Source of the DNA: Rothia sp. P100
Lineage (GTDB): Bacteria > Actinomycetota > Actinomycetes > Actinomycetales > Micrococcaceae
Direction of reading: 5' to 3'
DNA: 64,000 nucleotides
Assembly (NCBI RefSeq): GCF_023712425.1
Contig: NZ_JAMAYG010000003.1
Span: 1 to 64,000 of the forward strand
Part shown: one piece after another, positions 1-64,000 of the stretch
How the letters are laid out: every line of letters starts with the position of its first letter
How positions within the stretch are numbered: the stretch's first letter is position 1
The notes under the pieces: model-generated
Told to the model about the DNA's origin: nothing
Databases searched by the model: none
The model's input: only the letters and a program-made list of their open reading frames with translations
Made by a program: the position numbers and the translations under genes

Positions 1-85
1 AAGCAGTGGGAAACACTATGTGATTAGGCGTTTTGTCCTTCCGTGGCCTTCAGGTTTTTATCCCTGTGCCGCGGCGACTGGTAAT

Positions 86-114
86 ACTTTACGCAGGTTC
101 AAACAGGGGCGCAA
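86..114 (-). promoter_or_regulatory. Strong stable-RNA-type promoter reading out of the window
   Basis: On the minus strand there is a -35 TTGCGC (109-114), a 17-bp spacer and a -10 TAAAGT (86-91). The 21 bases from the spacer through the -10 to about +6 are identical to the promoter of the tRNA-Arg gene at 22996, which has the same TTGCGC-N17-TAAAGT layout. I infer that this promoter drives a tRNA or other stable RNA lying just left of position 1. The transcribed target itself is outside the window. Confidence 0.55.
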
Positions 115-298
115 CTCGAAAAAGAGCTAAAACCTTGCCCTAAGAAAGCAAAAAGGGTGACCGGGGTCAAGGTGCGCGTTCTTTTTAGCATTAAAAGTCC
201 TGGTCAGAGCGTTTGAGTGAAGCAGGTCTATGGCTTAAATCTATGACCCAGCACATATAAATTTCTTTTAAAAATACTCTAAAAAGGGTTTTTAAGGC

Positions 299-354
299 AG
301 AAAAACGCCCCAAAACCCTCCGCAAACACATTCTGCAAAGAATTCTGGGGCGTT
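299..354 (-). terminator. Terminator of rlmB
   Basis: Just past the rlmB stop, on the minus strand, AACGCCCC pairs with GGGGCGTT and is followed by a run of T. The enclosed bases can form a smaller inner hairpin. This is a standard factor-independent layout. Confidence 0.55.
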
Positions 355-384
355 ATCTACCTAGAGAGCGAAAACTGAAGTTCT

Positions 385-1365
385 CTAGGCAGCGCGCCGA
401 CGGGATACCTCGTAGAGAGAGATACCCACAGCCATAGAAGCATTGAGGGATTCCATAGCTGAGCTAATCGGGATGGATACAATCTGATCGCACTTCTCGG
501 TCACCAAACGTGAAAGCCCCTTACCCTCAGAACCCACCACAATCATCAGGGGTTCTGACGCCAGCTCAAGGTTAGGAAGATCGACATCGCCGCCGCCATC
601 CAGACCCACTACGAAGACACCAGCGTCCTTTGCCTGCTCAATGACACGCACCAGGTTGGTCGCCTTTGCAACGGGAATACGAGCCGCGGCACCCGAAGAA
701 GTCTTCCAGGCTGAAGCGGTCATAGCCGCACTGCGACGCTCAGGGATAATGACACCATTACCAGCAAAAGCAGACACGCTACGGATAATCGCACCCAGGT
801 TGCGCGGATCGGTAATACCGTCCAGAGCAACAAATAGAGGAGGGGTATCCATCTTCTTGTCGTACCAGCGGTCCATAGTATCTAGTACCATGTTGCCCGC
901 ATCGGGGTACTTATACGGAGGGATCTGCAGTGCCACGCCCTGGTGCACCGAGTTATCGGTGAGACGATCCAGCTCGCCTCGACCAATTTCAAGGATAGGG
1001 AGACCCTGTTTATTAGCCTCGGTCAAAATTTCACGCACGCGGTCATCAACCTCAATACGGGACATCACAAAGAGGGTCTTAGCCGGGATGCCGGTCTGCA
1101 AAGCCTCAAGCACAGAGTTACGGCCGGTAGCCAGCTCATCAGAGGCGCGCTTGCCACCCAGTCGGGGTGAACGTGAGCGCACGGTGTTGGTCACCTGACG
1201 ATTCTCAGCAGCACGCTTCATCTTGTGCGCCTTGTGGTAGACACGGTCCTCTGCCTTGGGAGTGCTCCCGCGACCCTCTAGAGCCTTGCGTCCGTGACCG
1301 CCGGTGCCCTTAGAAGGGCCCTTCTTCTTGGTGGTTGCGCCGGGGCGTGAGCCAGCCTTAGCCAT
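385..1365 (-). CDS. rlmB: 23S rRNA (guanosine-2'-O-)-methyltransferase RlmB, SpoU/TrmH family
   Basis: 326 aa. A basic, low-complexity N-terminal tail of about 70 residues precedes a substrate-binding domain (about 75-155) and a SpoU MTase domain. The three SpoU motifs are visible: DPRNLGAIIRS, VVGSEGKGLS and IPISSAMESLNAS, which form the trefoil-knot AdoMet site. Family knowledge: RlmB methylates G2251 (E. coli numbering) in the ribosomal P-loop. The ATG at 1365 has an AAAGGA ribosome site. It is downstream of cysS on the same strand, the usual actinobacterial order. The long basic tail is typical of actinobacterial members. Confidence 0.93.
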   Translation of the reverse strand: MAKAGSRPGATTKKKGPSKGTGGHGRKALEGRGSTPKAEDRVYHKAHKMKRAAENRQVTNTVRSRSPRLGGKRASDELATGRNSVLEALQTGIPAKTLFVMSRIEVDDRVREILTEANKQGLPILEIGRGELDRLTDNSVHQGVALQIPPYKYPDAGNMVLDTMDRWYDKKMDTPPLFVALDGITDPRNLGAIIRSVSAFAGNGVIIPERRSAAMTASAWKTSSGAAARIPVAKATNLVRVIEQAKDAGVFVVGLDGGGDVDLPNLELASEPLMIVVGSEGKGLSRLVTEKCDQIVSIPISSAMESLNASMAVGISLYEVSRRRAA

Positions 1366-1461
1366 AGTATTCCTTTGTTTGAAAGATTCTTGCTTGCCTA
1401 CTAGCTTACCGACAGCACTGCATCTTTGGGACGAGAGCTAGGGCACGGCAGGTTGCGGACG

Positions 1462-2880
1462 CTAACCGAGTGACCAGGTGGAACCGCTGGTCCCATCCTT
1501 GATCGTCAAGCCTGCGGCAGCAAGGGCATCACGAATTTCATCGGCCTTCGCCCAATCCTTGGCGGCACGCGCCTCGGTTCGCTGGGCCAGCATAGTCTGA
1601 ATGAGAGAGTCCAGAGCGGCATGTTCCCCACCAGTATCTGCCGACCCGCCAAAGTTCATGAGTTCCACCAGACCCAGCACTTTTGCCATGGCGTATACCT
1701 CTGAGGCTTCGGTTTCAGCGCTACCGCCTGCTACCAGCGCAGCGTTACCGGCCTTGACCTTCTCATGCAGGACGGCGAGCGCTTGGGGGATACCCAGATC
1801 ATCATCCATCGCTTCAGCAAAAGCTGCAGGGACGACGGAGCTAGCGCTGTGATAGCTCTGAGTCTTTGCCAGGAAAGCCTCAATACGTTCTACTGCAACA
1901 CGGGCTTCATCAAGGGAGGTGGCGCGGTAGTCCAGGACCGAGCGGTAGTGCGCCTGGCCCAGGTAGTAGCGCACCGCTAGGGGGCGGGCTGCAGCCAGCA
2001 TGTCTTCGGGGGAAACTGTGTTACCAATGGACTTGGACATTTTTTCGCCCTCATAGGTGACCAAGCCGTTGTGCATCCAAAAGTTGGCAAACCCGTAGCC
2101 GGCTGCCTGGGACTGTGCCATCTCATTCTCGTGATGGGGGAAGCGCAGGTCCAGACCTCCACCGTGAATATCGAAGGTTTCGCCCAGGTACTTACCCGCC
2201 ATGGCGGAGCACTCTAGGTGCCAGCCGGGGCGCCCCTTTCCCCAGGGAGAAACCCACGATGCGGTTTCCGGCTCGCCCTGCTTGTAGCCCTTCCACAGGG
2301 CGAAGTCACGGGGATCACGCTTACCGCGGGGGTCGGCGTCGGGGGCGTCCTGCATATCATCAATGCTCTGGTGCGTCAGCGAACCATACTGCGGCCAGGA
2401 GCGCACATCGAAGTAGACATCGCCGGAGTCATCGAGGGCAGGGTAAGCATAGCCGCGGTCGATAAGACGCTGAATAAGGGCGAACATCTCCGGGATGTGG
2501 CCGGTTGCACGCGGCTCATAGGTGGGAGGTGCAATATTGAGGGCGGCATAAGCCTGCCCAAAAATCTTTTCGAAACGGTAGGCCAGCGCCCACCACTCTT
2601 CGCGGGGGTGGTCTCCGGTGTAGCTATCCTCGCAAGAGGATGCGGAGTTCACCAGAATTTTGTCATCGATGTCGGTGACATTACGAACGGTGGTGACTTT
2701 CAGCCCGCGGTAGGACAGCCAACGAGCTAACTGGTCAAAGACCAGGCCGGAGCGGATATGCCCGATATGAGGTGCACCCTGCACGGTGGCACCGCAGTAG
2801 TAGATGCCCGCCTCGCCCGGGTGAACCGGCTGAAAGTCGCGGATGGTGGAAGTTGCTGAATCGTAAAAACGTATAGTCAC
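1462..2880 (-). CDS. cysS: Cysteinyl-tRNA synthetase
   Basis: 472 aa class I aminoacyl-tRNA synthetase that charges tRNA-Cys. The HIGH box is seen as [11 protein letters not shown] (about residues 35-45) and the KMSKS loop as [10 protein letters not shown] (about 275-284). The zinc-site region around YYCGATVQG and [15 protein letters not shown], diagnostic of CysS, is also present. Length matches the family. The GTG start at 2880 follows a TAAACT -10 element by 7 nt with no Shine-Dalgarno sequence, so a leaderless message is likely. It lies between ispF and rlmB, in the conserved carD-ispD-ispF-cysS-rlmB order. Confidence 0.96.
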
Positions 2881-3201
2881 ATACCCCAGTTTACCGACTG
2901 GTACCCGGCTGCAGGTAGCTGAAGGTCATAAGGTGCAAGAGGTGAGCTATGACGAGGGGGTCTTCTGCGCCTCATATAGGCATGTGGCTTTAGTTTTCAT
3001 CGTCTGCCTCAAGACAGTGATGTCAGTGTCTGGGTGGGTAGGCAGAATCGAGTCATGAGCGTAGAAGGCGCACAGAACCTTGCCGAGCACCTTCAGGGAG
3101 AATATGCATGAATTTACAAGAGTATGGGCACACAGCTACCTTCTCGATGGCTTCCCCGGCCGCTCTGAGGGGGACTATTGTAGCCAGTAAGCCCCTGAAG
3201 C
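2881..3201. other. Intergenic region between ispF and cysS
   Basis: It contains the cysS promoter. A very short plus-strand frame (3055-3111, 18 codons) overlaps a second one that runs into ispF antisense. Neither resembles a known protein, so I do not call a gene. Confidence 0.5.
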
Positions 3202-3690
3202 TTAGTGGGCGCTATCATCCTGCGCATAAACCAGAGCCACGGCGGTAGCCGCCACGCCCTCCCCTCTGCCAGTTAGCCCCAACCCGTCGGTGGTGGTAGC
3301 CGTAATGGTGACCGGGGCACCCGCAGCCTCAGAGAGGACGCGGTTAGCCTCCTCCCGCCGAGGGGAAAACTTGGGCCGGTTACCAATCAGCTGCACAGCA
3401 ATATTGCCAATATCAAAACCGGCAGCTCGTACAAGCTCCGCTGCCTCCGAAAGAATACGCACACCGGAAGCGCCTGCCATATCAGGCCGGTCCACACCAA
3501 AATTAGACCCTAAATCCCCCAGACCTGCAGCGGAGAAAAGCGCATCAGCAGCAGCATGAGCTACCACGTCGCCATCCGAGTGGCCAGATAAGCCAAGTTG
3601 ACCCGGCCAGTGAAGACCGGCGACCCACAACTCGGTACCCTCCTGACCAAAAGCGTGAACATCGGTACCTGTTCCAATGCGGGGAATCAT
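3202..3690 (-). CDS. ispF: 2-C-methyl-D-erythritol 2,4-cyclodiphosphate synthase
   Basis: 162 aa, the family's usual length. IspF cyclises CDP-ME 2-phosphate to MEcPP with loss of CMP in the MEP isoprenoid pathway. The metal ligands are visible in GTGTDVHAF (Asp, His near residues 9-11) and the conserved [16 protein letters not shown] follows; TATTTDGLG carries the substrate-binding Thr region. The start overlaps the ispD stop by 4 nt (ATGA), so the two are translationally coupled. Confidence 0.95.
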
Positions 3691-4466
3691 GCAGTCTCCT
3701 TATCTACGCCACCGTGCAATGCTTGTGCAAGGGCAAAATCGAGCGGGGTTGTAATTTTGAAAGATTCGCTAGCTCCAGCTACCGTTGCCACCGGTATCTG
3801 AAGTGTTTCTGCCAGCATGGCATCATCGGTGATGCTCTCAGCTATGGACGGTGGCAGACCCCCCACTTGACGGTGAGCCTCTAGCAGGGTGGGAAGGTCA
3901 AACCCCTGCGGAGTTTGCACCGCCCGCAGAGCAGTACGGGCGGGAGTCCCGGTGACATAGCCCCGGTCATCTACAGTCTTAATCGTATCCACCACCGGTA
4001 CTACCGGGATAACAGCCCGCTTTCCCTCAGCAAGGGCGCTGGCTACCCGATGAAAAACCTGGGCCGGAGTGAAGCAACGAGCAGCGTCATGCACCAGGAC
4101 GCCGGTGGGTAGCGCGTCACTAAAGCCAGGCTGGGACTGAGCACTTGAAAGCGCTGTGAGTGCGGCGGTGACCGACTCTGCGCGGGTAGCTCCACCCTCA
4201 ACCGCTAGGGCACCAAATTTCTGGCAGACCAGCCTCAAGTCCCTGTCCCCCGGTGGGACGGTGACAACGATGCGGGCCGCTACTCCAGCAGACCCAGCAC
4301 CCTCAAGTGCCCATTCCAACAGCGTCTTACCCGCTACCTTCACCGCGGCCTTGGGCACCGCGGCGCCTAGCCTGGACCCAGAACCGGCTGCCACAATAAC
4401 AAGAGCGAGCACCGAACCGTTAGATACGGTTTCGGTGCTCGCTGCATCAAAAAAATTCTCGCTCAC
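3687..4466 (-). CDS. ispD: 2-C-methyl-D-erythritol 4-phosphate cytidylyltransferase
   Basis: 259 aa. IspD joins MEP to CTP to form CDP-ME, the step before IspE and IspF. The nucleotide-binding start [19 protein letters not shown] (about residues 22-40) is clear, with VHDAARCF and [16 protein letters not shown] further on. A 20-residue N-terminal extension lacks similarity to the family core; an internal start is possible. It lies 20 nt after carD and overlaps ispF, so carD-ispD-ispF is likely one operon. Confidence 0.94.
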
Positions 4467-4486
4467 AGTCAGTGAGCATACCCGAT

Positions 4487-4972
4487 TTAGACCGCTTCGA
4501 GGATCTTATCGAGCTCTACCTCAGCGGCGGACTCTTCGATGTCCTTCGCCAGGGCTACCTCAGAGGAAAGAATCTGACGTGCTTTAGCCAGCATGCGCTT
4601 CTCACCAGCAGACAGACCACGATCATTCTCTCGCCGCCACAAATCGCGTACGACCTCAGCTACCTTCAAAACATCACCGGACGCCAGTTTCTCAACGTTA
4701 GCCTTGTACCGGCGCGACCAGTTGGATGCTTCTTCAGTATCGGTTGCCTGCAGAACTTCAATGACCTCCTGAAGGCCTCGCTCATCAACGACATCGCGCA
4801 CGCCGACCATATCAACATTCTCTGCGGGAACCTCAATCACCAGGTCGCCATTAGCAACCTTGAGTTTCAGGTACATCTTTTCTTCGCCACGGATTTTGCG
4901 CATCTTAATCTCTTCGATTGTTGCAGCTCCGTGGTGAGGGTAAACGACGGTCTCGCCAACCTCAAAAACCAT
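4487..4972 (-). CDS. carD: CarD-family RNA polymerase-binding transcription factor
   Basis: 161 aa. CarD binds the beta subunit of RNA polymerase and stabilises open complexes, mainly at rRNA promoters. The N-terminal Tudor-like RNAP-interacting domain ([15 protein letters not shown] onward) and the helical DNA-binding domain with the conserved Trp in [13 protein letters not shown] (about residue 85) are both present. The ATG at 4972 follows an AAAGGGG site. It heads the carD-ispD-ispF group. Confidence 0.95.
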
Positions 4973-5198
4973 ATGGATAAACCCCTTTCAGCCTATCTAG
5001 TCTATCATGAGAGGTTTATCGTGTAGTTTAAAGATTAATATTGACCACACGTGTGCATTCTTTTAGTACCTCACGGCTCTGATACAGACGTTCCGTCGGC
5101 AAACCAGATAGAATGTGACCCAACGACACAAAACTGTGCATACACACTTTTCCCGCCGAGCGCGGGAAGCCTTCGAACCTATACAAGGAGTACAAGCC

Positions 5199-5729
5199 GT
5201 GAAGTTTGCAGCTTCTAAGACCCTTAAACGAGCAGGTGCCTCTGTTCTGGTCGCTTCATTCATGCTGACAGCAACCGGTTGCGGCTACATTTACGAGCAG
5301 CCCACCACCATCATTTACTCAGCATCAGATGGCCAGATGGCTAACCTGGGTAATGAAGACGTTCAGTTGCGTAACATCATGGTGATTTCCTCTGGCGAAG
5401 CAGAAGAAGGCCGCCTCCTGGGCACCATTCTGAACCAGACCGATGAGAACGCCACCGTCACCCTCGCCTTCCCCACTGAAACCGTCACCGTTGATGTTGA
5501 GGCAAACAGCGAAGTTCGCTTGGAAGACGAGGATCAGGCGACCACCCTGGCCGAGACCGGCGCTAATCCCGGTATGACCCTGATGGATGTTGAAGTTTCT
5601 TCCAACGTCACTGATGAGTCCACTACTTTCAATGTGCCGGTACTGGACGGCTCACACGATGAGTATGCCCCCTACCTGCCCAATGCAGCATCAGCTAGCG
5701 CCTCAGCTTCAGAAGAAGCAGACCGCTAA
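5199..5729 (+). CDS. Predicted lipoprotein of unknown function
   Basis: 176 aa from GTG 5199, chosen because AAGGAG lies 8 nt upstream and it gives a clean signal peptide; a longer frame opens at 5115 but its first 28 residues do not look like protein. The signal peptide has basic KTLKRAGAS, a hydrophobic stretch, and ATGC as a loose lipobox at about residue 28. The mature part is acidic and beta-rich, with no motif I recognise, and ends in a Ser/Ala/Glu tail. It is transcribed divergently from carD. Similar lipoproteins are common beside carD/regX3 in Micrococcaceae, but the role is unknown. Confidence 0.75.
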   Translation: MKFAASKTLKRAGASVLVASFMLTATGCGYIYEQPTTIIYSASDGQMANLGNEDVQLRNIMVISSGEAEEGRLLGTILNQTDENATVTLAFPTETVTVDVEANSEVRLEDEDQATTLAETGANPGMTLMDVEVSSNVTDESTTFNVPVLDGSHDEYAPYLPNAASASASASEEADR

Positions 5730-5742
5730 GCAAGCACATACA

Positions 5743-5782
5743 ACTAAGCCCCTCGGTGCTACATCGAGGGGCTTAGTTTTTT
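5743..5782 (+). terminator. Rho-independent terminator
   Basis: A hairpin of CTAAGCCCCTCG with CGAGGGGCTTAG around a 9-nt loop, followed by TTTTTT. It closes the lipoprotein gene and could also act for regX3 from the other side. Confidence 0.85.
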
Positions 5783-5805
5783 AATGGCCCTAGAAGGTGG
5801 CGGGC

Positions 5806-6486
5806 TTAGGGCTCAAACTTATAGCCCAGGCCGCGCACCGTAACTACATAACGCGGGGATGAGGGGTCAGGCTCGACCTTCGAACGCAGACGCTTAATAT
5901 GGACGTCAAGGGTCTTGGTATCCCCTACATAATCAGCCCCCCACACCCGGTCAATCAGCTGAGAACGGGTCATGACACGACCCGCGTTGCGCAGGAGCAT
6001 TTCAAGGAGCTCAAACTCCTTGAGGGGCATCGAGATAGGTTCCCCCGTAACAGTAACCACGTGCCGCTCAATATCCATACGCACCGGGCCACCTTCAAGA
6101 GCGCCCGAGTCCTGCTCCTCAACCTCACCCTGGCGACGCAATACCGCACGCACACGAGCGATCAGCTCACGCGAGGAATAGGGCTTGGTGACATAGTCAT
6201 CGGCGCCCAGCTCAAGGCCCAACACCTTATCAATCTCTGAATCCTTCGCCGTCAGCATGATGATGGGTACCGCGCTACTTGACCGAATCTGCTTACAGAC
6301 CTCCATCCCAGACTGGCCCGGCAACATCACATCCAGCAGCACCAAATCAGCACCATTACGTTCAAACTCAGTAACAGCGTCCAGCCCGTTATCTACGACC
6401 TGAACATCGAAGCCCTCCCGTCCCAGCAAAAAGGCAAGGGGATCACTCAGCGACTCTTCGTCTTCAACCACTAAAATTCGGGTCAC
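5806..6486 (-). CDS. regX3: OmpR-family response regulator of phosphate starvation, RegX3-like
   Basis: 226 aa. The receiver domain has the acidic pair in VEDEES, the phospho-acceptor Asp in LVLLDVMLPG (about residue 52) and the Lys in DDYVTKPYS (about 102). The C-terminal winged helix carries TLDVHIKRLRSKVEPD and YVVTVRGLGYKFEP. GTG start at 6486. It lies 48 nt after senX3, with phoU divergent, matching the actinobacterial senX3-regX3/phoU arrangement for inorganic-phosphate control; assignment rests on that context plus family similarity. Confidence 0.9.
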   Translation of the reverse strand: MTRILVVEDEESLSDPLAFLLGREGFDVQVVDNGLDAVTEFERNGADLVLLDVMLPGQSGMEVCKQIRSSSAVPIIMLTAKDSEIDKVLGLELGADDYVTKPYSSRELIARVRAVLRRQGEVEEQDSGALEGGPVRMDIERHVVTVTGEPISMPLKEFELLEMLLRNAGRVMTRSQLIDRVWGADYVGDTKTLDVHIKRLRSKVEPDPSSPRYVVTVRGLGYKFEP

Positions 6487-6534
6487 GTCTTCTGCGTCCT
6501 TATAGTTTTCGCTGAAAATCCAGCGTTATCTTAT

Positions 6535-7755
6535 TTACTTATCTTGTACTATCTGGGAGAGCGCACCAGTTTCGGTGCTCTCTCCCAGCAAATCTTGTTC
6601 ACTGACCTCATCAACCAAAGGCAGGGCAATGGTGAAGGTTGACCCCTCACCCTGCTTTGACCAGAGGGTAACCTCACCACCGTGCTGACCCACGATATGT
6701 TTAACGATGCTCAACCCCAAGCCGGTCCCACCGGTCTGGCGTGAGCGGGCAGGGTCTACACGGTAAAAACGTTCAAAAATTCGATCTTGCTCGTCTTCGG
6801 GGATGCCTGGGCCTTCATCCTTCACTGAAATTCTAACAGTGCCCTCTTTCACACTCACCCCGATGCCCACCTTCGTATTCTCAGGGGAGTAACGGATAGC
6901 GTTTTCAATTAAGTTACGCAGAGCGGTGCCCAACAGCTCAGGATCACCGTGCACGGGCCGTAGACATCTACCGCCCACCAGCAAATCGATATTTTTGCCT
7001 TCTGCCGTTAGCCGGTTGCGGTCCACCGCATCGGCAACCATTTGGCTGATATCAACCAGGGTAGAAGTCAGCACCACGTCAGCAGACTGCAGACGGGATA
7101 GCTCAATAACATCCTGCACCAGGGCAGCCAGGCGCTGGGATTCCTTCTTGAGCTTACTAGAGAAATAGAGCACTGATTCCGGGTCATCGACCGAAGTTTC
7201 GATAGCTTCGGCCATCAAGCCAATAGCACCTACCGGTGTCTTCAACTCATGGGAAACGTTAGCGACGAAGTCAGTACGTACGGTTTGGGCGCGGGTAATC
7301 TCAGTGCGGTCATCAGCCAAGACCAAAATGTACTCATCACCTACCGGTGCAACTCTCAGATCAATGACCAAACGGTTTTCCTCATAAAAACCGCGGGTCA
7401 GCACAATCTCCTTCTCAGCGATAGCACCCTTGGTGCGAACCTGATCGATTAGCTCCAGCATCTCCTCCGCAACCACCGTGTGGCCCCTTACCAGGCCCAA
7501 GGCATAGGCGCCCGGAGAAGCCTGCACCACGCCGTCCACAGCGTCCACCACCACGTAGGCCCTGCCAATCACAGCAAGTACTTCAGCAGCACCGTCACTC
7601 ACGGTAGGTTCCTCAACATCAGCCCACCGAGCCCGTTGCCGCTCGCTACGCTGCACAGCAAGGATGCTGACAGCGCCCACCACCAGGCCCAGAAGAGCCG
7701 CGCATAAAATGCTTACGATAAAGTTCACATCTATCAGCTTAGGGTGCGCCGTCAT
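6535..7755 (-). CDS. senX3: Sensor histidine kinase of the phosphate response, SenX3-like
   Basis: 406 aa. There is one membrane segment near the N-terminus (about 11-33), a PAS-like cytoplasmic sensor region (about 55-150), HisKA with the phospho-His in FVANVSHELKTPVGAI, and a HATPase with N box NLIENAIRYS, G1 DEGPGIPEDE and G2 GGTGLGLSIVKH. Known SenX3 works with RegX3 and is held inactive by the Pst/PhoU system when phosphate is plentiful. It is upstream of regX3 and divergent from phoU. Confidence 0.9.
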   Translation of the reverse strand: MTAHPKLIDVNFIVSILCAALLGLVVGAVSILAVQRSERQRARWADVEEPTVSDGAAEVLAVIGRAYVVVDAVDGVVQASPGAYALGLVRGHTVVAEEMLELIDQVRTKGAIAEKEIVLTRGFYEENRLVIDLRVAPVGDEYILVLADDRTEITRAQTVRTDFVANVSHELKTPVGAIGLMAEAIETSVDDPESVLYFSSKLKKESQRLAALVQDVIELSRLQSADVVLTSTLVDISQMVADAVDRNRLTAEGKNIDLLVGGRCLRPVHGDPELLGTALRNLIENAIRYSPENTKVGIGVSVKEGTVRISVKDEGPGIPEDEQDRIFERFYRVDPARSRQTGGTGLGLSIVKHIVGQHGGEVTLWSKQGEGSTFTIALPLVDEVSEQDLLGESTETGALSQIVQDK

Positions 7756-7822
7756 CTTTTAAGCACGAAAACCACCAATAATCCCGTGGGTTCAACTAAC
7801 GTTTACCCACGTATAGAGTTTC

Positions 7823-7834
7823 GTTCACATGAAC
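7823..7834. promoter_or_regulatory. Possible RegX3/PHO-type site in the senX3-phoU intergenic region
   Basis: GTTCACATGAAC contains an inverted GTTCA/TGAAC pair and resembles the GTTCA-containing half-sites known for actinobacterial PhoP/RegX3. It lies between the divergent senX3 and phoU starts. Inference from motif and position only. Confidence 0.35.
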
Positions 7835-7910
7835 CTGAGACCCTAAAGGGTAAGCATCGGCCGCGCGCCGCTGCACACCGCTAATGTACCCGTGTGGAAA
7901 GGACGCGCTC

Positions 7911-8570
7911 TTGCGTAAAGTCTTCCAAGCTGAACTCCAGCATGTGGGCGAAGAGCTCATTCAAATCGCAACCCTCGTCAAAGAAGCTCTAGAACGTGCT
8001 TCCAACGCCTTCTTAGAAACTGATATCCAAGAAGCCGAAGAAGTTATTTCCAACGATGCTCGCATTGACTTCATGCAAAATGAGCTGGACGAACGCTCCA
8101 TCGACATTCTGGCTCTGCAGGGGCCCGTTGCTTCTGACCTTCGCATGATTGTAGGCGCTCTGCGCATGAGCTCCTCCCTAGAACGCATGGGTGACCTTGC
8201 ACGCCACGTAGCCCAGGTAGCGCGCATGCGCTACCCTGCCCCCGTGCTTCCCGATTCCATCACCCCCATTTTCACTGAAATCATTGAACTGGATAAAAAA
8301 ATCATCGATAGCGTGATTGCTCTACTCGAAACCCGCGAGCTCTCCCACGCCCAAGATATTGCCAAGCACAAGGTACGTATCAACGAACTACACGTAGAGG
8401 TCTTCAACCGCATGGCAGCCGACGACTGGGACCACCCCGCACAAACAACAGTGGACGTCACTCTCGCTTCCCGTTACCTAGAGCGCTTCGGCGACCACGG
8501 GGTTTCAGTAGCTCGCAAGGTGACCTACCTGGTCACCGGTGACTGGAACGCGGTTCCCCAAAGCCTGTAG
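7911..8570 (+). CDS. phoU: Phosphate transport system regulator PhoU
   Basis: 219 aa, made of two three-helix repeats with conserved metal-binding motifs E/DxxxD, seen as SSSLERMGDLARHVAQ and SRYLERFGDHGVSVAR. I chose TTG 7911 because GGAAAGGA sits 7 nt upstream and the family begins MRKVFQAEL; the in-frame ATG at 7884 has no ribosome site. PhoU links phosphate transport to the SenX3-RegX3 pair, which lies immediately opposite. Confidence 0.92.
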   Translation: MRKVFQAELQHVGEELIQIATLVKEALERASNAFLETDIQEAEEVISNDARIDFMQNELDERSIDILALQGPVASDLRMIVGALRMSSSLERMGDLARHVAQVARMRYPAPVLPDSITPIFTEIIELDKKIIDSVIALLETRELSHAQDIAKHKVRINELHVEVFNRMAADDWDHPAQTTVDVTLASRYLERFGDHGVSVARKVTYLVTGDWNAVPQSL

Positions 8571-8600
8571 AACCCGGCAAGAGCTTCTGCCCAGAAAATA

Positions 8601-8648
8601 TAAAAGCCGGACGCCGGCACCCCAGTGGGTGCCGGCGTCCGGCTTTAA
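8601..8648. terminator. Bidirectional terminator between phoU and gpmA
   Basis: A long stem (AAAGCCGGACGCCGGCACCC with its complement) with A/T flanks on each side, between two converging genes. Confidence 0.85.
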
Positions 8649-8669
8649 GGTCTAGCCTAGGTGAAAGAT

Positions 8670-9410
8670 TTACTTCTTACCCTGGTTAGCTACAGCCTTG
8701 ATGGCGTCCTTAGCTGCCTCGGGGTCCAGGTATTCGCCGGGGCCAACAGGCGTGAAGTTATCATCCAGCTCGTAGTAGAGGGGGATACCGGTGGGAATGT
8801 TCAGATCGGCGATGTCCTCATCTGAAATACCCTCAAGGTTCTTGACCAAGGCACGCAGGGAGTTACCGTGCGCAGCGACCAGAACGGTCTTGCCAGCCTT
8901 CAGATCTTCCTTAATGTCTGATTCCCAGTAAGGGAGCATACGCTCGAGGACGTCTTTGAGGCACTCGGTGCGAGGAGCGTTTTCAATGTCAGCGTAACGG
9001 GGATCGTTAGCCTGCGAGAACTCATCATTATCATCAAGAACGGGAGGAGCGATGTCGTAGGAACGACGCCAGGTCATGAACTGCTCTTCACCGTAGGTCT
9101 CTAGGGTCTGAGTCTTGTCCTTGCCCTGGAGCGCACCGTAGTGACGCTCGTTCAGGCGCCAGTTGCGCTTGACGGGAATCCAGTGACGGTCAGCCGCGTC
9201 AAGAGCCAGGTTAGCGGTGTTGATAGCGCGACGCTGCAGAGAGGTGTGAACGATATCGGGAAGGATATCGCGCTCCTTCATCAGCTCACCACCACGAGTA
9301 GCCTCAGCACGACCCTTTTCGGTCAGTGCCACATCTACCCACCCGGTGAAGAGGTTCTTTTCGTTCCATTCTGATTGCCCGTGACGGAGCAGTACCAATT
9401 TGTAAGTCAT
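8670..9410 (-). CDS. gpmA: 2,3-bisphosphoglycerate-dependent phosphoglycerate mutase
   Basis: 246 aa. It interconverts 3- and 2-phosphoglycerate in glycolysis. The catalytic [19 protein letters not shown] carries the phospho-His near residue 10, and [15 protein letters not shown] the second His. The ATG at 9410 begins [11 protein letters not shown]; the frame is open further upstream, but GATAAT lies exactly 6 nt before this ATG, so translation is probably leaderless. The pairing with phoU/senX3/regX3 is conserved in actinobacteria. Confidence 0.95.
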
Positions 9411-9449
9411 AGCACCATTATCCCACTTAAACCCTGCAAATAAAAGGTA

Positions 9450-9512
9450 AACCCACACAGATTCACGAAAACCGCTCGTGGTACGGGCAGTTCATCATGA
9501 ACTGTGTGGGTT
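9450..9512 (-). terminator. Possible terminator after the DUF2516 gene
   Basis: AACCCACACAG pairs with CTGTGTGGGTT across about 40 bases, with an inner hairpin (AGTTCATCATGAACT) and a T-rich tract on the minus-strand exit side. It could alternatively be a regulatory structure for gpmA. Confidence 0.4.
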
Positions 9513-9563
9513 CAAAGCACAGACTCGCAGACCGCTACCTACGCCGGCAGGGGTGCAGAGGTC

Positions 9564-9878
9564 TTAGCGGCGACGCACCGAAACGACCGGGCGGACATCC
9601 GCCAGGAAGACTCCTACGGCAGTTGCCGCAATGAGCTGTATGAAGAGGGAGCCACCAACGAACTGTGAAGCCTGCACCGCCATGAGAACCAAGAAAACTG
9701 CGGAGGCCCCGGTAACACCCATCCAGAAACCCTTAGTACGTTTAAAAGCACTCTGGTAGGCATACCCGCTAGCACGAGCAGCCTCAATGAAAGCAAAAAT
9801 TGCGACGGCAGCCAAAGCCACAGCCAGTATCAACTGAACATAATACTGTGTAAAGATTACGAGTTCGTAGGGGCGCAT
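9564..9878 (-). CDS. Small membrane protein, DUF2516 family
   Basis: 104 aa with three likely membrane segments (about 11-32, 50-68 and 74-93) and the family's KRTKGFWMG signature between the first two. DUF2516 proteins are found only in actinobacteria and have no established function. ATG 9878 has AAGGAAAAGG upstream. It follows the trans-sulfuration gene by 12 nt and may be cotranscribed with it. Confidence 0.75.
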   Translation of the reverse strand: MRPYELVIFTQYYVQLILAVALAAVAIFAFIEAARASGYAYQSAFKRTKGFWMGVTGASAVFLVLMAVQASQFVGGSLFIQLIAATAVGVFLADVRPVVSVRRR

Positions 9879-9890
9879 AGTGCCTTTTCC

Positions 9891-11084
9891 TTAGTCGGTC
9901 AGAAGGGTCAGCGCCTGGTCAAGGTCAGCGTAAAGATCATCGGCATTCTCAATACCCACCGATAGACGCAAAAGCGATTCAGGGATGCTGACCGGCTCGG
10001 ACCCGTGACGGCGGCGGCGCTCAATCAGTGATTCTACGCCACCTAAGGACGTTGCGGGAGTCCAGAGATGCAGGCGGTTCATCACCTCTTCGGTCTGGGC
10101 TACATCAGCCTTGAGCACCACGCAGAGGATAGCGCCGAAGCCGTCCATCTGCGCCTTGGCGCGTTCGTGGTAGCGGTCAGTGGGAAGACCTGGGTAACGG
10201 ACCTCTTCAACAGCGGGGTGCTGGCTCAGACGCTCAGCGAGAACCTGGGCGTTCTGAACTGATTTCTTCATACGCAGGGCCAAAGTGCGTACGCCTCTCA
10301 ACCCCAAAAAGGCTTCAAAGGGGCCGGGAATAGCGCCGTTGAGTGAGCGGTGCTCCAGCATAACGGCGCGGATTTCGGGGCGGTTGGTGACGGCCAGGCC
10401 CAGTACTACATCTGAATGCCCCGCAATGAACTTGGTGGCCGAGTGCACCACAATGTCAGCGCCCAACTGCAGGGGGCGCTGCAGCAGCGGAGTAGCAAAG
10501 GTGTTATCAACAGCAGTGACCACACCAAGGCGCTGGGCTGCCTCAATGAGAGCGGGAAGATCAGCGACCTCCAGCATGGGGTTGGTGGGGCTTTCCAACC
10601 AGAGCAGCACCTGAGGCGCTGCGTAATCAATGTTCTGTGCGGTCACCCCGCGAGCCGCAGCCGCAGCTTCTATCGCCTCAATAGCTCCCTGCGTATCGTC
10701 CACGTCAATGCGGATCACCTCGGTGATACCCCGGCGTTCAAGCTTCTTAGCGATAGAAATAGAAGCCATGTAGGCATGCTTGGGAATCAAGATAGCGGAG
10801 CCAACTGGCACGAGATCTTCAACAGCGGCGACCGCTGCCATACCCGAAGCAAAAAGTAGACCGGGCAGAGAGGCACCCTCAAGATCAGCGATAACCTCTT
10901 CGAGCCCATTCCAGGAGGGGTTATCAAACCGCGCGTATACCTTGTCGTTGATCGTATCGACGGTGCCAGCGCCACGGAAGGTGGAGGTCATCATAATCGG
11001 AGTGTTGACCGGGGCATCGTGCTCATGGGCAGGGCGGCCGGCAGAGACGGCCAGAGTTTCAGGGGATAGCTTCTGTTCAGTCAT
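9891..11084 (-). CDS. PLP-dependent trans-sulfuration enzyme (cystathionine gamma-synthase/lyase family)
   Basis: 397 aa, usual family length. It acts on cystathionine or homoserine derivatives in methionine/cysteine interconversion. The PLP lysine lies in HSATKFIAGHSDVVLG (about residue 200); LLWLESPTNPMLEV and the YPGLPTDRYHERAKAQM-type C-terminal region are family marks. The start at 11084 gives MTEQKLSP; a TAGGCT -10 is 7 nt upstream, so it may be leaderless. Sequence alone does not separate gamma-synthase, gamma-lyase or methionine gamma-lyase, so I give no symbol. Confidence 0.85.
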   Translation of the reverse strand: MTEQKLSPETLAVSAGRPAHEHDAPVNTPIMMTSTFRGAGTVDTINDKVYARFDNPSWNGLEEVIADLEGASLPGLLFASGMAAVAAVEDLVPVGSAILIPKHAYMASISIAKKLERRGITEVIRIDVDDTQGAIEAIEAAAAARGVTAQNIDYAAPQVLLWLESPTNPMLEVADLPALIEAAQRLGVVTAVDNTFATPLLQRPLQLGADIVVHSATKFIAGHSDVVLGLAVTNRPEIRAVMLEHRSLNGAIPGPFEAFLGLRGVRTLALRMKKSVQNAQVLAERLSQHPAVEEVRYPGLPTDRYHERAKAQMDGFGAILCVVLKADVAQTEEVMNRLHLWTPATSLGGVESLIERRRRHGSEPVSIPESLLRLSVGIENADDLYADLDQALTLLTD

Positions 11085-11187
11085 GAACACTAGCCTACGC
11101 CCACCGGGCTCATCCGTAGACACAAAAGTTCAATTGCTAAGACTCGGGCAACTGTGACGATCGCTGGGCCTTGGTAGGCTTATACCC

Positions 11188-11865
11188 GTGAGACACGCGC
11201 TAAACTACACTCCAGAAATTGACGCCACTGTCGGGCAGAATACCGGTAGCGGCTTTTTCATTGCCTTTGAAGGTGGTGACGGGTCGGGCAAGACCACTCA
11301 GATCAAACTGCTGGCCCAGGCACTGACCGACCGCGGCTTTAATGTGCTGGTGACCCGTGAGCCAGGAGGCACCGACATCGGGGAAAAACTGCGCGCTCTA
11401 GTGCTGGAACACGGACAGGGGGAAGTGGACCCTCATACCGAAGCGCTCATCTTCGCAGCCTCCCGAGCTGCCCATGCCCACCAGAAAATTCGCCCAGCCC
11501 TTGCAGAGGGCAAAGTGGTGCTTTGCGACCGCTATATCGACTCGTCAGCTGCCTACCAGGGTGCCGGGCGCGGTCTGGGCGTCGAGAACATTGTCGACCT
11601 GAGTCTCTGGGCCACGTCCAATCTTCTGCCCCACACCACCGTGCTACTGGACGTTCCTCTAGGGGAAGGGCGCGAGCGTGCCGGTGCCCGCGGCCAGGCT
11701 GATCGCATGGAATCAGCAGATGATAGTTTCTACGCGGCCCTGCACGAAACCTTCCGCGCCCGCGCCGCGGCTGCCCCCGCACGCTACGCGGTGATTGACG
11801 GGGCACAGTCTGTTCAGGAAGTACACCGGGACGTCTTAGCAGCAGCCTTGAAGGTGCTCTCATGA
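11188..11865 (+). CDS. tmk: Thymidylate kinase
   Basis: 225 aa. It phosphorylates dTMP to dTDP. The P-loop is FEGGDGSGKTTQ (about 28-39), the substrate-binding TREPGGTDIGEKLR follows, and CDRYIDSSAAYQGAGRGLG is the DR(Y/H) region. A 25-residue N-terminal extension precedes the core. GTG at 11188 is 7 nt past a TAGGCT -10, so it is probably leaderless. The stop overlaps holB by 4 nt (ATGA). Confidence 0.94.
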   Translation: MRHALNYTPEIDATVGQNTGSGFFIAFEGGDGSGKTTQIKLLAQALTDRGFNVLVTREPGGTDIGEKLRALVLEHGQGEVDPHTEALIFAASRAAHAHQKIRPALAEGKVVLCDRYIDSSAAYQGAGRGLGVENIVDLSLWATSNLLPHTTVLLDVPLGEGRERAGARGQADRMESADDSFYAALHETFRARAAAAPARYAVIDGAQSVQEVHRDVLAAALKVLS

Positions 11866-12998
11866 GCGTCTGGGATACCCTCATCGGCCAGCCCGATGCG
11901 CTGACCGCCCTGCAGCGGGCGTCCGCCGATGAACGCCCCACCCACGCCTGGCTCTTTACCGGCCCACCCGGTGCCGGGCGGGAGACCGCAGCCCTTGCCT
12001 TTGCAGCTGCACTGCTCTGCGAGCGCGAACTCGGCCAGCGCGGCTGTGGCGCCTGCCGTTCCTGCCAGACCGTGCTGAGTGGGTCCCACGCGGATTTTGT
12101 GCATTTCAGAACCGAAAAAACGCAGATCACTATCGACGAGGCTCGTGATTTTGTGGTGCGGGCGCAAGATCGCCCGGCAGTGGGGCGCTGGCGCGTCATG
12201 CTGATTGAGGATGCGGACCGCATGCCTGAACGCACCTCGAACGTGCTGCTCAAAGCGATTGAAGAGCCGCCGCCACATACTATTTGGCTGTTGACTGCGC
12301 CCTCCCCTGCCGATGTGCTGGTGACAATCAGATCACGCTGCCGCCCGGTGAACCTAAAGGTACCCACCACTGATGCTGTTACTGCTGCTCTGGTCTCAGG
12401 TGGGCACGCGCCGGAGGCCGCTGAACTGGCGGCCCGTATGTCTCAGGGCAATCTTGAGGTAGCTCGCAGGCTGGCCGAGGATGAAGATGCGCGTAAGCGC
12501 CGCAGTAGGGTGGTGCGTCTACCGATCTCCCTGCCTACCGTGGCTGCTGCGATGGAAGCAGCCGACGAACTGATTTCCATTGCCGAAGCTGAAGCTGAAG
12601 CAGATGCTAGCGCCCGTAATGACACGGAGCGAGCTGCACTGCTGATGTCCTTAGGCTACGAGGACGGTGAGCGGCTCTCGCCCACTCACCGCTCGCAGCT
12701 ACGTCAGCTAGAAGAGGACCAGAAACGTCGCGCCAAGCGCATACAAACTGATACCCTGGACCGTTTCCTGGCTGATATTCAGACCGTGTTGAGGGATGTG
12801 CTGACCCTACAGCTGCGCACCGATTCAGAGCTCATCAACGCTCACCTGGGCCAGGGGCTCTACGATTATGCAGCAGCTGAATCTGCCGAACGCACCCTTG
12901 CCCACCTGGATGCTGTTGCCGCCACCCGGCGCCGTCTGCAGAGCAATGCCAGCCCCCGCCTAGCTTTTGAGGCGATGATGACGGGGTTTGTTAGGTAG
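11862..12998 (+). CDS. holB: DNA polymerase III delta' subunit (clamp loader)
   Basis: 378 aa. An AAA+ fold with a modified P-loop GPPGAGRE, four cysteines of the zinc module in CERELGQRGCGACRSC, and the sensor-1 region LLKAIEEPPPHTIWLLT. The C-terminal half is helical and contains an Ala/Glu-rich stretch (EAEAEADASA). The delta' subunit assembles with delta and tau/gamma to load the beta clamp. The tmk-holB pair with overlapping start is conserved across bacteria. Confidence 0.93.
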   Translation: MSVWDTLIGQPDALTALQRASADERPTHAWLFTGPPGAGRETAALAFAAALLCERELGQRGCGACRSCQTVLSGSHADFVHFRTEKTQITIDEARDFVVRAQDRPAVGRWRVMLIEDADRMPERTSNVLLKAIEEPPPHTIWLLTAPSPADVLVTIRSRCRPVNLKVPTTDAVTAALVSGGHAPEAAELAARMSQGNLEVARRLAEDEDARKRRSRVVRLPISLPTVAAAMEAADELISIAEAEAEADASARNDTERAALLMSLGYEDGERLSPTHRSQLRQLEEDQKRRAKRIQTDTLDRFLADIQTVLRDVLTLQLRTDSELINAHLGQGLYDYAAAESAERTLAHLDAVAATRRRLQSNASPRLAFEAMMTGFVR

Positions 12999-13023
12999 GC
13001 ACAGCCTCGTGGTGGTCTTCAGG

Positions 13024-13356
13024 TGAAGGATGCACTGGTTGTTGGAGCCGTGGAAGGCCAGAGACATAGACGGGGTGGCGGACGCCTGGCCCGTCTGTGA
13101 AACTGAAAGACTGGTAGCTAGCCAGGTAGCCGGCTGATAGCTTAAGCGGGTTACGTAGATAACCGCAGGTCCGCTTAACCACATCGCAGATTTTCGGGTT
13201 AACGTCGCCGCCCTGAGGAGAGGTAAAACCGTCTGCCGTTAACACAAACTCTCCTTCAAAAACGCACTCATAACAGGCATCAATGGGAGTATTGGTTCCC
13301 AGGTAACCCACCCGGTCAAAGGCATAATCAAGATAGCTTCCAGCGTCTGTGGGTTA
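13024..13356 (-). pseudogene. Decayed nrdD-nrdG remnant (anaerobic ribonucleotide reductase and its activase)
   Basis: Reading leftward from the TAA near 13357, the frame gives YLDYAFDRVGYLGTNTPIDA, then CYEC, then DVVKRTCGYLRNPL: the C-terminal zinc and glycyl-radical loop region of NrdD. It then runs without a stop into SYQSFSFTDGPGVRHPVYVSG, the N-terminus of NrdG. The second zinc pair is gone (SPQG where CPxC is expected), and the radical-SAM CxxxCxxC of NrdG is lost after a frameshift. So a deletion has fused the two genes and both are dead. The 3' end touches holB. Confidence 0.7.
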
Positions 13357-13427
13357 TTTCTTCTCAAAAATTGATTGCATCACACCGGTGTTTTCAGAGA
13401 ACTGACGGCAAACCCTATGATGGAAGG

Positions 13428-14087
13428 ATGCCTCAAACAAGCCCCTCATCCCTGGCCCATCTGACGCCACTGCAGCAGCTACGAGCTGGCAAGCTGGCCC
13501 TGCGCCTACCCATGCTCGTTATCGGACTGATCGGCTTTGGTGCGTCCTGCGCTCTTCTCATCAAGGCAGGGTTGGGCGCCCTGGGCTGGGATGTGCTCAC
13601 TCTAGGCATCATGGAACTCACCGGAGCTTCCTACGGGTTGATTACCATCATCACTTCTTTTGTGGTGCTGCTCTTTTGGATTCCTCTCAAAGAGATGCCG
13701 GGGCTAGGCACCCTGGCTAACGCCGTGCTGGTGGGTCTTTCAGCAGATGTTGCTATGGGCTTTATTCCCGACCCCTCTCATACATTGCTACAGTGGGCCT
13801 ACCTGCTGGTGGGTATCCTGCTCTTCTCTTTCTTTGATGCCCTCTACCTGGGTGCGCAGTTTGGCTCCGGCCCGCGCGATGGTCTCATGACCGGCCTGGT
13901 GCGGGTGACCGGACGCCCGGTCTGGCTCGTGCGTTCAGTGCTAGAGGTCAGCGTAGTGCTTGCCGGTATCGCGATGGGCGGCCAGTTCGGTATCGGCACT
14001 CTACTCATTGCCTTCACCATCGGTCCGCTCATCGGCTGGTTCCTCCCCAAGGTGACAGTGCGCCTGACGCCCAGAACCCGGAACTGA
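13428..14087 (+). CDS. YczE/YitT-like integral membrane protein
   Basis: 219 aa with about five or six membrane segments; glycine-rich motifs GAQFGSGPRDGLMTGL and GALGWDVLTLG are typical of the YczE family. The function is unknown in general; in Bacillus a member lies beside surfactin genes. ATG 13428 is chosen because TATGAT lies exactly 6 nt upstream (leaderless start); the frame is open from 13371 but without a ribosome site. It ends at a shared bidirectional terminator. Confidence 0.8.
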   Translation: MPQTSPSSLAHLTPLQQLRAGKLALRLPMLVIGLIGFGASCALLIKAGLGALGWDVLTLGIMELTGASYGLITIITSFVVLLFWIPLKEMPGLGTLANAVLVGLSADVAMGFIPDPSHTLLQWAYLLVGILLFSFFDALYLGAQFGSGPRDGLMTGLVRVTGRPVWLVRSVLEVSVVLAGIAMGGQFGIGTLLIAFTIGPLIGWFLPKVTVRLTPRTRN

Positions 14088-14111
14088 CGGAGATAACGGC
14101 GACTAGCCACA

Positions 14112-14158
14112 TTAAAACTGCGGCCCCCTATCAGCTGATAGGGGGCCGCAGTTTTAAT
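14112..14158. terminator. Bidirectional terminator
   Basis: Near-perfect palindrome with a stem of about 20 bp (TTAAAACTGCGGCCCCCTAT and complement) between the converging yczE-like and UPF0210 genes; A- and T-rich arms serve both directions. Confidence 0.9.
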
Positions 14159-14166
14159 CAAGAGGT

Positions 14167-15531
14167 CTAGTTACGGAAGCCATGCACCGGTGAGGGAATG
14201 CGGCCGCCGCGGGCGGCAAAGAGCTCAGCCGATTCGGGGTGGGTAGGCATGACGGGGGCGCGACCCAGCAGGCCACCGAACTCCACCATGTCACCGATTT
14301 CCAGCCCGATAGCAGGAATGACGCGCACTGCGGTGGTCTTGTGGTTCATGACGCCAATTGCCGCCTCGTCGGCAATCATGGCTGCGATGGTGGACGCCGG
14401 GGTGTCACCGGGAATAGCCACCATATCCAAACCCACTGAGCAAATAGCGGTCATGGCCTCTAGCTTATCCAAGGTAATCTTGCCGGCGGCAGCGGCTTCA
14501 ATCATGCCGATATCCTCAGAGATCGGGATGAAGGAGCCAGATAGGCCACCTACGTGCGAGCAGGCCATGAGCCCGCCCTTCTTAACCGCGTCGTTGAGCA
14601 AAGCAAGGGCGGCAACGGTGCCGTGGGTACCCACCGATTCCAGACCCATTTCTTCCAGCACGTGCGCCACAGAATCGCCCACCTCAGCGGTGGGTGCCAA
14701 GGACAGATCGACAATGCCAAATTCAACACCCAGGCGTTCAGCCGCCAGGGTGCCTACCAGCTGACCCATGCGGGTAATCTTGAAGGCTGCTTTCTTGATA
14801 ACCTCAGCGCAGACGTCAAAGGATTCACCGCGAGCGCTTTCCAGTGCTCGCTTAATAACGCCGGGGCCAGAGACGCCCACAGAGACCACTGTGTCTGCCT
14901 CTTGGACGCCGTGGAAGGCACCTGCCATAAAGGGGTTATCTGAAACAGCGTTGGCGAAGACCACCAGCTTGGAGCAACCAAAGCCGTGAGCCTCCGCTGA
15001 ACCTTCAGCGGTTTCACGGACGATTTCGCCCATGGTACGCACCGCCGTCATGTTGATGCCGGCGCGAGATGAGCCGATATTGACGGAGGCACAGACCACA
15101 TCGGTCTCGTTGAGCGCGCGCGGAATGGAGCACATCAGCTTCTCATCGGCAGGGGTGGCACCCTTATCAACCAGAGCGGTGAAACCGCCGATGAAGTTAA
15201 CCCCTACAGCCTTAGCGGCGGCGTCTAGGGTCTTAGCGAACTCTACGTAGTCTTCATCTTGGCTGGCACCGGCAACCAGAGCGATAGGGGTTACCGAAAT
15301 GCGCTTGTTGATGATGGGGATGCCCAGCTCAGCTTCGATGCCCTCGGCTACCTCAACCAGGCGAGCAGCGCGGGAGGTGATTTTGTCGTAGATTTTTTGG
15401 CGGGCGACGGCGCCATTTGAGTCAGCGCAGTCCAGCAGGGAAATACCCATAGTGACCGTGCGGATATCGAGGCGGTCCTCGTCAATCATCTGCAGGGTCT
15501 CAAGAACGGAGCTTGAACGATCGGAAAACAT
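14167..15531 (-). CDS. UPF0210 (PFL/DUF711) family protein
   Basis: 454 aa. The family is widespread, about 450 residues, and distantly related to glycyl-radical folds, but has no proven activity. Recognised by [12 protein letters not shown] near the N-terminus, [20 protein letters not shown] in the middle and the C-terminal [13 protein letters not shown]. Start 15531 has CTAGGAGCACC as its ribosome site and lies 7 nt after the ACT-domain gene, with which it is almost always paired in genomes. Confidence 0.85.
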
Positions 15532-15538
15532 GGTGCTC

Positions 15539-15808
15539 CTAGAGGGTATGCATGGCCTGGAAAATGGCATCGGACTGGATGCGAATCTGCACCTGCTGCT
15601 GCTCTTCTACCGGCTTCATAGCTTCTTGTAGCTCGGTGATGGACTGCTGGTTTTCATCAAAGCTGCCCTGCAGGATCATGGTGAAATAGCCCTGCATCAG
15701 AGTCTGGGAGAGGTTTTCGATATTAACCTTGCGCTCGGCGAGCTTGCCGGTGACGCCTGCGATGATGCCTTCATGGTCGAGGCCGGTGACAGTCAGGATG
15801 ATTTTCAT
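15539..15808 (-). CDS. ACT domain protein (UPF0237 family)
   Basis: 89 aa, a single ACT-like domain: [22 protein letters not shown] is the ligand-binding first strand-helix. It probably senses a small amino-acid-like ligand and works with the downstream UPF0210 protein. The pairing is conserved in many phyla. ATG 15808. Confidence 0.87.
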
Positions 15809-15883
15809 ACTGGTCCTTGATAGCGCTGGGCACGATAGTTACGTGCGAGATACACCCCTATCTTAGTTGATATCAGAGGGGGT

Positions 15884-17083
15884 CTAGCGCTGGGCAGCTA
15901 TATAGAGTTCGCCCTGCCCTGCAACACTCAGCTGGGCAGAATCACCCACGTACATGACTGACTGGGTGCCGGTGAGTGTAAAGGTCTTGGTCTCATCACG
16001 CACCACCACGGTGCCGGCTGTGCAGAGAGTCGCAGCAACGCCTTCCAGGGGAAGGGCAAGCTCTTCGCCCTCTGTGACGCTCAGGCGGGTGACGCTTAAG
16101 CGCTCATCCCACATGGTGTAGGTTGTCAGGGCACCCGCGGCAGGACGCTGAATGGTAGGGATGTTCTGGCGCTCGCCCAAAACGGTGATAAGTTCTTCTT
16201 CATCAACGTGCTTGCTGGTCAAGCCCGCTCGCATCACGTTATCGGAGGGGTACATCAGCTCAATAGCGGTACCCGAAACATAGGCGTGCACCTGACCATC
16301 AGGAGTGAAGACAGCATCGCCGGGTTTCAGGTGCAGCAGGTTCATCACCAAAGCCAACAGCAGACCGCGATCCCCCGGGTACTTAGCGTCCACCAGGGCA
16401 ACCAGTTCAACCGCACCGGCAATTGCAGAGTTCTGCTCCTGCACATCCCGATGCTTTTTAGCCCATTTCTTGGCAGCTTTGACGGTCTTAGCGGTCGCTG
16501 TGCTAGCGGCGTCCTGAGGAATACGCACAATCGCAACCAGCAAATCACGGGGAGTCTTTGCCTGGGCCAGGACGCCGTTGAGCCAGTCCAGCTTGAGGGT
16601 GGTAGCAAAGCCACGTAACTCAGCGAAGTCCCGCACGCCGGTGAGAATGCGCATGGGGGTCAGCGCGATAAGGGTCTCTGGTTTAGAGAACTGGTCCTTG
16701 TAATTGCGGGTAGGGTCATCCAGGGCAACTCCACGCGCCTCTTCTTCCCGGTACCCGCGAGCAGCCTGCTGCGCAGTGGGGTGAACCTGAATCGATAGGG
16801 GCGATTCAATGGCAAGAATTTTGAACAGAAAAGGGAAAGTATCGTTCTCTCGCCTCGGGTTAAGGAACCGGTCGGGGTTCTGCGCCACCAGCGTGTCCAA
16901 CGGCTGAGTCCCGCCGTCCACGTGGGCCAGGGAGGGTGCAGACGAGTGAGCGCCCACCCACAGTTCAGCCTCAGGTGCTTCAGTGGGTACGGGCACACCA
17001 CGCATGAGCCCCAGCGTTTCACGCGAGCCCCACGCATAATTCTGAATCGGATTATCAAGAGAAAATAATTCACCCATACTCAC
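15884..17083 (-). CDS. manA: Mannose-6-phosphate isomerase, class I
   Basis: 399 aa. It interconverts fructose-6-P and mannose-6-P using zinc. Zinc and active-site motifs are visible: SPLSIQVHPT (about 98-107), DGQVHAYVSGTAIELMYPSDNVMRAG (about 263-288). The start can be GTG 17083 or ATG 17077. It is divergent from manB, so the two together feed GDP-mannose for glycoconjugates. Confidence 0.92.
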   Translation of the reverse strand: MSMGELFSLDNPIQNYAWGSRETLGLMRGVPVPTEAPEAELWVGAHSSAPSLAHVDGGTQPLDTLVAQNPDRFLNPRRENDTFPFLFKILAIESPLSIQVHPTAQQAARGYREEEARGVALDDPTRNYKDQFSKPETLIALTPMRILTGVRDFAELRGFATTLKLDWLNGVLAQAKTPRDLLVAIVRIPQDAASTATAKTVKAAKKWAKKHRDVQEQNSAIAGAVELVALVDAKYPGDRGLLLALVMNLLHLKPGDAVFTPDGQVHAYVSGTAIELMYPSDNVMRAGLTSKHVDEEELITVLGERQNIPTIQRPAAGALTTYTMWDERLSVTRLSVTEGEELALPLEGVAATLCTAGTVVVRDETKTFTLTGTQSVMYVGDSAQLSVAGQGELYIAAQR

Positions 17084-17213
17084 TATGAAACCATGGACCC
17101 CTTGTCGCCGACAGCTATGCAGGGTTCACCCCTGGGTGTTTATCGCCATAAATCACAGCAGAATTAGCCTTAATCTAAGCCGTAGAACCTGGCCAGACTA
17201 CTAGACTAGCCCT

Positions 17214-18617
17214 GTGAATACTATTGATTTAACTGCATCTTTTAAGGCTTACGATGTTCGCGGTATTGTGGGGGAAACCATCACCGCAGATACCGTTCGC
17301 GCCACCGGCGCTGCCTTCGTCGACGTGCTTGAACTGGCGGGCCAGAACGTTTTGGTCGGTGCCGATATGCGCCCCTCCGGCAGCGAATTCATGGAAGCAT
17401 TCGCTGAAGGGGCCGCTGCCCGCGGCGCAAACGTCATCAACATCGGTCTGATTTCTACCGATGAGCTCTACTACGCCTGCGGTGTAGAGAACGCAGCCGG
17501 TGTCACCTTCACCGCCTCGCACAACCCCGCCGAGTACAACGGCATGAAAATGTCCAAGGCCGGTGCGGTGCCCATCTCCTCAGAATCCGGCCTCTTCGAG
17601 GTACGCGACCTGGCACAGAAATACCTGAACGAGGGCACCATACCCACCGTTGAAACCCCAGGAACGGTCAGCGAAAAGGACGTGCTGAAGGGCTACTCCG
17701 AATACCTGCGCAACCTGGTGGACCTCTCGGGCATCCGCCCCCTCAAGGTTGTAGTGGACGCCGGTAACGGCATGGGCGGCATGACCACCCCCGCCGTCCT
17801 GGGCGATACTATCCTGCCCGGTCTGCCCCTGGATATCGTTCCCCTCTACTTCGAGCTAGACGGTTCTTTCCCCAACCACCCTGCTAACCCTCTGGAGCCT
17901 GCCAACCTGGTAGATCTACAGAAGGCAGTGGTTGAGCACGGCGCTGATATCGGTCTTGCTTTTGACGGCGACGCCGACCGCTGCTTCGTCATCGACGAAA
18001 AGGGTGAACCTGTCACCCCCTCAGCAATTACCGCACTGGTTGCAGAGCGTGAAATCGCCCGCGCCCAGGCAGAAGGCAACGCAGAGCCAGTCATCATCTA
18101 CAACCTGATTACCTCAAAGGCTGTACCCGAGTTGGTTGAGGCTGAGGGCGGCAAGGCCATCAAGACCCGTGTAGGCCACTCCTTCATCAAAGCTGTCATG
18201 GCAAAAGAAAATGGCGTCTTCGGCGGCGAGCACTCAGCCCACTACTATTTCAAGGACTTCTTCAACGCTGACACCGGCATGCTAGCTGCTATGCACGTGC
18301 TGGCAGCACTGGGCACCTCCAAGAAGGCGCTCTCAGAGATTGGTGCGAAGTACTCCCCCTATGTCCCCTCCGGTGAGATTAACTCAGAGCTTGAGGATAA
18401 GGCCGGCGCCATTGCCCGCGTTGCCGACCACTACGGCGACACCGTGGACATCAATACCATGGATGGCACCACCTTCGAGCACAAGACCGAAGGTTGGTGG
18501 GCTAACCTGCGCCCCTCTAACACCGAGCCCTTCCTGCGCCTCAACCTTGAAGCGCCGGACCAGGCGACCATGGAGCGTGTCCGCGATGAGATTCTTGCCA
18601 TCGTTCGCGAAAGCTAA
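17214..18617 (+). CDS. manB: Phosphomannomutase/phosphoglucomutase
   Basis: 467 aa alpha-D-phosphohexomutase. The phosphoserine loop is TASHNPAEYNGMK (about 102-114), the metal loop is DGDADRCF (about 251-258), and the phosphate-binding loop RPSNTEPFLRL is near the C-terminus. It converts mannose-6-P to mannose-1-P. GTG 17214 lies 6 nt after TAGACT, without a Shine-Dalgarno, so it is probably leaderless. Divergent to manA. Confidence 0.93.
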   Translation: MNTIDLTASFKAYDVRGIVGETITADTVRATGAAFVDVLELAGQNVLVGADMRPSGSEFMEAFAEGAAARGANVINIGLISTDELYYACGVENAAGVTFTASHNPAEYNGMKMSKAGAVPISSESGLFEVRDLAQKYLNEGTIPTVETPGTVSEKDVLKGYSEYLRNLVDLSGIRPLKVVVDAGNGMGGMTTPAVLGDTILPGLPLDIVPLYFELDGSFPNHPANPLEPANLVDLQKAVVEHGADIGLAFDGDADRCFVIDEKGEPVTPSAITALVAEREIARAQAEGNAEPVIIYNLITSKAVPELVEAEGGKAIKTRVGHSFIKAVMAKENGVFGGEHSAHYYFKDFFNADTGMLAAMHVLAALGTSKKALSEIGAKYSPYVPSGEINSELEDKAGAIARVADHYGDTVDINTMDGTTFEHKTEGWWANLRPSNTEPFLRLNLEAPDQATMERVRDEILAIVRES

Positions 18618-18627
18618 CCAAAGATAA

Positions 18628-18668
18628 GAAGAAGCGGTGGGCACGTTTTACGTGCCCACCGCTTCTTC
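18628..18668 (+). terminator. Terminator of manB, shared with hmp
   Basis: An 18-bp perfect stem (GAAGAAGCGGTGGGCACG and complement) around TTTTA, placed between converging genes. Confidence 0.85.
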
Positions 18669-18699
18669 GTTTAAAGAGGTGCTCTATATTAATGCCAGA

Positions 18700-19884
18700 C
18701 TAACCGCGTGCCTGGTCGTGCAGCATCCACTGGTCAGGGCCGAAGATTTCGTACTGGATGTTGGTACCGGGAACACCAGCCTCAATGAGCTGGGAGCGCA
18801 CACCCTGCATGAAAGGCAGCGGGCCACAGAGGTAGGCTGAAGCGTGAGCAGGGACGCCCAGCTTGCTGATGTCTACGCGGCCTTCGAAATTACCTTCGCC
18901 GCCTGCTTCAACGAAGGAAACCAGCTGGGCGTTCTCGATGAGATTGACGTACTCGGTCATCTCATCGCGCAGAGGCCAGGTGGTGAAAGAGCGGTCAGCG
19001 TGGACCACAATGACTTCACGCTTGGAGCCGGTAGCTGCCAGCTCTGAAAGGAAAGCGATCATGGGGGTCACGCCAATACCTGCTGAGAAGAGGTAGAGGG
19101 GCTGATCTTCTGAATCGCCGAAAGCACCCAGGGTCACATCACCGTAGGGATTAGAGAGTTCGAGGAGGTCGCCGACCTTCTTCTCGTGCAGAATCTGAGT
19201 CATCTCGCCCTTGATGTCCAGCTTGATAGCAACACGGCGCTGGTTCTTCTCAGAGGGCAGCAAGGTGAACTGGCGGGGCTGACGCAGACCGTCCTTAGCC
19301 TTGGTGATGATAGAGACGTACTGGCCGGCAACAGCGTCGGTCATGGCAATAGCGTTGGCGGGCTCAAGGGTCAGAACAACCACGTTCTCACCGGTCTCTT
19401 CGCGGCGCACAATAGCGAAGGGGGCGAACATGGCGTTGTTGGCCTGAACAGCGTAAAGCCCCTTTTCGAGCTTGATGAGGGCATCTGCCATGAGCCAGTA
19501 AACCTCGGTCCAGGCTTCAGCTATTTCGGGGGTCAGAATATCGCCCAGGTTAGCTGCGATTGCCTCGAAAAGGTACTTGTAAACGGTGGGGTATTCTTCT
19601 TGACGCAGGCCAAGAGCAGCGTGCTTGTGGGCGACGCGGGAGAGCACCTCATCGGGGTACCTGCCGGGGTGAGCCAGGATGTAGGAGGCAAAGACGGCGA
19701 TAGAGCCTGCCAGTGCCTTGGGCTGAGTGCCCTCTAGCTGAGATGAGCGCGAGAACATGCCGTCCATGAGGTCAGGGCGGGCGGTGAACATGCGCTGGTA
19801 AAAATCGGGGGTGATGTCGTTAATGCGCTCCGCAATAACGGGCAGGGTGGCCTCGATGACGGGGCGGGACTTCTCGGACAGCAT
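18700..19884 (-). CDS. hmp: Flavohaemoglobin, nitric oxide dioxygenase
   Basis: 394 aa. A globin domain (1-140, with the proximal His in SRVAHKHAALGLRQEEY) joined to an FAD-binding domain (PRQFTLLPS in place of the usual RxYS/T) and an NAD domain (LFSAGIGVTPMIAFL; YLCGPLPFMQGVR). It oxidises NO to nitrate with O2 and NAD(P)H. ATG 19884 follows AAGGAGACGGAT. An NsrR-like regulator is immediately upstream, and a 16-bp palindrome sits in its promoter. Confidence 0.95.
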   Translation of the reverse strand: MLSEKSRPVIEATLPVIAERINDITPDFYQRMFTARPDLMDGMFSRSSQLEGTQPKALAGSIAVFASYILAHPGRYPDEVLSRVAHKHAALGLRQEEYPTVYKYLFEAIAANLGDILTPEIAEAWTEVYWLMADALIKLEKGLYAVQANNAMFAPFAIVRREETGENVVVLTLEPANAIAMTDAVAGQYVSIITKAKDGLRQPRQFTLLPSEKNQRRVAIKLDIKGEMTQILHEKKVGDLLELSNPYGDVTLGAFGDSEDQPLYLFSAGIGVTPMIAFLSELAATGSKREVIVVHADRSFTTWPLRDEMTEYVNLIENAQLVSFVEAGGEGNFEGRVDISKLGVPAHASAYLCGPLPFMQGVRSQLIEAGVPGTNIQYEIFGPDQWMLHDQARG

Positions 19885-19925
19885 ATCCGTCTCCTTAATA
19901 ACTGAGTGTTTTTTAACCCCTCTTA

Positions 19926-19941
19926 ATTTAGCATACTAAAT
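19926..19941. promoter_or_regulatory. Palindrome in the hmp promoter, possible NsrR operator
   Basis: ATTTAGCATACTAAAT is an inverted repeat of 6+6 around 4 bases, 42 bases upstream of the hmp start, in an AT-rich context. NsrR operators are AT-rich inverted repeats, and the neighbouring gene is an NsrR-type regulator. Inference. Confidence 0.45.
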
Positions 19942-19961
19942 ACGAAATAAAGGAGAAAAAG

Positions 19962-19994
19962 AAACTGCTGACACCCGGTTGTGTCAGCAGTTAT
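19962..19994 (-). terminator. Terminator of the NsrR-like gene
   Basis: AACTGCTGACAC pairs with GTGTCAGCAGTT, and the minus-strand exit side carries a T-rich run (TTCTTTTT). Confidence 0.75.
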
Positions 19995-20011
19995 GTTTTC
20001 TTCCATCAGCA

Positions 20012-20485
20012 CTAGGCGGCTGAGGGCAAACGTCTTGCTCCACCAAGAGGCCCCAACCCCAACTCCACAAAGACAGGCCCCATTTGCTTCTCGTTGGGCA
20101 GCTGAGAAATGACCACAGGGTCTAGTAACTTAAAGAACTCCTCACGAGCCTGAGCAAGAACGCCCCTCAGGGAGCAGGCATGGCGCATAGGGCAGTCAGT
20201 AGACCCGCCCTCACACTCCACCATAGCCACATCGCCCTCGGTAGCACGCAGTACCTGACCGACAGTTGCCACCCGACCGGCGTCCGATAAGAGAACCCCG
20301 CCGGTGCGTCCACGGGTTGATTCAAGGAGGCCCATATTCACCAAGAAAGCTACCGACTTAGCCACGTGGTTATAGGGGGTACCCACACCCTCAGCAATAG
20401 TCTGAGTGGAGACTTTCTGCCCGTCAAGACCAGAAAGAAGCATAAGGATGCGCAATGAGACGTCTGAAAAAGCGGTGAGTCGCAT
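20012..20485 (-). CDS. nsrR: Rrf2-family iron-sulfur regulator, NsrR-like
   Basis: 157 aa. An N-terminal winged helix (TAFSDVSLRILMLLSGL) is followed by the three-Cys Fe-S loop: ECEGGSTDCPMRHACSLR (Cys near 92, 100 and 106). Spacing and context suggest the nitric-oxide sensor NsrR. It probably represses hmp, which is just downstream in the same direction but separated by its own terminator and promoter. ATG 20485 has TAGGAG. Confidence 0.82.
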   Translation of the reverse strand: MRLTAFSDVSLRILMLLSGLDGQKVSTQTIAEGVGTPYNHVAKSVAFLVNMGLLESTRGRTGGVLLSDAGRVATVGQVLRATEGDVAMVECEGGSTDCPMRHACSLRGVLAQAREEFFKLLDPVVISQLPNEKQMGPVFVELGLGPLGGARRLPSAA

Positions 20486-20539
20486 TGCGTAGCTCCTAGT
20501 GATAGCCGGGACGATCCTTAATATCGAGATTATTTATTA

Positions 20540-20556
20540 GTTCGGAAATAACGAAC
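20540..20556. promoter_or_regulatory. Inverted repeat upstream of nsrR
   Basis: GTTCG and CGAAC flank a 7-base AT-rich spacer, 55 bases upstream of nsrR. It may be an autoregulatory site; no direct support. Confidence 0.3.
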
Positions 20557-20668
20557 AAGAACCTCTAAGGATGGTAACTGTTATAGTTTTGTACTCCTTA
20601 AGTTCCAGCACAAGAGAAAAAATGATTTTGGAATGAACTTCACAGGAAGCCTGTGATAGCGAACACCA

Positions 20669-20708
20669 AAGAGGGGCTCTTGCTTAATATGAACAAGAGC
20701 CCCTCTTA
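20669..20708 (-). terminator. Terminator of pckG
   Basis: AAGAGGGGCTCTTG pairs with CAAGAGCCCCTCTT around a 10-nt loop, just past the pckG stop on the minus strand. Confidence 0.85.
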
Positions 20709-20718
20709 CAGGTCTGGT

Positions 20719-22545
20719 TTAGGACGCCAGGTTCTCAGCTAGTGCGTCACGCTGGGCATGCATCTCAGCAGGTAGCTTATTGCCTAGGGCGGTCAGCCAT
20801 TCGTCCATGCCTGGCAGCTCCTGCGCCCACTCGTCCTTATTGACAGCCAGAGCAGCCTGCAACTCAGCCTCGGTGATATCAAGACCGGTGACATCCAGGT
20901 CACCAGGCCCGGGGACGACACCCAGGAAGGTTTCTTCACCGCCAGCAGTTCCCTCCAGTCGGTCAAAGATCCACTTAACCACGCGGGAGTTCTCACCAAA
21001 ACCGGGCCACGCAAAGCCACCGTCAGGGGTGCGACGGAACCAGTTGACGTAGTAAATCTTGGGCATGTTTTCTTCACCGTGCTTCTTGCCCAGATCAATC
21101 CAGTGCTGGATGTAATCACCGGCGTTGTAGCCAATGAAGGGCAACATCGCCATGGGGTCGCGACGCACCACACCTACAGCGCCCTTAGCGGCAGCAGTGG
21201 TCTCTGATGAAAGCGTGACACCGCGGAAGACACCCTGCCCCCAGCTACTTGCCTCGGTCACCAGGGGCACAGTGGTCTTGCGACGACCTCCGAAGATGAT
21301 GGCAGACAGGGGCACGCCATCCGGAGCGTAGTACTCTTCAGCCAGCATGTCAGCCTGGGCAATGGGGGTGCAGAAGCGAGAGTTGGGGTGGGCAGCGGGA
21401 CGGCCGGATTCCGGCGTCCAGTCATTACCCTGCCAGTCGATCAGGTGCTCGGGCACCTCATCGGTCTTACCTTCCCACCACACTGAATTGTCATCGGTGA
21501 GCGCAACGTTAGTAAAGATGGTGTTGCCCTTGGCGACAGCGCGCATAGCATTGGGGTTAGTGGACCAGCCGGTCCCGGGAGCAACACCAAAAAGACCTGC
21601 TTCAGGGTTAACCACAAAGGGCTTACCGTCACGGAATTCGATCCAGGCGATATCATCGCCCACCATCTCGGTCTTCCAGCCCTCAACAGTGGGGTCCATC
21701 ATGGCAAAGTTAGTTTTGCCGCAGGCTGAAGGGAAGGCAGCGGACATGAACTTACTCTTACCCTCTGGGTTAGTCACCTTGAGAACCAACATGTGCTCAG
21801 CCATCCAGCCCTCATCACGGCCAATCGCTGAGGCGATACGCAGGGCGTAGCACTTCTTACCCAGCAGGGCGTTACCGCCGTAGCCCGAACCGAAGGACCA
21901 GATTTCACGACTCTCGGGGAACTGCACAATGTACTTCTCGGGGTTGCAGGGCCAGGGGACATCCTGCTGACCGGCTTCCAGAGGAGCACCCACTGAGTGC
22001 AGTGCTTTCACAAAGAAAGCGTTGGTGGCGGTCATCTTATCCAAGACCTCGGTGCCAATGGTCGCCATGATGCGCATGGAGCAGACCACGTAAGCTGAGT
22101 CGGTAATTTCAACACCGAACTTGGGGTTGGTAGCGTCCACCGAGCCCATGACAAAGGGGATAACGTACATGGTTCGGCCGCGCATGGAACCGGTGAAGAG
22201 ACCGGTCAGAGTCTGCTTCATTTCCTGAGGATCGCGCCAGTTATTGGTGGGGCCGGCGCCCTCTTCGGTCTCTGAGCAGATAAAGGTGCGCTCCTCAACG
22301 CGAGCAACATCATCGGGATCAGAAAACGCTACATATGAGTTAGGGAATTCGTGGTCGCTCAGCTTACGGAAGGTACCAGCCTCAACCAGTTCCCCCGCCA
22401 AACGGTCGTATTCCTGCTGCGTTCCGTCGGCCCAGTAGATGCGGTCAGGCTGAGTCATCTGTGCAATATCAGCAACCCACTGCAGCAACTCTGCATGCGT
22501 GGTGGGTGCCTGGGCGGATACGTTTTCAATTGAAAAGTCGGTCAT
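20719..22545 (-). CDS. pckG: Phosphoenolpyruvate carboxykinase (GTP)
   Basis: 608 aa, normal for the GTP class. It converts oxaloacetate and GTP to PEP, GDP and CO2. The P-loop/hyper-reactive Cys motif is [13 protein letters not shown] (about 275-287); the guanine-site regions and the manganese ligands around [12 protein letters not shown] are also present, as is [15 protein letters not shown] 22545 has AAAGGGGA. Single-gene unit. Confidence 0.97.
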
Positions 22546-22920
22546 CTGACGCTTCCCCTTTAGGTTTGTTCAACCGGCACTCCACTGTGCCGAACGACGT
22601 GCACCTGCTTCTCCTCTTCGCCTAAGGCCGTAGTCAAACAGGCAAAAATAGAAAACGCGCCACCCATGGATATGAATGAACGCGTCGTGCAAGCGGTGCA
22701 CACATCACTTCATCGTGTGTAACCAGCGTACCCAGATTGATTGTTTTTTTCTGCATCTGACAAAATATTTCGACGCCTAACGCTCAAGCACGTGGTGCAG
22801 GCAACAGAAAACTGCTGGCCCAGTCCCCTCTAAAAATAATTTTCACACCAAAAACCTTGCAATCTCAAGGAATTTACATCCCGAAGGAGCCAGCTGAGAC
22901 AACCATCACGGGATTTCAAT
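22546..22920. other. Intergenic region upstream of pckG
   Basis: It must contain the pckG promoter. I see no reading frame and no convincing riboswitch; there are GTGCAC-containing short repeats (near 22600 and 22696) of unknown meaning. Confidence 0.4.
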
Positions 22921-22949
22921 TTGCGCACCTTTAAGAACCTGCGTAAAGT
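22921..22949 (+). promoter_or_regulatory. tRNA-Arg promoter
   Basis: TTGCGC (-35, 22921-22926), a 17-bp spacer, TAAAGT (-10, 22944-22949). Its spacer-to-start core is identical over 21 bp with the outward promoter at 86-114. Confidence 0.7.
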
Positions 22950-22995
22950 ATTACCTGTTGCTGAGGCAGGTTGATGAAACCAGCTAATGCAAAAT

Positions 22996-23068
22996 GCGCC
23001 TGTAGCTCAACGGATAGAGCATCTGACTACGGATCAGAAGGTTGGGGGTTCGAATCCCTTCGGGCGCA
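22996..23068 (+). tRNA. tRNA-Arg, anticodon ACG
   Basis: 73 nt cloverleaf. Acceptor GCGCCTG pairs with CGGGCGC; the anticodon stem TCTGA/TCAGA encloses the loop CTACGGA with ACG at positions 34-36; the T-arm GGGGTTCGAATCCC is standard. Discriminator A; the CCA end is not encoded. ACG is deaminated to ICG and reads CGU/CGC/CGA. Confidence 0.96.
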
Positions 23069-23074
23069 CATCAC

Positions 23075-23106
23075 AAGCCGGTCTCCTTCGGGAGGCCGGT
23101 TTTTTC
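23075..23106 (+). terminator. Terminator of tRNA-Arg
   Basis: GCCGGTCTCC pairs with GGAGGCCGGT, followed by TTTTTT. Confidence 0.85.
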
Positions 23107-23257
23107 GTGCCCCATTATTCTATGTACGGTATACAAAGAGACACATGAACGTAGCATTCACCACAAAATAGGGGCCAGCCCCCTGGCCCCCCATAAAATG
23201 AGGGAAGACACACGGCCACCTGCCCGGTGACCGCCGCTAAAAACGAGGAGTAAACCG

Positions 23258-23578
23258 ATGACCGTAAACATCACTGTCACCGACGAAAACGGTGAGACCA
23301 AAGAGCTCACCTGGGAATCAGACCAGACCATGCTTGAGGCAGTAATCGCTGGCGGTTTCCCCGTGCTGGCAACCTGCGGCGGCAACGCCTCCTGCGCCAC
23401 CTGCCACGCCTTTATTGACCCCGACCACATTGAGGCGTCCCTCCCCCGCGAAGAAGCGGAAGAAGACCTACTCGATATGATTGACGACGTCGCCAACGAA
23501 TGCTCGCGTCTCAGCTGCCAAACCCAGTATTCCGAGGGCATGGACGGCGCTCACATCACCCTGCAACCCGGGATGTAG
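23258..23578 (+). CDS. [2Fe-2S] ferredoxin, adrenodoxin type
   Basis: 106 aa. The cluster ligands are visible in ATCGGNASCATCHAF (three Cys near 45-54) and RLSCQTQYS (fourth Cys near 92). It carries single electrons to oxygenases or Fe-S assembly; the partner is not evident here. ATG 23258 has GAGGAG 8 nt upstream. The next gene begins 7 nt after its stop. Confidence 0.92.
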   Translation: MTVNITVTDENGETKELTWESDQTMLEAVIAGGFPVLATCGGNASCATCHAFIDPDHIEASLPREEAEEDLLDMIDDVANECSRLSCQTQYSEGMDGAHITLQPGM

Positions 23579-23585
23579 ACAGCCT

Positions 23586-24377
23586 ATGATCAGATCCCCC
23601 AAAATTGCAGCCCTCGGCAGTCTGGTTGCACTTTTGTTCCTGAGTGCCTGCGGTGCGTCCCAGTCTAACTCCCAGGAACAAGTAGTAAGCCCCAGTAGCC
23701 CAGCGTCCTCAACCAGCGCTCCCAGCAGCACCCCAACTGCTACGGTTACGCCCAGCGCCCAGCCCAGCCCCACTGCAACGGCTCCTTCTCCTCAGGTTAT
23801 TGAAAAAACGCCTGCGCCGGGGTCAGAGGTTACATCTCAACCGGTGCCCACCGGCACCGTGACCACCGTGGAACCCACCCCAGCCTCCACCGGTGAGCCA
23901 CCACAAGAGGCTAGTGAAGCTCCGCGCCAGGCACCGAGTTCTGCGGCAGGAGTGGCCGTCTGCGACTACGACCAGCTCTACATATCAGCGGCTGTAGCCG
24001 AAGGAGTTGGAGCTGCCGGTTCTCGCTACATCACGCTCACCTTCACCAACACTGGCGAGTCTGACTGCACCATGAGTGGCTACCCATCGGTGCACTATGT
24101 GGACGCCTCAAACCACCAGATTGGCGCCAGTGCAGCTCAAGCTACTGAATGGTCAGCCTCAGGCACCGTCTTGGGCACTAACCAGAGCGTTAGCGCTACC
24201 CTGCGCGAAACCCGAGCGCAGCTCTTCGGTGAAAGTTGCCAAGCCCAGCCTTCGGCAGGGTACTCAGTACAGGCACCCGGAGCTTCACAGGCTCTGGTGC
24301 TGAACTTCCCCGCAGAAGCCTGCTCTAACAGCCAGATTTCACAGCTATCGGTGGGTGCGGTAGGGGCAAACCCCTAG
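23586..24377 (+). CDS. Lipoprotein with DUF4232 domain
   Basis: 263 aa from ATG 23586, which gives a clean signal (RSPKIAALGSLVALLFLSAC, lipobox LSAC near residue 19). A long Ser/Pro/Thr-rich linker (about 25-120) leads to a DUF4232 domain with paired cysteines (CDYDQLYI, SDCTMSGYP, GESCQAQ, AEACSNSQ). DUF4232 lipoproteins are common on actinobacterial surfaces; their function is unknown. Frame is open upstream into fdx but with no start site. Confidence 0.85.
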   Translation: MIRSPKIAALGSLVALLFLSACGASQSNSQEQVVSPSSPASSTSAPSSTPTATVTPSAQPSPTATAPSPQVIEKTPAPGSEVTSQPVPTGTVTTVEPTPASTGEPPQEASEAPRQAPSSAAGVAVCDYDQLYISAAVAEGVGAAGSRYITLTFTNTGESDCTMSGYPSVHYVDASNHQIGASAAQATEWSASGTVLGTNQSVSATLRETRAQLFGESCQAQPSAGYSVQAPGASQALVLNFPAEACSNSQISQLSVGAVGANP

Positions 24378-24407
24378 ACTCAAGCCTGCCACCATGAGTC
24401 TTAGCGA

Positions 24408-24441
24408 AAGGGCGGTAAAGCACTCGTGCTTTACCGCCCTT
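24408..24441. terminator. Bidirectional terminator
   Basis: AAGGGCGGTAAAGCAC pairs with GTGCTTTACCGCCCTT between converging genes. Confidence 0.85.
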
Positions 24442-24460
24442 AGCTCTTTAACCCGGAAAG

Positions 24461-25048
24461 CTAGATGGTTTCGGTGACGTCCTCAAATTCAAAACGCAAG
24501 TTGCGGGGGTAGCTGGGCTCAATGCCGTATCCAAGATTGACGATGAGGAAGGCCTGCTGGTTTTTGTCGGCAAGGAACTCCGTGGTGATAGCTGCTAGGT
24601 CGCTACCGGTCATGGGGCCAGCGTCCAGGCCCAGGGCGCGGACGGCGGTAATAAAGTAGCCTGCCTGCAGATGGGCTGAAAGCGCCCCGGTGCCGTCAGC
24701 TGCCTCGGGGTTACCTTCAAATATGGGCTGCATATTCGGCGCTGAACGGGGATTGAACTCTCCAAAGCGCTGGAACCAGCTGCGGTCAAAACCGAGGATA
24801 GCGGTCACGGGCGCGGCGATGGTTTTTGCCTGGTTAGAATCGACCATGTGGGCAGCCAGGCGCTGGCGGGCTTCTGCTGAACGCACCCAGGTGATGCGCA
24901 GGGGCTGGGAGTTGAAAGCGGTGGGGCCCATTTTGGTGAGGTTGTAAATCTCTCGCAGCATCTCATCGGTGACTTCTTGATTGGTGAAGTGAGAGACGGT
25001 GCGTGGGGTGATGAAGAGTTCTTCGCGGGCTGAGGCAGATGGCGCCAT
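24461..25048 (-). CDS. Nitroreductase-family FMN oxidoreductase (RutE-like)
   Basis: 195 aa. The flavin-binding core TKMGPTAFNSQPLRITWV (about 39-56) and the NQAKTIAAPVTAILGFD segment match the malonic semialdehyde reductase/RutE branch of nitroreductases. The physiological substrate cannot be deduced. ATG 25048; divergent from lhr. Confidence 0.85.
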   Translation of the reverse strand: MAPSASAREELFITPRTVSHFTNQEVTDEMLREIYNLTKMGPTAFNSQPLRITWVRSAEARQRLAAHMVDSNQAKTIAAPVTAILGFDRSWFQRFGEFNPRSAPNMQPIFEGNPEAADGTGALSAHLQAGYFITAVRALGLDAGPMTGSDLAAITTEFLADKNQQAFLIVNLGYGIEPSYPRNLRFEFEDVTETI

Positions 25049-25173
25049 AACATTCCTTTACCAAGAAAATATTTACGGTTTTGATTTTACACCCGTCCCA
25101 TCGCTTCGAACCGGTTGCTCGCCACCTGGCATACAAAGGGTGCTTTCTGACCGGGCTGCGGGATAATGGGACA

Positions 25174-28100
25174 ATGACCGCTGATCAACCGCACGAAGCC
25201 CTCGCCCACTTCTCTGCCCCCACACGCACCTGGTTTGCCGGGGCGTTTTCAGCGCCAACAGCAGCTCAGGCCGGTGCATGGAAGGCTATTAGTGCAGGTC
25301 AGCATGCCCTGATTGTTGCCCCCACGGGTTCAGGTAAAACGCTCTCAGCCTTTCTTTGGGCGCTCGATAGGTTGCACTTTGAAAACGACGCCTGTGCCGA
25401 GACCGGCTCTGCTGGCCAGGGCAGCGGGGGCGCGGCGTCTGCACCGGTGGGCGGCACCAGGGTTCTCTACATCTCGCCGCTCAAAGCCCTGGGTGTGGAC
25501 GTAGAACGGAACCTGCGTGCCCCGCTGATTGGTATTGCTCAAACAGCAAAAAGCTTAGGGGTTCAACCGCCTGAGGTGCGGGTGGGAGTGCGCAGCGGAG
25601 ACACCCCGCCTAAGGAGCGCCGCGCCCTTATTTCCTCCCCGCCGGACATTCTCATTACAACCCCCGAGTCCCTCTTTTTGATGCTGACCTCCAAGGCACG
25701 CTCTACCCTCACCGGGGTACACACCGTCATTATTGATGAGGTGCACGCCGTGGCTGGCACCAAGCGTGGCGCGCACCTGGCGGTGACTTTGGAGAGACTT
25801 AATCAGATTCTCCCCGCCCCCGCCCAACGCATTGGGCTCTCTGCCACCGTAGAACCGGTAGAAACCGTCGCTCGTTTCTTGGGCGGTAGCGCACCCGTTG
25901 AAGTGGTGCGCCCACCCTCTGAAAAGAAGTGGGAGCTAACTGTCTCGGTGCCGGTGCCCGATATGACCGCGCTAGGCGGCCCTAACGCCGGCGGCTTCGT
26001 CAACAACTCTTCAGCCTCGAACACCGCTGGGGCGGCAGGTACAGACACCCCAACCAAACCCAGCTTTGTAGACCAGCTCAACCAACGTACCCAGAAAAGG
26101 GTCAGGGACTATGAAGCCGCTATTCCTACCTATGATGACGGGGCTGTACACACCGACTCTCTGGCGCAAGAGTCAGACCCTGCCACCGGTGCGGGTCTAG
26201 CGGAAAGCCTGCCCCAGGGCATCACCCTGGCTGACGCCCTGGGCATCAGGCCTGTGACGGGGCCAGCAGTGGGCAAGGGCGCAGGTAGCAGCCCAGCAGA
26301 ACCGGGTGCCGGTGACGGCTTCTTTGATGACTTCCCCCAGCCCCCTCGCACAGCAGCCAGCCCCTCTCATGATGCCGAGCGGGCACTCTTCGACGCGGTG
26401 GGAGTCTTCCCCGGCGAAGAAGAACTAGACACCGATGTTCATTCTGCTGGGCCCAAGCTCACCGACTCTGATTTCACCCAGCCAGCCTCGGGTGCCCTAC
26501 CTGCCGGTTTTAATATCGAAGAGGTGGAGTCTTCCCCACCGGCTGAGCAGCCGCGGGATAATTCTGGCTACCAGGCATCCATCTGGCCCCATGTTGAAGA
26601 GCGCATCGTAGACCTGGTGGAAGCTAACCGCTCAACCATCGTCTTCGCTAACTCCCGCGGACTGGCAGAAAAGCTCACCGCCCGCCTGAACGAAATTTAC
26701 ATCGGACGGTTGGAAGCTCGGGGGCAGCTAGGGGAAGTCACCGGCAATGCCCGCACCGGGGCACTAAACTATACGACCGTCAGCGGCGCCGATTCGGGGT
26801 CTGGCTCTGAGCAGACAAACGCTCAGGGTCAGCCTGAATCAGTCTCTGCCATTCTTGCCCGTGCACTGGCTCAAGGTGCTCCCGCCCGATTAGAAACCAA
26901 TGACTCCCGCCTGGCTGGAGCGTCGCCCTCAGTTCAGCGCCCACCAGCGCAGATGGCGGGGGCTTCGGGCACCGCTACCGGGGCGCCGCCTGTGCTGGCT
27001 CGTGCCCACCACGGTTCTGTTTCCAAGGACCAGCGCACCCTGATTGAAGAGGCTCTAAAGTCAGGGCAGCTGCGCTGTGTGGTCGCCACCAGTTCCCTAG
27101 AACTGGGCATTGATATGGGCAAGGTTGACCTGGTGGTTCAGGTGGAATCCCCCCACTCGGTGGCATCGGGTCTACAGCGAGTAGGTAGAGCCGGGCACAG
27201 CGTGGGTGAAACATCCCGCGGCTACCTCTACCCCAAACACCGTGGCGATTTGCTGAATGCCACCGTCACCGTGCAGCGTATGTTGGGCGGGCACATTGAA
27301 CCCCTCTCGATTCCCACCAACCCCCTGGATATTCTTGCCCAGCAGACGGTAGCAGCCTGCGCCCTGGGCCCCATCAGCGTTGAGGCCTGGTTTGAGGCAC
27401 TACGCGCCACCGCTCCCTTCGCTTCCTTGCCCAGAGCTGCCTTTGAGGCGACCCTCGATTTGCTAGCAGGAAAGTACCCCTCGGATGAGTTCGCAGAGCT
27501 GCGCCCCCGCGTGGTGTGGGACCGGGATGCCGGCACCATCGAGGGCCGCCCCGGCGCCCAGCGGCTTGCTGTCACCAGCGGCGGCACCATCCCTGACCGT
27601 GGCCTCTTCCCGGTCTTCATTGCTGGCGCGGAAGACTCTAAAGCACCCAAGCGCGTGGGTGAGTTAGATGAGGAGATGGTCTATGAATCCCGCGCCGGTG
27701 ACGTCATCGCCCTGGGTGCCTCATCCTGGCGCATCGAAGATATTAGCCACGACCGAGTGACCGTGACACCTGCCCCCGGCGTCCCCGGCCGCCTACCCTT
27801 CTGGCACGGGGATTCGCCCGGCCGCCCCGTGGACCTGGGCCGGGCCCTGGGCACCTTCACCCGCGAGCTAGCCGCCGAAATCAAAACTACCCCGGACGCT
27901 GCCAGCACTCGCCTCCGCGAAACCGGGCTGGATGCCTGGGCAGCTGATAACCTCATGGCTTACATCCGTGAACAGGTCGAAGCTGCCGGGGACGTCCCCA
28001 GTGAACAGCACCTGGTACTAGAGCGCTTCCGCGATGAGCTGGGCGACTGGCGTGTGGTGCTCCACTCACCCCTGGGTATGCCGGTGCACTCCCCCTGGGC

Positions 28101-30945
28101 GCTGGCGGTGGGCGTCCGCGCCGAAGAACGCTACGGAGTCAATGCATCAGCTATGGCCGCCGATGACGGCATCGTACTGCGTATTCCCGCAATGGAAGCC
28201 GAACCACCCGGCGCTGATCTTTTTCTCTTTGACCCCCAAGAACTTGAAGATCTCGTCACCGAGCGCGTGGGCAACTCAGCTCTTTTTGCCTCCCGTTTCA
28301 GGGAAAACGCCGCCCGCGCCCTGTTGCTACCCCGCAAGGACCCGGGCCGGCGCACTCCGCTCTGGCAGCAGCGACAGCGCAGTGCCCAACTATTAGATGT
28401 TGCCCGTAAATACCCCAGCTTCCCCCTGCTCCTTGAAACGGCCCGCGAGTGTCTGCAGGACGTCTATGACCTGCCTGCCCTTCTAGACCTGCACCGGTCT
28501 ATCGAGAGCAAGAAGGTCAAGGTTTCTGAAATTGAGACCGAGAACCCCACCCCCTTTGCCCGTACCCTGCTCTTTGGCTACGTCGCTCAGTTCCTCTACG
28601 ATGGCGATTCCCCGCTGGCCGAACGCCGCGCCGCTGCCTTGGCACTAGACCCGGCTCTACTAGCAGAACTCCTGGGCAAAGACGAGCTGCGCGAGCTACT
28701 GGATGTGGATGTTATCCGCTCCACTGAAGAACGTCTGCAACGCACCGCTGCCGGTTACCGCCTGCGCGGGGTGGAAGGCACCGCTGACCTGCTGAGACTC
28801 CTAGGGCCGCTCAGCGCTGAGGATGCCGCCGCCCGTCTGCGCCAGCCAGAGGCGGCCAGCTCCCCGACCCCAGCATCGGAGACAGCATCAGATGACGCAT
28901 CTGCCGAAAACACCGTCACCCTCGAAACCGCCCGCGGCTTCCTAGAAGATCTCGTGGCAGCCAACCGCGCCTTCCGCTTCCGGCTGCGCGAACGCGAGGT
29001 ATATGCCGCCGTTGAAGACGCCGCCCGCCTGCGCGACGCTCTGGGTGTGCCCCTGCCCATTGGGGTGCCCCTTGCCTTCTTAGAGCAGGTCGAGAACCCG
29101 CTGACCGACCTGGTAGCTCGATATGCGCGCACCCATGCCCCCTTCACCGCCACCCAGGTTGCTCACACCCTGGGGCTGGGGGTCTCTGTTGTGGATAGCG
29201 CCCTGCGAGCGCTGGCCGCTGACCGCCGCGTCATCTCCGGTGAGTTCTTACCCGATGAACTACGCGGCGAGCTAGCCTTTGCCCGTACCGGCACCGCCGA
29301 AACTTCTGGTAATGAGTGGGTAGATTCAGGGGTGCTGCGCACCCTGCGAGCCCGCTCTCTGGCGGCCTTACGCGCCGATGTGGAACCGGTGACCGGGGAT
29401 ATTTATGCCCGATTCCTGCCCGCCTGGCAGCACGTGGGTGAATGGGAAATCACCGAAACCACCGCTGCACCCGGCACTTTTGGTGCCACCAGTGGGGCGC
29501 GCGTGCGTCGCGATGAAAAGGCGATGTTGAGCGGCTACGATGGTCTGCTGACCGTCGTGGACCAACTGGCTGGGGTTCGCCTGCCGGCCTCAGCCCTTGA
29601 AGCTCTAGTGTTGCGTGCCCGCATCAGCGACTACACCCCCGCGCTGCTCGATAAAGCCATGAGCGCCGGGGACATCATCTGGAGTGGGGACGGTGCCCTA
29701 GCGGGCGACGACGGTTGGATCAGCCTGCACCTAGGCGAAACTGCTGCACTAACCCTACCCACCGAGGCCGAGCGTGCCGAAGCGCTCGCCGCCCTCGACC
29801 CGCTGGAGCAGACCGTCTACGCTCTGCTCTCTGGGGGGCTCTTCTTCCACCAGATTCAGGCGCAGCTAACTGCCCTGGCGACGGCCAGCGGGGAAACGCC
29901 ACCGCCTGACAAGGAGATCTCCGCCGCCCTATGGAACCTGGTCTGGGCAGGTCTTGCTACCAACGACACCTTTGCCCCGGTGCGTGCCATGCTCGCCGGC
30001 GGCTCTTCCGCTCATAAGCTGAGCAAGCCTGCTCCCCGCGCTCGCAGCGTGGGAATGCGCCGCGGCGCTTCTCGCCTCTCTGGTGCCCGGTTTGGGGTTG
30101 CTACCGGCACTCGGCCTACCGCGGCACCGGCCACTGCCCCGGTGGACGCTGGCCGCTGGTCCCGGCTTGAGACCGAGGACCTTGACTCCACCGTCGCCGC
30201 TCACGCTCGCGCTGAACTTCTCATGGACCGTTACGGGGTACTGACCCGTGGAGCGGTAGCGGTAGAGGATGTGCCGGGCGGTTTTGCCGGGATCTACCGG
30301 GTACTTTCTGTGGCTGAAGAAAAGGGACTGGCACGGCGCGGTTACTTCATCGAACAGCTGGGGGCAGCCCAGTTCGCAAGCGCCAGCACCGTGGATCGTC
30401 TACGCGAATACGACAGGGATGGCGAGGTAACCACCGATACTGATCAGGCTGAGAACTCAGCTTCACCGGTTTACACCCCGGTGCGGCGTACCAAACGTCG
30501 CACCGTCCTACTGGCCGCCACTGACCCTGCTAACCCTTACGGCTCCACCCTGGATTGGCCGGCAGCTACCCCCTGGGACTCCGAGCGCACACCGGTCAAA
30601 CACCGGCCGGGTCGTAAGGCAGGTGCTTGCGTGGTGCTGGTGGACGGTCAGCTGGCTCTCTACCTAGAACGCGGCGCTAAAACGGTGCTGCCCTTCACCG
30701 ATTCCCCCGCCATCATTGCTGCCGCAGCGCCTCTGCTCGGTGAGCTGGTGCGGGCAGGAGCCGCCGACAAAATTGCTCTTGAGACCGCCGGTGGCATGGA
30801 TATTCTGGACTCCCCGGCTTCCCTGCCCGGGGCTGAAGCTCCACAGGGAGAGCTGGTCGAGCACCCGGTGATTACCCTGCGCACCGCCCTGCTTGCCGCC
30901 GGTTTTTATCCCACCCCCCGAGGGCTTCGCATGCGCCGAGACTAG
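25174..30945 (+). CDS. lhr: Large ATP-dependent DNA helicase Lhr
   Basis: 1923 aa from ATG 25174, which lies 6 nt after GATAAT (leaderless). An SF2 helicase: Walker A IVAPTGSGKT (about 47-56), DEVH (about 188), LSAT motif III (about 223), then motif VI GLQRVGRAGHS, followed by the Lhr winged-helix and C-terminal domains. Known Lhr proteins translocate 3'-5' on DNA and act in repair. It is longer than the usual 1500-1600 aa: a Ser/Pro/Asp-rich insert of roughly 190 residues splits the two RecA domains (about 270-465) and a second lies near 535-605. An ABC exporter gene follows 50 nt later. Confidence 0.93.
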   Translation: MTADQPHEALAHFSAPTRTWFAGAFSAPTAAQAGAWKAISAGQHALIVAPTGSGKTLSAFLWALDRLHFENDACAETGSAGQGSGGAASAPVGGTRVLYISPLKALGVDVERNLRAPLIGIAQTAKSLGVQPPEVRVGVRSGDTPPKERRALISSPPDILITTPESLFLMLTSKARSTLTGVHTVIIDEVHAVAGTKRGAHLAVTLERLNQILPAPAQRIGLSATVEPVETVARFLGGSAPVEVVRPPSEKKWELTVSVPVPDMTALGGPNAGGFVNNSSASNTAGAAGTDTPTKPSFVDQLNQRTQKRVRDYEAAIPTYDDGAVHTDSLAQESDPATGAGLAESLPQGITLADALGIRPVTGPAVGKGAGSSPAEPGAGDGFFDDFPQPPRTAASPSHDAERALFDAVGVFPGEEELDTDVHSAGPKLTDSDFTQPASGALPAGFNIEEVESSPPAEQPRDNSGYQASIWPHVEERIVDLVEANRSTIVFANSRGLAEKLTARLNEIYIGRLEARGQLGEVTGNARTGALNYTTVSGADSGSGSEQTNAQGQPESVSAILARALAQGAPARLETNDSRLAGASPSVQRPPAQMAGASGTATGAPPVLARAHHGSVSKDQRTLIEEALKSGQLRCVVATSSLELGIDMGKVDLVVQVESPHSVASGLQRVGRAGHSVGETSRGYLYPKHRGDLLNATVTVQRMLGGHIEPLSIPTNPLDILAQQTVAACALGPISVEAWFEALRATAPFASLPRAAFEATLDLLAGKYPSDEFAELRPRVVWDRDAGTIEGRPGAQRLAVTSGGTIPDRGLFPVFIAGAEDSKAPKRVGELDEEMVYESRAGDVIALGASSWRIEDISHDRVTVTPAPGVPGRLPFWHGDSPGRPVDLGRALGTFTRELAAEIKTTPDAASTRLRETGLDAWAADNLMAYIREQVEAAGDVPSEQHLVLERFRDELGDWRVVLHSPLGMPVHSPWALAVGVRAEERYGVNASAMAADDGIVLRIPAMEAEPPGADLFLFDPQELEDLVTERVGNSALFASRFRENAARALLLPRKDPGRRTPLWQQRQRSAQLLDVARKYPSFPLLLETARECLQDVYDLPALLDLHRSIESKKVKVSEIETENPTPFARTLLFGYVAQFLYDGDSPLAERRAAALALDPALLAELLGKDELRELLDVDVIRSTEERLQRTAAGYRLRGVEGTADLLRLLGPLSAEDAAARLRQPEAASSPTPASETASDDASAENTVTLETARGFLEDLVAANRAFRFRLREREVYAAVEDAARLRDALGVPLPIGVPLAFLEQVENPLTDLVARYARTHAPFTATQVAHTLGLGVSVVDSALRALAADRRVISGEFLPDELRGELAFARTGTAETSGNEWVDSGVLRTLRARSLAALRADVEPVTGDIYARFLPAWQHVGEWEITETTAAPGTFGATSGARVRRDEKAMLSGYDGLLTVVDQLAGVRLPASALEALVLRARISDYTPALLDKAMSAGDIIWSGDGALAGDDGWISLHLGETAALTLPTEAERAEALAALDPLEQTVYALLSGGLFFHQIQAQLTALATASGETPPPDKEISAALWNLVWAGLATNDTFAPVRAMLAGGSSAHKLSKPAPRARSVGMRRGASRLSGARFGVATGTRPTAAPATAPVDAGRWSRLETEDLDSTVAAHARAELLMDRYGVLTRGAVAVEDVPGGFAGIYRVLSVAEEKGLARRGYFIEQLGAAQFASASTVDRLREYDRDGEVTTDTDQAENSASPVYTPVRRTKRRTVLLAATDPANPYGSTLDWPAATPWDSERTPVKHRPGRKAGACVVLVDGQLALYLERGAKTVLPFTDSPAIIAAAAPLLGELVRAGAADKIALETAGGMDILDSPASLPGAEAPQGELVEHPVITLRTALLAAGFYPTPRGLRMRRD

Positions 30946-30995
30946 GGCGCGCGATGGTGCGTTGAGGCGCACCCTAAGAGAGGAAAGGTGTAGCT

Positions 30996-31970
30996 GTGAA
31001 GACTACCGATACCGCCCTGAGCATCCGGGACCTCACCAAGCGTTTTGGGGCAAAAACCGCTGTCAACCAGCTGAATGTTAGCGTTGACCGAGGTGAAATT
31101 TTTGGCCTGGTCGGCCCCAATGGTGCTGGCAAGTCGACCACCATGCGCATGCTCGTCGACGCCCTGCGCCCTACGAGCGGCAGCATTCGGGTGCTGGGCC
31201 AAAATCCGCGCGATAATACCGCCCTGCGCCGGCACATCGGCTACCTGCCCGAGGAGTTCCTCACGGCCCCCTCCCTCACCGGCAAGGGGCTGCTCAAGCA
31301 CTTTGCTGCGCTGAACCCCGTGGCTGATTCCGCCTACCACGATTCGCTCATCCGCCGGTTAGGTGCCGAGCTGAACCGCCCCATTTCAAAACTTTCAAAG
31401 GGCAACAAGCAAAAAATCGGTTTGATTCAGGCCTTTATGCACCAACCTGACCTGCTCATTTTGGACGAACCTACCAGCGGCCTAGACCCCCTGGTCCAGC
31501 AGGTCTTTTTGGAGCTACTCCTCGAAGCGGCTGGTCGCGGGCAGACTGTCTTTCTCTCCTCCCACATTCTCAGCGAAATACAGCATGCCGCCCATCGGGT
31601 GGGCGTGGTCAAAGACGGTAGCCTGCTCGCTCTTGCCAGCGTGGCAGAGCTGAGGGACGCCGCTGGTCAGCAAATGCACGCCAGCCTAGAGGGGCTAGTG
31701 GCACATCAATTGCGAAGCCAGCTAGCCCGGCAACTCCCGGCGTCCACCCTGACGGCTAGAGAGGAGGGCAACCGCACCCTGGTTCGTGGCACCCTGCGTG
31801 ATCCGGTGCCGGCCCTCCTTTCCCTGCTGGGCACCTACACCGTGCAAGAACTCAACCTTGAAAAGCCTGATCTCGAAGAAAGCATCCTGTACTACTACCA
31901 GGACGGCACCAGCACAGACACACCTGCTGGTTCAGTCACCGCTCACAAAAGGGGTAGCCATGCACTTTGA
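30996..31970 (+). CDS. ABC transporter ATP-binding protein
   Basis: 324 aa. Walker A GLVGPNGAGKST (about 40-51), signature LSKGNKQKIG, Walker B LLILDEPTSGLD, H-loop SSHILSE. The C-terminal extension (about 230-324) is typical of exporters of the YhaQ/bacitracin-type. GTG 30996 with GAGGAAAGG upstream. The stop overlaps the permease start by 11 nt, so they form one unit. The substrate is unknown. Confidence 0.9.
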   Translation: MKTTDTALSIRDLTKRFGAKTAVNQLNVSVDRGEIFGLVGPNGAGKSTTMRMLVDALRPTSGSIRVLGQNPRDNTALRRHIGYLPEEFLTAPSLTGKGLLKHFAALNPVADSAYHDSLIRRLGAELNRPISKLSKGNKQKIGLIQAFMHQPDLLILDEPTSGLDPLVQQVFLELLLEAAGRGQTVFLSSHILSEIQHAAHRVGVVKDGSLLALASVAELRDAAGQQMHASLEGLVAHQLRSQLARQLPASTLTAREEGNRTLVRGTLRDPVPALLSLLGTYTVQELNLEKPDLEESILYYYQDGTSTDTPAGSVTAHKRGSHAL

Positions 31971-32754
31971 AATTCTGAGAAATGAAGTGAGCAGCACCTC
32001 GCGGGCGCTGTTTCTCTGGTGCCTGGGGGTGCTGGCAGCCGCCAGCCTCTACCTGGGCCTCTACGGGTCTATTGCTGGGCTCGTCAGCGGCCCCAACTCC
32101 ATGGTCAGCCAGATGCCCGAAGCCCTGACCAAAACGGTTGGCTTCGACGCTATCGTCACCGGTGCCGGCTACGCGCAGAGCACCCTTTACGGTCTCTTAG
32201 GTTTTGTGCTCATCACCATCGCCAGCATCAGCTGGGGTTCTAGCGCGGTGGCCGGAGCAGAAGAAAATGGGCGGCTAGAACTCACTCTTGCCCACAGCGT
32301 TTCACGCAGCGGCTACTACCTCAATATGCTTCTTGCCCTGCTCATACGCACCGCAGCCATGGCAGCCACCGCAGGCCTTGCCACCTGGGCCTGGAATGTA
32401 CCCGGTGATCTGAACATCGACCTAGAAAATATAGCGCCTATGGTGCTCGCTTACTGGCTGCTGGGGCTTTCTGCCGGAGCCGCGTCCCTCTCGGTGGGCG
32501 CCATGACGGGCTCACGCAAAGCAGCCACCGGCGCGGGTGCCGCCCTGGCCGTCACCGGCTATGTGCTCAACGCCCTGGGCCATCAAAACCCAGACTGGGA
32601 GTGGATGCACCGTTTCTCCCCCTACCACTGGGCGTTCGGGAATTCACCCCTCACCCACGGCTTGGACGGGGCCGGTGCTCTTTACTTAGCTCTGCTAGTG
32701 GGAGCGGTGATAGTTCTAGGACTGCTAGTTTTCAGGCGTCGTGACCTCACCTAG
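31960..32754 (+). CDS. ABC transporter permease (ABC-2 type)
   Basis: 264 aa with six likely membrane segments, beginning FLWCLGVLAAASLYLGLY. It overlaps the ATPase gene by 11 nt, which fixes the start at ATG 31960 (preceded by AGGGG). Resembles permeases of putative exporters such as those found near antibiotic-resistance ABC systems; the substrate is unknown. Confidence 0.85.
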   Translation: MHFEILRNEVSSTSRALFLWCLGVLAAASLYLGLYGSIAGLVSGPNSMVSQMPEALTKTVGFDAIVTGAGYAQSTLYGLLGFVLITIASISWGSSAVAGAEENGRLELTLAHSVSRSGYYLNMLLALLIRTAAMAATAGLATWAWNVPGDLNIDLENIAPMVLAYWLLGLSAGAASLSVGAMTGSRKAATGAGAALAVTGYVLNALGHQNPDWEWMHRFSPYHWAFGNSPLTHGLDGAGALYLALLVGAVIVLGLLVFRRRDLT

Positions 32755-32769
32755 CGCACCCGGATCGGC

Positions 32770-32991
32770 CTAAAGGCGAAGAAAGTGCCGAGCCGGCTCT
32801 ATTAAGCAGTGGGCCCGGCGTTGCACCCCGCGGTCAGGGAGATTCGATGAACATTTGTTCCAGGTGCTCACGTAGTCTGCTGCTTCTGCGTAACCCGCAC
32901 AGAATTCGCGTACACTACGATGCAGGTGAACGCAGAGCGCGCCAACCGACATCATCAGCACAATAACCATCAAGACTGTCAATAGAACCAT
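32770..32991 (-). CDS. Possible small membrane protein, unknown
   Basis: 73 aa. The first 22 residues (MVLLTVLMVIVLMMSVGALC) form a membrane segment; the rest is Cys/Arg-containing and unlike anything I know. TGGAGG sits 7 nt before ATG 32991, which supports translation. Low confidence, as codon use is not clearly coding. Confidence 0.4.
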   Translation of the reverse strand: MVLLTVLMVIVLMMSVGALCVHLHRSVREFCAGYAEAADYVSTWNKCSSNLPDRGVQRRAHCLIEPARHFLRL

Positions 32992-33276
32992 CAGTGACCT
33001 CCAAGTAGGGGAAGGACCGCAATGTGGGGGACGGCCCGGGAGCGAAATCTCCAGCTGATGTATGACGCTCGTGGGGGGAGATGCGCCGGGATCAACCGAG
33101 ATTCCGGGGGTGTGGTAGGTAGGCTACCCGCCGCCAGGATGGGCGCGTAGCATGATTGATACTATACACGCATTACCGTGCGGACTAGTATGTTCTTAAT
33201 GAAATTTACTTTTTTACACCACCCAAGACCCTAACCCCTTGGTGCATACCAGGCTGTTACCTGCAGAGGAGAAACC
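32992..33276. other. Intergenic region upstream of the Nei-type gene
   Basis: AT-rich with TACTAT and TATTCT-like elements near 33160-33195 that could be promoters. No gene seen. Confidence 0.4.
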
Positions 33277-34158
33277 ATGCCAGAGGGCGATACCGTATGG
33301 CGTCAGGCACAAGCTCTACACCGGGGACTTTCCGGCAGAATAGCCCACAAAACTGATTTGCGTTTCCCAGATCTTGCCGAGATTGATGGAGCTGGGCAAC
33401 CCATCCATGGAGCTCTGGCGAGGGGTAAGCACATCCTGCTCCGCATCGGTGAAATCACCCTTCATTCCCATCTCAAAATGGAGGGGATTTGGCACCTCTA
33501 CGGCACTAACCCGGATGGTAGCAAGGAGAAGTGGCGGCGGCCGGCTGAGCAGGTGCGCGCCCTCATCGAAGCTAATGCCCGCCTGGACGCCTCGGGGCAG
33601 GTGCTGGGAGGCAGCACACCGGTTGCTGCCGTAGGATTCGCATTGGGTCTCCTTGAGGTCTACCCCACCGAACAAGAAGCAGGCCGCCTAGCCTATCTCG
33701 GCCCTGATCTACTGGGCCCTGACTGGTCCTTAGAGCGCGCCACCACCAACCTGCTGCGGCGTCCCGAACGCACTATCGGTGTTGCCCTCTTAGACCAAAA
33801 GAACCTGGCCGGCATTGGCACTATCTACCGCGCAGAAACCCTCTTTCTCGCAGGCGTGGACCCTCGAACCCCGGTGGGGCAGGTCCCCGATCTACCCGGC
33901 GTCCTCACCATTGCCCGCCTGATTTTAGAGGCCAACCGCCAACGACCCCACCGCGTCACCCATACCAGTGCCGACCCACTCTGGTGTTATGGCAGGGCCG
34001 GCCGCCCCTGCTACCGGTGCGGGGCCTCAATTGTGCGCGAGGACATGTCGGATGCCGGAATCGGCGCCGCCCGCTACACTCCCGGGCACCTGACTCAGCG
34101 CACCGAGGACGTTGACCGGATCAGTTACCGTTGCCCCGGCTGCCAAGTCATGGGCTAG
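33277..34158 (+). CDS. Fpg/Nei family DNA glycosylase (Nei2-like)
   Basis: 293 aa. The catalytic N-terminus is MPEGDTVWR (Pro2, Glu3); the helix-two-turn-helix region is LLDQKNLAGIGTIYRAETLFLAG; the C-terminal zinc finger is CYRCGASIVRE ... YRCPGCQ (four Cys). It removes oxidised bases and cuts the abasic site. Best match is the actinobacterial Nei2 group. ATG 33277 has GAGGAG. It is followed by pepT within 25 nt. Confidence 0.9.
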   Translation: MPEGDTVWRQAQALHRGLSGRIAHKTDLRFPDLAEIDGAGQPIHGALARGKHILLRIGEITLHSHLKMEGIWHLYGTNPDGSKEKWRRPAEQVRALIEANARLDASGQVLGGSTPVAAVGFALGLLEVYPTEQEAGRLAYLGPDLLGPDWSLERATTNLLRRPERTIGVALLDQKNLAGIGTIYRAETLFLAGVDPRTPVGQVPDLPGVLTIARLILEANRQRPHRVTHTSADPLWCYGRAGRPCYRCGASIVREDMSDAGIGAARYTPGHLTQRTEDVDRISYRCPGCQVMG

Positions 34159-34182
34159 AGAGACGTGAATTACACTGGTGTC

Positions 34183-34632
34183 GTGACTTCTTCAGCTACC
34201 CTTCAAGATGCCCTTGCCACCCGTTTCCTACGCTATACCGCTATATCGTCGCAGAGTGATGCCAGCGTAAGCACCGTGCCCACCAGCCAGGGGCAGTGGG
34301 ATCTGGCCCGCCTGTTAGAGAAGGAGCTTCTCGAAGCCGGTGCCTCTGAGGTACACCTCAGTGATACCTGCGTGCTCACCGCAAAACTACCCAGCAACTT
34401 GGCTGCTGGCGCTACAGCCCCAGCCATTGGCTTCTGCACCCACCTAGACACCGTGGACGTCAGCCTCTCCCCCGACGTCAAAGCGAAGATTGTGGACTAC
34501 AAGGGCGGGGATATCTGCCTCAACTCAGAACTCGATGTCTGGTTGCGTGAAGTAGAGCATCCCGAGATTAGCCGCTACGCCGGGCAGCGCGTCCTGGTTA
34601 CCGACGGCACCAGCGTGCTGGGTGCAGATACC
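34183..34632 (+). pseudogene. Truncated pepT (tripeptidase T), N-terminal third
   Basis: About 150 residues match the N-terminus of peptidase T: LATRFLRYTAISSQSDA, GFCTHLDTVDVS (first zinc His/Asp) and LVTDGTSVLGAD (bridging Asp). In intact PepT, GAD is followed by DKAG; here it is followed by WYG from an unrelated Rhs sequence, so the remaining 250 or so residues are missing. GTG 34183 lies 6 nt after TACACT (leaderless). The same frame runs on into the Rhs piece, giving a chimeric open frame to 35190. It marks the left edge of the accessory zone. Confidence 0.8.
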
Positions 34633-35260
34633 TGGTATGGGGCTGATGCGAATACTAGCGCTGATAACTGGGAAGTCTGGAAACATTCAGACTTTGGCCG
34701 TCCGGGTAATCTCATTGGTGAGAAGGTGCAAAAAGCCAAAAGCGCACCGGTTACCTCTACCAACCCTAAGGGCGTAGGGACTCTGACTGAGAAGAAGTAC
34801 TGCTACGTCCCGGGCGTGGACCCTCGTTCTTGTCCGGTCAATGCTACTAACGCGGTGGATAAGATTCAGGCCTTGTACACGGCTAATATGGCCACCGGCA
34901 CTGGTTTTGTCACCTCGTATGCCTATGATGCTGCGGGGCATTTGCTCACTGTCAATACCCCGGGTAGCCCAGAGGGTAAGTATGAGTACACCTATGATGC
35001 TCGTGGTAATAAAATCAAGACCGTGCAGAGCACCGGTGACGGGCAGATTATCAGTGAGGCTGATACCTTCAACGCTCAGAACCAAATGACCAGTGATAAT
35101 TGGGCTTACGATGCTGATAGTAACGTGACGTCAACTGATGCGGTGAACCTCTCGTACAATTCGGTGAATCAGAATGTGGGCCACGACTAATACCTTTGCT
35201 GGTATGAGCCAGAAGCAGTTGATTGCTCAACAATCTTCTACTGAGGGTACTTTTGAATAA
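34633..35260 (+). pseudogene. Rhs/YD-repeat protein remnant
   Basis: Fused in frame to pepT. Tyr-Asp repeats are clear: YAYDAAGHLLTVNTPG, YEYTYDARGNKIKTVQS, NWAYDADSNVTSTD. The frame stops at 35190 after NQNVGHD, but shifting by one base continues as TNTFAGMSQKQLIAQQSS to a TAA at 35260, so a frameshift is present. No toxin or immunity gene remains. In intact genes the repeats form a shell around a C-terminal toxin; this is only the internal part. Confidence 0.75.
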
Positions 35261-35263
35261 GCC

Positions 35264-35335
35264 TCATATTGTCGTATGGATAGCCGTATATATGGTTGTC
35301 CATATAACCAGATTTGCGGATATATGGGTTTATGG
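35264..35335. repeat. Iteron-like TATGG/CCATA repeats after parA
   Basis: Short AT-rich motifs recur here: CATATTG, GTATGG, TATATGG, CCATAT, ATATATGG, TTATGG. The same ATATGG motif appears twice as CGATATGG just before parA (35949-35963). Such clusters are what a plasmid partition site looks like. Inferred from spacing to parA only. Confidence 0.4.
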
Positions 35336-35938
35336 ATTGAGGGCTTTGAGTGTCTGCGAAAGCTCTGTGAATAGGTCTTGATACCCACCTAAGTCTCCGG
35401 TGCGGGTATCTGCAAACCAAAAGTTTTGCACCTGCTGCTTGTTGGGCACTTCTGAATCAAAAACCGGTAAGTCCTGGTCTTCGATAGCCTCTTTGATTGC
35501 TTCGTAGGTCTTGGTTGCCCGCTTATCCCAATGGCACAAAAATAGGGCTGCGGGGGTATCTCCGGTCGTTCCTAAGGTTCGTACCGCGCGGTTGAAGTCT
35601 TCGGGGGCAACGGGGGAAGGAACAATAACAAAATCTGCAAGCTCAATAGCCTCATTGATAACAGCAGGATCACCCGGTGGGGTATCAATGAACACCCATT
35701 CTTCAGTTGCTTTAGAAATAACTCGTGAAAGCATCACGCGATTAACAGGTGTAACGGTATAACGGCGAATAGGCTCACCGTTCTCTTCAGCTACTTCCTT
35801 CCACTGGGTCGCAGATCCCTGGGGGTCGGCGTCAATAACAAGGGTGCTATGTCCTGCCCGTCCGGCAGCTTCAGCTAAAAGCATTGCAGTTGTGGTCTTG
35901 GCTGCTCCGCCTTTAGTGGTGGCAATAGTGACAATCAT
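35330..35938 (-). CDS. parA: ParA-family partition ATPase
   Basis: 202 aa. A short plasmid-type ParA: deviant Walker A ATTKGGAAKTTTA (about 6-18), switch regions LVIDADPQGSA and VFIDTPPGD. There is no HTH domain, as in type Ib ParA proteins which pair with a small ribbon-helix-helix partner; I see no such partner gene next to it. ATG 35938 has AAAGGTG. Presence in the chromosome suggests an integrated plasmid remnant. Confidence 0.8.
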   Translation of the reverse strand: MIVTIATTKGGAAKTTTAMLLAEAAGRAGHSTLVIDADPQGSATQWKEVAEENGEPIRRYTVTPVNRVMLSRVISKATEEWVFIDTPPGDPAVINEAIELADFVIVPSPVAPEDFNRAVRTLGTTGDTPAALFLCHWDKRATKTYEAIKEAIEDQDLPVFDSEVPNKQQVQNFWFADTRTGDLGGYQDLFTELSQTLKALNP

Positions 35939-35948
35939 GGTTCACCTT

Positions 35949-35964
35949 TCGATATGGCGATATG
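35949..35964 (-). promoter_or_regulatory. Tandem CGATATGG repeat in the parA promoter
   Basis: Two direct copies lie immediately upstream of the parA ribosome site. They may be the operator for autoregulation or part of the partition site. Inference. Confidence 0.4.
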
Positions 35965-36059
35965 GTTCAAAATTTTTTTCAACGGTCGACCATTAGCCCC
36001 AGTTATTGCTTTGCTCTAACTCAAGAGGCGCTTAGACCTTACACTGAATACAACACTCC

Positions 36060-36204
36060 CACTATCCATGACGAGCACGCCGACCTGATCATCAAACACC
36101 TGGCCTCCGTTGATCCGGATCCGGCCATTATCGACGCCGCACTGGCTCGGGCGGGCGGCTTCCGTGTGATCTCCGCTGATCTGCACTCCGACCACTCCGG
36201 ATAA
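36060..36204 (+). other. Fragment of an unrecognised gene
   Basis: GC content rises sharply at about 36060. The plus-strand frame reads IHDEHADLIIKHLASVDPDP and ends in a TAA at 36202. It looks like the C-terminus of a real protein, but has no start here and I do not recognise the family. Confidence 0.3.
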
Positions 36205-36258
36205 CGACTGTTCGGAGCGCTGGCCGATCGGTGGAAGACCGGTGGAAGACCGGTTGAG

Positions 36259-36284
36259 GCCGGGCACCCCCGGGGTGCCCGGCC
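36259..36284. terminator. GC-rich hairpin
   Basis: GCCGGGCACCCC pairs with GGGGTGCCCGGC. It lies after the fragments on both strands and may act as a terminator, though no T-run follows. Confidence 0.45.
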
Positions 36285-36311
36285 CATCTCGGTTCAGAAT
36301 TCGGCTGCCTC

Positions 36312-36501
36312 TCACATGAGCATCATGAGCAGGAGGAAGACCAGGAAACCGGCGGCGGCCATGGCGATGGTGCCGGTGCTCTCCTTGATTTCGTAGGCCT
36401 CGACCAGTAGCTCGGCGACGGCGGTGAACAGCAGCGCCGCAGCTCCGAAGGCCAGCCCTGCAACCAGCACCGGGGCGGAGACGCGGGGTTCCGGCAACCC
36501 C
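36312..36501 (-). pseudogene. C-terminal fragment of a ZIP metal transporter
   Basis: About 60 residues: VAGLAFGAAALLFTAVAELL, then VEAYEIKE and a last membrane helix ending MMLM. The VxELLVEAHE-type motif is diagnostic of the ZIP C-terminus. The N-terminal part is missing and has been replaced by another gene fragment, joined out of frame at about 36500. Confidence 0.6.
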
Positions 36502-36648
36502 GGAACGGACCTTCCAATCAAGCGGGTTGACCCCGGCCGCGTAGACCTTGACCCCGAGTTCTCCCGGGGCCGGCTGGGGGGTGTTGCGGGTGATCAGTTC
36601 CTGGTTGTCCGGGCCGCCGTACTCGTTGAACACGTATACCTTCGACAT
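36499..36648 (-). pseudogene. N-terminal fragment of a zinc-type NADP oxidoreductase
   Basis: From ATG 36648 the first 50 residues (MSKVYVFNEYGGPDNQELIT ... GVNPLDWKVRSG) match quinone-oxidoreductase/medium-chain dehydrogenase N-termini. Homology then stops where the ZIP fragment begins. An FNR-type box lies upstream in the right orientation. Confidence 0.6.
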
Positions 36649-36740
36649 CGTGTGCTTCCTCTCCTCGTGAATTTCTTTCCTGTGGTCACGGCCGTTCGCG
36701 GCCTTGCCTGTCACGGTAGGAAGATAATCACCGCGAGACC

Positions 36741-36754
36741 ATGACGTGGATCAA
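36741..36754 (-). promoter_or_regulatory. FNR-type box, minus orientation
   Basis: On the minus strand TTGATCCACGTCAT differs at two positions from the TTGATCCAGGTCAA copies downstream. A TACCGT hexamer lies 36 bp on, the same spacing. It points at the broken oxidoreductase gene; because the box is nearly symmetrical it might also serve the HMA gene at 36827. Confidence 0.5.
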
Positions 36755-36826
36755 AGAGTGAAAGAAGTGAGCACGAAGGACCCCACCGACATTTGAACTA
36801 CTCCAACTTCTGGGGAGCAGTTCATC

Positions 36827-37069
36827 ATGACCACTCCCATCCTCAAGCACACCACCGTGTCCACGTCGGGGTTTTTCTGCCCGAGCTGCCTGGCCACCGC
36901 CCAGACCGCACTCAATGACCTGGACGCGGTGGCCTCCGTCGAAGTGGTAGTACCGCCCGGCCATCTCGTGGTGTCCCATGACCTACAACAGGTGTCTGTG
37001 GACGAGCTGCTCATCAAGGTCGTCACCGACATCACCTCCACTGCCCACTCCTCAGGCAGCGAGTGGTGA
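36827..37069 (+). CDS. HMA-domain metallochaperone 1
   Basis: 80 aa. A single heavy-metal-associated domain with the metal-binding pair in FFCPSCLATAQTAL (CxxC at about 18-21). It likely carries Cu(I), Zn or Cd to the P1B ATPase at 39454, which lacks its own HMA domain. ATG 36827 follows GGGGAG. It precedes the FNR-like gene. Confidence 0.8.
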   Translation: MTTPILKHTTVSTSGFFCPSCLATAQTALNDLDAVASVEVVVPPGHLVVSHDLQQVSVDELLIKVVTDITSTAHSSGSEW

Positions 37070-37154
37070 GGGCGCGCGGCTGTCGGTTGTGTCGGAGGCT
37101 TTTGTTTCTCCGCTTCCGCGGTCATTGCTCTCCGGGCCTGATAGCATGGGGCTT

Positions 37155-37895
37155 ATGGCCCGCAATCCCGTCCGTCACACCTGTGCTCAGCCGCATCAGT
37201 GCTCCCTGGACGTGCGCATGCAGGTCCTGGCCCGTTCTCCGCTGACCAAGGAGCTGAACCCACTACAGCACAGGGAGCTTGACCAGCATCTGACCTCCTG
37301 GGCCTGGGCTGCGGGTGATCCCATCCTTCTAGCCGGCGAGCAGGCTCAGGGCAGCTATATGGTCGCCTCCGGTCGGGCTCGGATCACACGGGACACCATC
37401 GATGGCCGCGAAATCACCGTCGACATCGCCGCCCCCGGGGATGTCATCGGCCCACTGCACACCCATAGCTCCCCAGCCACCGACTCGGCCTGGGCGATCG
37501 AGACCACCTGCGCGCTCTACCTGCCCGCCGAGGCCCTGGCCGAGGTCGTGGACGCCTACCCGCAACTGGCGTTGGCGATCATTCGGATGCAGCAGGACCA
37601 ATTGGTCCGGTCCCGGGAACGCGAGACCGCACAGACCACCTCGACTGTCGAGCAGCGCGTGGCCGCCGCCCTCCAACACCTGGACGCCAAGCTCGGGCAA
37701 GTCCGACAAGACGGATCCAGCCTGCTGCAGGTCCGCCTGCGCCGCGACGACGTGGCCGGCATGGCCGGCACCACCGTCGAGTCCGCCTCCCGGGCAATGG
37801 CGCGGATGAAGAAAACCGGTGTCATCGACTCCGGCCGCGAATGGATCGCCATTACCAACCACCAGGCCCTGGCCGACCTGGTCGCCGCCCTCTAA
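37155..37895 (+). CDS. Crp/Fnr-family regulator with FNR-like recognition helix
   Basis: 246 aa (ATG 37155; ATG 37146 also possible). The N-terminus has cysteines in HTCAQPHQCSLD (C-x5-C), then a cNMP-binding-type barrel, a dimer helix and a C-terminal HTH whose recognition helix reads AGTTVESASRAMARM. The E..SR pattern matches that by which FNR reads TTGA half-sites, and a third Cys (ETTCALYL) is in the barrel. This predicts an oxygen- or metal-labile Fe-S/thiol sensor. TTGAT-N4-RTCAA boxes precede the next three units, so it probably activates them. Confidence 0.82.
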   Translation: MARNPVRHTCAQPHQCSLDVRMQVLARSPLTKELNPLQHRELDQHLTSWAWAAGDPILLAGEQAQGSYMVASGRARITRDTIDGREITVDIAAPGDVIGPLHTHSSPATDSAWAIETTCALYLPAEALAEVVDAYPQLALAIIRMQQDQLVRSRERETAQTTSTVEQRVAAALQHLDAKLGQVRQDGSSLLQVRLRRDDVAGMAGTTVESASRAMARMKKTGVIDSGREWIAITNHQALADLVAAL

Positions 37896-37956
37896 AACGC
37901 CCACATCCCTCTCTCTTTTCCAGGACAATTTCCTGGTAGGAGAGATTTGTCGTTGT

Positions 37957-37998
37957 TTGATCCAGGTCAAGGAATTAACCCGGAAAGGACCGTATCTT
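37957..37998 (+). promoter_or_regulatory. FNR-type box and promoter of HMA gene 2
   Basis: TTGATCCAGGTCAA (37957-37970) with TATCTT starting 36 bp after the box start (37993-37998). A start site about 7 nt beyond the -10 would put the box centre at -41.5, the class II FNR activator position. Confidence 0.75.
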
Positions 37999-38051
37999 TA
38001 AAGGTGCAAGCACAGGAACATGACGATAAAAGATGAAAGGACCTGGTTAAG

Positions 38052-38288
38052 ATGACCGACCCGGCCACGCTGAAGAACACCACCTTGCGCTCTGATGAGT
38101 TCACCTGTCCGAGCTGTGTCGCCAAGATCGAAAACAAGCTGAATGGTTTGGACGGCGTGGAGAATGCGGAGGTGAAGTTCTCCTCCGGACGCATCCTGGT
38201 CACCCACGACCCACAGAAGGTCTCCGTACGTGACCTGGTTACCGCGGTAGCCGAGGTCGGTTACACCGCCAAGCCGTCGGCGATCTGA
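38052..38288 (+). CDS. HMA-domain metallochaperone 2 (CopZ-like)
   Basis: 78 aa HMA domain with CxxC in FTCPSCVAKIENKL (about 17-24) and a C-terminal GYTAKPS. Paralogue of the protein at 36827 but closer to the consensus. Own FNR-type promoter. Probably supplies metal to, or removes it for, the ATPase at 39454. Confidence 0.85.
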   Translation: MTDPATLKNTTLRSDEFTCPSCVAKIENKLNGLDGVENAEVKFSSGRILVTHDPQKVSVRDLVTAVAEVGYTAKPSAI

Positions 38289-38402
38289 CGCACTTCCGAC
38301 CCCACAAGCCCGCCCGCACCAGAAAGTGCCGGCGGGCCATCTGTGCCCCCGGGCTACGAGCACCACAGTCTTTTTGCAATCCAGATCTCACTTTGCGGGT
38401 AC

Positions 38403-38444
38403 TTGATGCGGATCAAGGTACTTTCTCCGGATTGTTCATAACTT
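38403..38444 (+). promoter_or_regulatory. Perfect FNR box and promoter of the 105-aa gene
   Basis: TTGATGCGGATCAA (38403-38416) is a perfect TTGAT-N4-ATCAA palindrome; TAACTT (38439-38444) begins exactly 36 bp after the box start. The downstream stretch is nearly identical to that before the ATPase at 39454. Confidence 0.8.
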
Positions 38445-38493
38445 AATGAGTGCCACAGAAAACACCTGATCTTCATCATGAAAGGACACCACC

Positions 38494-38811
38494 ATGGCCG
38501 AAGTGACCTTTGCCAGTCTCCACGAGAAGATGAAATTCCTGCTCAAGGACCACGGGGTCGAGAACTTCGACGAGTCGGATCTGGACCTCGAATCCGTCTC
38601 CTCACTGCACGCCAAGGCGAACGCGTTATGCGCCGCCCACGGCGGTGACCCCTCCCGCATGGCGAACGATACCCTCGCCCAGTTACACCCGAAGCTGGAC
38701 TTCCTGATGAAGGGGCACGGCGTGGACACCGACACTGCCCGCCTGGACTTGAGCACACTGGAGGCTGTGGATGCCAAGGTCAACGCCATTGTCAACGCCT
38801 ACGATCATTAG
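38494..38811 (+). CDS. Two-repeat helical protein of unknown function, FNR-box regulated
   Basis: 105 aa, acidic, no signal or membrane segment. It consists of two copies of a 45-residue unit: LHEKMKFLLKDHGV ... LDLESVSSLHAKANALCAAHG and LHPKLDFLMKGHGV ... LDLSTLEAVDAKVNAIVNAYD. Each keeps LHxK, FLxK, HGV, LDL and AKxNA. The His, Asp and Glu positions could bind metal. I do not recognise the family. ATG 38494 has AAAGGA. It lies between a metallochaperone and a metal ATPase and has the best FNR box of the cluster, so it should be part of that response. Confidence 0.75.
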   Translation: MAEVTFASLHEKMKFLLKDHGVENFDESDLDLESVSSLHAKANALCAAHGGDPSRMANDTLAQLHPKLDFLMKGHGVDTDTARLDLSTLEAVDAKVNAIVNAYDH

Positions 38812-39363
38812 CGACTGGACCATCTTTCCGAAGTGGGAGCCGCGCTGTCCTCATGCCCACACCGACCCGTGAACGACAGGGACCGAATCTTCTCGCAAGA
38901 ACTCGAGCCCTGAATACAGGCGACATCCAGGGTGCCATACGCAACGGTTACTCCCGCCTATCACAGTGTGGCGGCGTTGTGCCGCGTGAGCCGTCCTGCG
39001 GGCCAGGATGACACTATCACCTAGGACATCTCAAGGAGACCCGTGACGCCTACCAGCGACGCGTAGATGACGACCTCGCCCTGTTCCCCTCCCTTGCGGC
39101 GCCCGACCCACACGGCCGCCACCCGATCCGGGAATGGCTGAGCACTCACACCGGCCCTCTCATGGACGCCGGCTGTACCGCCAAACCCTCGGCCTACTAA
39201 ACACCCCCTATCCGAGTACCCGGGAAAGGAGCATGATCGACACCACGTCATCTCCACGCTAGGAACCCACCAGCACCGTGCGGTGCTGGTGGGTTTCTGG
39301 TGTTGACAGGCCACGTGGCATGCTCTTCTGCTCCACCTCGTCAGGTCGGAGGTGTGTGGGTAG
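38812..39363 (+). other. Non-coding stretch with gene remnants
   Basis: No intact gene. A plus-strand frame from about 39020 to 39200 ends in CTAKPSAY and TAA, echoing the GYTAKPSAI end of the HMA protein at 38052, so it is probably the tail of a lost chaperone copy. A good terminator hairpin lies at 39264-39297. Confidence 0.45.
39264..39297 (+). terminator. Terminator hairpin
   Basis: AACCCACCAGCACC pairs with GGTGCTGGTGGGTT around 6 nt, with TTT after it. Confidence 0.7.
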
Positions 39364-39405
39364 TTGATCCAGGTCAAGGAAGTTTCTCCGGAATTGTCCT
39401 AACTT
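39364..39405 (+). promoter_or_regulatory. FNR-type box and promoter of the metal ATPase
   Basis: TTGATCCAGGTCAA (39364-39377), identical to the box at 37957, and TAACTT (39400-39405) 36 bp on. The spacing matches the other two promoters exactly. Confidence 0.8.
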
Positions 39406-39453
39406 AATGAGTGTCACAAGAAAAAGACCCTCAAAAAGTAAAGGACACCCATC

Positions 39454-41328
39454 ATGAAGACCTGGAAAACCTGGGGCGTGGTCGCCGTCTCAGGCCTGCT
39501 GATTATCCTGTCCTGGCTCACCCCCGCTGGGTGGCTGTCAGACGGATTCATGATCGCCGCCGCGGTGGTCGCCGGCTGGCAGATCGCCGTCTCCGCCGTC
39601 CAGGCCCTGCGAATTAAGATGATCTCGATTGACCTGCTGGTCATCGTCGCCGCCATCGGCGCGCTGTTCATCAACAACTACTGGGAATCCGCCGCCGTCA
39701 CCTTCCTCTTCGCCCTGGGCAAGGCCCTGGAGAAGGCCACGATGAACCACACCCGCAAGGCACTGTCGGACCTGGTGGACGCTGCCCCCGAGACCGCCAC
39801 CGTGCTGCGCGACGGTGAGCCCGAAACCGTTGAGATCTGGGAACTGACCCCCGGTGACGTCGTGCTCGTGAAAAACGGCGAGCAGATCCCCGTCGATGGA
39901 CGCGTGCTCTCCGGTCACGGCGGGGTCGACGAGGCCACCATCACCGGGGAATCCGTGCCCGCCGAGAAGGCCCAAGCCTCGGAGGTCTTCGCCGGTACTT
40001 GGCTGCGCTCCGGGGTGCTGCGCATCGAGGCGATCGGCATCGGCTCGGACTCCACACTGGCCAAGATCATCCACCGCGTCGAAGACGCCCAGGACGACAA
40101 GGCAAAAACCCAGACGTTCCTGGAGAAATTCTCGAAGTACTACACCCCCGGCGTCATGATCGCCGCCCTGGCCGTCGGCCTGATCACCCTGAACGTTGAA
40201 CTGGCCCTGACCCTGCTGGTCATCGCCTGCCCGGGTGCCCTGGTCATCTCGATCCCGGTCTCGATCGTCGCCGGTATCGGACGCTCCGCCAAGGACGGGG
40301 TGCTCATCAAGGGTGGCGAATACCTGGAGACCTCCGCGAAGGTCGACACCGTAGTCGTCGACAAGACCGGCACCCTGACCAACGGCCGCCCCGAGCTGAC
40401 CAACGTCGACGTCCTCGACCCCGCCTACTCGGACGATGAGGTGCTCACCCTGGCCGCCCGTGCCGAAACCGCCTCCGAGCACCCCCTGGCCGAGGCCATC
40501 GTCCGCGGCGCGGAGAACAAGGGACTGACCATCGACATGGTCGAGAAAGCCAAACCGGTCACCGGCAAGGGCATCATCGCCCACGTCGACGACCACACCG
40601 TCGCTGTCGGTGCCGGCGACCTGCTCGACCACACCCCGGATACCACCCGCATCCTCGAACTCAATGATCAGGGCAAGACCGCCATGTACGTCGGCGTCAA
40701 CGGACGAGCCATCGGCATCGTCGCCGTCGCGGACACCATCCGTGACGACGCCCCGGCCGCTATCCGGTCGCTGCATGACAAGGGCGTGCGCGTGATCATG
40801 GCCACCGGTGACGCGCAGCGGGTGGCCCGCAACATCGCCGCCGAACTCGGGGTCGACGAGGTCCGGGCCGAACTCATGCCTGAGGACAAGCTCGAGATCG
40901 TGCGTGAACTCCAGGCCCAGGGCCGCACCGTGGCCATGATCGGCGACGGCGTCAACGACACCCCCGCACTTACTCAGGCCGACATCGGCGTGGCCATGGG
41001 GGCCGCTGGCTCACCCGCCGCCATCGAGACCGCCGATATCGCTCTGATGGCCGACAAGCTGCCGCGTCTGCCCTATGCCCTGGGTCTGGCCCAGCGCACG
41101 GTGCGCACCATGCGGGTCAACATCGCCATCGCCCTGGCCACCGTGGCGGTCCTGCTGGCCGGTGTGCTGCTTGGCGGGGTGACGATGTCGATTGGCATGC
41201 TCGTCCACGAAGCCAGCGTCCTTATCGTCATCGCGATTGCGATGCTCCTGCTGCGCCCCACCCTCAAGGAGGGCAACGTGGAAGAGGTATCCGCCACCGA
41301 TGCCGCGAAGGAGGCGCTGATCGCCTAA
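39454..41328 (+). CDS. P1B-type metal-translocating ATPase with CPG motif
   Basis: 624 aa. No N-terminal metal-binding domain; starts directly with membrane helices. Actuator TGES (about 167-170), phosphorylation DKTGTLTNG (about 307), GDGVND hinge (about 499-504). The transport-site motif is ACPGALVISIP, where ZntA/CadA-type pumps have CPC. The second Cys ligand is thus missing. The rest most resembles the Zn/Cd class. Two HMA chaperones and an FNR-like regulator are encoded upstream. ATG 39454 has AAAGGA. Metal and direction cannot be stated with confidence. Confidence 0.88.
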   Translation: MKTWKTWGVVAVSGLLIILSWLTPAGWLSDGFMIAAAVVAGWQIAVSAVQALRIKMISIDLLVIVAAIGALFINNYWESAAVTFLFALGKALEKATMNHTRKALSDLVDAAPETATVLRDGEPETVEIWELTPGDVVLVKNGEQIPVDGRVLSGHGGVDEATITGESVPAEKAQASEVFAGTWLRSGVLRIEAIGIGSDSTLAKIIHRVEDAQDDKAKTQTFLEKFSKYYTPGVMIAALAVGLITLNVELALTLLVIACPGALVISIPVSIVAGIGRSAKDGVLIKGGEYLETSAKVDTVVVDKTGTLTNGRPELTNVDVLDPAYSDDEVLTLAARAETASEHPLAEAIVRGAENKGLTIDMVEKAKPVTGKGIIAHVDDHTVAVGAGDLLDHTPDTTRILELNDQGKTAMYVGVNGRAIGIVAVADTIRDDAPAAIRSLHDKGVRVIMATGDAQRVARNIAAELGVDEVRAELMPEDKLEIVRELQAQGRTVAMIGDGVNDTPALTQADIGVAMGAAGSPAAIETADIALMADKLPRLPYALGLAQRTVRTMRVNIAIALATVAVLLAGVLLGGVTMSIGMLVHEASVLIVIAIAMLLLRPTLKEGNVEEVSATDAAKEALIA

Positions 41329-41381
41329 CACCACCCCCAAGCCAGCCCCGCCGGTTTTCCTCCAGGTCTTCCCCTTTCCGT

Positions 41382-42074
41382 ATGGGCAAGGAACTTGTGC
41401 GTGGTCTTGACCGGTGGTGTTTATGGTTGGAGGACGCAGATCCTTCTGATATTTCTAAAAGCCCGTTCTTACGTCAGCGTGTAGAAGCTAACCGCGAGTG
41501 GCGAACAGCCCAAAAACCTACTGGTGATGCTTATAAACTCAAAGATACTCCACATCTGATGCGTCCTAATAAAGAACGTCCTTTGGTGGATTATGTAGGT
41601 ATTCCCCGTGTTGTGTCGGAAGCTCGCTCTTATTACACAGTGGCTCATCTAGGGGCGGACGTGGTCGCCGGAGACAAGGTATATACCGCAATTGACACTG
41701 ATGGTTTACTTTTTGCCTTGATTAGTTCCAGTATGTTTATTGCTTGGCAAAAAGCTATTGGTGGGCGCCTGAAATCTGATTTGAACTTCTCCAATACCAT
41801 TGTCTGGAACAACTTCCCTGTCCCCGAGCTTGATGAGAAGCAGCAAAAAGCTATCATTGCAGCAGGTAAAAAGGTACTAGAAGCACGCGTGCTTCACCCG
41901 GACCGGTCACTTGCTGATTATTACAACCCACTGGCTATGTCACCGGAACTTCTCAAAGCACACGCTGCGCTAGATAAGGTGGTGGACCAAGCCTTCGGCG
42001 CTCCACGTAGGCTCAACACAGAGGCTCAGCGTCTCGAGCTTCTGTTCAAGAGATACCAAGAACTAACCCGTTAA
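41382..42074 (+). pseudogene. 3' fragment of an MmeI/YeeA-like DNA methyltransferase
   Basis: 230 residues that match the C-terminal target-recognition part of large class I adenine methyltransferases: DRWCLWLEDADPSDI, the GGRLKSDLNFSNTIVWNNFP motif and the C-terminal helical PLAMSPELLKAHAALDKVVD. The catalytic AdoMet and NPPY parts are absent, since the sequence left of 41382 belongs to the ATPase island. The ATG may be used, but the product would not be an enzyme. Confidence 0.75.
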
Positions 42075-42078
42075 CCGT

Positions 42079-42119
42079 AAGAGAGGGTGCCAAGGCAGCT
42101 GTCTTGGCACCCTCTTTTA
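42079..42119 (+). terminator. Terminator after the methyltransferase fragment
   Basis: AGAGGGTGCCAAG pairs with CTTGGCACCCTCT, followed by TTT. Confidence 0.8.
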
Positions 42120-42369
42120 GGGTTTGCGTTCAACCCTCACTCAACTGCACCGAGCTAATGCAGATACGAAACTAGAGCTTCACACCCCTCTGCCACAATT
42201 AGGTGCAACTAGACCTTTCTGGTGAACGAGAAGCCTCCTTATCAATAGGGGTGCATCACCCCTAGAGGATGTCAGATAATCCTGGTGCCTGCACCCTCTC
42301 AATCACGAAGCCGACCCATTTATAATATGTGCACTTACTATATTTGTGGTAGACCTTTCTCAAGGAAGG

Positions 42370-43344
42370 CTAATTAATCTTGACTCGCACTAACTCATTC
42401 CAATGAGTAGTCCCCCGCAAAGAGAGCATATCCCGGCGCATCTCCCAATCAGCCGGAGCCGCAAAACCAGCTAACCCCAACCCCAAAGAACCTGCCCCGC
42501 ATTTCTCCTGCACCTGACTCATGAGCCCGGCAATATCCCGCCGCTCATGCACATACCCCAAATCCTCCAGAGGAATATGCACCCCGGCTGGCACCAAATC
42601 CGAAAGCATAACCCCAGCGCGCACATAAGACACAGACCCAAAATCAACCTTCTCCAAAAGCTCCAGAGCTGCACGCGTAAGAATCATCGGATCCGCCGTC
42701 TTACCTGGCAGCTTGACTTGAACCGCAGGGTGATGGGACTGCCCCGAAGAAAAAGGGCTCGTGCCACAAAAGGCAGTCAACAGTCCCGCTAACTGCCCTC
42801 CTCTACCAAGTCGCACTGCTGCTCTTTGGGCATAGATACTCAAAACCTGCTGCATCTGTCGCCGCGTCTCAACAGGGGTAGAAAATGCCCGCGAGTAAAT
42901 CAGCTGTTCCTTGAAAATACGCTCTTGCTCTAAGGGGATAGCACTAACCCCGTTGAGTTCTAGCACGGTTCGCATGAGGACAACGCTGAACTTCTTGCGA
43001 ATGATGTGCGGGGGCGCTACCGCTAGCTCCCCTATAGTGCTGATGCACATTTTCTCTAATTTGGCGGTAGTTCGTGCCCCGACTCCCCAGATCTCGGCGG
43101 CGGGAAGGTTAGAAAAAAGAGCGTCCCGGCGTTCCTTGGGTAAAGCGTCCCAAACACAGACCCCACCTAGCGCTGGTACTTTTTTCGCGGTTTTATTAGC
43201 CAGCTTGGCCAAAGTCTTAGTTGGGGCAACTCCTACGCAGACCGGAACTCCCACCCTGCAGGATAACTGGTCTTTTAGACTGCGGGCTAGGGCCTTGGCT
43301 TCGGTAATTGATACCGGGGCGGTTAAGAATGCCTCGTCAATGGA
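42370..43344 (-). pseudogene. umuC: umuC C-terminal part, split by the Tn3-family transposon
   Basis: Y-family DNA polymerase V catalytic subunit. Read from the transposon edge: SIDEAFLTAP (catalytic Asp-Glu), VCVGVAPTKTLAKLANKTAK, the helix-hairpin-helix EIWGVGARTTAKLEKM, and the DUF4113-type C-terminus. Removing the transposon and one copy of the 5-bp repeat joins this to 53576-53883 in frame, giving 425 aa, the family's usual size. So the gene was intact before insertion. Confidence 0.92.
43340..43344. repeat. Target-site duplication, left copy (ATGGA)
   Basis: ATGGA abuts the left inverted repeat and is repeated at 53576-53580, as expected for Tn3-family insertion (5 bp). Confidence 0.95.
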
Positions 43345-43383
43345 GGGGTCTTGGTAGTAATGGGGACGGATTGAGCGCTAAGC
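43345..43383 (+). repeat. Left terminal inverted repeat, 39 bp
   Basis: Begins GGGGTCTTGGTAGTAATGGG and ends GCGCTAAGC. It matches the right end at every base. GGGG at the tip is the Tn3-family signature. Confidence 0.96.
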
Positions 43384-43412
43384 CCTGCTCGGGCGCGAGG
43401 TAGCGTGGTGAT

Positions 43413-46400
43413 ATGCCGACTGATCAATATTTGACCGAGGAACAAACGGTGGTGTTCGGGCGGTTCGTAGGCGAACCATCTCCGGCGGAGCTGGAGCAGT
43501 TCTTCTATCTCGACGCGGCTGACCTGGAAGGGATTGCTGAGCGTCGCGGTGAGCATAATCGGCTCGGTTTTGCGCTTCAGGTTGGGACAGTGCGGTTCCT
43601 GGGGGCGTTCCTGTCGGATCCGCTGGATGTTCCGTGGTCCGTGGTGGAATATTTGGCGGCACAGCTCCGAATCAATGATCCGTCGGTGATCAAGCGGTAC
43701 CCCGAGCGGGTTGCGACTCCGAACGCTCATGCGCGGGAGATCCGCCGGCTCTATGGCTATGGGGACTTCACGGGAGCTGCGGTCGAGGATCTGAGCGAGT
43801 TCGTTTACTCGCGCGCCTGGACGCACGGTGAGGGGCCGAAGGCGTTGTTCGCCCATGCGGTGGCCTGGTTGCGTCGGAAACAGATACTCCTTCCTGGAGT
43901 GACGAGACTATTGAAGTCGGTTCAGGCTGCCCGTGAACGTGCAGGGTCGGAGCTGTACGAGTGACTGGCTGGGGCAGCAATGGCCGCGGATCCTCAGTTG
44001 CCGGGACGTTTGCTTGGATTGCTGGCCGTTGATGAGGGTGCCCGTGGGTCCAGGTTAGAAGCATTACGCGCAGGGCCTGTGAGGTTGTCCGGGCCTGCCT
44101 TGAACAAGGCCCTGGCGCGGGTCGAGCAAGTCAGGGCCCTGGGGATTGGCGCGGTGGAGACTTCAGGAATGCCGGCATCCCGGTTACGGGCGCTGGCACG
44201 GTATGGGGTGGAAGCAAAGGCGCAGTCGCTGCGCCGGTTGGCGGAGCCGCGCCGCACGGCCACGTTGGTTGCGACAGTGGAAGCGTTGTCAGTGGCGGCG
44301 GTCGATGATGCGTTGGACTTGTTCGATGCACTGATGGCCTCGAAGGTATTGGGACCCTCGAAGAGGGCTGCGGTCGCGGCACGGTTGGAGACACTGCCGG
44401 AGCTGGAGAAAGCCTCGGCTGTTCTTGCCCGTGTCGGGCGTGAATTGGTCTGCCTGCTGGAGGAAGCGGGCGAGCAAGTCGATGTAGCGACGGTATGGGC
44501 CCGGCTGGAGAAGGTCGCCGCAAGGGATCAGATCGCGCAGTACGCCGACACGGTCGGTGCTCTCATCCCGGACGCCTCGGGACTGGAGGGCGCGATGCGT
44601 GTGCAGGTGGCCCGCCGATACCGGACGGTTGCCCCATTCTTGGGGTTGTTGGCTACCGTGTTGCCACTGCGGGCAACGGCAACGGGACAGCCTGTGCTTG
44701 ATGCCCTGGCCGGATTGGAAGCCCTGCGTGGCCGCCGGCAGCTCCACAAGGACGACGTTACCGAGGCCTTGGTACCGGCTGCCTGGCGCGCGGCGGTGTT
44801 CGGTCGCGACGGGGTAGAAGTTGACCGGGAAGCATGGGTTTTGTGCGTGTTGGAGCAGCTACGCGTTTGCCTGCGCCGTCGGGACGTGTTTGCCACACCA
44901 TCGACCCGGTGGGGCGACCCACGCGCCCAGCTGCTCGATGGTGAGCAGTGGGAGCAGGTACGCGATCGGGCGCTGACCAGCTTGGGCCTGGAAGGGCCGG
45001 CTGCCGAGCACCTGAACGATCGTGTTGAGGTGCTGGATACGGCCTGGAGGAGCTTGACGGCAAGCCTCGAGGAAGTGGGCCCGAACGGTTCGGTACGGCT
45101 GGAACCCTCAAGTACGGACGGGCGCACACGTTTGAAGGTTGACCGTCTGGATGCCTTGGAGATCCCGGACTCGCTGCGTGAACTCCGTGGGCAGGTCGCC
45201 TCGATGCTGCCACGGGTGGATCTTCCCGAGCTGCTGCTGGAGGTTCATTCCTGGACCGGGTTCCTCGACGCCTACACCCACATCGGGCAGTCCAAGGCCC
45301 GCATGGATGATCTGCCGCGCTCGGTTGCGGCGCTGCTGGTCGCAGAGGCCTGCAACGTTGGCCTGACACCCGTGGTTGCCGAGGGACACCCGTCCCTGAC
45401 GCGCGCTCGGCTCGGACACGTGGATGCCAACTACCTGCGCAGCGAGACCCACTCCGCCGCAAACGCGACCCTAATCAAGGCCCAGGGTGAGATCCCTGTC
45501 GCCCAGGTGTGGGGTGGTGGGCTGCTGGCCTCCGTCGATGGTCTGCGGTTCGTGGTCCCGGTACGCACGATCAACGCTGCCCCGAACCCGAAGTATTTCG
45601 GCCGAGGACGCGGGCTGACGTGGTTCAACGCGGTCAACGACCAGGTGGCCGGCATCGGCGCCACTGTCGTGCCCGGCACCGTGCGTGATTCACTCTACGC
45701 GCTGGACACGATACTGAACCTCGACGGCGGTCCCCGACCAGAAACGATCACCTCGGACACGGCTTCCTACTCCGACATGGTCTTCGGGATCTTCGCCCTT
45801 CTGGGTTACCGGTTCTCGCCACGGATTGCCAACCTGTCCGACCAACGCCTCTGGCGCGCAACCCCGCGTGGCACCACGGACTCCGATTACGGGTCGCTGA
45901 ACGATGTCGCCCGCAACCGGATCAACTTAGCCAGGATCGCCGCACACTGGGATGACATGACCCGCGTCGCTGCGTCTCTGGCGACAGGGACGGTGCGCGC
46001 CTACGACTTGCTGCGCATGCTCTCCCGTGACGGCAGCCCGTCCCCACTCGGTGCCGCGATCACCGAATATGGGCGCATGGACAAGACCATCCACCTGCTC
46101 GCCCTCATCGACCCACTCGAGGAAACCTACCGACGAACGACCCATACGCAGCAGACCGTCCAGGAATCACGCCACCGCCTGGCACGCGCGATCTTCCACG
46201 GGCGGCGCGGACAGATCTACCAGCGCTACCGTGAAGGCCAGGAAGACCAGCTCGGTGCACTCGGCCTGGTCCTGAACGCCATCGTGCTCTGGAACACCCG
46301 CTACACCGATGCCTCCATCAATGCACTGCGCGAGGCCGGCAACCTCGTGGACGACGCCGATATCGCCCGCCTGTCCCCGCTCGGCGATCAACACGTCAAC

Positions 46401-46481
46401 ATGCTCGGTCGCTACGCCTTCACCACCACCACACCAAGCGGGCTCCGCCCCCTGCGTATCTCCCCTGATAGTGCTGACTGA
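43413..46481 (+). pseudogene. tnpA: Tn3-family transposase TnpA with an in-frame TGA at codon 184
   Basis: The frame from ATG 43413 to 46481 is 1022 codons, matching Tn3 transposases. It is broken only by TGA at 43962-43964; reading continues in the same frame as LAGAAMAADPQLP, so a TGG to TGA change is the simplest explanation. The N-terminal DUF4158-type DNA-binding part (1-183) is separated from the DDE part, where TSDTASYSDMVFGIFALLG and the C-terminal YTDASINALREAG (Glu) are seen. Restart at ATG 43980 would give 833 aa without the first DNA-binding domain. Readthrough is possible but unproven. Confidence 0.9.
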
Positions 46482-46756
46482 ACCATAGGTAGCGGGGTCT
46501 GATACTGGTATGGACTAACGTTGCTCTGAAAGTAACCAGTCCCGCAAGGGGAACCTTGAACGGGACAGCTTTGCCTACGCTCGCTGTGTCATGACACTTT
46601 TCCGGGCGGTGAAGTCCACCAGGGGGACCAAGGCATGATGCTGATTGGCCTGCGATTGCTAGGCGAGGCCACGCTCGGGAGCGTGGCCTCGCGCACCGAT
46701 GGGCCCGGACCCGTTGTCGGGGGATCCGGAGCCTCTGGTGAGCGCTGCGAGGGCAT
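46482..46756. other. Spacer between tnpA and the cargo operon
   Basis: No gene. A hairpin GAGGCCACGCTC/GAGCGTGGCCTC (46666-46692) could terminate the minus-strand operon. Confidence 0.5.
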
Positions 46757-47227
46757 TTAGACGCCGGCGTAGGAGTGCAGCCCGTTGAAGTAGAGATTCA
46801 CGACGGTGAAGTTGAAGACCAAGCAAAGGTAGCCAATAATGCTCAACCATGCCGAGCGTGCACCGGTCCAGCCGCCGGTTGCACGGGCGTGCAGGTAGCC
46901 GGCGTAGACAACCCAAATGACGAAACTCCAGACTTCCTTGGTGTCCCACCCCCAGTAGCGGCCCCACGCTGCCTCGGCCCAAATGGCACCGGCCATCACG
47001 GTGAATGTCCACATCACGAACGCCACGGCATTGATGCGGTACGCAAAGTTTTCGAGGGCGGCGGCGCCGGGGACCAGGCGCATGAACGGCAGCTTGTCGC
47101 TCTTGCCGGCCGCCAGCGCATCCATCCTGGCGTGTTGCACCAGCTGAAGGACGTTCATGGCGAAGGTGATGGTGAACAGGGACGAGGCCAGCACCGCTAC
47201 GTCTTTTTTCATGGCTGGCTTATTCAT
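46757..47227 (-). CDS. Half-size CcsB/ResC-like cytochrome c biogenesis protein
   Basis: 156 aa. It matches only the C-terminal half of CcsB: MAGAIWAEAAWGRYWGWDTKE is the haem-handling WWD region, followed by FVIWVVYAGYLHARATGGW and NGLHSYAGV, with conserved His residues. About four membrane segments. The usual N-terminal half is missing, though the start (ATG 47227, overlapping the ccdA TAA by one base) is well placed for coupled translation. It may be a genuine short form. Confidence 0.75.
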   Translation of the reverse strand: MNKPAMKKDVAVLASSLFTITFAMNVLQLVQHARMDALAAGKSDKLPFMRLVPGAAALENFAYRINAVAFVMWTFTVMAGAIWAEAAWGRYWGWDTKEVWSFVIWVVYAGYLHARATGGWTGARSAWLSIIGYLCLVFNFTVVNLYFNGLHSYAGV

Positions 47228-48024
47228 TAGATGGGCAACCGGACCTCATTGGTGAACCAGTCCTGCAATTGCGTGACCCACGAACCCCACAGGCCGGTGG
47301 CCATCAGGAGTCCCAGCAGTATTAACATGCCGCCGCCGAAGCGCATGATCGCCAGTTGGTGGCGGCGGAAGAATTTCATGGCACCCATGCCGCGGCGCAG
47401 ACCAAGTGCGATGAATACAAATGGCAGGCCCAAGCCCATGCAGTAGAAGAACGTCAGCAGCGCACCCTTGGCGGGGTTCGGGTCGATTCCGGAACTCACC
47501 GCGAGGACTGCCGCCAGCGTTGGCCCGATGCAGGGAGCCCAGCCCAGGCCGAAGGTCACCCCGAGCACCGGTGCCCCCCAAAGCCCTGCGGGTGGTTTGC
47601 GATGGATTTTCGCATCGCGTTGCATGAAGGAAAAACCGCCCATGAACACCACGCCCATGAGGATCACCACCAGACCAAGCAGCTGGGTTACCCAAGAACC
47701 TTCGAATCTCATCCAGACGGCAATCTGTGAAAAGACCACGCCCGCCAGGACAAAGACGGCCGTGAAACCGAGGATGAACAGGCCAATGCCCGCGACCATG
47801 CGACCACGCTTCTGTTCGGCGAGGTCGGCGCCGGACAGGCCGGTGACGTAACCCAGGTAGCCAGGCACCAGGGGCAGCACGCACGGGGACAGGAAGGAGA
47901 CCAGTCCCGCAAGGATGGCCACGGGGACCGCGAGGATCAGCGAACCGTCCTGCACAATCTCTGCAAACTGGTTGCCCCCCTGTGCAGGAATTGCGAGGGA
48001 AGCAACGAGCGATGAAAGCATCAC
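47227..48024 (-). CDS. ccdA: CcdA/DsbD-type membrane thiol transporter
   Basis: 265 aa, six membrane segments. The two active cysteines are seen in SFLSPCVLPLVPGYLGYVTG (about 46) and LGWAPCIGPTLAAVLA (about 163). It moves electrons from cytoplasmic thioredoxin outward to TlpA/ResA-type proteins. The start overlaps the tlpA stop by 4 nt (ATGA). Confidence 0.93.
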   Translation of the reverse strand: MMLSSLVASLAIPAQGGNQFAEIVQDGSLILAVPVAILAGLVSFLSPCVLPLVPGYLGYVTGLSGADLAEQKRGRMVAGIGLFILGFTAVFVLAGVVFSQIAVWMRFEGSWVTQLLGLVVILMGVVFMGGFSFMQRDAKIHRKPPAGLWGAPVLGVTFGLGWAPCIGPTLAAVLAVSSGIDPNPAKGALLTFFYCMGLGLPFVFIALGLRRGMGAMKFFRRHQLAIMRFGGGMLILLGLLMATGLWGSWVTQLQDWFTNEVRLPI

Positions 48025-48648
48025 AGGGCCTCGGTGAGGGCGGTATCGATCAGGGCCTTGAGCGTACTTTTTTCTGCAGCACCCAGAATGCGTGCCGCGA
48101 CCCTGCCCTGCCTATCCAGCACCAGGGTGGTGGGCACCGCTTGCAACGGAACGTACTGGGTCATGGCCAGCTGGATCGCGCCCTGGGTGTCCTGCACCGA
48201 GGGGTAGGTGATGCCGAAGGTGCGCTCGAACGCCTCGGCGGTCTCCTTCTCGTCGCGCACATTGATGCCAATGAACTCGACCTTGCCCTCATATTCGCTG
48301 CTGAGTTCCACCAGGAGCGGGGCCTCAATGCGGCACGGTGTACATGCCGCGTACCAGAAGTTCAGCACCGTTGCCTGGCCCACCCAGGTGGCCGAATCAA
48401 TGGCTGTTCCGTCATAGGCCACCGCGCTGATCTCGACCGGGGCCGTGCGTGAGCCGGGACCGTATTCCTCCACCGAACCATCGCCGGCTATGTAGTTCTT
48501 GTTGTTTCCCTCCCGCGCCTGCTTGGCCAGGGAGTCCTCATCCTCCCACACATGCCGCCAGTGGCAGGACAGCGGCGCCAAGCACGGCTGCACGCAGGAA
48601 AGCGCGGCGTCCCGCATGCTTCAAGGGGGACGGAAGGGGGTCGGTCAT
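48021..48648 (-). pseudogene. TlpA/ResA-like thioredoxin lipoprotein, frameshifted in the signal peptide
   Basis: From ATG 48648 (AGGAG upstream) the frame gives a basic N-terminus, RRAFLRAAVLGAAVLPLAAC with lipobox LAAC, then stops at TGA three codons later. The thioredoxin domain, in the next frame, continues as EDEDSLAKQ and includes FWYAACTPCRIEAP (CxxC) and cis-Pro AVPTTLVL. One extra G in the GGG run near 48545-48547 explains it. If translated from an internal start, the 198-aa product would lack the export signal. In intact form it would be processed by the LspA encoded upstream and reduced by CcdA. Confidence 0.75.
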
Positions 48649-48860
48649 GATTTCTAGCTCCTGGGATGTTCGCAGCGTTGGCCCAGAGGTCCACGCTGGG
48701 TATATACATTGCGGACTGCGAGGCGGCTTCCGGTATTACCGGCACCGTCCCCACCGTGGATTGCTGGGGTTATGTGGCAACCTGTTCCAGTTCGGTTTCG
48801 GGGTTCGGGGATTGCGGTGACGAAAGCGTGCCGGCCCTGTCCTTGCCGGAGGTGGACTTG
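48649..48860. other. Spacer between tlpA and cadD
   Basis: No gene recognised. A short minus-strand open frame (to 48754) lacks family resemblance. Confidence 0.4.
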
Positions 48861-49463
48861 TTAGAGTCCAAAGGCCCCTCCCTCGACGAGGATGAACACC
48901 CCGAGGCCGATGAGGACGAGAGGGAACAAGATGTGTTCCCAGCGTTCCAGGACCTCGGCAATCGGCCGGCGCGTGGCAATGAACTTGGCCAGCACCACGA
49001 GAACTGCAACCAGTGCGAGGAAGGCGATGCAGTATGCCACCACGGCGGTCGGTCCCACGCTGAGGAAAACCGGAACATAGACCCCGATGTTGTCCCCGCC
49101 GTTGGCGAAGGTGACAGCCGCGACAGTTAATACCCCCACGTTCTTGCCAGCGACTTTGGCATCATCGTCGTCGTCATCGGCTGCCCGCCAGGCTCGCCAG
49201 GCCGCCCACAGGCCGAGGAACAGGGGGATGAGGCCGAAGTAGGGGATCGCCTGGGGAGGGAGGAATACCCCAGCGCCCAGCGCCACGAGGACGGCCGTGG
49301 CGAGGATTCCGCCAAAGCCGAGATACTGGCCCGCCAGGATCCGGGCCGTTGTCCCGCGCTGTCCGGCACCGCGGGCGAAGAACAATGAGAGCACGATGAT
49401 GTCGTCGATGTTGGTGGCCATGAACAGGCCGATGGCCTGCAGGATGGAGGGGATGAGATACAT
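48861..49463 (-). CDS. cadD: Cadmium resistance transporter CadD
   Basis: 200 aa with about five membrane segments, LysE-like fold. The CadD signature LFMATNIDDIIVLSLFFA is near residues 13-30 and FANGGDNIGVYVPVF near 118-132. An acidic cytoplasmic run (DDDDDD) lies between. It exports Cd(II). ATG 49463 has GAAAGGAAACC upstream. Likely under the ArsR-type sensor at 50091. Confidence 0.9.
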   Translation of the reverse strand: MYLIPSILQAIGLFMATNIDDIIVLSLFFARGAGQRGTTARILAGQYLGFGGILATAVLVALGAGVFLPPQAIPYFGLIPLFLGLWAAWRAWRAADDDDDDAKVAGKNVGVLTVAAVTFANGGDNIGVYVPVFLSVGPTAVVAYCIAFLALVAVLVVLAKFIATRRPIAEVLERWEHILFPLVLIGLGVFILVEGGAFGL

Positions 49464-49569
49464 GGTTTCCTTTCAGGGTGGGGGATCGGTGGCGCCGCCT
49501 GGCTCCGGTGGCGCCACCGGTATTTTGTCCGCGCTGCGCGCCGGATTGCGGCAGGGCGAGTCGGACGGA

Positions 49570-50094
49570 CTATTCGGGATTTTCTTCCGGTTGGCGCCTG
49601 AACGCCCCGAGGACCATCAAGGCGGCACCCGCGGTGACAAGGACGTCTGCGAGGTTGAAGGTGGGGAACCATCCGCTGTGCAGGAAGTCCACGACCCCGC
49701 GCCCGTCCAGCCGGTCAATGAAGTTCCCCAGTGCGCCGCCGAGCAACAGGGCCGCGCCCGTGCGGGAGAGCCCGGTCATGGCCGGTTCGGAGGCCAGCAG
49801 GAACCAGGACAGGGCCGCGATAATCAGCCCGGTCGCGGCCGCGACTGTCCAGGGCGGGAGGGATGCGCCGAGGCTGAAGGCCACCCCGGTGTTGTAAAAC
49901 AGCCTGATGTCCAGCGGCCCCAGGCCCAGGGACTCGCCCACGGTCAGGTTTCTCTCCGCCACCCACTTCGAGACAAGGTCGGTGGCGGCGAGCAACGCCG
50001 CCCCGCCCAGCATCACGGTCCGGGACCGGAAGTGGCCGGACCGCCCTCCTGTGGTCCGCTCGGCTGCCGCGCTCATGCCGCAGGCGTCGCTCAT
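49570..50094 (-). CDS. lspA: Lipoprotein signal peptidase II
   Basis: 174 aa from ATG 50094, which overlaps the arsR stop by 4 nt. Four membrane segments and both catalytic aspartates: GGALGNFIDRLDGRGVVDFL and FPTFNLADVLVTAG. An accessory copy, besides the host's own (not in this window). LspA genes are frequent passengers of Gram-positive cadmium/lead operons; here it could process the TlpA-like lipoprotein. Confidence 0.92.
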   Translation of the reverse strand: MSDACGMSAAAERTTGGRSGHFRSRTVMLGGAALLAATDLVSKWVAERNLTVGESLGLGPLDIRLFYNTGVAFSLGASLPPWTVAAATGLIIAALSWFLLASEPAMTGLSRTGAALLLGGALGNFIDRLDGRGVVDFLHSGWFPTFNLADVLVTAGAALMVLGAFRRQPEENPE

Positions 50095-50474
50095 CGGGCA
50101 CTCTCCTGGATGGTGTCGTTTTCCCTGGCGGCGGTGCCATAGGTCGGGCACAGGCTCACCGCGTTGCCGGTCGCGGCCAAGAGGATTTCGGCCTGGGCCA
50201 GCATGTCCATGAGCTCGGGACGCGTCAGCGAGTAGTAGACACTGCGGCCCTCTGCGCGGCCCTCGACGAGTCCACAGTCCCGCAGGCAGGCCATGTGCGT
50301 GGACACGGTCGATTGGGCCAACCCCAGCTCATGGGTCAGTTGGCTGACCCTGACCTCACCATGCGCCATCCGCTTGACGATGGCGAGGCGGGCTGGATCG
50401 CCCAGGGAATGGAACAGGGCGGCTGCCGGGTCAAGCCCCTTGCAGCCGTCTTCACCGCTATATTCAATCGTCAT
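50091..50474 (-). CDS. ArsR-family metal sensor 1 (CadC/CmtR-like)
   Basis: 127 aa. Winged helix with HELGLAQSTVSTHMACLRDC as recognition helix and CLRDC (C-x3-C) that matches the Cd/Pb cysteines of CmtR; a third Cys is near the C-terminus (VSLCPTYG). Start ATG 50474. A perfect 9-bp inverted repeat lies 10 bases upstream. It leads the lspA-cadD-tlpA-ccdA-ccsB operon and probably represses it. Confidence 0.87.
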   Translation of the reverse strand: MTIEYSGEDGCKGLDPAAALFHSLGDPARLAIVKRMAHGEVRVSQLTHELGLAQSTVSTHMACLRDCGLVEGRAEGRSVYYSLTRPELMDMLAQAEILLAATGNAVSLCPTYGTAARENDTIQESAR

Positions 50475-50483
50475 ACATCGATC

Positions 50484-50502
50484 ATATCGTAAATTACGAT
50501 AT
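50484..50502. promoter_or_regulatory. Operator of the ArsR-type sensor
   Basis: ATATCGTAAATTACGATAT: a perfect 9+9 inverted repeat with one central base, just ahead of the sensor start, the typical form of ArsR/CmtR operators. Confidence 0.75.
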
Positions 50503-50677
50503 ATCGAGTTTGATGAACGCAGTGGAGGCTTCCAGGGCACGCTCCTGACCTCGACTGACGGGAGCGTCGGGGATCGAGAAGGCGTAGTCGGGCCGAATGC
50601 TGGATGCCGAGTGAGGTGGCTTTCACCCGACCTCGGAAATGGATCACTCTACATTGGATCATGTACCGTGGTGTTTG

Positions 50678-51010
50678 ATGAAAAGCGCAACCCCCACGCA
50701 TACCTCGGCCTTGACGCAATTGGGCCACGCCCTGTCGGACGGGACCCGGACCCGGATCCTGTTGGCCCTGCGTGACGCCCCCGCGAGGCCCTCGGACCTG
50801 GCCACGGAGCTGGGCGTCTCCCGGCAGTCGATGTCGAACCAACTCACCTGCCTGCGCGGATGCGGACTGGTTGCGGCCCAGCCGGAGGGCCGCAACACCT
50901 GGTACCGGTTGGCCGACCCACGGCTCGGATCGGCCTTGGGTGATATGCTGGAACTCGTCCTCACCGTGGACCCGGATTGCTGCACCCCCGAAGGATGCAC
51001 CTGCCGGTGA
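50678..51010 (+). CDS. cmtR: ArsR-family metal sensor 2 (CmtR)
   Basis: 110 aa from ATG 50678 (open frame extends to 50639). The helix-4 pair in SNQLTCLRGCGLVAAQPEGR is the CmtR C-x3-C, and the tail CCTPEGCTCR adds four more Cys. Sensor of Cd(II)/Pb(II) by family. Divergent from sensor 1 and at the head of the dsbA-VKOR unit. Confidence 0.85.
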   Translation: MKSATPTHTSALTQLGHALSDGTRTRILLALRDAPARPSDLATELGVSRQSMSNQLTCLRGCGLVAAQPEGRNTWYRLADPRLGSALGDMLELVLTVDPDCCTPEGCTCR

Positions 51011-51152
51011 CGGGACAGCCGATCATCAGGGAACCGCATTCCTCCTTGCCACGGTGCACCGAACAGCCGCGCCCGGCTACGGCCATTCCACCCCACACTC
51101 CCCACCCGTCCAGCCTGCCCTAGTGCACGCCGACTACAGAACGGAACACCAC

Positions 51153-51848
51153 GTGAGCAATCCCATCCCTCCCAGCACCCGATCCCCGAAGAAACCCAAG
51201 ATCGTCGTCTGGATCCTGCTGGCCGCTGCCGTTGTCGCTGCGATCATCGGCTACGCCGTCGCCCAGGGAAACTCCAAGGCCGCTTCCCCCCAAGCAGCCG
51301 ACGCCGCCACCACCGAACAGCAGGTCGTGCGGGAGAACAGCCGGGTGCTTTCCCAAGCACCAAGCGAGAAGGCGGTCCTGGTGGAGTTCCTGGACTTCGA
51401 GTGCGAGGCCTGCGGTGCGGCCTACCCGTTCGTCGAGGAGCTGCGCGCCGAGTACTCGGAGAACGTCACCTTCGTCCAGCGGTACTTCCCGCTGCCAGGG
51501 CACCTGAACTCCATGAACGCCGCCGTGGCCGTGGAGTCCGCGGCGCAGCAGGATGCCTACGAGCCGATGTACAAGAAGATGTTTGACACCCAGGCCCAGT
51601 GGGGCGAATCAGCCGACAACAAGAGTGCCCTGTTCCGCACCTATGCCGAAGACCTGGGACTGGACATGGCCGCCTACGACGCCGCCGTCGCCGATCCTGC
51701 CACCGAGGAACGCGTGAAGCTCGACGTCAACGACGGCAAGGCCCTGGGCGTCACCGGGACCCCGACGTTCTTCCTCGATGGGAAGATGCTCAATGTGCAG
51801 ACCCTGGAACAGTTCAGGGCCGCCGTCGAAGCGACGGCCGCCAACTAA
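51153..51848 (+). CDS. DsbA-like thioredoxin-fold oxidase
   Basis: 231 aa. One N-terminal membrane anchor (IVVWILLAAAVVAAIIGYAV, about 17-36), then a DsbA/thioredoxin_4 fold with active site DFECEACGAAYPF (C-x2-C) and cis-Pro TGTPTFFLDG. Introduces disulfides outside the membrane; its likely re-oxidant is the VKOR protein 31 bases downstream. GTG 51153. Confidence 0.87.
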   Translation: MSNPIPPSTRSPKKPKIVVWILLAAAVVAAIIGYAVAQGNSKAASPQAADAATTEQQVVRENSRVLSQAPSEKAVLVEFLDFECEACGAAYPFVEELRAEYSENVTFVQRYFPLPGHLNSMNAAVAVESAAQQDAYEPMYKKMFDTQAQWGESADNKSALFRTYAEDLGLDMAAYDAAVADPATEERVKLDVNDGKALGVTGTPTFFLDGKMLNVQTLEQFRAAVEATAAN

Positions 51849-51879
51849 TCCGCCGTCGCCAGATCCGGAAGAAGACTCC

Positions 51880-52518
51880 ATGAGCACACCTGTCACCGCT
51901 GATCCCGTAGCCGGCCCCCGGGACCCGGCGATCCGGGTGCCCCGCTTCGCCCGCCCCCGCACCTTCGGCTTCGTGCTGCTGGTCACCGGGGCGGTGGGCT
52001 GGGTCGCCTCGGCCATCCTCGTCCTGGAACGTCTGGCCTTGTATGAGGACCCGGGCCACGTGACCAGTTGCGATGTGAACCCGTGGGTGTCCTGCGGGCG
52101 GGTCATGGGAACCTGGCAGTCGGAACTCTTCGGCTTCCCCAACCCGTTGATCGGCATCGTCGCCTTCGCCCTCATCCTGGCCACCGCCATGATGGTGCTC
52201 TCCGGGGCTGCCCCGGGGCGCTGGTACTGGGCCGGGCTGCAAGCCGGAGTGAGCCTGGGGATGGTGTTAGTTATCTGGCTCTGGAGCCAGGCCCTGTTCG
52301 AGATCTACATCCTGTGTCTGTACTGCATGGTGGTGTGGGCGGCGATGATCCCCTTGTTTATCCTGCTCACGGTCCGCAACCTCGTCCACGGCGTCATTCC
52401 CGCGCCCCGGGCCGTGACCAGGTTCGCCGCCGAGTGGGCAGGCACCCTCGTGGCCATCGCCTACGTCTTGGTCGCAGGGTCGGTCTTTCTGCGATTCCTG
52501 CCCGCTTTCATCGGCTGA
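51880..52518 (+). CDS. VKOR-family quinone-linked thiol oxidase
   Basis: 212 aa with five membrane segments. Loop cysteines in CDVNPWVSCGRVMGTWQS and the quinone-side pair in YILCLYCMVVWA (CxxC). It reoxidises DsbA by passing electrons to quinone, replacing DsbB in actinobacteria. ATG 51880; GGAAGA upstream. Confidence 0.9.
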   Translation: MSTPVTADPVAGPRDPAIRVPRFARPRTFGFVLLVTGAVGWVASAILVLERLALYEDPGHVTSCDVNPWVSCGRVMGTWQSELFGFPNPLIGIVAFALILATAMMVLSGAAPGRWYWAGLQAGVSLGMVLVIWLWSQALFEIYILCLYCMVVWAAMIPLFILLTVRNLVHGVIPAPRAVTRFAAEWAGTLVAIAYVLVAGSVFLRFLPAFIG

Positions 52519-52581
52519 CCGGTCACCCAGACAATCGGGGCCGTCAACCGCATTTTCTGACAACCCATGGAGAGCCTAGAG

Positions 52582-52788
52582 ATGTCCGTCGAATTAAACT
52601 CCGTGGTGTCGTGCCCGTCGTGCGGCGTAGCCACTTCCGTTCAGATGCCGACCGACGCATGCCAGTTCTTCTGGGTATGCCCCGACTGCGGGGAGCGTCT
52701 ACGCCCAGCGGTGGGGGACTGCTGCGTTTTCTGCTCCTATGGAACGGTTCACTGCCCACCCAAACAGCAGGAGCGGGGTCTGCTCTAA
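52582..52788 (+). CDS. Small Cys-rich zinc-ribbon protein
   Basis: 68 aa with three CxxC-type pairs: VSCPSCGVAT, VCPDCGERL and GDCCVFCSYGTVHCPP. The GDCCVFCSYG motif recurs in small proteins accompanying mercury and cadmium genes, with unknown function. I chose ATG 52582, 7 nt after GGAGAG; ATG 52567 is also in frame. Confidence 0.7.
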   Translation: MSVELNSVVSCPSCGVATSVQMPTDACQFFWVCPDCGERLRPAVGDCCVFCSYGTVHCPPKQQERGLL

Positions 52789-52812
52789 GCGGGATACACC
52801 GCGACTGGACGT

Positions 52813-52938
52813 AGCATGTCGAGAAACGGTCATTTGACGACATCCCGAACCTGTCGGCGACACGCCGCGGAAACAATGTCGGAAACCCGTGCCGGAAATC
52901 AACGTCGTCAAACCATGCAGCACCGGTATTATCGACAC
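52813..52938. promoter_or_regulatory. Putative res site of the transposon
   Basis: Several TGTCG/CGACA arms lie immediately before tnpR (52814-52843, 52850-52862, 52889-52905), which is where Tn3-family resolution sites are found. Subsite limits are not certain. Confidence 0.55.
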
Positions 52939-53542
52939 ATGTTGATCGGATACGCGCGGGTCTCCACCGCCGACCAAAACCCTGACCACCAAACGGATGC
53001 CCTGGCCCGCGCCGGCGTCGACCCGGCAAACATCTACCTCGACCATGCCAGCGGTGCCAAGGCCAGCAGGCCCGAGCTCGACAAGGCCCTCGCCTCGGCC
53101 AACCGCGCAGGCGACCAGCTGGTCATCACCCGCCTGGACAGGCTCGGACGCTCGGCGCTCCACCTGGTGACCCTCGGTGCGGCCCTCCGCGAGCGTGGTG
53201 TGGGATTACGTGTCCTTGAGCAGGGCATCGACACCACGACCGCGGAAGGACGTGCGATGTTCGGAATGCTCTCAGTCCTGGCCGAACTCCAACGAGAACT
53301 CATCGTCGCCAACACCCGCGACGGACTCGCCGCCGCCCGCGCCCGCGGGCGAACAGGAGGAAGACGCCCGAAGCTCACCCCCCCATCAGGCCCACCACGC
53401 CCAGCAGCTCTACGACGCGGGGACCCATACGGTCCAACGCATCGCCGACCTGCTCCAGGTCCCGCGCTCCACCATCTACGGGCACCTCGACATGGGAAGC
53501 ATCGGACGGCGCCCCACCGCCAAAGCGACCCTGGAAGCTTAG
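52939..53542 (+). pseudogene. tnpR: Serine resolvase TnpR, frameshifted before its HTH domain
   Basis: The catalytic domain is intact: LIGYARVSTADQN (nucleophile Ser), RLDRLGRSALHLV, MFGMLSVLAELQREL. A run of seven C at 53378-53384 (six would restore frame) moves the C-terminal helix-turn-helix, ADLLQVPRSTIYGHL, to another frame, which ends at TAG 53542 within the right inverted repeat. The frame as it stands runs on past the transposon end to 53634 with nonsense sequence. A sequencing error in a homopolymer cannot be excluded. Confidence 0.85.
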
Positions 53543-53575
53543 CGCTCAATCCGTCCCCATTACTACCAAGACCCC
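53537..53575 (-). repeat. Right terminal inverted repeat, 39 bp
   Basis: Exact reverse complement of 43345-43383. The correct-frame tnpR stop lies inside it. Confidence 0.96.
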
Positions 53576-53580
53576 ATGGA
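53576..53580. repeat. Target-site duplication, right copy (ATGGA)
   Basis: Same five bases as 43340-43344. Confidence 0.95.
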
Positions 53581-53883
53581 GTACTGTTCAAAGTCGGCTG
53601 CCTGTTCTTGCAGCACACTCATGACCCGGTTTGAAATGTCCCCATAGAGCTCATAGTTAGATGAACGGGCAATAACCCCTTGCGCGGCCGCGCGTAGCTC
53701 AACCTTAAACCAGGGGTCGCCCATCCTATAGCCCAAGGCTTTAGCCTCGGCCGAGAGCGCGATGATGCAGCCGTCATTATTCGAGAGCACCACTACTGGC
53801 TTACCCTCTAGGGAGGGGTCAAGAATCCTCTCACACGCGACATAGCAGCTGTTAATGTCAATGTGGAATATCAGGTTAGACAC
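53576..53883 (-). pseudogene. umuC: umuC N-terminal part, split by the transposon
   Basis: 102 residues beginning [20 protein letters not shown] with the first catalytic Asp and the steric-gate region, then [20 protein letters not shown]. It ends at the transposon edge in FEQYS; the next codons, IDEAF, are at 43344. It overlaps umuD by 8 bases. Confidence 0.92.
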
Positions 53884-54304
53884 GATGGAGGCAGCGGGTC
53901 ACTACCCCGAAAATCGTGAAATCAGATTCTTTAGGGATAGGGATAGGTGGGTAAGCATTATTTTCGGGCATGAGCCAGCCTTGGCCGTTGCGGTCGATGC
54001 GGAAGCGTTTGATGGTGAATTCGCCATCAATGGCAGCAACCACCACCGAACCTTCTTTCGGAGTGATCGAGCGGTCCACGATGATTTCATCTCCATCGGC
54101 TATTCCGGCGTCAATCATGGATGAGCCAGTGACGCGGAAGATATAGGTGGCCGCGCGGTCGTGGAAGAGGATGTCGTTCAAATCTATATCGACGGCTGAG
54201 TAGTCTTGGGCTGGGGAGGGGAAGCCTGCGGGCAAGCGGGTTTCTGGGGCTTGGAGCACCAGTGAAGCGGTGCTATCGAGTTTGGCGATGAGGTGAGCGT
54301 GCAT
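53876..54304 (-). CDS. umuD: UmuD-like SOS mutagenesis protein (S24 peptidase)
   Basis: 142 aa from ATG 54304. Catalytic Ser in [13 protein letters not shown] (about 62) and Lys in [14 protein letters not shown] (about 99). LexA-like self-cleavage converts UmuD to UmuD', the partner of UmuC in DNA polymerase V. It is intact, but its partner gene is broken by the transposon. A LexA-type box lies 11 bases upstream. Confidence 0.9.
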
Positions 54305-54314
54305 AGTCACATGA

Positions 54315-54330
54315 TAGTACACGTGTTCTA
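54315..54330. promoter_or_regulatory. LexA (SOS) box of umuDC
   Basis: TAGTACACGTGTTCTA fits the Gram-positive/actinobacterial LexA palindrome GAAC-N4-GTTC with one mismatch. Confidence 0.7.
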
Positions 54331-54861
54331 GTATTTATAGAATATATATACTATGCGCAGAGGGTGACACGCCAGAAACACCCACTATCGGCAACCAGCA
54401 AAAAACCAGCCAGGAAATTGAGTCACCCCGCACTCAGTGAGATACCTTGGCCACACTTGATTCCTAGTCAGCCCAAACATTCCACACTTTGACCACTAAA
54501 AAATCTTCAAATTAACCACACAAACCCTGTGTCGCAGCTGTGAAGAACCTCAAACAGAGTATTTTAGAAATGTCGTGAACCACGTCACTACTATCATAAG
54601 GGAGCAAAGGTGCTCACCCGACGAAACCTCCTAGCGGCAGCACATCAACGGTCATGATGCTGGTGCCTCCTCGGCCAGTGGCAGGGCGACATCAAGGATG
54701 TCATCGGCGGTGACCTCCCTCAGGAACACCGCGGCCGGGCGGTGGGGAAGAAGACGGTGTTCTGGTTGTCCCGGAAGACCACAACACCGAGGGAGGTCAT
54801 CGTGCTGCCCGGTGGTCTGCAGCGACTCTGCCCACCTCGGCACTCAACCCTGCTGTGGGGG
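54331..54861. other. Junction region between umuDC and the copper cluster
   Basis: 54360-54600 is AT-rich backbone with no gene. At 54610 a GTG opens LTRRNLLAAAHQRS (a Tat-type N-terminus) but stops after 15 codons, at the probable join to the copper island (about 54645). Between 54652 and 54860 the minus strand carries an ALPLAEEAPAS-ending scrap split across two frames; family not recognised. Confidence 0.45.
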
Positions 54862-56337
54862 TTACTCGTAGCGAAGCGAGCTGACCATCCCGGTTTCCAT
54901 GTGATAGGCGTTATGGCAGTGAAATGCCCACTCACCGGGGTTGTCAGCGATCAGGTCGGCGATCATGGTTTCACCCCGGCGGAGAAGGATGGTGTCCTTG
55001 CGTAGCCCGCCGCTGCCGGGCAGCACCCACGTGTGGCCGTGGATGTGCATGGGATGGGGCATCATGGTCCTGTTGCGCATGACCATCCGCAGGCGCTGGC
55101 CCTCCTGCACGGTCGCGGAGGAGGATTGGCCGTCGGTGAGAATGCTCCATTCATACGGCATCATCTGCCCGCCCAGGTCGATGCTGACTTCTCGGTCTGG
55201 TGTGCCCTCGGGCAGGAGTGCACGGTCTGCTGGCTTCAGGGAGGACAGAAGCAGTCCGGTGGACGACAACTCGGGGAAGTCGACATCGGGGCGGGGGGCC
55301 TGGCCGCCGGCGGTGCGGATGACGGCGAAGGCGCGGTCGTCCTTACCCACCGCCAAAGCCGTGAGCGGGAAGATGCCGTCGCCGAGGATGACCTCGACGT
55401 CGACACGCTCGCCCATGGACAGGTAGATCGATTCGGTCTCCAAGGGCTGGACAGGGAAGCCGTCGGTGTGGGTGACGGTCATGCGGTGACCACCGAGGGC
55501 CACCTTGAAGATGGTGTCACCGCCGGAGTTGATAAACCGCAGGCGGGCCTTGTCGCCCGGGCGAGCCTTGAAGGTCCGGTGAGCACGGGGGATACGTCCG
55601 TTGATGAGGTAGTGCGGATACATCACATCGCCGGCATCCCCGCCCAGTACCGTGTCCGGGGTGCCGTGCACCATCTGGCCGTGGCCTCCCATTCCCATCC
55701 CCCCGTTATGGTCGCCCGAACCCATTCCGGTGAGCTTGTCGAGCTCATCGTCGGGAGTGCCCTGAATGCCATCGACCCAGTCGTCGAGCACGATGGTCCA
55801 CTCGACGTCCTGGTCCTCAGCGTCTTGCGGGTCACGGATGATCAGTGGGGCGTGGAGGCCGCGATCAAGCTGCAGGCCGGTGTGGGAATGGTAGAAGTAG
55901 GTGCCACCGTGGGGGACTTCAAAAACATAGGAGAAAGACTCGCCAGGTTCAATAGGGTTCTGGGTCATGCCGGGCACACCGTCGGCTGCGTTGTGGAGTG
56001 CGATGCCATGCCAGTGGATGGAGGTGCTCTCAGGCAGTTCATTGGTGATATCGACCTGGAGGACGTCGCCGGCGGTGGCCTCAATGGCCGCATCCCCGGT
56101 GTCAGAGACGTATCCCCACGTCTTGGCTTCGATGCCGCCGATATCCAGGGAGAGGGGCCGGGCGGTCAGGGTCCGGCGCACCGTCGGCTCACCGAGCGCA
56201 GTGGGGGTGGGGCGAAGGGAGGGACCTGGTGCCGAGGCAGCGGGTCCAGGATTGCTGGTGCAGGCGGTCACGGCCCCGGTGCCGGCGAGGACGAGCCCAC
56301 CGAGCAGAAACTGTCGTCGGGAAGACGCGTTCGTCAT
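54862..56337 (-). CDS. copO: Multicopper oxidase (CopO/CueO-like), Tat lipoprotein
   Basis: 491 aa. Tat signal SSRRQFLLGGLVLAGTGAVTAC with a lipobox Cys. Three cupredoxin domains with all copper motifs: SIHWHGIAL, YFYHSHTGL, HPMHIHGHTWV and AFHCHNAYHMETGM (type 1 Cys and Met). A His/Met-Gly-rich loop (NGGMGMGGHGQMVHG) lies between. It oxidises Cu(I) to less toxic Cu(II) outside the membrane. Lies 71 nt after cueP. The symbol follows the corynebacterial cluster layout. Confidence 0.9.
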   Translation of the reverse strand: MTNASSRRQFLLGGLVLAGTGAVTACTSNPGPAASAPGPSLRPTPTALGEPTVRRTLTARPLSLDIGGIEAKTWGYVSDTGDAAIEATAGDVLQVDITNELPESTSIHWHGIALHNAADGVPGMTQNPIEPGESFSYVFEVPHGGTYFYHSHTGLQLDRGLHAPLIIRDPQDAEDQDVEWTIVLDDWVDGIQGTPDDELDKLTGMGSGDHNGGMGMGGHGQMVHGTPDTVLGGDAGDVMYPHYLINGRIPRAHRTFKARPGDKARLRFINSGGDTIFKVALGGHRMTVTHTDGFPVQPLETESIYLSMGERVDVEVILGDGIFPLTALAVGKDDRAFAVIRTAGGQAPRPDVDFPELSSTGLLLSSLKPADRALLPEGTPDREVSIDLGGQMMPYEWSILTDGQSSSATVQEGQRLRMVMRNRTMMPHPMHIHGHTWVLPGSGGLRKDTILLRRGETMIADLIADNPGEWAFHCHNAYHMETGMVSSLRYE

Positions 56338-56408
56338 GATTTAACCTTTCTTGGTGCAAGATTTCAGTGATACGGGAGACAGGTGCAGGTGAGGACTCTG
56401 CTGAGCCA

Positions 56409-56984
56409 TCACGTCAGGCGCAGGTCTGTGACACAGGTGGCACCGTCGTCGGTGGTGGAAAACTCCGTGGTGCCGGTACGCCCCTGGTAGCTGACCTCAA
56501 TCAGGCCGGTGGCATCATCGGGAAGCCAGAAGCCAATAAACCCATTGTCGAAGGTGGTTGTCGCCTCGTCCACCAGCACCTCACCGGTCGCCTCATCGGT
56601 GATCGTGACCTGGATATCCTCATTGTCGAGTTCCCCCAGGCAGGTTGTGAGGCTGTGGTAGAAGCAGTCGTGGGTGGAGGTGAGATAGGGTGCGATCGAG
56701 AGATACGTCTGATTGTCGGGAAGATCGACCACGACTTCCTGGTCATCGCTCGAGAGTAGCAGTTCATCGGCACGCACTGAGGCGATCAGATCCGTGGGAC
56801 GCTCAGTGACCTTCTGCCGGTCGAGGTGATCAATGATCTCCACCGCGTCCATGGCGGCCAGGCCATGGGTAGTCAGGAATGTATCCTGGGACACCGTCCC
56901 GTCGGCGGTGGGTTCCGGGTCGGCGGCCGAACACCCCGTGAGGGCGAGGGCAAGGGCGGCGGCTGCGATCGCTGCTCGTTTCAC
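56409..56984 (-). CDS. cueP: CueP-family copper-binding lipoprotein
   Basis: 191 aa from GTG 56984, which has AAGGAG 7 nt upstream and gives a signal ALALALTGCSA with lipobox. CueP features: HDCFYHSLTTCLGEL (two Cys) and ATCVTDLRL at the C-terminus. In enteric bacteria CueP binds periplasmic copper and supplies superoxide dismutase. First gene of the cueP-copO unit. Confidence 0.87.
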   Translation of the reverse strand: MKRAAIAAAALALALTGCSAADPEPTADGTVSQDTFLTTHGLAAMDAVEIIDHLDRQKVTERPTDLIASVRADELLLSSDDQEVVVDLPDNQTYLSIAPYLTSTHDCFYHSLTTCLGELDNEDIQVTITDEATGEVLVDEATTTFDNGFIGFWLPDDATGLIEVSYQGRTGTTEFSTTDDGATCVTDLRLT

Positions 56985-57387
56985 GTCAATCTCCTTGGAT
57001 CGTGGTAAGACCGTGAGAAGACACCGCCTCAAGGTCGATGCCATACCTTTTTCTAGCACGGGTGCCTGACGGGCTAGAAATCAAAAACCTTGCTCACAGC
57101 ACCATAACAGGGCGAAAAGGGGGTGAATTCGGTGGGCTGGGTCACCACCGGGACACTACCCCACAGCCGTGGGCGATGTCCTTCTACCCGCCCCGGGTAT
57201 GCGGTGCAGGCAGCGAAATCCCTGGTGGCGCCTGCTGAACCGACCAGGGGAGGCGATGCCGCCGGCCCGGGGTGGGGCACAGGGGTGACGGCGGTCGAAG
57301 GGTGATGTTTGAAGATTTGATGAAGATTTCCCCGCCGGGCACTGAGCGAGGTTGGTATTCCCCCTGGCCGGAGCGATACTGGGGTGT
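56985..57387. promoter_or_regulatory. Divergent control region between cueP and copR
   Basis: No gene. An inverted repeat TTTCTAGC/GCTAGAAA (57050-57080) and the CopR-type tandem repeat at 57310-57329 are present; both units probably start here. Confidence 0.6.
57310..57329. promoter_or_regulatory. CopR-type tandem repeat
   Basis: TGAAGATTT occurs twice, separated by GA. This is the form reported for CopR sites in Corynebacterium glutamicum. It lies 58 bp before copR. Confidence 0.75.
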
Positions 57388-58110
57388 ATGGATGACCGCA
57401 CACCGACCACCGCCACGCCCCCGGGGCGGGTGCTGGTCGTCGATGATGAACAACCCCTGGCTCAGATGGTGGCCTCCTACCTCATCCGGGCCGGCTTCGA
57501 TACCCGCCAGGCGCACACCGGCACCCAGGCCTTAGACGAGGCCCGTCGCTTTTCCCCCGATGTTGTGGTGCTGGATCTGGGGCTACCCGAACTCGACGGC
57601 CTGGAGGTGTGCCGACGGATCCGCACCTTCTCGGACTGCTACATCCTCATGCTCACCGCGCGTGGCAGCGAGGACGACAAGATCAGCGGTTTGACCCTGG
57701 GGGCGGATGACTACATCACCAAACCTTTTAGCATCCGGGAACTGGTGACCCGGGTGCATGCGGTGCTGCGCCGCCCGCGCACCAGCATCACCCCACCGCA
57801 GGTGACCACCCCCTTGATCGTTGGTGACCTCATCCTTGACCGCGTCGCCCATCAGGTGCGGGTGGGGGAGACGACCGTGGAGCTCACCCGCACGGAGTTC
57901 GAGCTGCTGGTTGCCCTGGCGCTGCGCCCCGGCCAGGTGCTGACCCGCCACGACCTGGTCACCGAGGTCTGGGACACCACCTGGGTCGGTGATGAACGCA
58001 TCGTCGATGTCCACATCGGCAACTTGCGTCGCAAGCTCGGCACCGACACCCGGGGCCGGGGGTTTATCGACACCGTGCGTGGCGTGGGCTACCGGGTGGG
58101 GCAGCCATGA
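57388..58110 (+). CDS. copR: Copper-response regulator CopR (OmpR family)
   Basis: 240 aa. Receiver: RVLVVDDEQPL, phospho-Asp in VVVLDLGLPELDG, Lys in DDYITKPFS; winged helix with IVDVHIGNLRRKLGTD and IDTVRGVGYRVG. ATG 57388. Start of copS overlaps its stop by 4 nt. Likely activates copO/cueP and itself when CopS detects copper. Confidence 0.87.
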   Translation: MDDRTPTTATPPGRVLVVDDEQPLAQMVASYLIRAGFDTRQAHTGTQALDEARRFSPDVVVLDLGLPELDGLEVCRRIRTFSDCYILMLTARGSEDDKISGLTLGADDYITKPFSIRELVTRVHAVLRRPRTSITPPQVTTPLIVGDLILDRVAHQVRVGETTVELTRTEFELLVALALRPGQVLTRHDLVTEVWDTTWVGDERIVDVHIGNLRRKLGTDTRGRGFIDTVRGVGYRVGQP

Positions 58111-59234
58111 ATCACGGACCCGGCCTGACCTTCCGCTTCCTGGCCGCCCAGGTGTTGGTCGTGGTGATGAGCCTGCTGGTGGCCGCGGCCGTGGCCACGA
58201 TGGTGGGCCCGACCCTGTTCCATGATCATATGTTGATGACCGGCCAGGAGGACCCCTCGCTGGAGCTGTTCCATGCCGAGCAGGCCTACCGGGACGCCAA
58301 CCTGATCACCCTGGCCGTCGCCCTGCCCACCGCCTTGATCAGCGCCCTGCTGGCCAGCCTGTGGTTATCGCGTCGCCTGCGCACCCCCCTGCAGAATCTC
58401 ACCCGCGCCGCTACCAGCCTGACGGCCGGCAACTACCGTATCCGCGTGCCCGCCGGAGAAGCAGGCCCCGAGGTCACCACCCTGGCGCATGCCTTCAACA
58501 CCATGGCCGACCGGCTGGAACACACCGAACAGGTCCGCCGCCAGATGCTCTCTGATCTGGCCCACGAAATGGGCACCCCCTTATCGGTGCTCACGGTCTA
58601 CCTCGATGGTCTCCAGGACGGGGTTGTGGACTGGAATAATGCCACCCACACGATCATGGCTGACCAACTCGCCCGCCTGACCCGGTTGATGGAAGACATC
58701 GACGATGTCTCCCGGGCCCAGGAACACCGGATCGATTTGGACCTGGCGGAGGAAGGGCTCGGGGATCTGCTCCATACCGCCGCTGCTGCCGCGGGGGAAG
58801 CTTATGCTGACAAAGGCGTCGATTTACAGGTCGAGACCATTACGGACACCGCCCGGGTGCTCGTGGACCGGCAACGCTTCGGCCAGGTGATGAGCAATCT
58901 CCTGTCGAACGCGCTACGGCACACCCCGGCCGGCGGGCAGGTCCGGATCAGCGTCCACCGACAGGGGGCGTCCACCGCGCTCATCCACGTTGCCGATGAC
59001 GGCGAGGGCATCCCACCTGGCCAGCTCGGACACATCTTCGAACGCTTCTACCGGGGGGATGCCGCCCGCAGCCGGGACAACGGCGGGGCCGGTATCGGTC
59101 TGACCATCTCCAAGGCATTGATCGAGGCCCACGGCGGCACTCTCACCGCCACCTCCCCCGGACCCGGTCGCGGAGCGGTGTTTGCCCTCTGCCTCCCGCT
59201 GTCCCCTCCCGGCAGTGAGGAGGCTGCTCGGTGA
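58107..59234 (+). CDS. copS: Copper-sensing histidine kinase CopS
   Basis: 375 aa. Two membrane segments (about 10-35, 65-90) enclose a short outside loop with FHDHMLMTG and further His, a plausible Cu site. HAMP follows, then HisKA LSDLAHEMGTPLSVL and HATPase motifs NLLSNALRHT, DDGEGIPPGQ and GGAGIGLTISK. Partner of CopR. Confidence 0.87.
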   Translation: MNHGPGLTFRFLAAQVLVVVMSLLVAAAVATMVGPTLFHDHMLMTGQEDPSLELFHAEQAYRDANLITLAVALPTALISALLASLWLSRRLRTPLQNLTRAATSLTAGNYRIRVPAGEAGPEVTTLAHAFNTMADRLEHTEQVRRQMLSDLAHEMGTPLSVLTVYLDGLQDGVVDWNNATHTIMADQLARLTRLMEDIDDVSRAQEHRIDLDLAEEGLGDLLHTAAAAAGEAYADKGVDLQVETITDTARVLVDRQRFGQVMSNLLSNALRHTPAGGQVRISVHRQGASTALIHVADDGEGIPPGQLGHIFERFYRGDAARSRDNGGAGIGLTISKALIEAHGGTLTATSPGPGRGAVFALCLPLSPPGSEEAAR

Positions 59235-59280
59235 CCGCACCCTGCCCCGCGTGAGGGCCGTGCCCTCCACCCCTTCACAA

Positions 59281-59300
59281 TATACCCCCATGGGGTATAT
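59281..59300. promoter_or_regulatory. CsoR-like operator before the CopZ gene
   Basis: TATACCCCCATGGGGTATAT is a palindrome with a C/G core and AT arms, the usual form of CsoR copper-repressor operators. No csoR gene is in the window, so a repressor elsewhere in the genome would have to act. Confidence 0.6.
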
Positions 59301-59348
59301 GCTAGAGAGTAGCATCGCCGCATCCCACCGACCCGTAGGAGCTTTCCC

Positions 59349-59675
59349 ATGATCACCTCCCCGCCCCGCCTCTTGCCGATGGCCTCCCACAGCTGCAGCT
59401 GTTGCGGACCTGCCTCACGTGCCGACACCGCCTCCATCCCTGCCGCCAGCGACTCGTCAGCAGGAGGGTCCTCCCCTAGCTACCAGGTCACCGGCCTGAC
59501 CTGCGGGCACTGCGCGAAAAGCGTGACCCAGGCCCTTCAGGCCCTCCCCCAGGTCGACGACGTCCAGGTTGATCTCGCTGCTGGTGGTGTTTCCACCGTC
59601 ACGGTCACCGGTGTCGTACCTCCGGAGATGGTTCGCCGGGCCATCGAGGAGGCCGGCTACACCGTCTTATCCTGA
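59349..59675 (+). CDS. copZ: CopZ-like copper chaperone with Cys-rich N-terminus
   Basis: 108 aa. The C-terminal HMA domain has QVTGLTCGHCAKSV (CxxC). The first 45 residues add a Cys cluster (HSCSCCGP) and a Ser/Ala linker, unusual for CopZ, which is normally about 70 aa. ATG 59349 with TAGGAG. Delivers Cu(I) to CopB or others. Confidence 0.83.
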   Translation: MITSPPRLLPMASHSCSCCGPASRADTASIPAASDSSAGGSSPSYQVTGLTCGHCAKSVTQALQALPQVDDVQVDLAAGGVSTVTVTGVVPPEMVRRAIEEAGYTVLS

Positions 59676-59725
59676 TCAGTTTTACCCATCATCTCGACCC
59701 GACCGGGTTGAGCGGAAGGAACGTA

Positions 59726-61960
59726 ATGAGCACTCCCCACCATTCCGGCGATCACCATGGTGATCACCCCGCTCCGGAAACAGACCACACCCACCACCCG
59801 GACCATGCCGGCCACGAACACCACGCAGATGCCGACACCCACGGCCAGGCGATGCCCCACGATCACCCGCACTCCGTCCTGGACGAAGACCACCAGGTTC
59901 ATGGTCACGGCGAACACGCCGGGCACAGCACCGCAATGTTTCGGGACCGCTTCTGGTGGTCGCTGATTCTTTCCATTCCCGTCGTTATTTTCAGCCCCAT
60001 GGTCGCCCACCTGCTCGGCTACCACCTCCCGGCATTCCCCGGATCCACCTGGATCCCCCCGGTACTGGGCACGATTATCTTCGTCTACGGCGGAACGCCT
60101 TTCCTCAAGGGCGGATGGACGGAACTGAAATCCCGCCAACCCGGGATGATGCTCCTGATTGCCATGGCCATCACCGTGGCGTTTGTCGCCTCCTGGGTCA
60201 CCACTCTGGGGCTGGGCGGTTTTGACCTGGACTTCTGGTGGGAGCTGGCCCTGCTGGTGACCATCATGCTGCTGGGCCACTGGCTGGAGATGCGCGCTCT
60301 CGGGGCCGCGTCCTCCGCGCTTGACGCGCTGGCTGCCCTGCTGCCGGATGAGGCCGAGAAAGTCATCGACGGGACCACCCGCACCGTGGCCATCTCCGAG
60401 CTGGTCGTCGACGACGTCGTGCTGGTAAGGGCCGGTGCCCGGGTGCCGGCCGACGGAACCATCCTCGACGGAGCCGCCGAATTCGATGAGGCGATGATCA
60501 CCGGCGAATCCCGTCCCGTCTTCCGCGACACCGGTGACAAGGTGGTCGCCGGTACCGTGGCCACCGACAACACCGTCCGCATCCGGGTGGAGGCTACCGG
60601 CGGGGACACCGCCCTGGCCGGGATCCAACGCATGGTTGCCGACGCCCAGGAGTCCTCCTCCCGGGCCCAGGCCCTGGCGGATCGGGCGGCGGCGTTGTTG
60701 TTCTGGTTCGCGCTGATCTCCGCTCTAATCACCGCGGTGGTGTGGACCATCATCGGCAGCCCGGACGATGCCGTGGTGCGCACGGTCACGGTGCTGGTCA
60801 TCGCCTGTCCGCACGCCCTGGGCCTGGCGATTCCGCTGGTCATTGCGATCTCCACCGAGCGGGCCGCGAAATCCGGGGTGCTCATCAAGGACCGGATGGC
60901 GCTCGAGCGGATGCGCACCATCGACGTGGTGCTCTTCGACAAAACCGGCACCCTGACCGAGGGTGAGCACGCGGTCACCGGTGTCGCGGCAGCTGTCGGT
61001 GTCACCGAGGGCGAGCTGCTGGCCCTGGCCGCCGCCGCGGAGGCCGACAGCGAGCACCCCGTGGCCCGCGCCATCGTGGCGGCCGCGGCCGCCCACCCCG
61101 AGGCCTCCCGTCGGCAAATCCGTGCAACTGGTTTCAGCGCCGCCTCCGGCCGAGGGGTCCGGGCCACTGTCGATGGCGCTGAGATCCTCGTGGGCGGGCC
61201 GAACATGCTGCGCGAGTTCAACCTCACCACCCCGGCCGAACTCACCGACACCACCAGCGCCTGGACCGGGCGTGGGGCCGGTGTGCTCCATATTGTCCGC
61301 GACGGTCAGATCATCGGTGTGGTGGCCGTCGAGGACAAGATCCGCCCCGAATCCCGCGCCGCAGTGAAAGCCCTGCAGGACCGCGGGGTGAAGGTCGCGA
61401 TGATTACCGGTGACGCGCAGCAGGTGGCCCAGGCGGTTGGCCAGGACCTGGGGATCGATGAGGTCTTCGCCGAGGTCCTGCCCCAGGACAAGGACACCAA
61501 GGTCACCCAGTTACAGGAGCGTGGCCTGAGCGTGGCCATGGTCGGCGACGGTGTCAACGACGCCCCGGCCCTGGCCCGCGCCGAGGTCGGCATCGCTATC
61601 GGGGCCGGCACGGATGTGGCGATGGAATCCGCCGGAGTGGTCCTGGCCAGTGACGATCCCCGGGCGGTGTTGTCGATGATTGAGCTCTCGCAGGCCAGCT
61701 ACCGCAAGATGATCCAGAACCTCATCTGGGCGTCCGGTTACAACATCGTGGCCGTGCCCCTGGCCGCCGGTGTGCTCACCCCTATCGGCATTCTGCTTCC
61801 CCCGGCTGCTGCTGCGGTGTTGATGTCGCTGTCCACGATTGTGGTGGCGCTTAACGCTCAGCTGCTGCGCCGGATTGATCTGGACCCGACCCACCTGGCT
61901 CCCACCAGTCCGAAGGAGGAACACACCACGCCTACTCCGGCATCCACCGCCGTCCACTAA
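59726..61960 (+). CDS. copB: Copper-translocating P-type ATPase CopB
   Basis: 744 aa. A His-rich N-terminus (HHSGDHHGDH, HTHHPDHAGHEHH; about 15 His in 70 residues) precedes eight membrane segments. The transport motif is IACPHALGLAIP, the CPH signature of the P1B-3/CopB class; DKTGTLTEG and GDGVND are intact. Exports copper (or silver). ATG 59726 follows GGAAGGA. Confidence 0.93.
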   Translation: MSTPHHSGDHHGDHPAPETDHTHHPDHAGHEHHADADTHGQAMPHDHPHSVLDEDHQVHGHGEHAGHSTAMFRDRFWWSLILSIPVVIFSPMVAHLLGYHLPAFPGSTWIPPVLGTIIFVYGGTPFLKGGWTELKSRQPGMMLLIAMAITVAFVASWVTTLGLGGFDLDFWWELALLVTIMLLGHWLEMRALGAASSALDALAALLPDEAEKVIDGTTRTVAISELVVDDVVLVRAGARVPADGTILDGAAEFDEAMITGESRPVFRDTGDKVVAGTVATDNTVRIRVEATGGDTALAGIQRMVADAQESSSRAQALADRAAALLFWFALISALITAVVWTIIGSPDDAVVRTVTVLVIACPHALGLAIPLVIAISTERAAKSGVLIKDRMALERMRTIDVVLFDKTGTLTEGEHAVTGVAAAVGVTEGELLALAAAAEADSEHPVARAIVAAAAAHPEASRRQIRATGFSAASGRGVRATVDGAEILVGGPNMLREFNLTTPAELTDTTSAWTGRGAGVLHIVRDGQIIGVVAVEDKIRPESRAAVKALQDRGVKVAMITGDAQQVAQAVGQDLGIDEVFAEVLPQDKDTKVTQLQERGLSVAMVGDGVNDAPALARAEVGIAIGAGTDVAMESAGVVLASDDPRAVLSMIELSQASYRKMIQNLIWASGYNIVAVPLAAGVLTPIGILLPPAAAAVLMSLSTIVVALNAQLLRRIDLDPTHLAPTSPKEEHTTPTPASTAVH

Positions 61961-61978
61961 TCCACCACTTCTCTCCAC

Positions 61979-62050
61979 TACCCCCATATGACCCTGAAAG
62001 GCTCCACCATGAAGTACCCCCGTATGACCCTGAAAGGCTCCACCATGAAG
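61979..62050 (+). repeat. 36-bp tandem duplication at the DUF305 start
   Basis: Two adjacent copies (61979-62014 and 62015-62050), differing by one base, each contain GAAAGG and ACCATGAAG. The ribosome site and start codon are thus doubled in the same frame. Confidence 0.85.
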
Positions 62051-62752
62051 CGCACCCTTGTTCTTTCCACTCTCGCCGTGGCCTCCACCCTGGCGCTGGC
62101 CGCCTGCGGTGAGGCCACCGACGCCACCACCTCTGCCACCACCTCTGCCACCAGCACTGCGACGACTACCCCTGAGACGACCGAGACCACCACGACGACA
62201 ACTGAGGCGGACGGGGAGATTTCCGCCGATCACAACGACGCGGACATCATGTTTGCCCAGATGATGATCCCCCATCACCAGCAGGCCGTGGAGATGAGTG
62301 AGACGCTCCTGGCCAAGGAGGGTATCCCCGCCCAGGTCGTGGAGTTTGCCCAGGGGGTTATTGACGCCCAGGGACCGGAGATTGACCGGATGAACGCCAT
62401 GCTCGAGGCCTGGGACCAGCAGCCGGTCACCGACTCTGGGGGCATGGGGACCATGGACGAGATGGGTGGAATGGATCACGGCGAGATGGGTGGAATGGAT
62501 CACGGCGAGATGGGTGGCATGAGCGGGATGATGAGCCAGGAGGACATGACAGCCCTTGAGGAAGCCCAGGGCACCGAGGCTGCCCGCCTCTACCTGGAGC
62601 AGATGACCGCCCACCACGAAGGTGCGGTCGACATGGCCCGTGACGAGGTTGCTGACGGCCAGAATCCCCATGCGATCACCCTGGCCGAACAAGTTATCAA
62701 CGACCAGGAGGCCGAGATCGCCCAGATGCAGCAGATGCTCACTGACCTATGA
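62045..62752 (+). CDS. DUF305 lipoprotein, copper-associated
   Basis: 235 aa from ATG 62045, whose signal (KRTLVLSTLAVASTLALAAC) is normal; upstream starts at 61988 and 62009 would add 12-19 residues before it. A Thr-rich linker leads to the DUF305 (ferritin-like, helical) domain: DIMFAQMMIPHHQQAVEMS and EQMTAHHEGAVDMARDE. A Met/His repeat (GGMDHGEM, two copies of an 8-residue unit) resembles copper-binding strings. Confidence 0.87.
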   Translation: MKRTLVLSTLAVASTLALAACGEATDATTSATTSATSTATTTPETTETTTTTTEADGEISADHNDADIMFAQMMIPHHQQAVEMSETLLAKEGIPAQVVEFAQGVIDAQGPEIDRMNAMLEAWDQQPVTDSGGMGTMDEMGGMDHGEMGGMDHGEMGGMSGMMSQEDMTALEEAQGTEAARLYLEQMTAHHEGAVDMARDEVADGQNPHAITLAEQVINDQEAEIAQMQQMLTDL

Positions 62753-62819
62753 CAGGTGCCCGTCTTTTTCTGATCCCGAGGACAGGAATCTGAAAAAGAG
62801 GGATAACCGTGACGATTGC

Positions 62820-62860
62820 CACCTGCTGCGGGCGATGGGTCGTTGTCACCGCAGCAGGTG
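62820..62860 (+). terminator. Hairpin after the copper cluster
   Basis: CACCTGCTGCGG pairs with CCGCAGCAGGTG around 17 nt; no long T-run, so it may be only a weak terminator. Confidence 0.4.
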
Positions 62861-62920
62861 CACCGGGGTAGATGTTTCTTCTCCCTCTGGTCGCACCACT
62901 GAGGATAGGGGAAAGCTCCT

Positions 62921-63100
62921 GTGTCCAGACCCTTGGAGGGCTACGCATTATTGTCCGATACTCACACGGCCGCCCTGGTCTGCCGGCAGGGCAGCATTGA
63001 TTGGTTGTGTCTGCCGCGCTTTGACTCCTAGGCGGCCTTTTCCGCTCTTCTTGGCGACCATCGTGATGGTCACTGGCTAGTAGATGTGCCCGGGGGTTGT
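62921..63100 (+). pseudogene. N-terminal remnant of a GH15 glucoamylase/trehalase-like gene
   Basis: From GTG 62921 the frame reads [20 protein letters not shown] then DS, a TAG stop, and continues AAFSALLGDHRDGHWLVDV. The [14 protein letters not shown] motif is typical of GH15 N-termini. Everything after about 63100 is missing. Confidence 0.65.
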
Positions 63101-63431
63101 CCCGCCGGGCTTTTCCTCATAGCCTCATCCGCCCGCGTCTTATAGGTGGTGAGACAATCTAGTATTGAAACAGACTTTTGACACATAAAGTCAGCTCCAT
63201 GAGCCTACTTTTGAGCACCGTCGCTCAATGTGTCAAAAACGACCGTTCTTGACCAAGCAACCAAAAACCGGGAATCCCCGGCGTATGACTGTTAGTTTCA
63301 ATTGGCGGTTTATCACCGTTAAAAATGGCGCATCGCACAGCACGATTCACTTTGGTTCTCAATGGTTGAAGGCGGGGTGCTAATTTCCTGGTGGAAATAG
63401 TGCCCCGCCTTCAACAGCAACGAAACCAGTG
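63101..63431. other. Intergenic region with inverted repeats
   Basis: TTTTGACACAT (63177-63187) and ATGTGTCAAAA (63229-63239) form an 11-bp inverted repeat, possibly a recombination site. The stem GTTGAAGGCGGGG/CCCCGCCTTCAAC (63365-63415) is a candidate terminator for the ATPase on the minus strand. Confidence 0.45.
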
Positions 63432-64000
63432 CTAATGCAGGACGTTGCCAGGCTGCTGTGTGAGCTGCTTGCGGTGGACGCGGGCAGCACGAAGTCCGTT
63501 GGCAATCACGATGACTTCTGCGACCTCGTGAACCAGCACTACCGCGGCCAATCCCAGCACTCCGGTAATAGCCATGGGCAGCAGGACAACGATGATCGCC
63601 ATTGACAGGACAATGTTCTGATTCATGATCGCCCGGCCCCGTCGGGCATGGGACAAAGCTTGCGGAATCAGTCTCAAATCATGGCCGGTGAAGGCTACAT
63701 CGGCTGATTCTATGGCGGCATCGGCACCGGTAGCGCCCATCGCAATCCCCACGGTAGCGCTAGCCAAGGCAGGGGCATCGTTGATCCCGTCACCGATCAT
63801 CCCTGTAGGAACCTGCTGCACCGACGAAGCGATTTCACGGGCCTTGTCTTCAGGTCGCAGTTCGGCATGAACGGTGCCTATACCGGCGATTGAAGCCAGC
63901 GCGTGGGCAGTACGGGAGTTATCGCCGGTGAGCATCACCACGTCGATTCCCTGGTTATGCAGGTCTCGAATTGCCTCGGCCGCTTCAGGGCGTAGTTCAT
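63432..64000 (-). CDS. Metal P-type ATPase, C-terminal part (continues past the window)
   Basis: The last 189 residues: VVMLTGDNSRTAHALA, GMIGDGINDAPALASA hinge, and the last two membrane segments (VLSMAIIVVLLPMAITGVLG, VVLVHEVAEVIVIANGLRA). The frame is open to position 64000 (ELRPEAAEAIRDLHNQ), so the N-terminus and the transport-site motif lie outside. It resembles the Zn/Cd/Pb group by its tail; class not certain. Confidence 0.88.
   Translation of the reverse strand, partial: ELRPEAAEAIRDLHNQGIDVVMLTGDNSRTAHALASIAGIGTVHAELRPEDKAREIASSVQQVPTGMIGDGINDAPALASATVGIAMGATGADAAIESADVAFTGHDLRLIPQALSHARRGRAIMNQNIVLSMAIIVVLLPMAITGVLGLAAVVLVHEVAEVIVIANGLRAARVHRKQLTQQPGNVLH

Follow-up and report, generated by a model that had tools for sequence, protein, structure and literature searches.

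The window, by which the whole stretch of 64,000 nucleotides of Rothia sp. P100 DNA is meant, carries a compact metal module. It comprises a Crp/Fnr regulator, two proteins related to the HMA family, a repeat protein and a P1B-type ATPase, along with four boxes. The features are as follows.

36016..36714, minus: what remains of a gene for an NADP-dependent oxidoreductase (start MSKVYVFNEYGG), alike to its relatives in the N-terminal part only, with no Pfam match
36713..36718, minus: -10 TACCGT of the leftward promoter, exactly 36 nt from the start of the fourth box
36741..36754, minus: fourth box TTGATCCACGTCAT (pattern match), pointing leftward to the truncated oxidoreductase gene; whole site 36754-36713
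36827..37069, plus: HMA1, weak HMA-like protein with CPSC (ORF list; PF00403 22.8 bits, cut-off 24.8)
37155..37895, plus: REG, Crp/Fnr regulator, from the ATG at 37155 (this Met is residue 1) to the stop at 37895 (PF13545, PF00027, conservation)
37957..37970, plus: box 1 TTGATCCAGGTCAA (pattern match), upstream of HMA2
37993..37998, plus: -10 TATCTT of HMA2, 36 nt after the start of box 1
38052..38288, plus: HMA2, HMA metallochaperone-like protein with TCPSC (PF00403 49.8 bits)
38403..38416, plus: box 2 TTGATGCGGATCAA (pattern match), upstream of REP
38439..38444, plus: -10 TAACTT of REP, 36 nt after the start of box 2
38494..38811, plus: REP, 105 aa in two similar halves, modelled with four helices and assigned to no Pfam family
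39364..39377, plus: box 3 TTGATCCAGGTCAA (pattern match), upstream of the ATPase
39400..39405, plus: -10 TAACTT of the ATPase, 36 nt after the start of box 3
39454..41328, plus: ATP, P1B-type ATPase whose membrane motif contains CPG, and which has M578, M582 and H585 (TIGR01525, clade)

Boxes and promoter spacing

The sequence-only reading had listed three promoters, with boxes at 37957, 38403 and 39364. All three are real and lie where it had placed them, and in each the distance from the start of the box to that of the -10 element is exactly 36 nt; the fourth site, on the minus strand at 36754, had nevertheless been overlooked. The near identity claimed for the sequences starting at 38403 and 39364 is borne out: over the first 60 columns of their alignment, 50 match. 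The spacing to the -10 agrees with the proposed box position of -41.5, the start sites themselves being predicted from the -10 elements. Within the window, neither HMA1 nor REG has an exact box directed towards it.

The full-site pattern, TTGAYN4RTCAW-N22-TANNNT, matches four times in the window and not once in 100 dinucleotide shuffles. On this result and the reversed-pattern controls given below, a chance origin of the boxes was rejected. A wide regulon in the organism's own genome was also considered and rejected, as the plain box gives 11 strand matches there (7 forward, 4 reverse) against 3 for the reversed pattern, and once the -10 is required as well, no sites remain beyond the four in the module. 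A GlxR/CRP-type site was provisionally set aside; the box is TTGAY-N4-RTCAW, and the sole other match to REG in the genome, at 28% identity, appears GlxR-like by its family position.

The module shares 95.2% DNA identity, over 99% of its length, with a Corynebacterium marinum plasmid. An intact relative of the oxidoreductase remnant, with ADH domains, is found on the C. marinum plasmid L038. A site of the fourth type also precedes longer oxidoreductase ORFs (306 aa) in L042, L044 and L038.

Conservation of the site and its targets

Across Actinomycetota, 85 sources were surveyed, and the exact boxes were scored for TANNNT at offset 36. If each place is counted once, there are 100 distinct exact boxes, of which 98 carry this element on one strand; the remaining two are situated at the ends of loci. 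Of the 144 strand-hits, 99 have TANNNT at offset 36, and 7 have it elsewhere between offsets 22 and 55. The reversed pattern matched once in the same sources, with no -10. Downstream of the 99 sites, the labels were ATPase (52), HMA2 (30), REP (7) and other or none (10). The exact box with its -10 is present in 54 of the 85 sources and missing in 31, and HMA2 and the ATPase both have relatives in 67 of 80 regulator loci. A search for the same genes with the same box in Corynebacterium and Micrococcaceae had been suggested beforehand; boxes are indeed present in homologous clusters. Among the 31 sources without the full site, some have drifted boxes, and in some the target genes lie elsewhere or are cut off. 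In distant genomes, the exact full site is missing in 4 of 12, of which L084, L094 and L112 have a drifted box and L102 has none that is clear.

Among 151 Corynebacterium genomes, the full site was found in all 29 that carry the regulator, as compared to 18 of the 122 that do not (Fisher p 4.6e-19, with kinship ignored). Single sites can be due to chance, because the reversed pattern also matches in 12 of the 151 genomes. In five genomes (G063, G064, G065, G162 and G166), HMA2 and ATPase genes that are unlinked from the regulator still carry sites. Some small corynebacterial targets in the unlinked-target genomes look by eye like parts of RIC/YtfE proteins; for the two examined, there was no Pfam match above the cut-off, and they are given no name here.

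The same gene set, with the same geometry, is also present on Bacilli plasmids, where it includes a Dps or ferritin-like gene. Here the -10 lies at 36 in 28 of 30 plus-strand boxes, and the HMA and ATPase genes are both preceded by a site in all eight annotated records examined. Four of these plasmids have a site upstream of the regulator's own gene. Plasmid hosts of the pump include Corynebacterium, Cellulomonas, Enterococcus, Listeria and Leuconostoc, among others.

As the module moves between genera, it might be supposed that the boxes serve another factor and that the regulator gene is simply carried along with a mobile block of metal genes. The complete co-occurrence in Corynebacterium, the retention of the regulator in genomes whose boxed HMA2 and ATPase genes lie elsewhere, and the site before the regulator's own gene in Bacilli render this highly improbable. 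Box, spacing, targets, conservation and unlinked targets are supported by sequence comparison, and comparison likewise lends good support to the predicted FNR-type class II control of metal genes.

The pump, the HMA proteins and the repeat protein

The ATPase scores 561.1 bits against the heavy-metal P-type ATPase model TIGR01525 (cut-off 346.25). It shares this model with the known P1B classes, but its membrane helix has none of the class motifs CPC, CPH and SPC and carries CPG instead. This motif was seen in 68 of 72 aligned ATPase sequences, and the CPG ATPases form one separate clade (support 100/99), to which the SPC pumps are nearest, weakly (87/77). The best solved relative is 7qbz, which is named a cadmium translocating P-type ATPase. 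No paper on the CPG motif was found in the open-licence literature, which does not prove that there is none.

Two HMA chaperones had been proposed for the locus. HMA2 fits this as a metallochaperone-like protein, whereas HMA1 stays below the PF00403 cut-off, though its CPSC is kept. HMA2 belongs to the same HMA domain family as the CopZ-type chaperones; it differs from them by its CPSC site and by a score against the CopZ model of 50.8 bits, where the cut-off is 91. For REP, 25 relatives were found. Its structure model has a mean pLDDT of 90.5 and, when compared with the PDB by Foldseek, gave no match with E < 0.001. An assignment of the REP relative in L038 as a TAL effector was set aside, as its Pfam score of 13.5 bits is below the cut-off and was taken as chance.

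The regulator and its possible signal

In REG, both PF00027 and PF13545 score above their cut-offs; the Pfam matches are to the cNMP-binding and Crp domains only, with no ArsR, MerR or CsoR domain. The recognition helix is ESASR (E209-x2-S212-R213), which fits the FNR pattern E..SR claimed for it. E. coli FNR acts at class II sites near -41.5, recognizes a TTGAT-N4-ATCAA-like site and has N-terminal cysteines of the form CxxCx5C. The REG system has in common with it the Crp/Fnr domains, the helix, a similar site and the -10 spacing. It differs in that REG lacks CxxCx5C, has His and Cys instead, and would serve a small regulon of metal genes. The N-terminus of REG is CAQPHQC, and there is a further cysteine, C119. 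In the alignment of 81 regulators, H14, C16, C119, S212 and R213 are present in all; E209 and S210 were part of one of the two regulator search patterns, while S212 and R213 were in neither. The four-cysteine FNR signature, CxxCx5C plus one, is absent, only C16 and C119 being invariant among the cysteines.

An actinobacterial relative may already be on record. Cg1327 of C. glutamicum is a Crp-family regulator that adjoins cg1328, termed a heavy-metal P-type ATPase (PMC7764795, accessible part), and its regulon is given as unreported in the accessible part of PMC8303971. For the DNA flanking cg1327 at its back, PMC6027265 (in part) lists a primer that ends in TTTGATCTAG; set against the regulator-box junction in L196 and L216, it has 4 mismatches in 25 bases. 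Cg1327 appears to resemble REG, as a regulator next to a metal ATPase, by the published descriptions and the primer. One genome paper among the matches aside, no paper describing an actinobacterial FNR-like metal regulon was found in the open-licence literature, which is no proof of absence.

The nature of the signal is where the readings diverge. The switch might be an oxygen-labile Fe-S cluster as in FNR, held by C10, C16, C119 and H14 and activating the metal genes at low oxygen. The helix and the FNR-like sites agree with this, and the best NCBIfam match of REG is Fnr, though at 59.5 bits it is far below the cut-off of 228. The spacing C10-x5-C16 recalls C23-x5-C29 of FNR. On the other hand, C10 is missing in 13 of the 81 regulators (present in 68), there is no CxxC pair such as FNR has, and the Bacilli regulators examined have a single N-terminal Cys. 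In the part of PMC6027265 that is accessible, cg1327 was one of the regulators chosen for their transcript response to oxygen phases, but deletion mutants including that of cg1327 grew unaltered under oxygen restriction, the oxyR mutant excepted. We consider an Fe-S switch unlikely. The sequence-only interpretation is thus supported in part: FNR-like class II control stands by comparison, whereas redox or oxygen state is a possible switch, the four-cysteine FNR signature being absent.

A thiol-disulphide switch, as in Lactobacillus casei FLP, would instead join C16 and C119 under oxidative or thiol-reactive metal stress. FLP has one N-terminal Cys and one near residue 112, and it is reportedly such a switch. 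The two invariant cysteines of REG argue for this, as do the similarly placed ones in the Bacilli regulators (the C119 site being offset by about one column between the phyla, whose regulators share about 25% identity) and the Dps or ferritin-like gene of the Bacilli set. In its accessible part, PMC5039431 cites an FLP that is active without Fe-S. It also groups FLP with FlpA/FlpB of Lactococcus and FlpS of Streptococcus suis as Gram-positive FNR-like proteins with few cysteines, as is REG; FlpS, however, drives the arginine deiminase operon, and no actinobacterial member is named in that part. This reading leaves the invariant H14 and the His-rich N-termini of several Bacilli regulators unexplained, and is possible rather than likely. 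That metal genes should be under an FNR-like factor had been called unusual. This is fair for the literature reached; yet genomes commonly show this arrangement, and the accessible part of PMC3616900 already assigns the FlpA regulon of lactic acid bacteria to metal homeostasis.

One His and two Cys, all invariant, would suit a metal site or a thiol switch no less than a cluster that is labile to oxygen. Metal sensing is a possibility, since H14, C16 and C119 are invariant, the FNR cysteines are absent and the Bacilli N-termini are His-rich. A more far-reaching proposal, offered tentatively and as something short of probable, is that these Crp/Fnr proteins form a family of genuine metal sensors. 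The regulated metal would be bound directly by H14, C16 and C119, and the family would control a separate class of P1B pump (CPG) and its own CPSC chaperone in two phyla. It would be an old, mobile regulon on FNR promoter architecture, with Dps, hemerythrin and the oxidoreductase joined per lineage as iron or redox helpers.

The explanation that we favour overall, and hold with considerable confidence, is a Crp/Fnr activator with class II control of a metal pump module, metal or thiol sensing and a recent transfer. REG would bind TTGAY-N4-RTCAW and activate class II promoters with the box centre near -41.5. The putative targets are the genes for the CPSC metallochaperone HMA2, the helical accessory protein REP, the oxidoreductase (decayed here) and the CPG-type P1B pump. 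The sensing centre, probably H14, C16 and C119 and often C10, would take up metal or switch between thiol and disulphide. A rise in a thiol-reactive metal, or in the stress accompanying it, would trigger production of pump and chaperone, and the pump would export the metal that the chaperone delivers to it. The module seems to have entered Rothia recently, from Corynebacterium-type DNA.

FNR-type control of metal export here looks widespread and little-studied. Cg1327, listed without a regulon in C. glutamicum, gains a testable one, and FNR-type promoters become linked to a plasmid-borne class of CPG metal pumps. The system also offers a case for how the Crp/Fnr scaffold might turn from the sensing of oxygen to that of metals or thiols.

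The metal module and its predicted sites

ORF calling and domain search place a five-gene set on the plus strand at 36.7-41.3 kb of the window. The features of the set and its surroundings are as follows.

34165-35190: apparently fragmentary ORF, matching RHS repeats over a short stretch
36016-36714, minus strand: truncated ORF, its start resembling an NADP-dependent oxidoreductase
36827-37069, plus strand: HMA1, a weak HMA protein
37155-37895, plus strand: REG, a Crp/Fnr regulator
38052-38288, plus strand: HMA2, an HMA protein with CPSC
38494-38811, plus strand: REP, 105 residues
39454-41328, plus strand: ATPase, P1B-type, with CPG
41382-42074: MmeI-type restriction-modification protein, C-terminal fragment only, immediately after the ATPase
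43413-46481: Tn3-family transposase, split over two ORFs (a DUF4158 part and a DDE part)
46757-64000: metal and thiol island, named mostly by eye (ATPase motifs computed), with CcsB-like and CcdA-like cytochrome biogenesis proteins, a thioredoxin-like protein, a CadD-like protein, a resolvase, a multicopper oxidase and a two-component system
59708-61960: CPH-type ATPase, motif checked
Running past the window end (64000): SPC-type ATPase, motif checked

The sequence-only reading had claimed three boxes for the regulator, at 37957, 38403 and 39364. All three were found at these places, before HMA2, REP and the ATPase respectively, and in each the -10 starts exactly 36 nt after the box start. An additional, fourth site lies on the minus strand (36754-36713) and points at the oxidoreductase-like ORF. 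This ORF gave no Pfam match; the truncated gene nevertheless retains a perfect predicted site, and on the Corynebacterium marinum plasmid the oxidoreductase is intact, with the same site upstream there too. The full pattern (TTGAY-N4-RTCAW, N22 and TANNNT) occurs four times in the window versus none in 100 shuffles. No exact box in the window is directed at HMA1. At about 9885 of the C. marinum plasmid locus (L038), a box with one mismatch, with TATTTT at offset 36, lies upstream of an HMA1 relative. In R. nasimurium (genome G021, locus L144), the site is kept, yet there is no ORF of at least 60 aa within the first 500 nt behind it.

The module shares 95.2% DNA identity with the C. marinum plasmid pCmarinum1 over 99% of its length, and 94.8% over 78% with a C. 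glutamicum plasmid, which has lost all but the end of the regulator gene. It is flanked by a ParA gene on one side and the MmeI-type fragment on the other, with the Tn3-family transposase 2 kb farther on. The simplest reading of its origin is recent transfer.

Conservation of the gene set and the sites

Genome contigs were scanned with a nine-member regulator alignment, and the best 80 of 126 relatives were taken. The host organisms extend from Corynebacterium and Dietzia to numerous Micrococcales and Actinomadura. At 67 of the 80, the DNA fetched contains relatives of HMA2 as well as of the ATPase; one or both are missing at 13 (L042, L057-L061, L075, L077, L078, L088, L104, L110, L116), some of which are perhaps contig ends. 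Among these loci, REP and HMA1 were detected in the closest kin only.

Boxes were searched for in 85 sources. With at most one mismatch, TTGATN4ATCAA gave 50 matches versus 1 for the reversed pattern, and allowing two mismatches added 249 versus 45. TTGAY-N4-RTCAT is common in distant loci. The widened box gave 144 exact strand-hits; TANNNT stands at offset 36 in 99 of them and elsewhere within offsets 22 to 55 in 7. The strand-hits represent 100 distinct places, 98 of which have the -10 on one strand, while at the remaining two the locus end is too close for the other strand to be read. Exact sites came from 54 sources, with none in the other 31. Many boxes of distant actinobacteria, for example at L066, have a second TTGA immediately on their 5' side (GGTTGATTGAY).

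Downstream of the 99 sites are the ATPase (52, a share overestimated because the ORF-picking script prefers long ORFs), HMA2 (30), REP (7) and other or no ORFs (10). The last ten comprise four oxidoreductases, the window remnant being one, two hemerythrin-like proteins, one ZIP-like protein, two HMA2 places with the wrong ORF picked and one site without an ORF. Among these other targets, the hemerythrin-like protein of Actinomadura formosensis and the ZIP-like protein were tested against Pfam.

Of 23 regulator genomes searched, 19 contain the full pattern (0 to 5 sites per genome over the set) and none the reversed pattern; the four genomes without a match have a drifted box at three loci and none clear at the fourth (L102). 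In the genus of C. pacaense (151 genomes), all 29 genomes with the regulator (E 1e-30 or better) carry a site, as do 18 of the 122 without it, and the reversed pattern matches in 12 of the 151 (Fisher p 4.6e-19 for co-occurrence of regulator and site, counting genomes as independent and ignoring kinship). In two of the 18, G190 and G221, the sites precede genuine HMA2 and ATPase genes. In G063, G064, G065, G162 and G166 the regulator does not adjoin the pump (in G064 the distance is known only as >7 kb), and HMA2 and the ATPase are still preceded by sites.

Six genomes (G063, G064, G120, G122, G213, G219) have an extra site upstream of a protein of 86-102 residues. These corynebacterial proteins (L126, L149, L237-L240) apparently form one unnamed family and, by eye only, are like parts of RIC/YtfE. 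In a Dietzia maris genome (L132), a full site at 1500 lies 45 nt 5' of what is, by eye, apparently a cytochrome c oxidase subunit I gene; this may be chance.

A plasmid search also found FNR-like genes on Bacilli plasmids. Nine of the 18 listed Bacilli rows were examined, proteobacterial rows being left out, and the ninth record is without annotation. In all eight annotated records the regulator is accompanied by an HMA protein, a heavy-metal ATPase and a Dps-type or ferritin-like protein, with a full site before both the HMA and ATPase genes; four have two further full sites, one upstream of Dps, the other upstream of the regulator. CPSC in the HMA protein and CPG in the ATPase occur in all seven translated records (L169, L170, L172-L176). 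TANNNT stands at offset 36 in 28 of 30 plus-strand boxes and in no minus-strand boxes. The Enterococcus ATPase is 44% identical to that of the window. The original observation holds, and the comparison widens it. Predicted FNR-type class II control of the metal genes has good comparative support.

The regulator as a sensor

The regulators of the 80 loci and the window were compared. H14, C16 and C119, none part of the search patterns, are present in 81/81, as are E209, S210, S212 and R213; the invariance of E209 and S210 arises partly because the patterns demanded both. C10 is found in 68 of 81 and is an alignment gap at seven loci (L108, L110, L114, L117, L119-L121), six of which hold HMA2 and the ATPase, there divergent from the regulator. 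The Bacilli regulators shown have a single N-terminal Cys, an N-terminus that is His-rich in most, and a second Cys about one alignment column away from C119.

The four-cysteine pattern of FNR is not present. Of the earlier proposal, FNR-like control of metal genes stands by comparison; redox or oxygen state is one candidate signal. We rank a metal or thiol centre first as the putative sensor, and an oxygen-labile cluster second.

Among related proteins, Cg1327 of C. glutamicum is termed an FNR orthologue whose regulon is unreported (PMC8303971). Another study describes unaltered growth under oxygen restriction for deletion mutants including cg1327, oxyR excepted (PMC6027265). An expression table from an indole study has cg1327 together with cg1328, a heavy-metal P-type ATPase (PMC7764795). 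The terms looked for were absent from the text of the copper-excess paper PMC3140484. For lactic acid bacteria, PMC3616900 gives a projected FlpA regulon under the heading of metal homeostasis. FlpS is described as an activator of arginine deiminase genes in PMC5039431, which also cites a cluster in FlpA and an FLP that needs no Fe-S for its activity. According to PMC3547956, the motif proposed for FlpA binding is absent upstream of flpB.

The pump

CPG is present in 68 of 72 aligned ATPases, and M578, M582 and H585 in 69. Among solved structures, 7qbz is the best relative by sequence. A tree was built from a chosen subset of 49 P1B ATPases; its 27 CPG pumps group as a single clade (support 100/99) divided by phylum, with the SPC pumps nearest to it at weak support (87/77). 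As for the substrate, CueP adjoins the C. marinum copy of the module, which hints at copper. The Dps and hemerythrin genes, together with a VIT1/CCC1 or FetB iron gene near some of the Bacilli sets, hint at iron. Since the window also encodes CPH and SPC pumps of its own, the CPG pump may well serve a different need from theirs.
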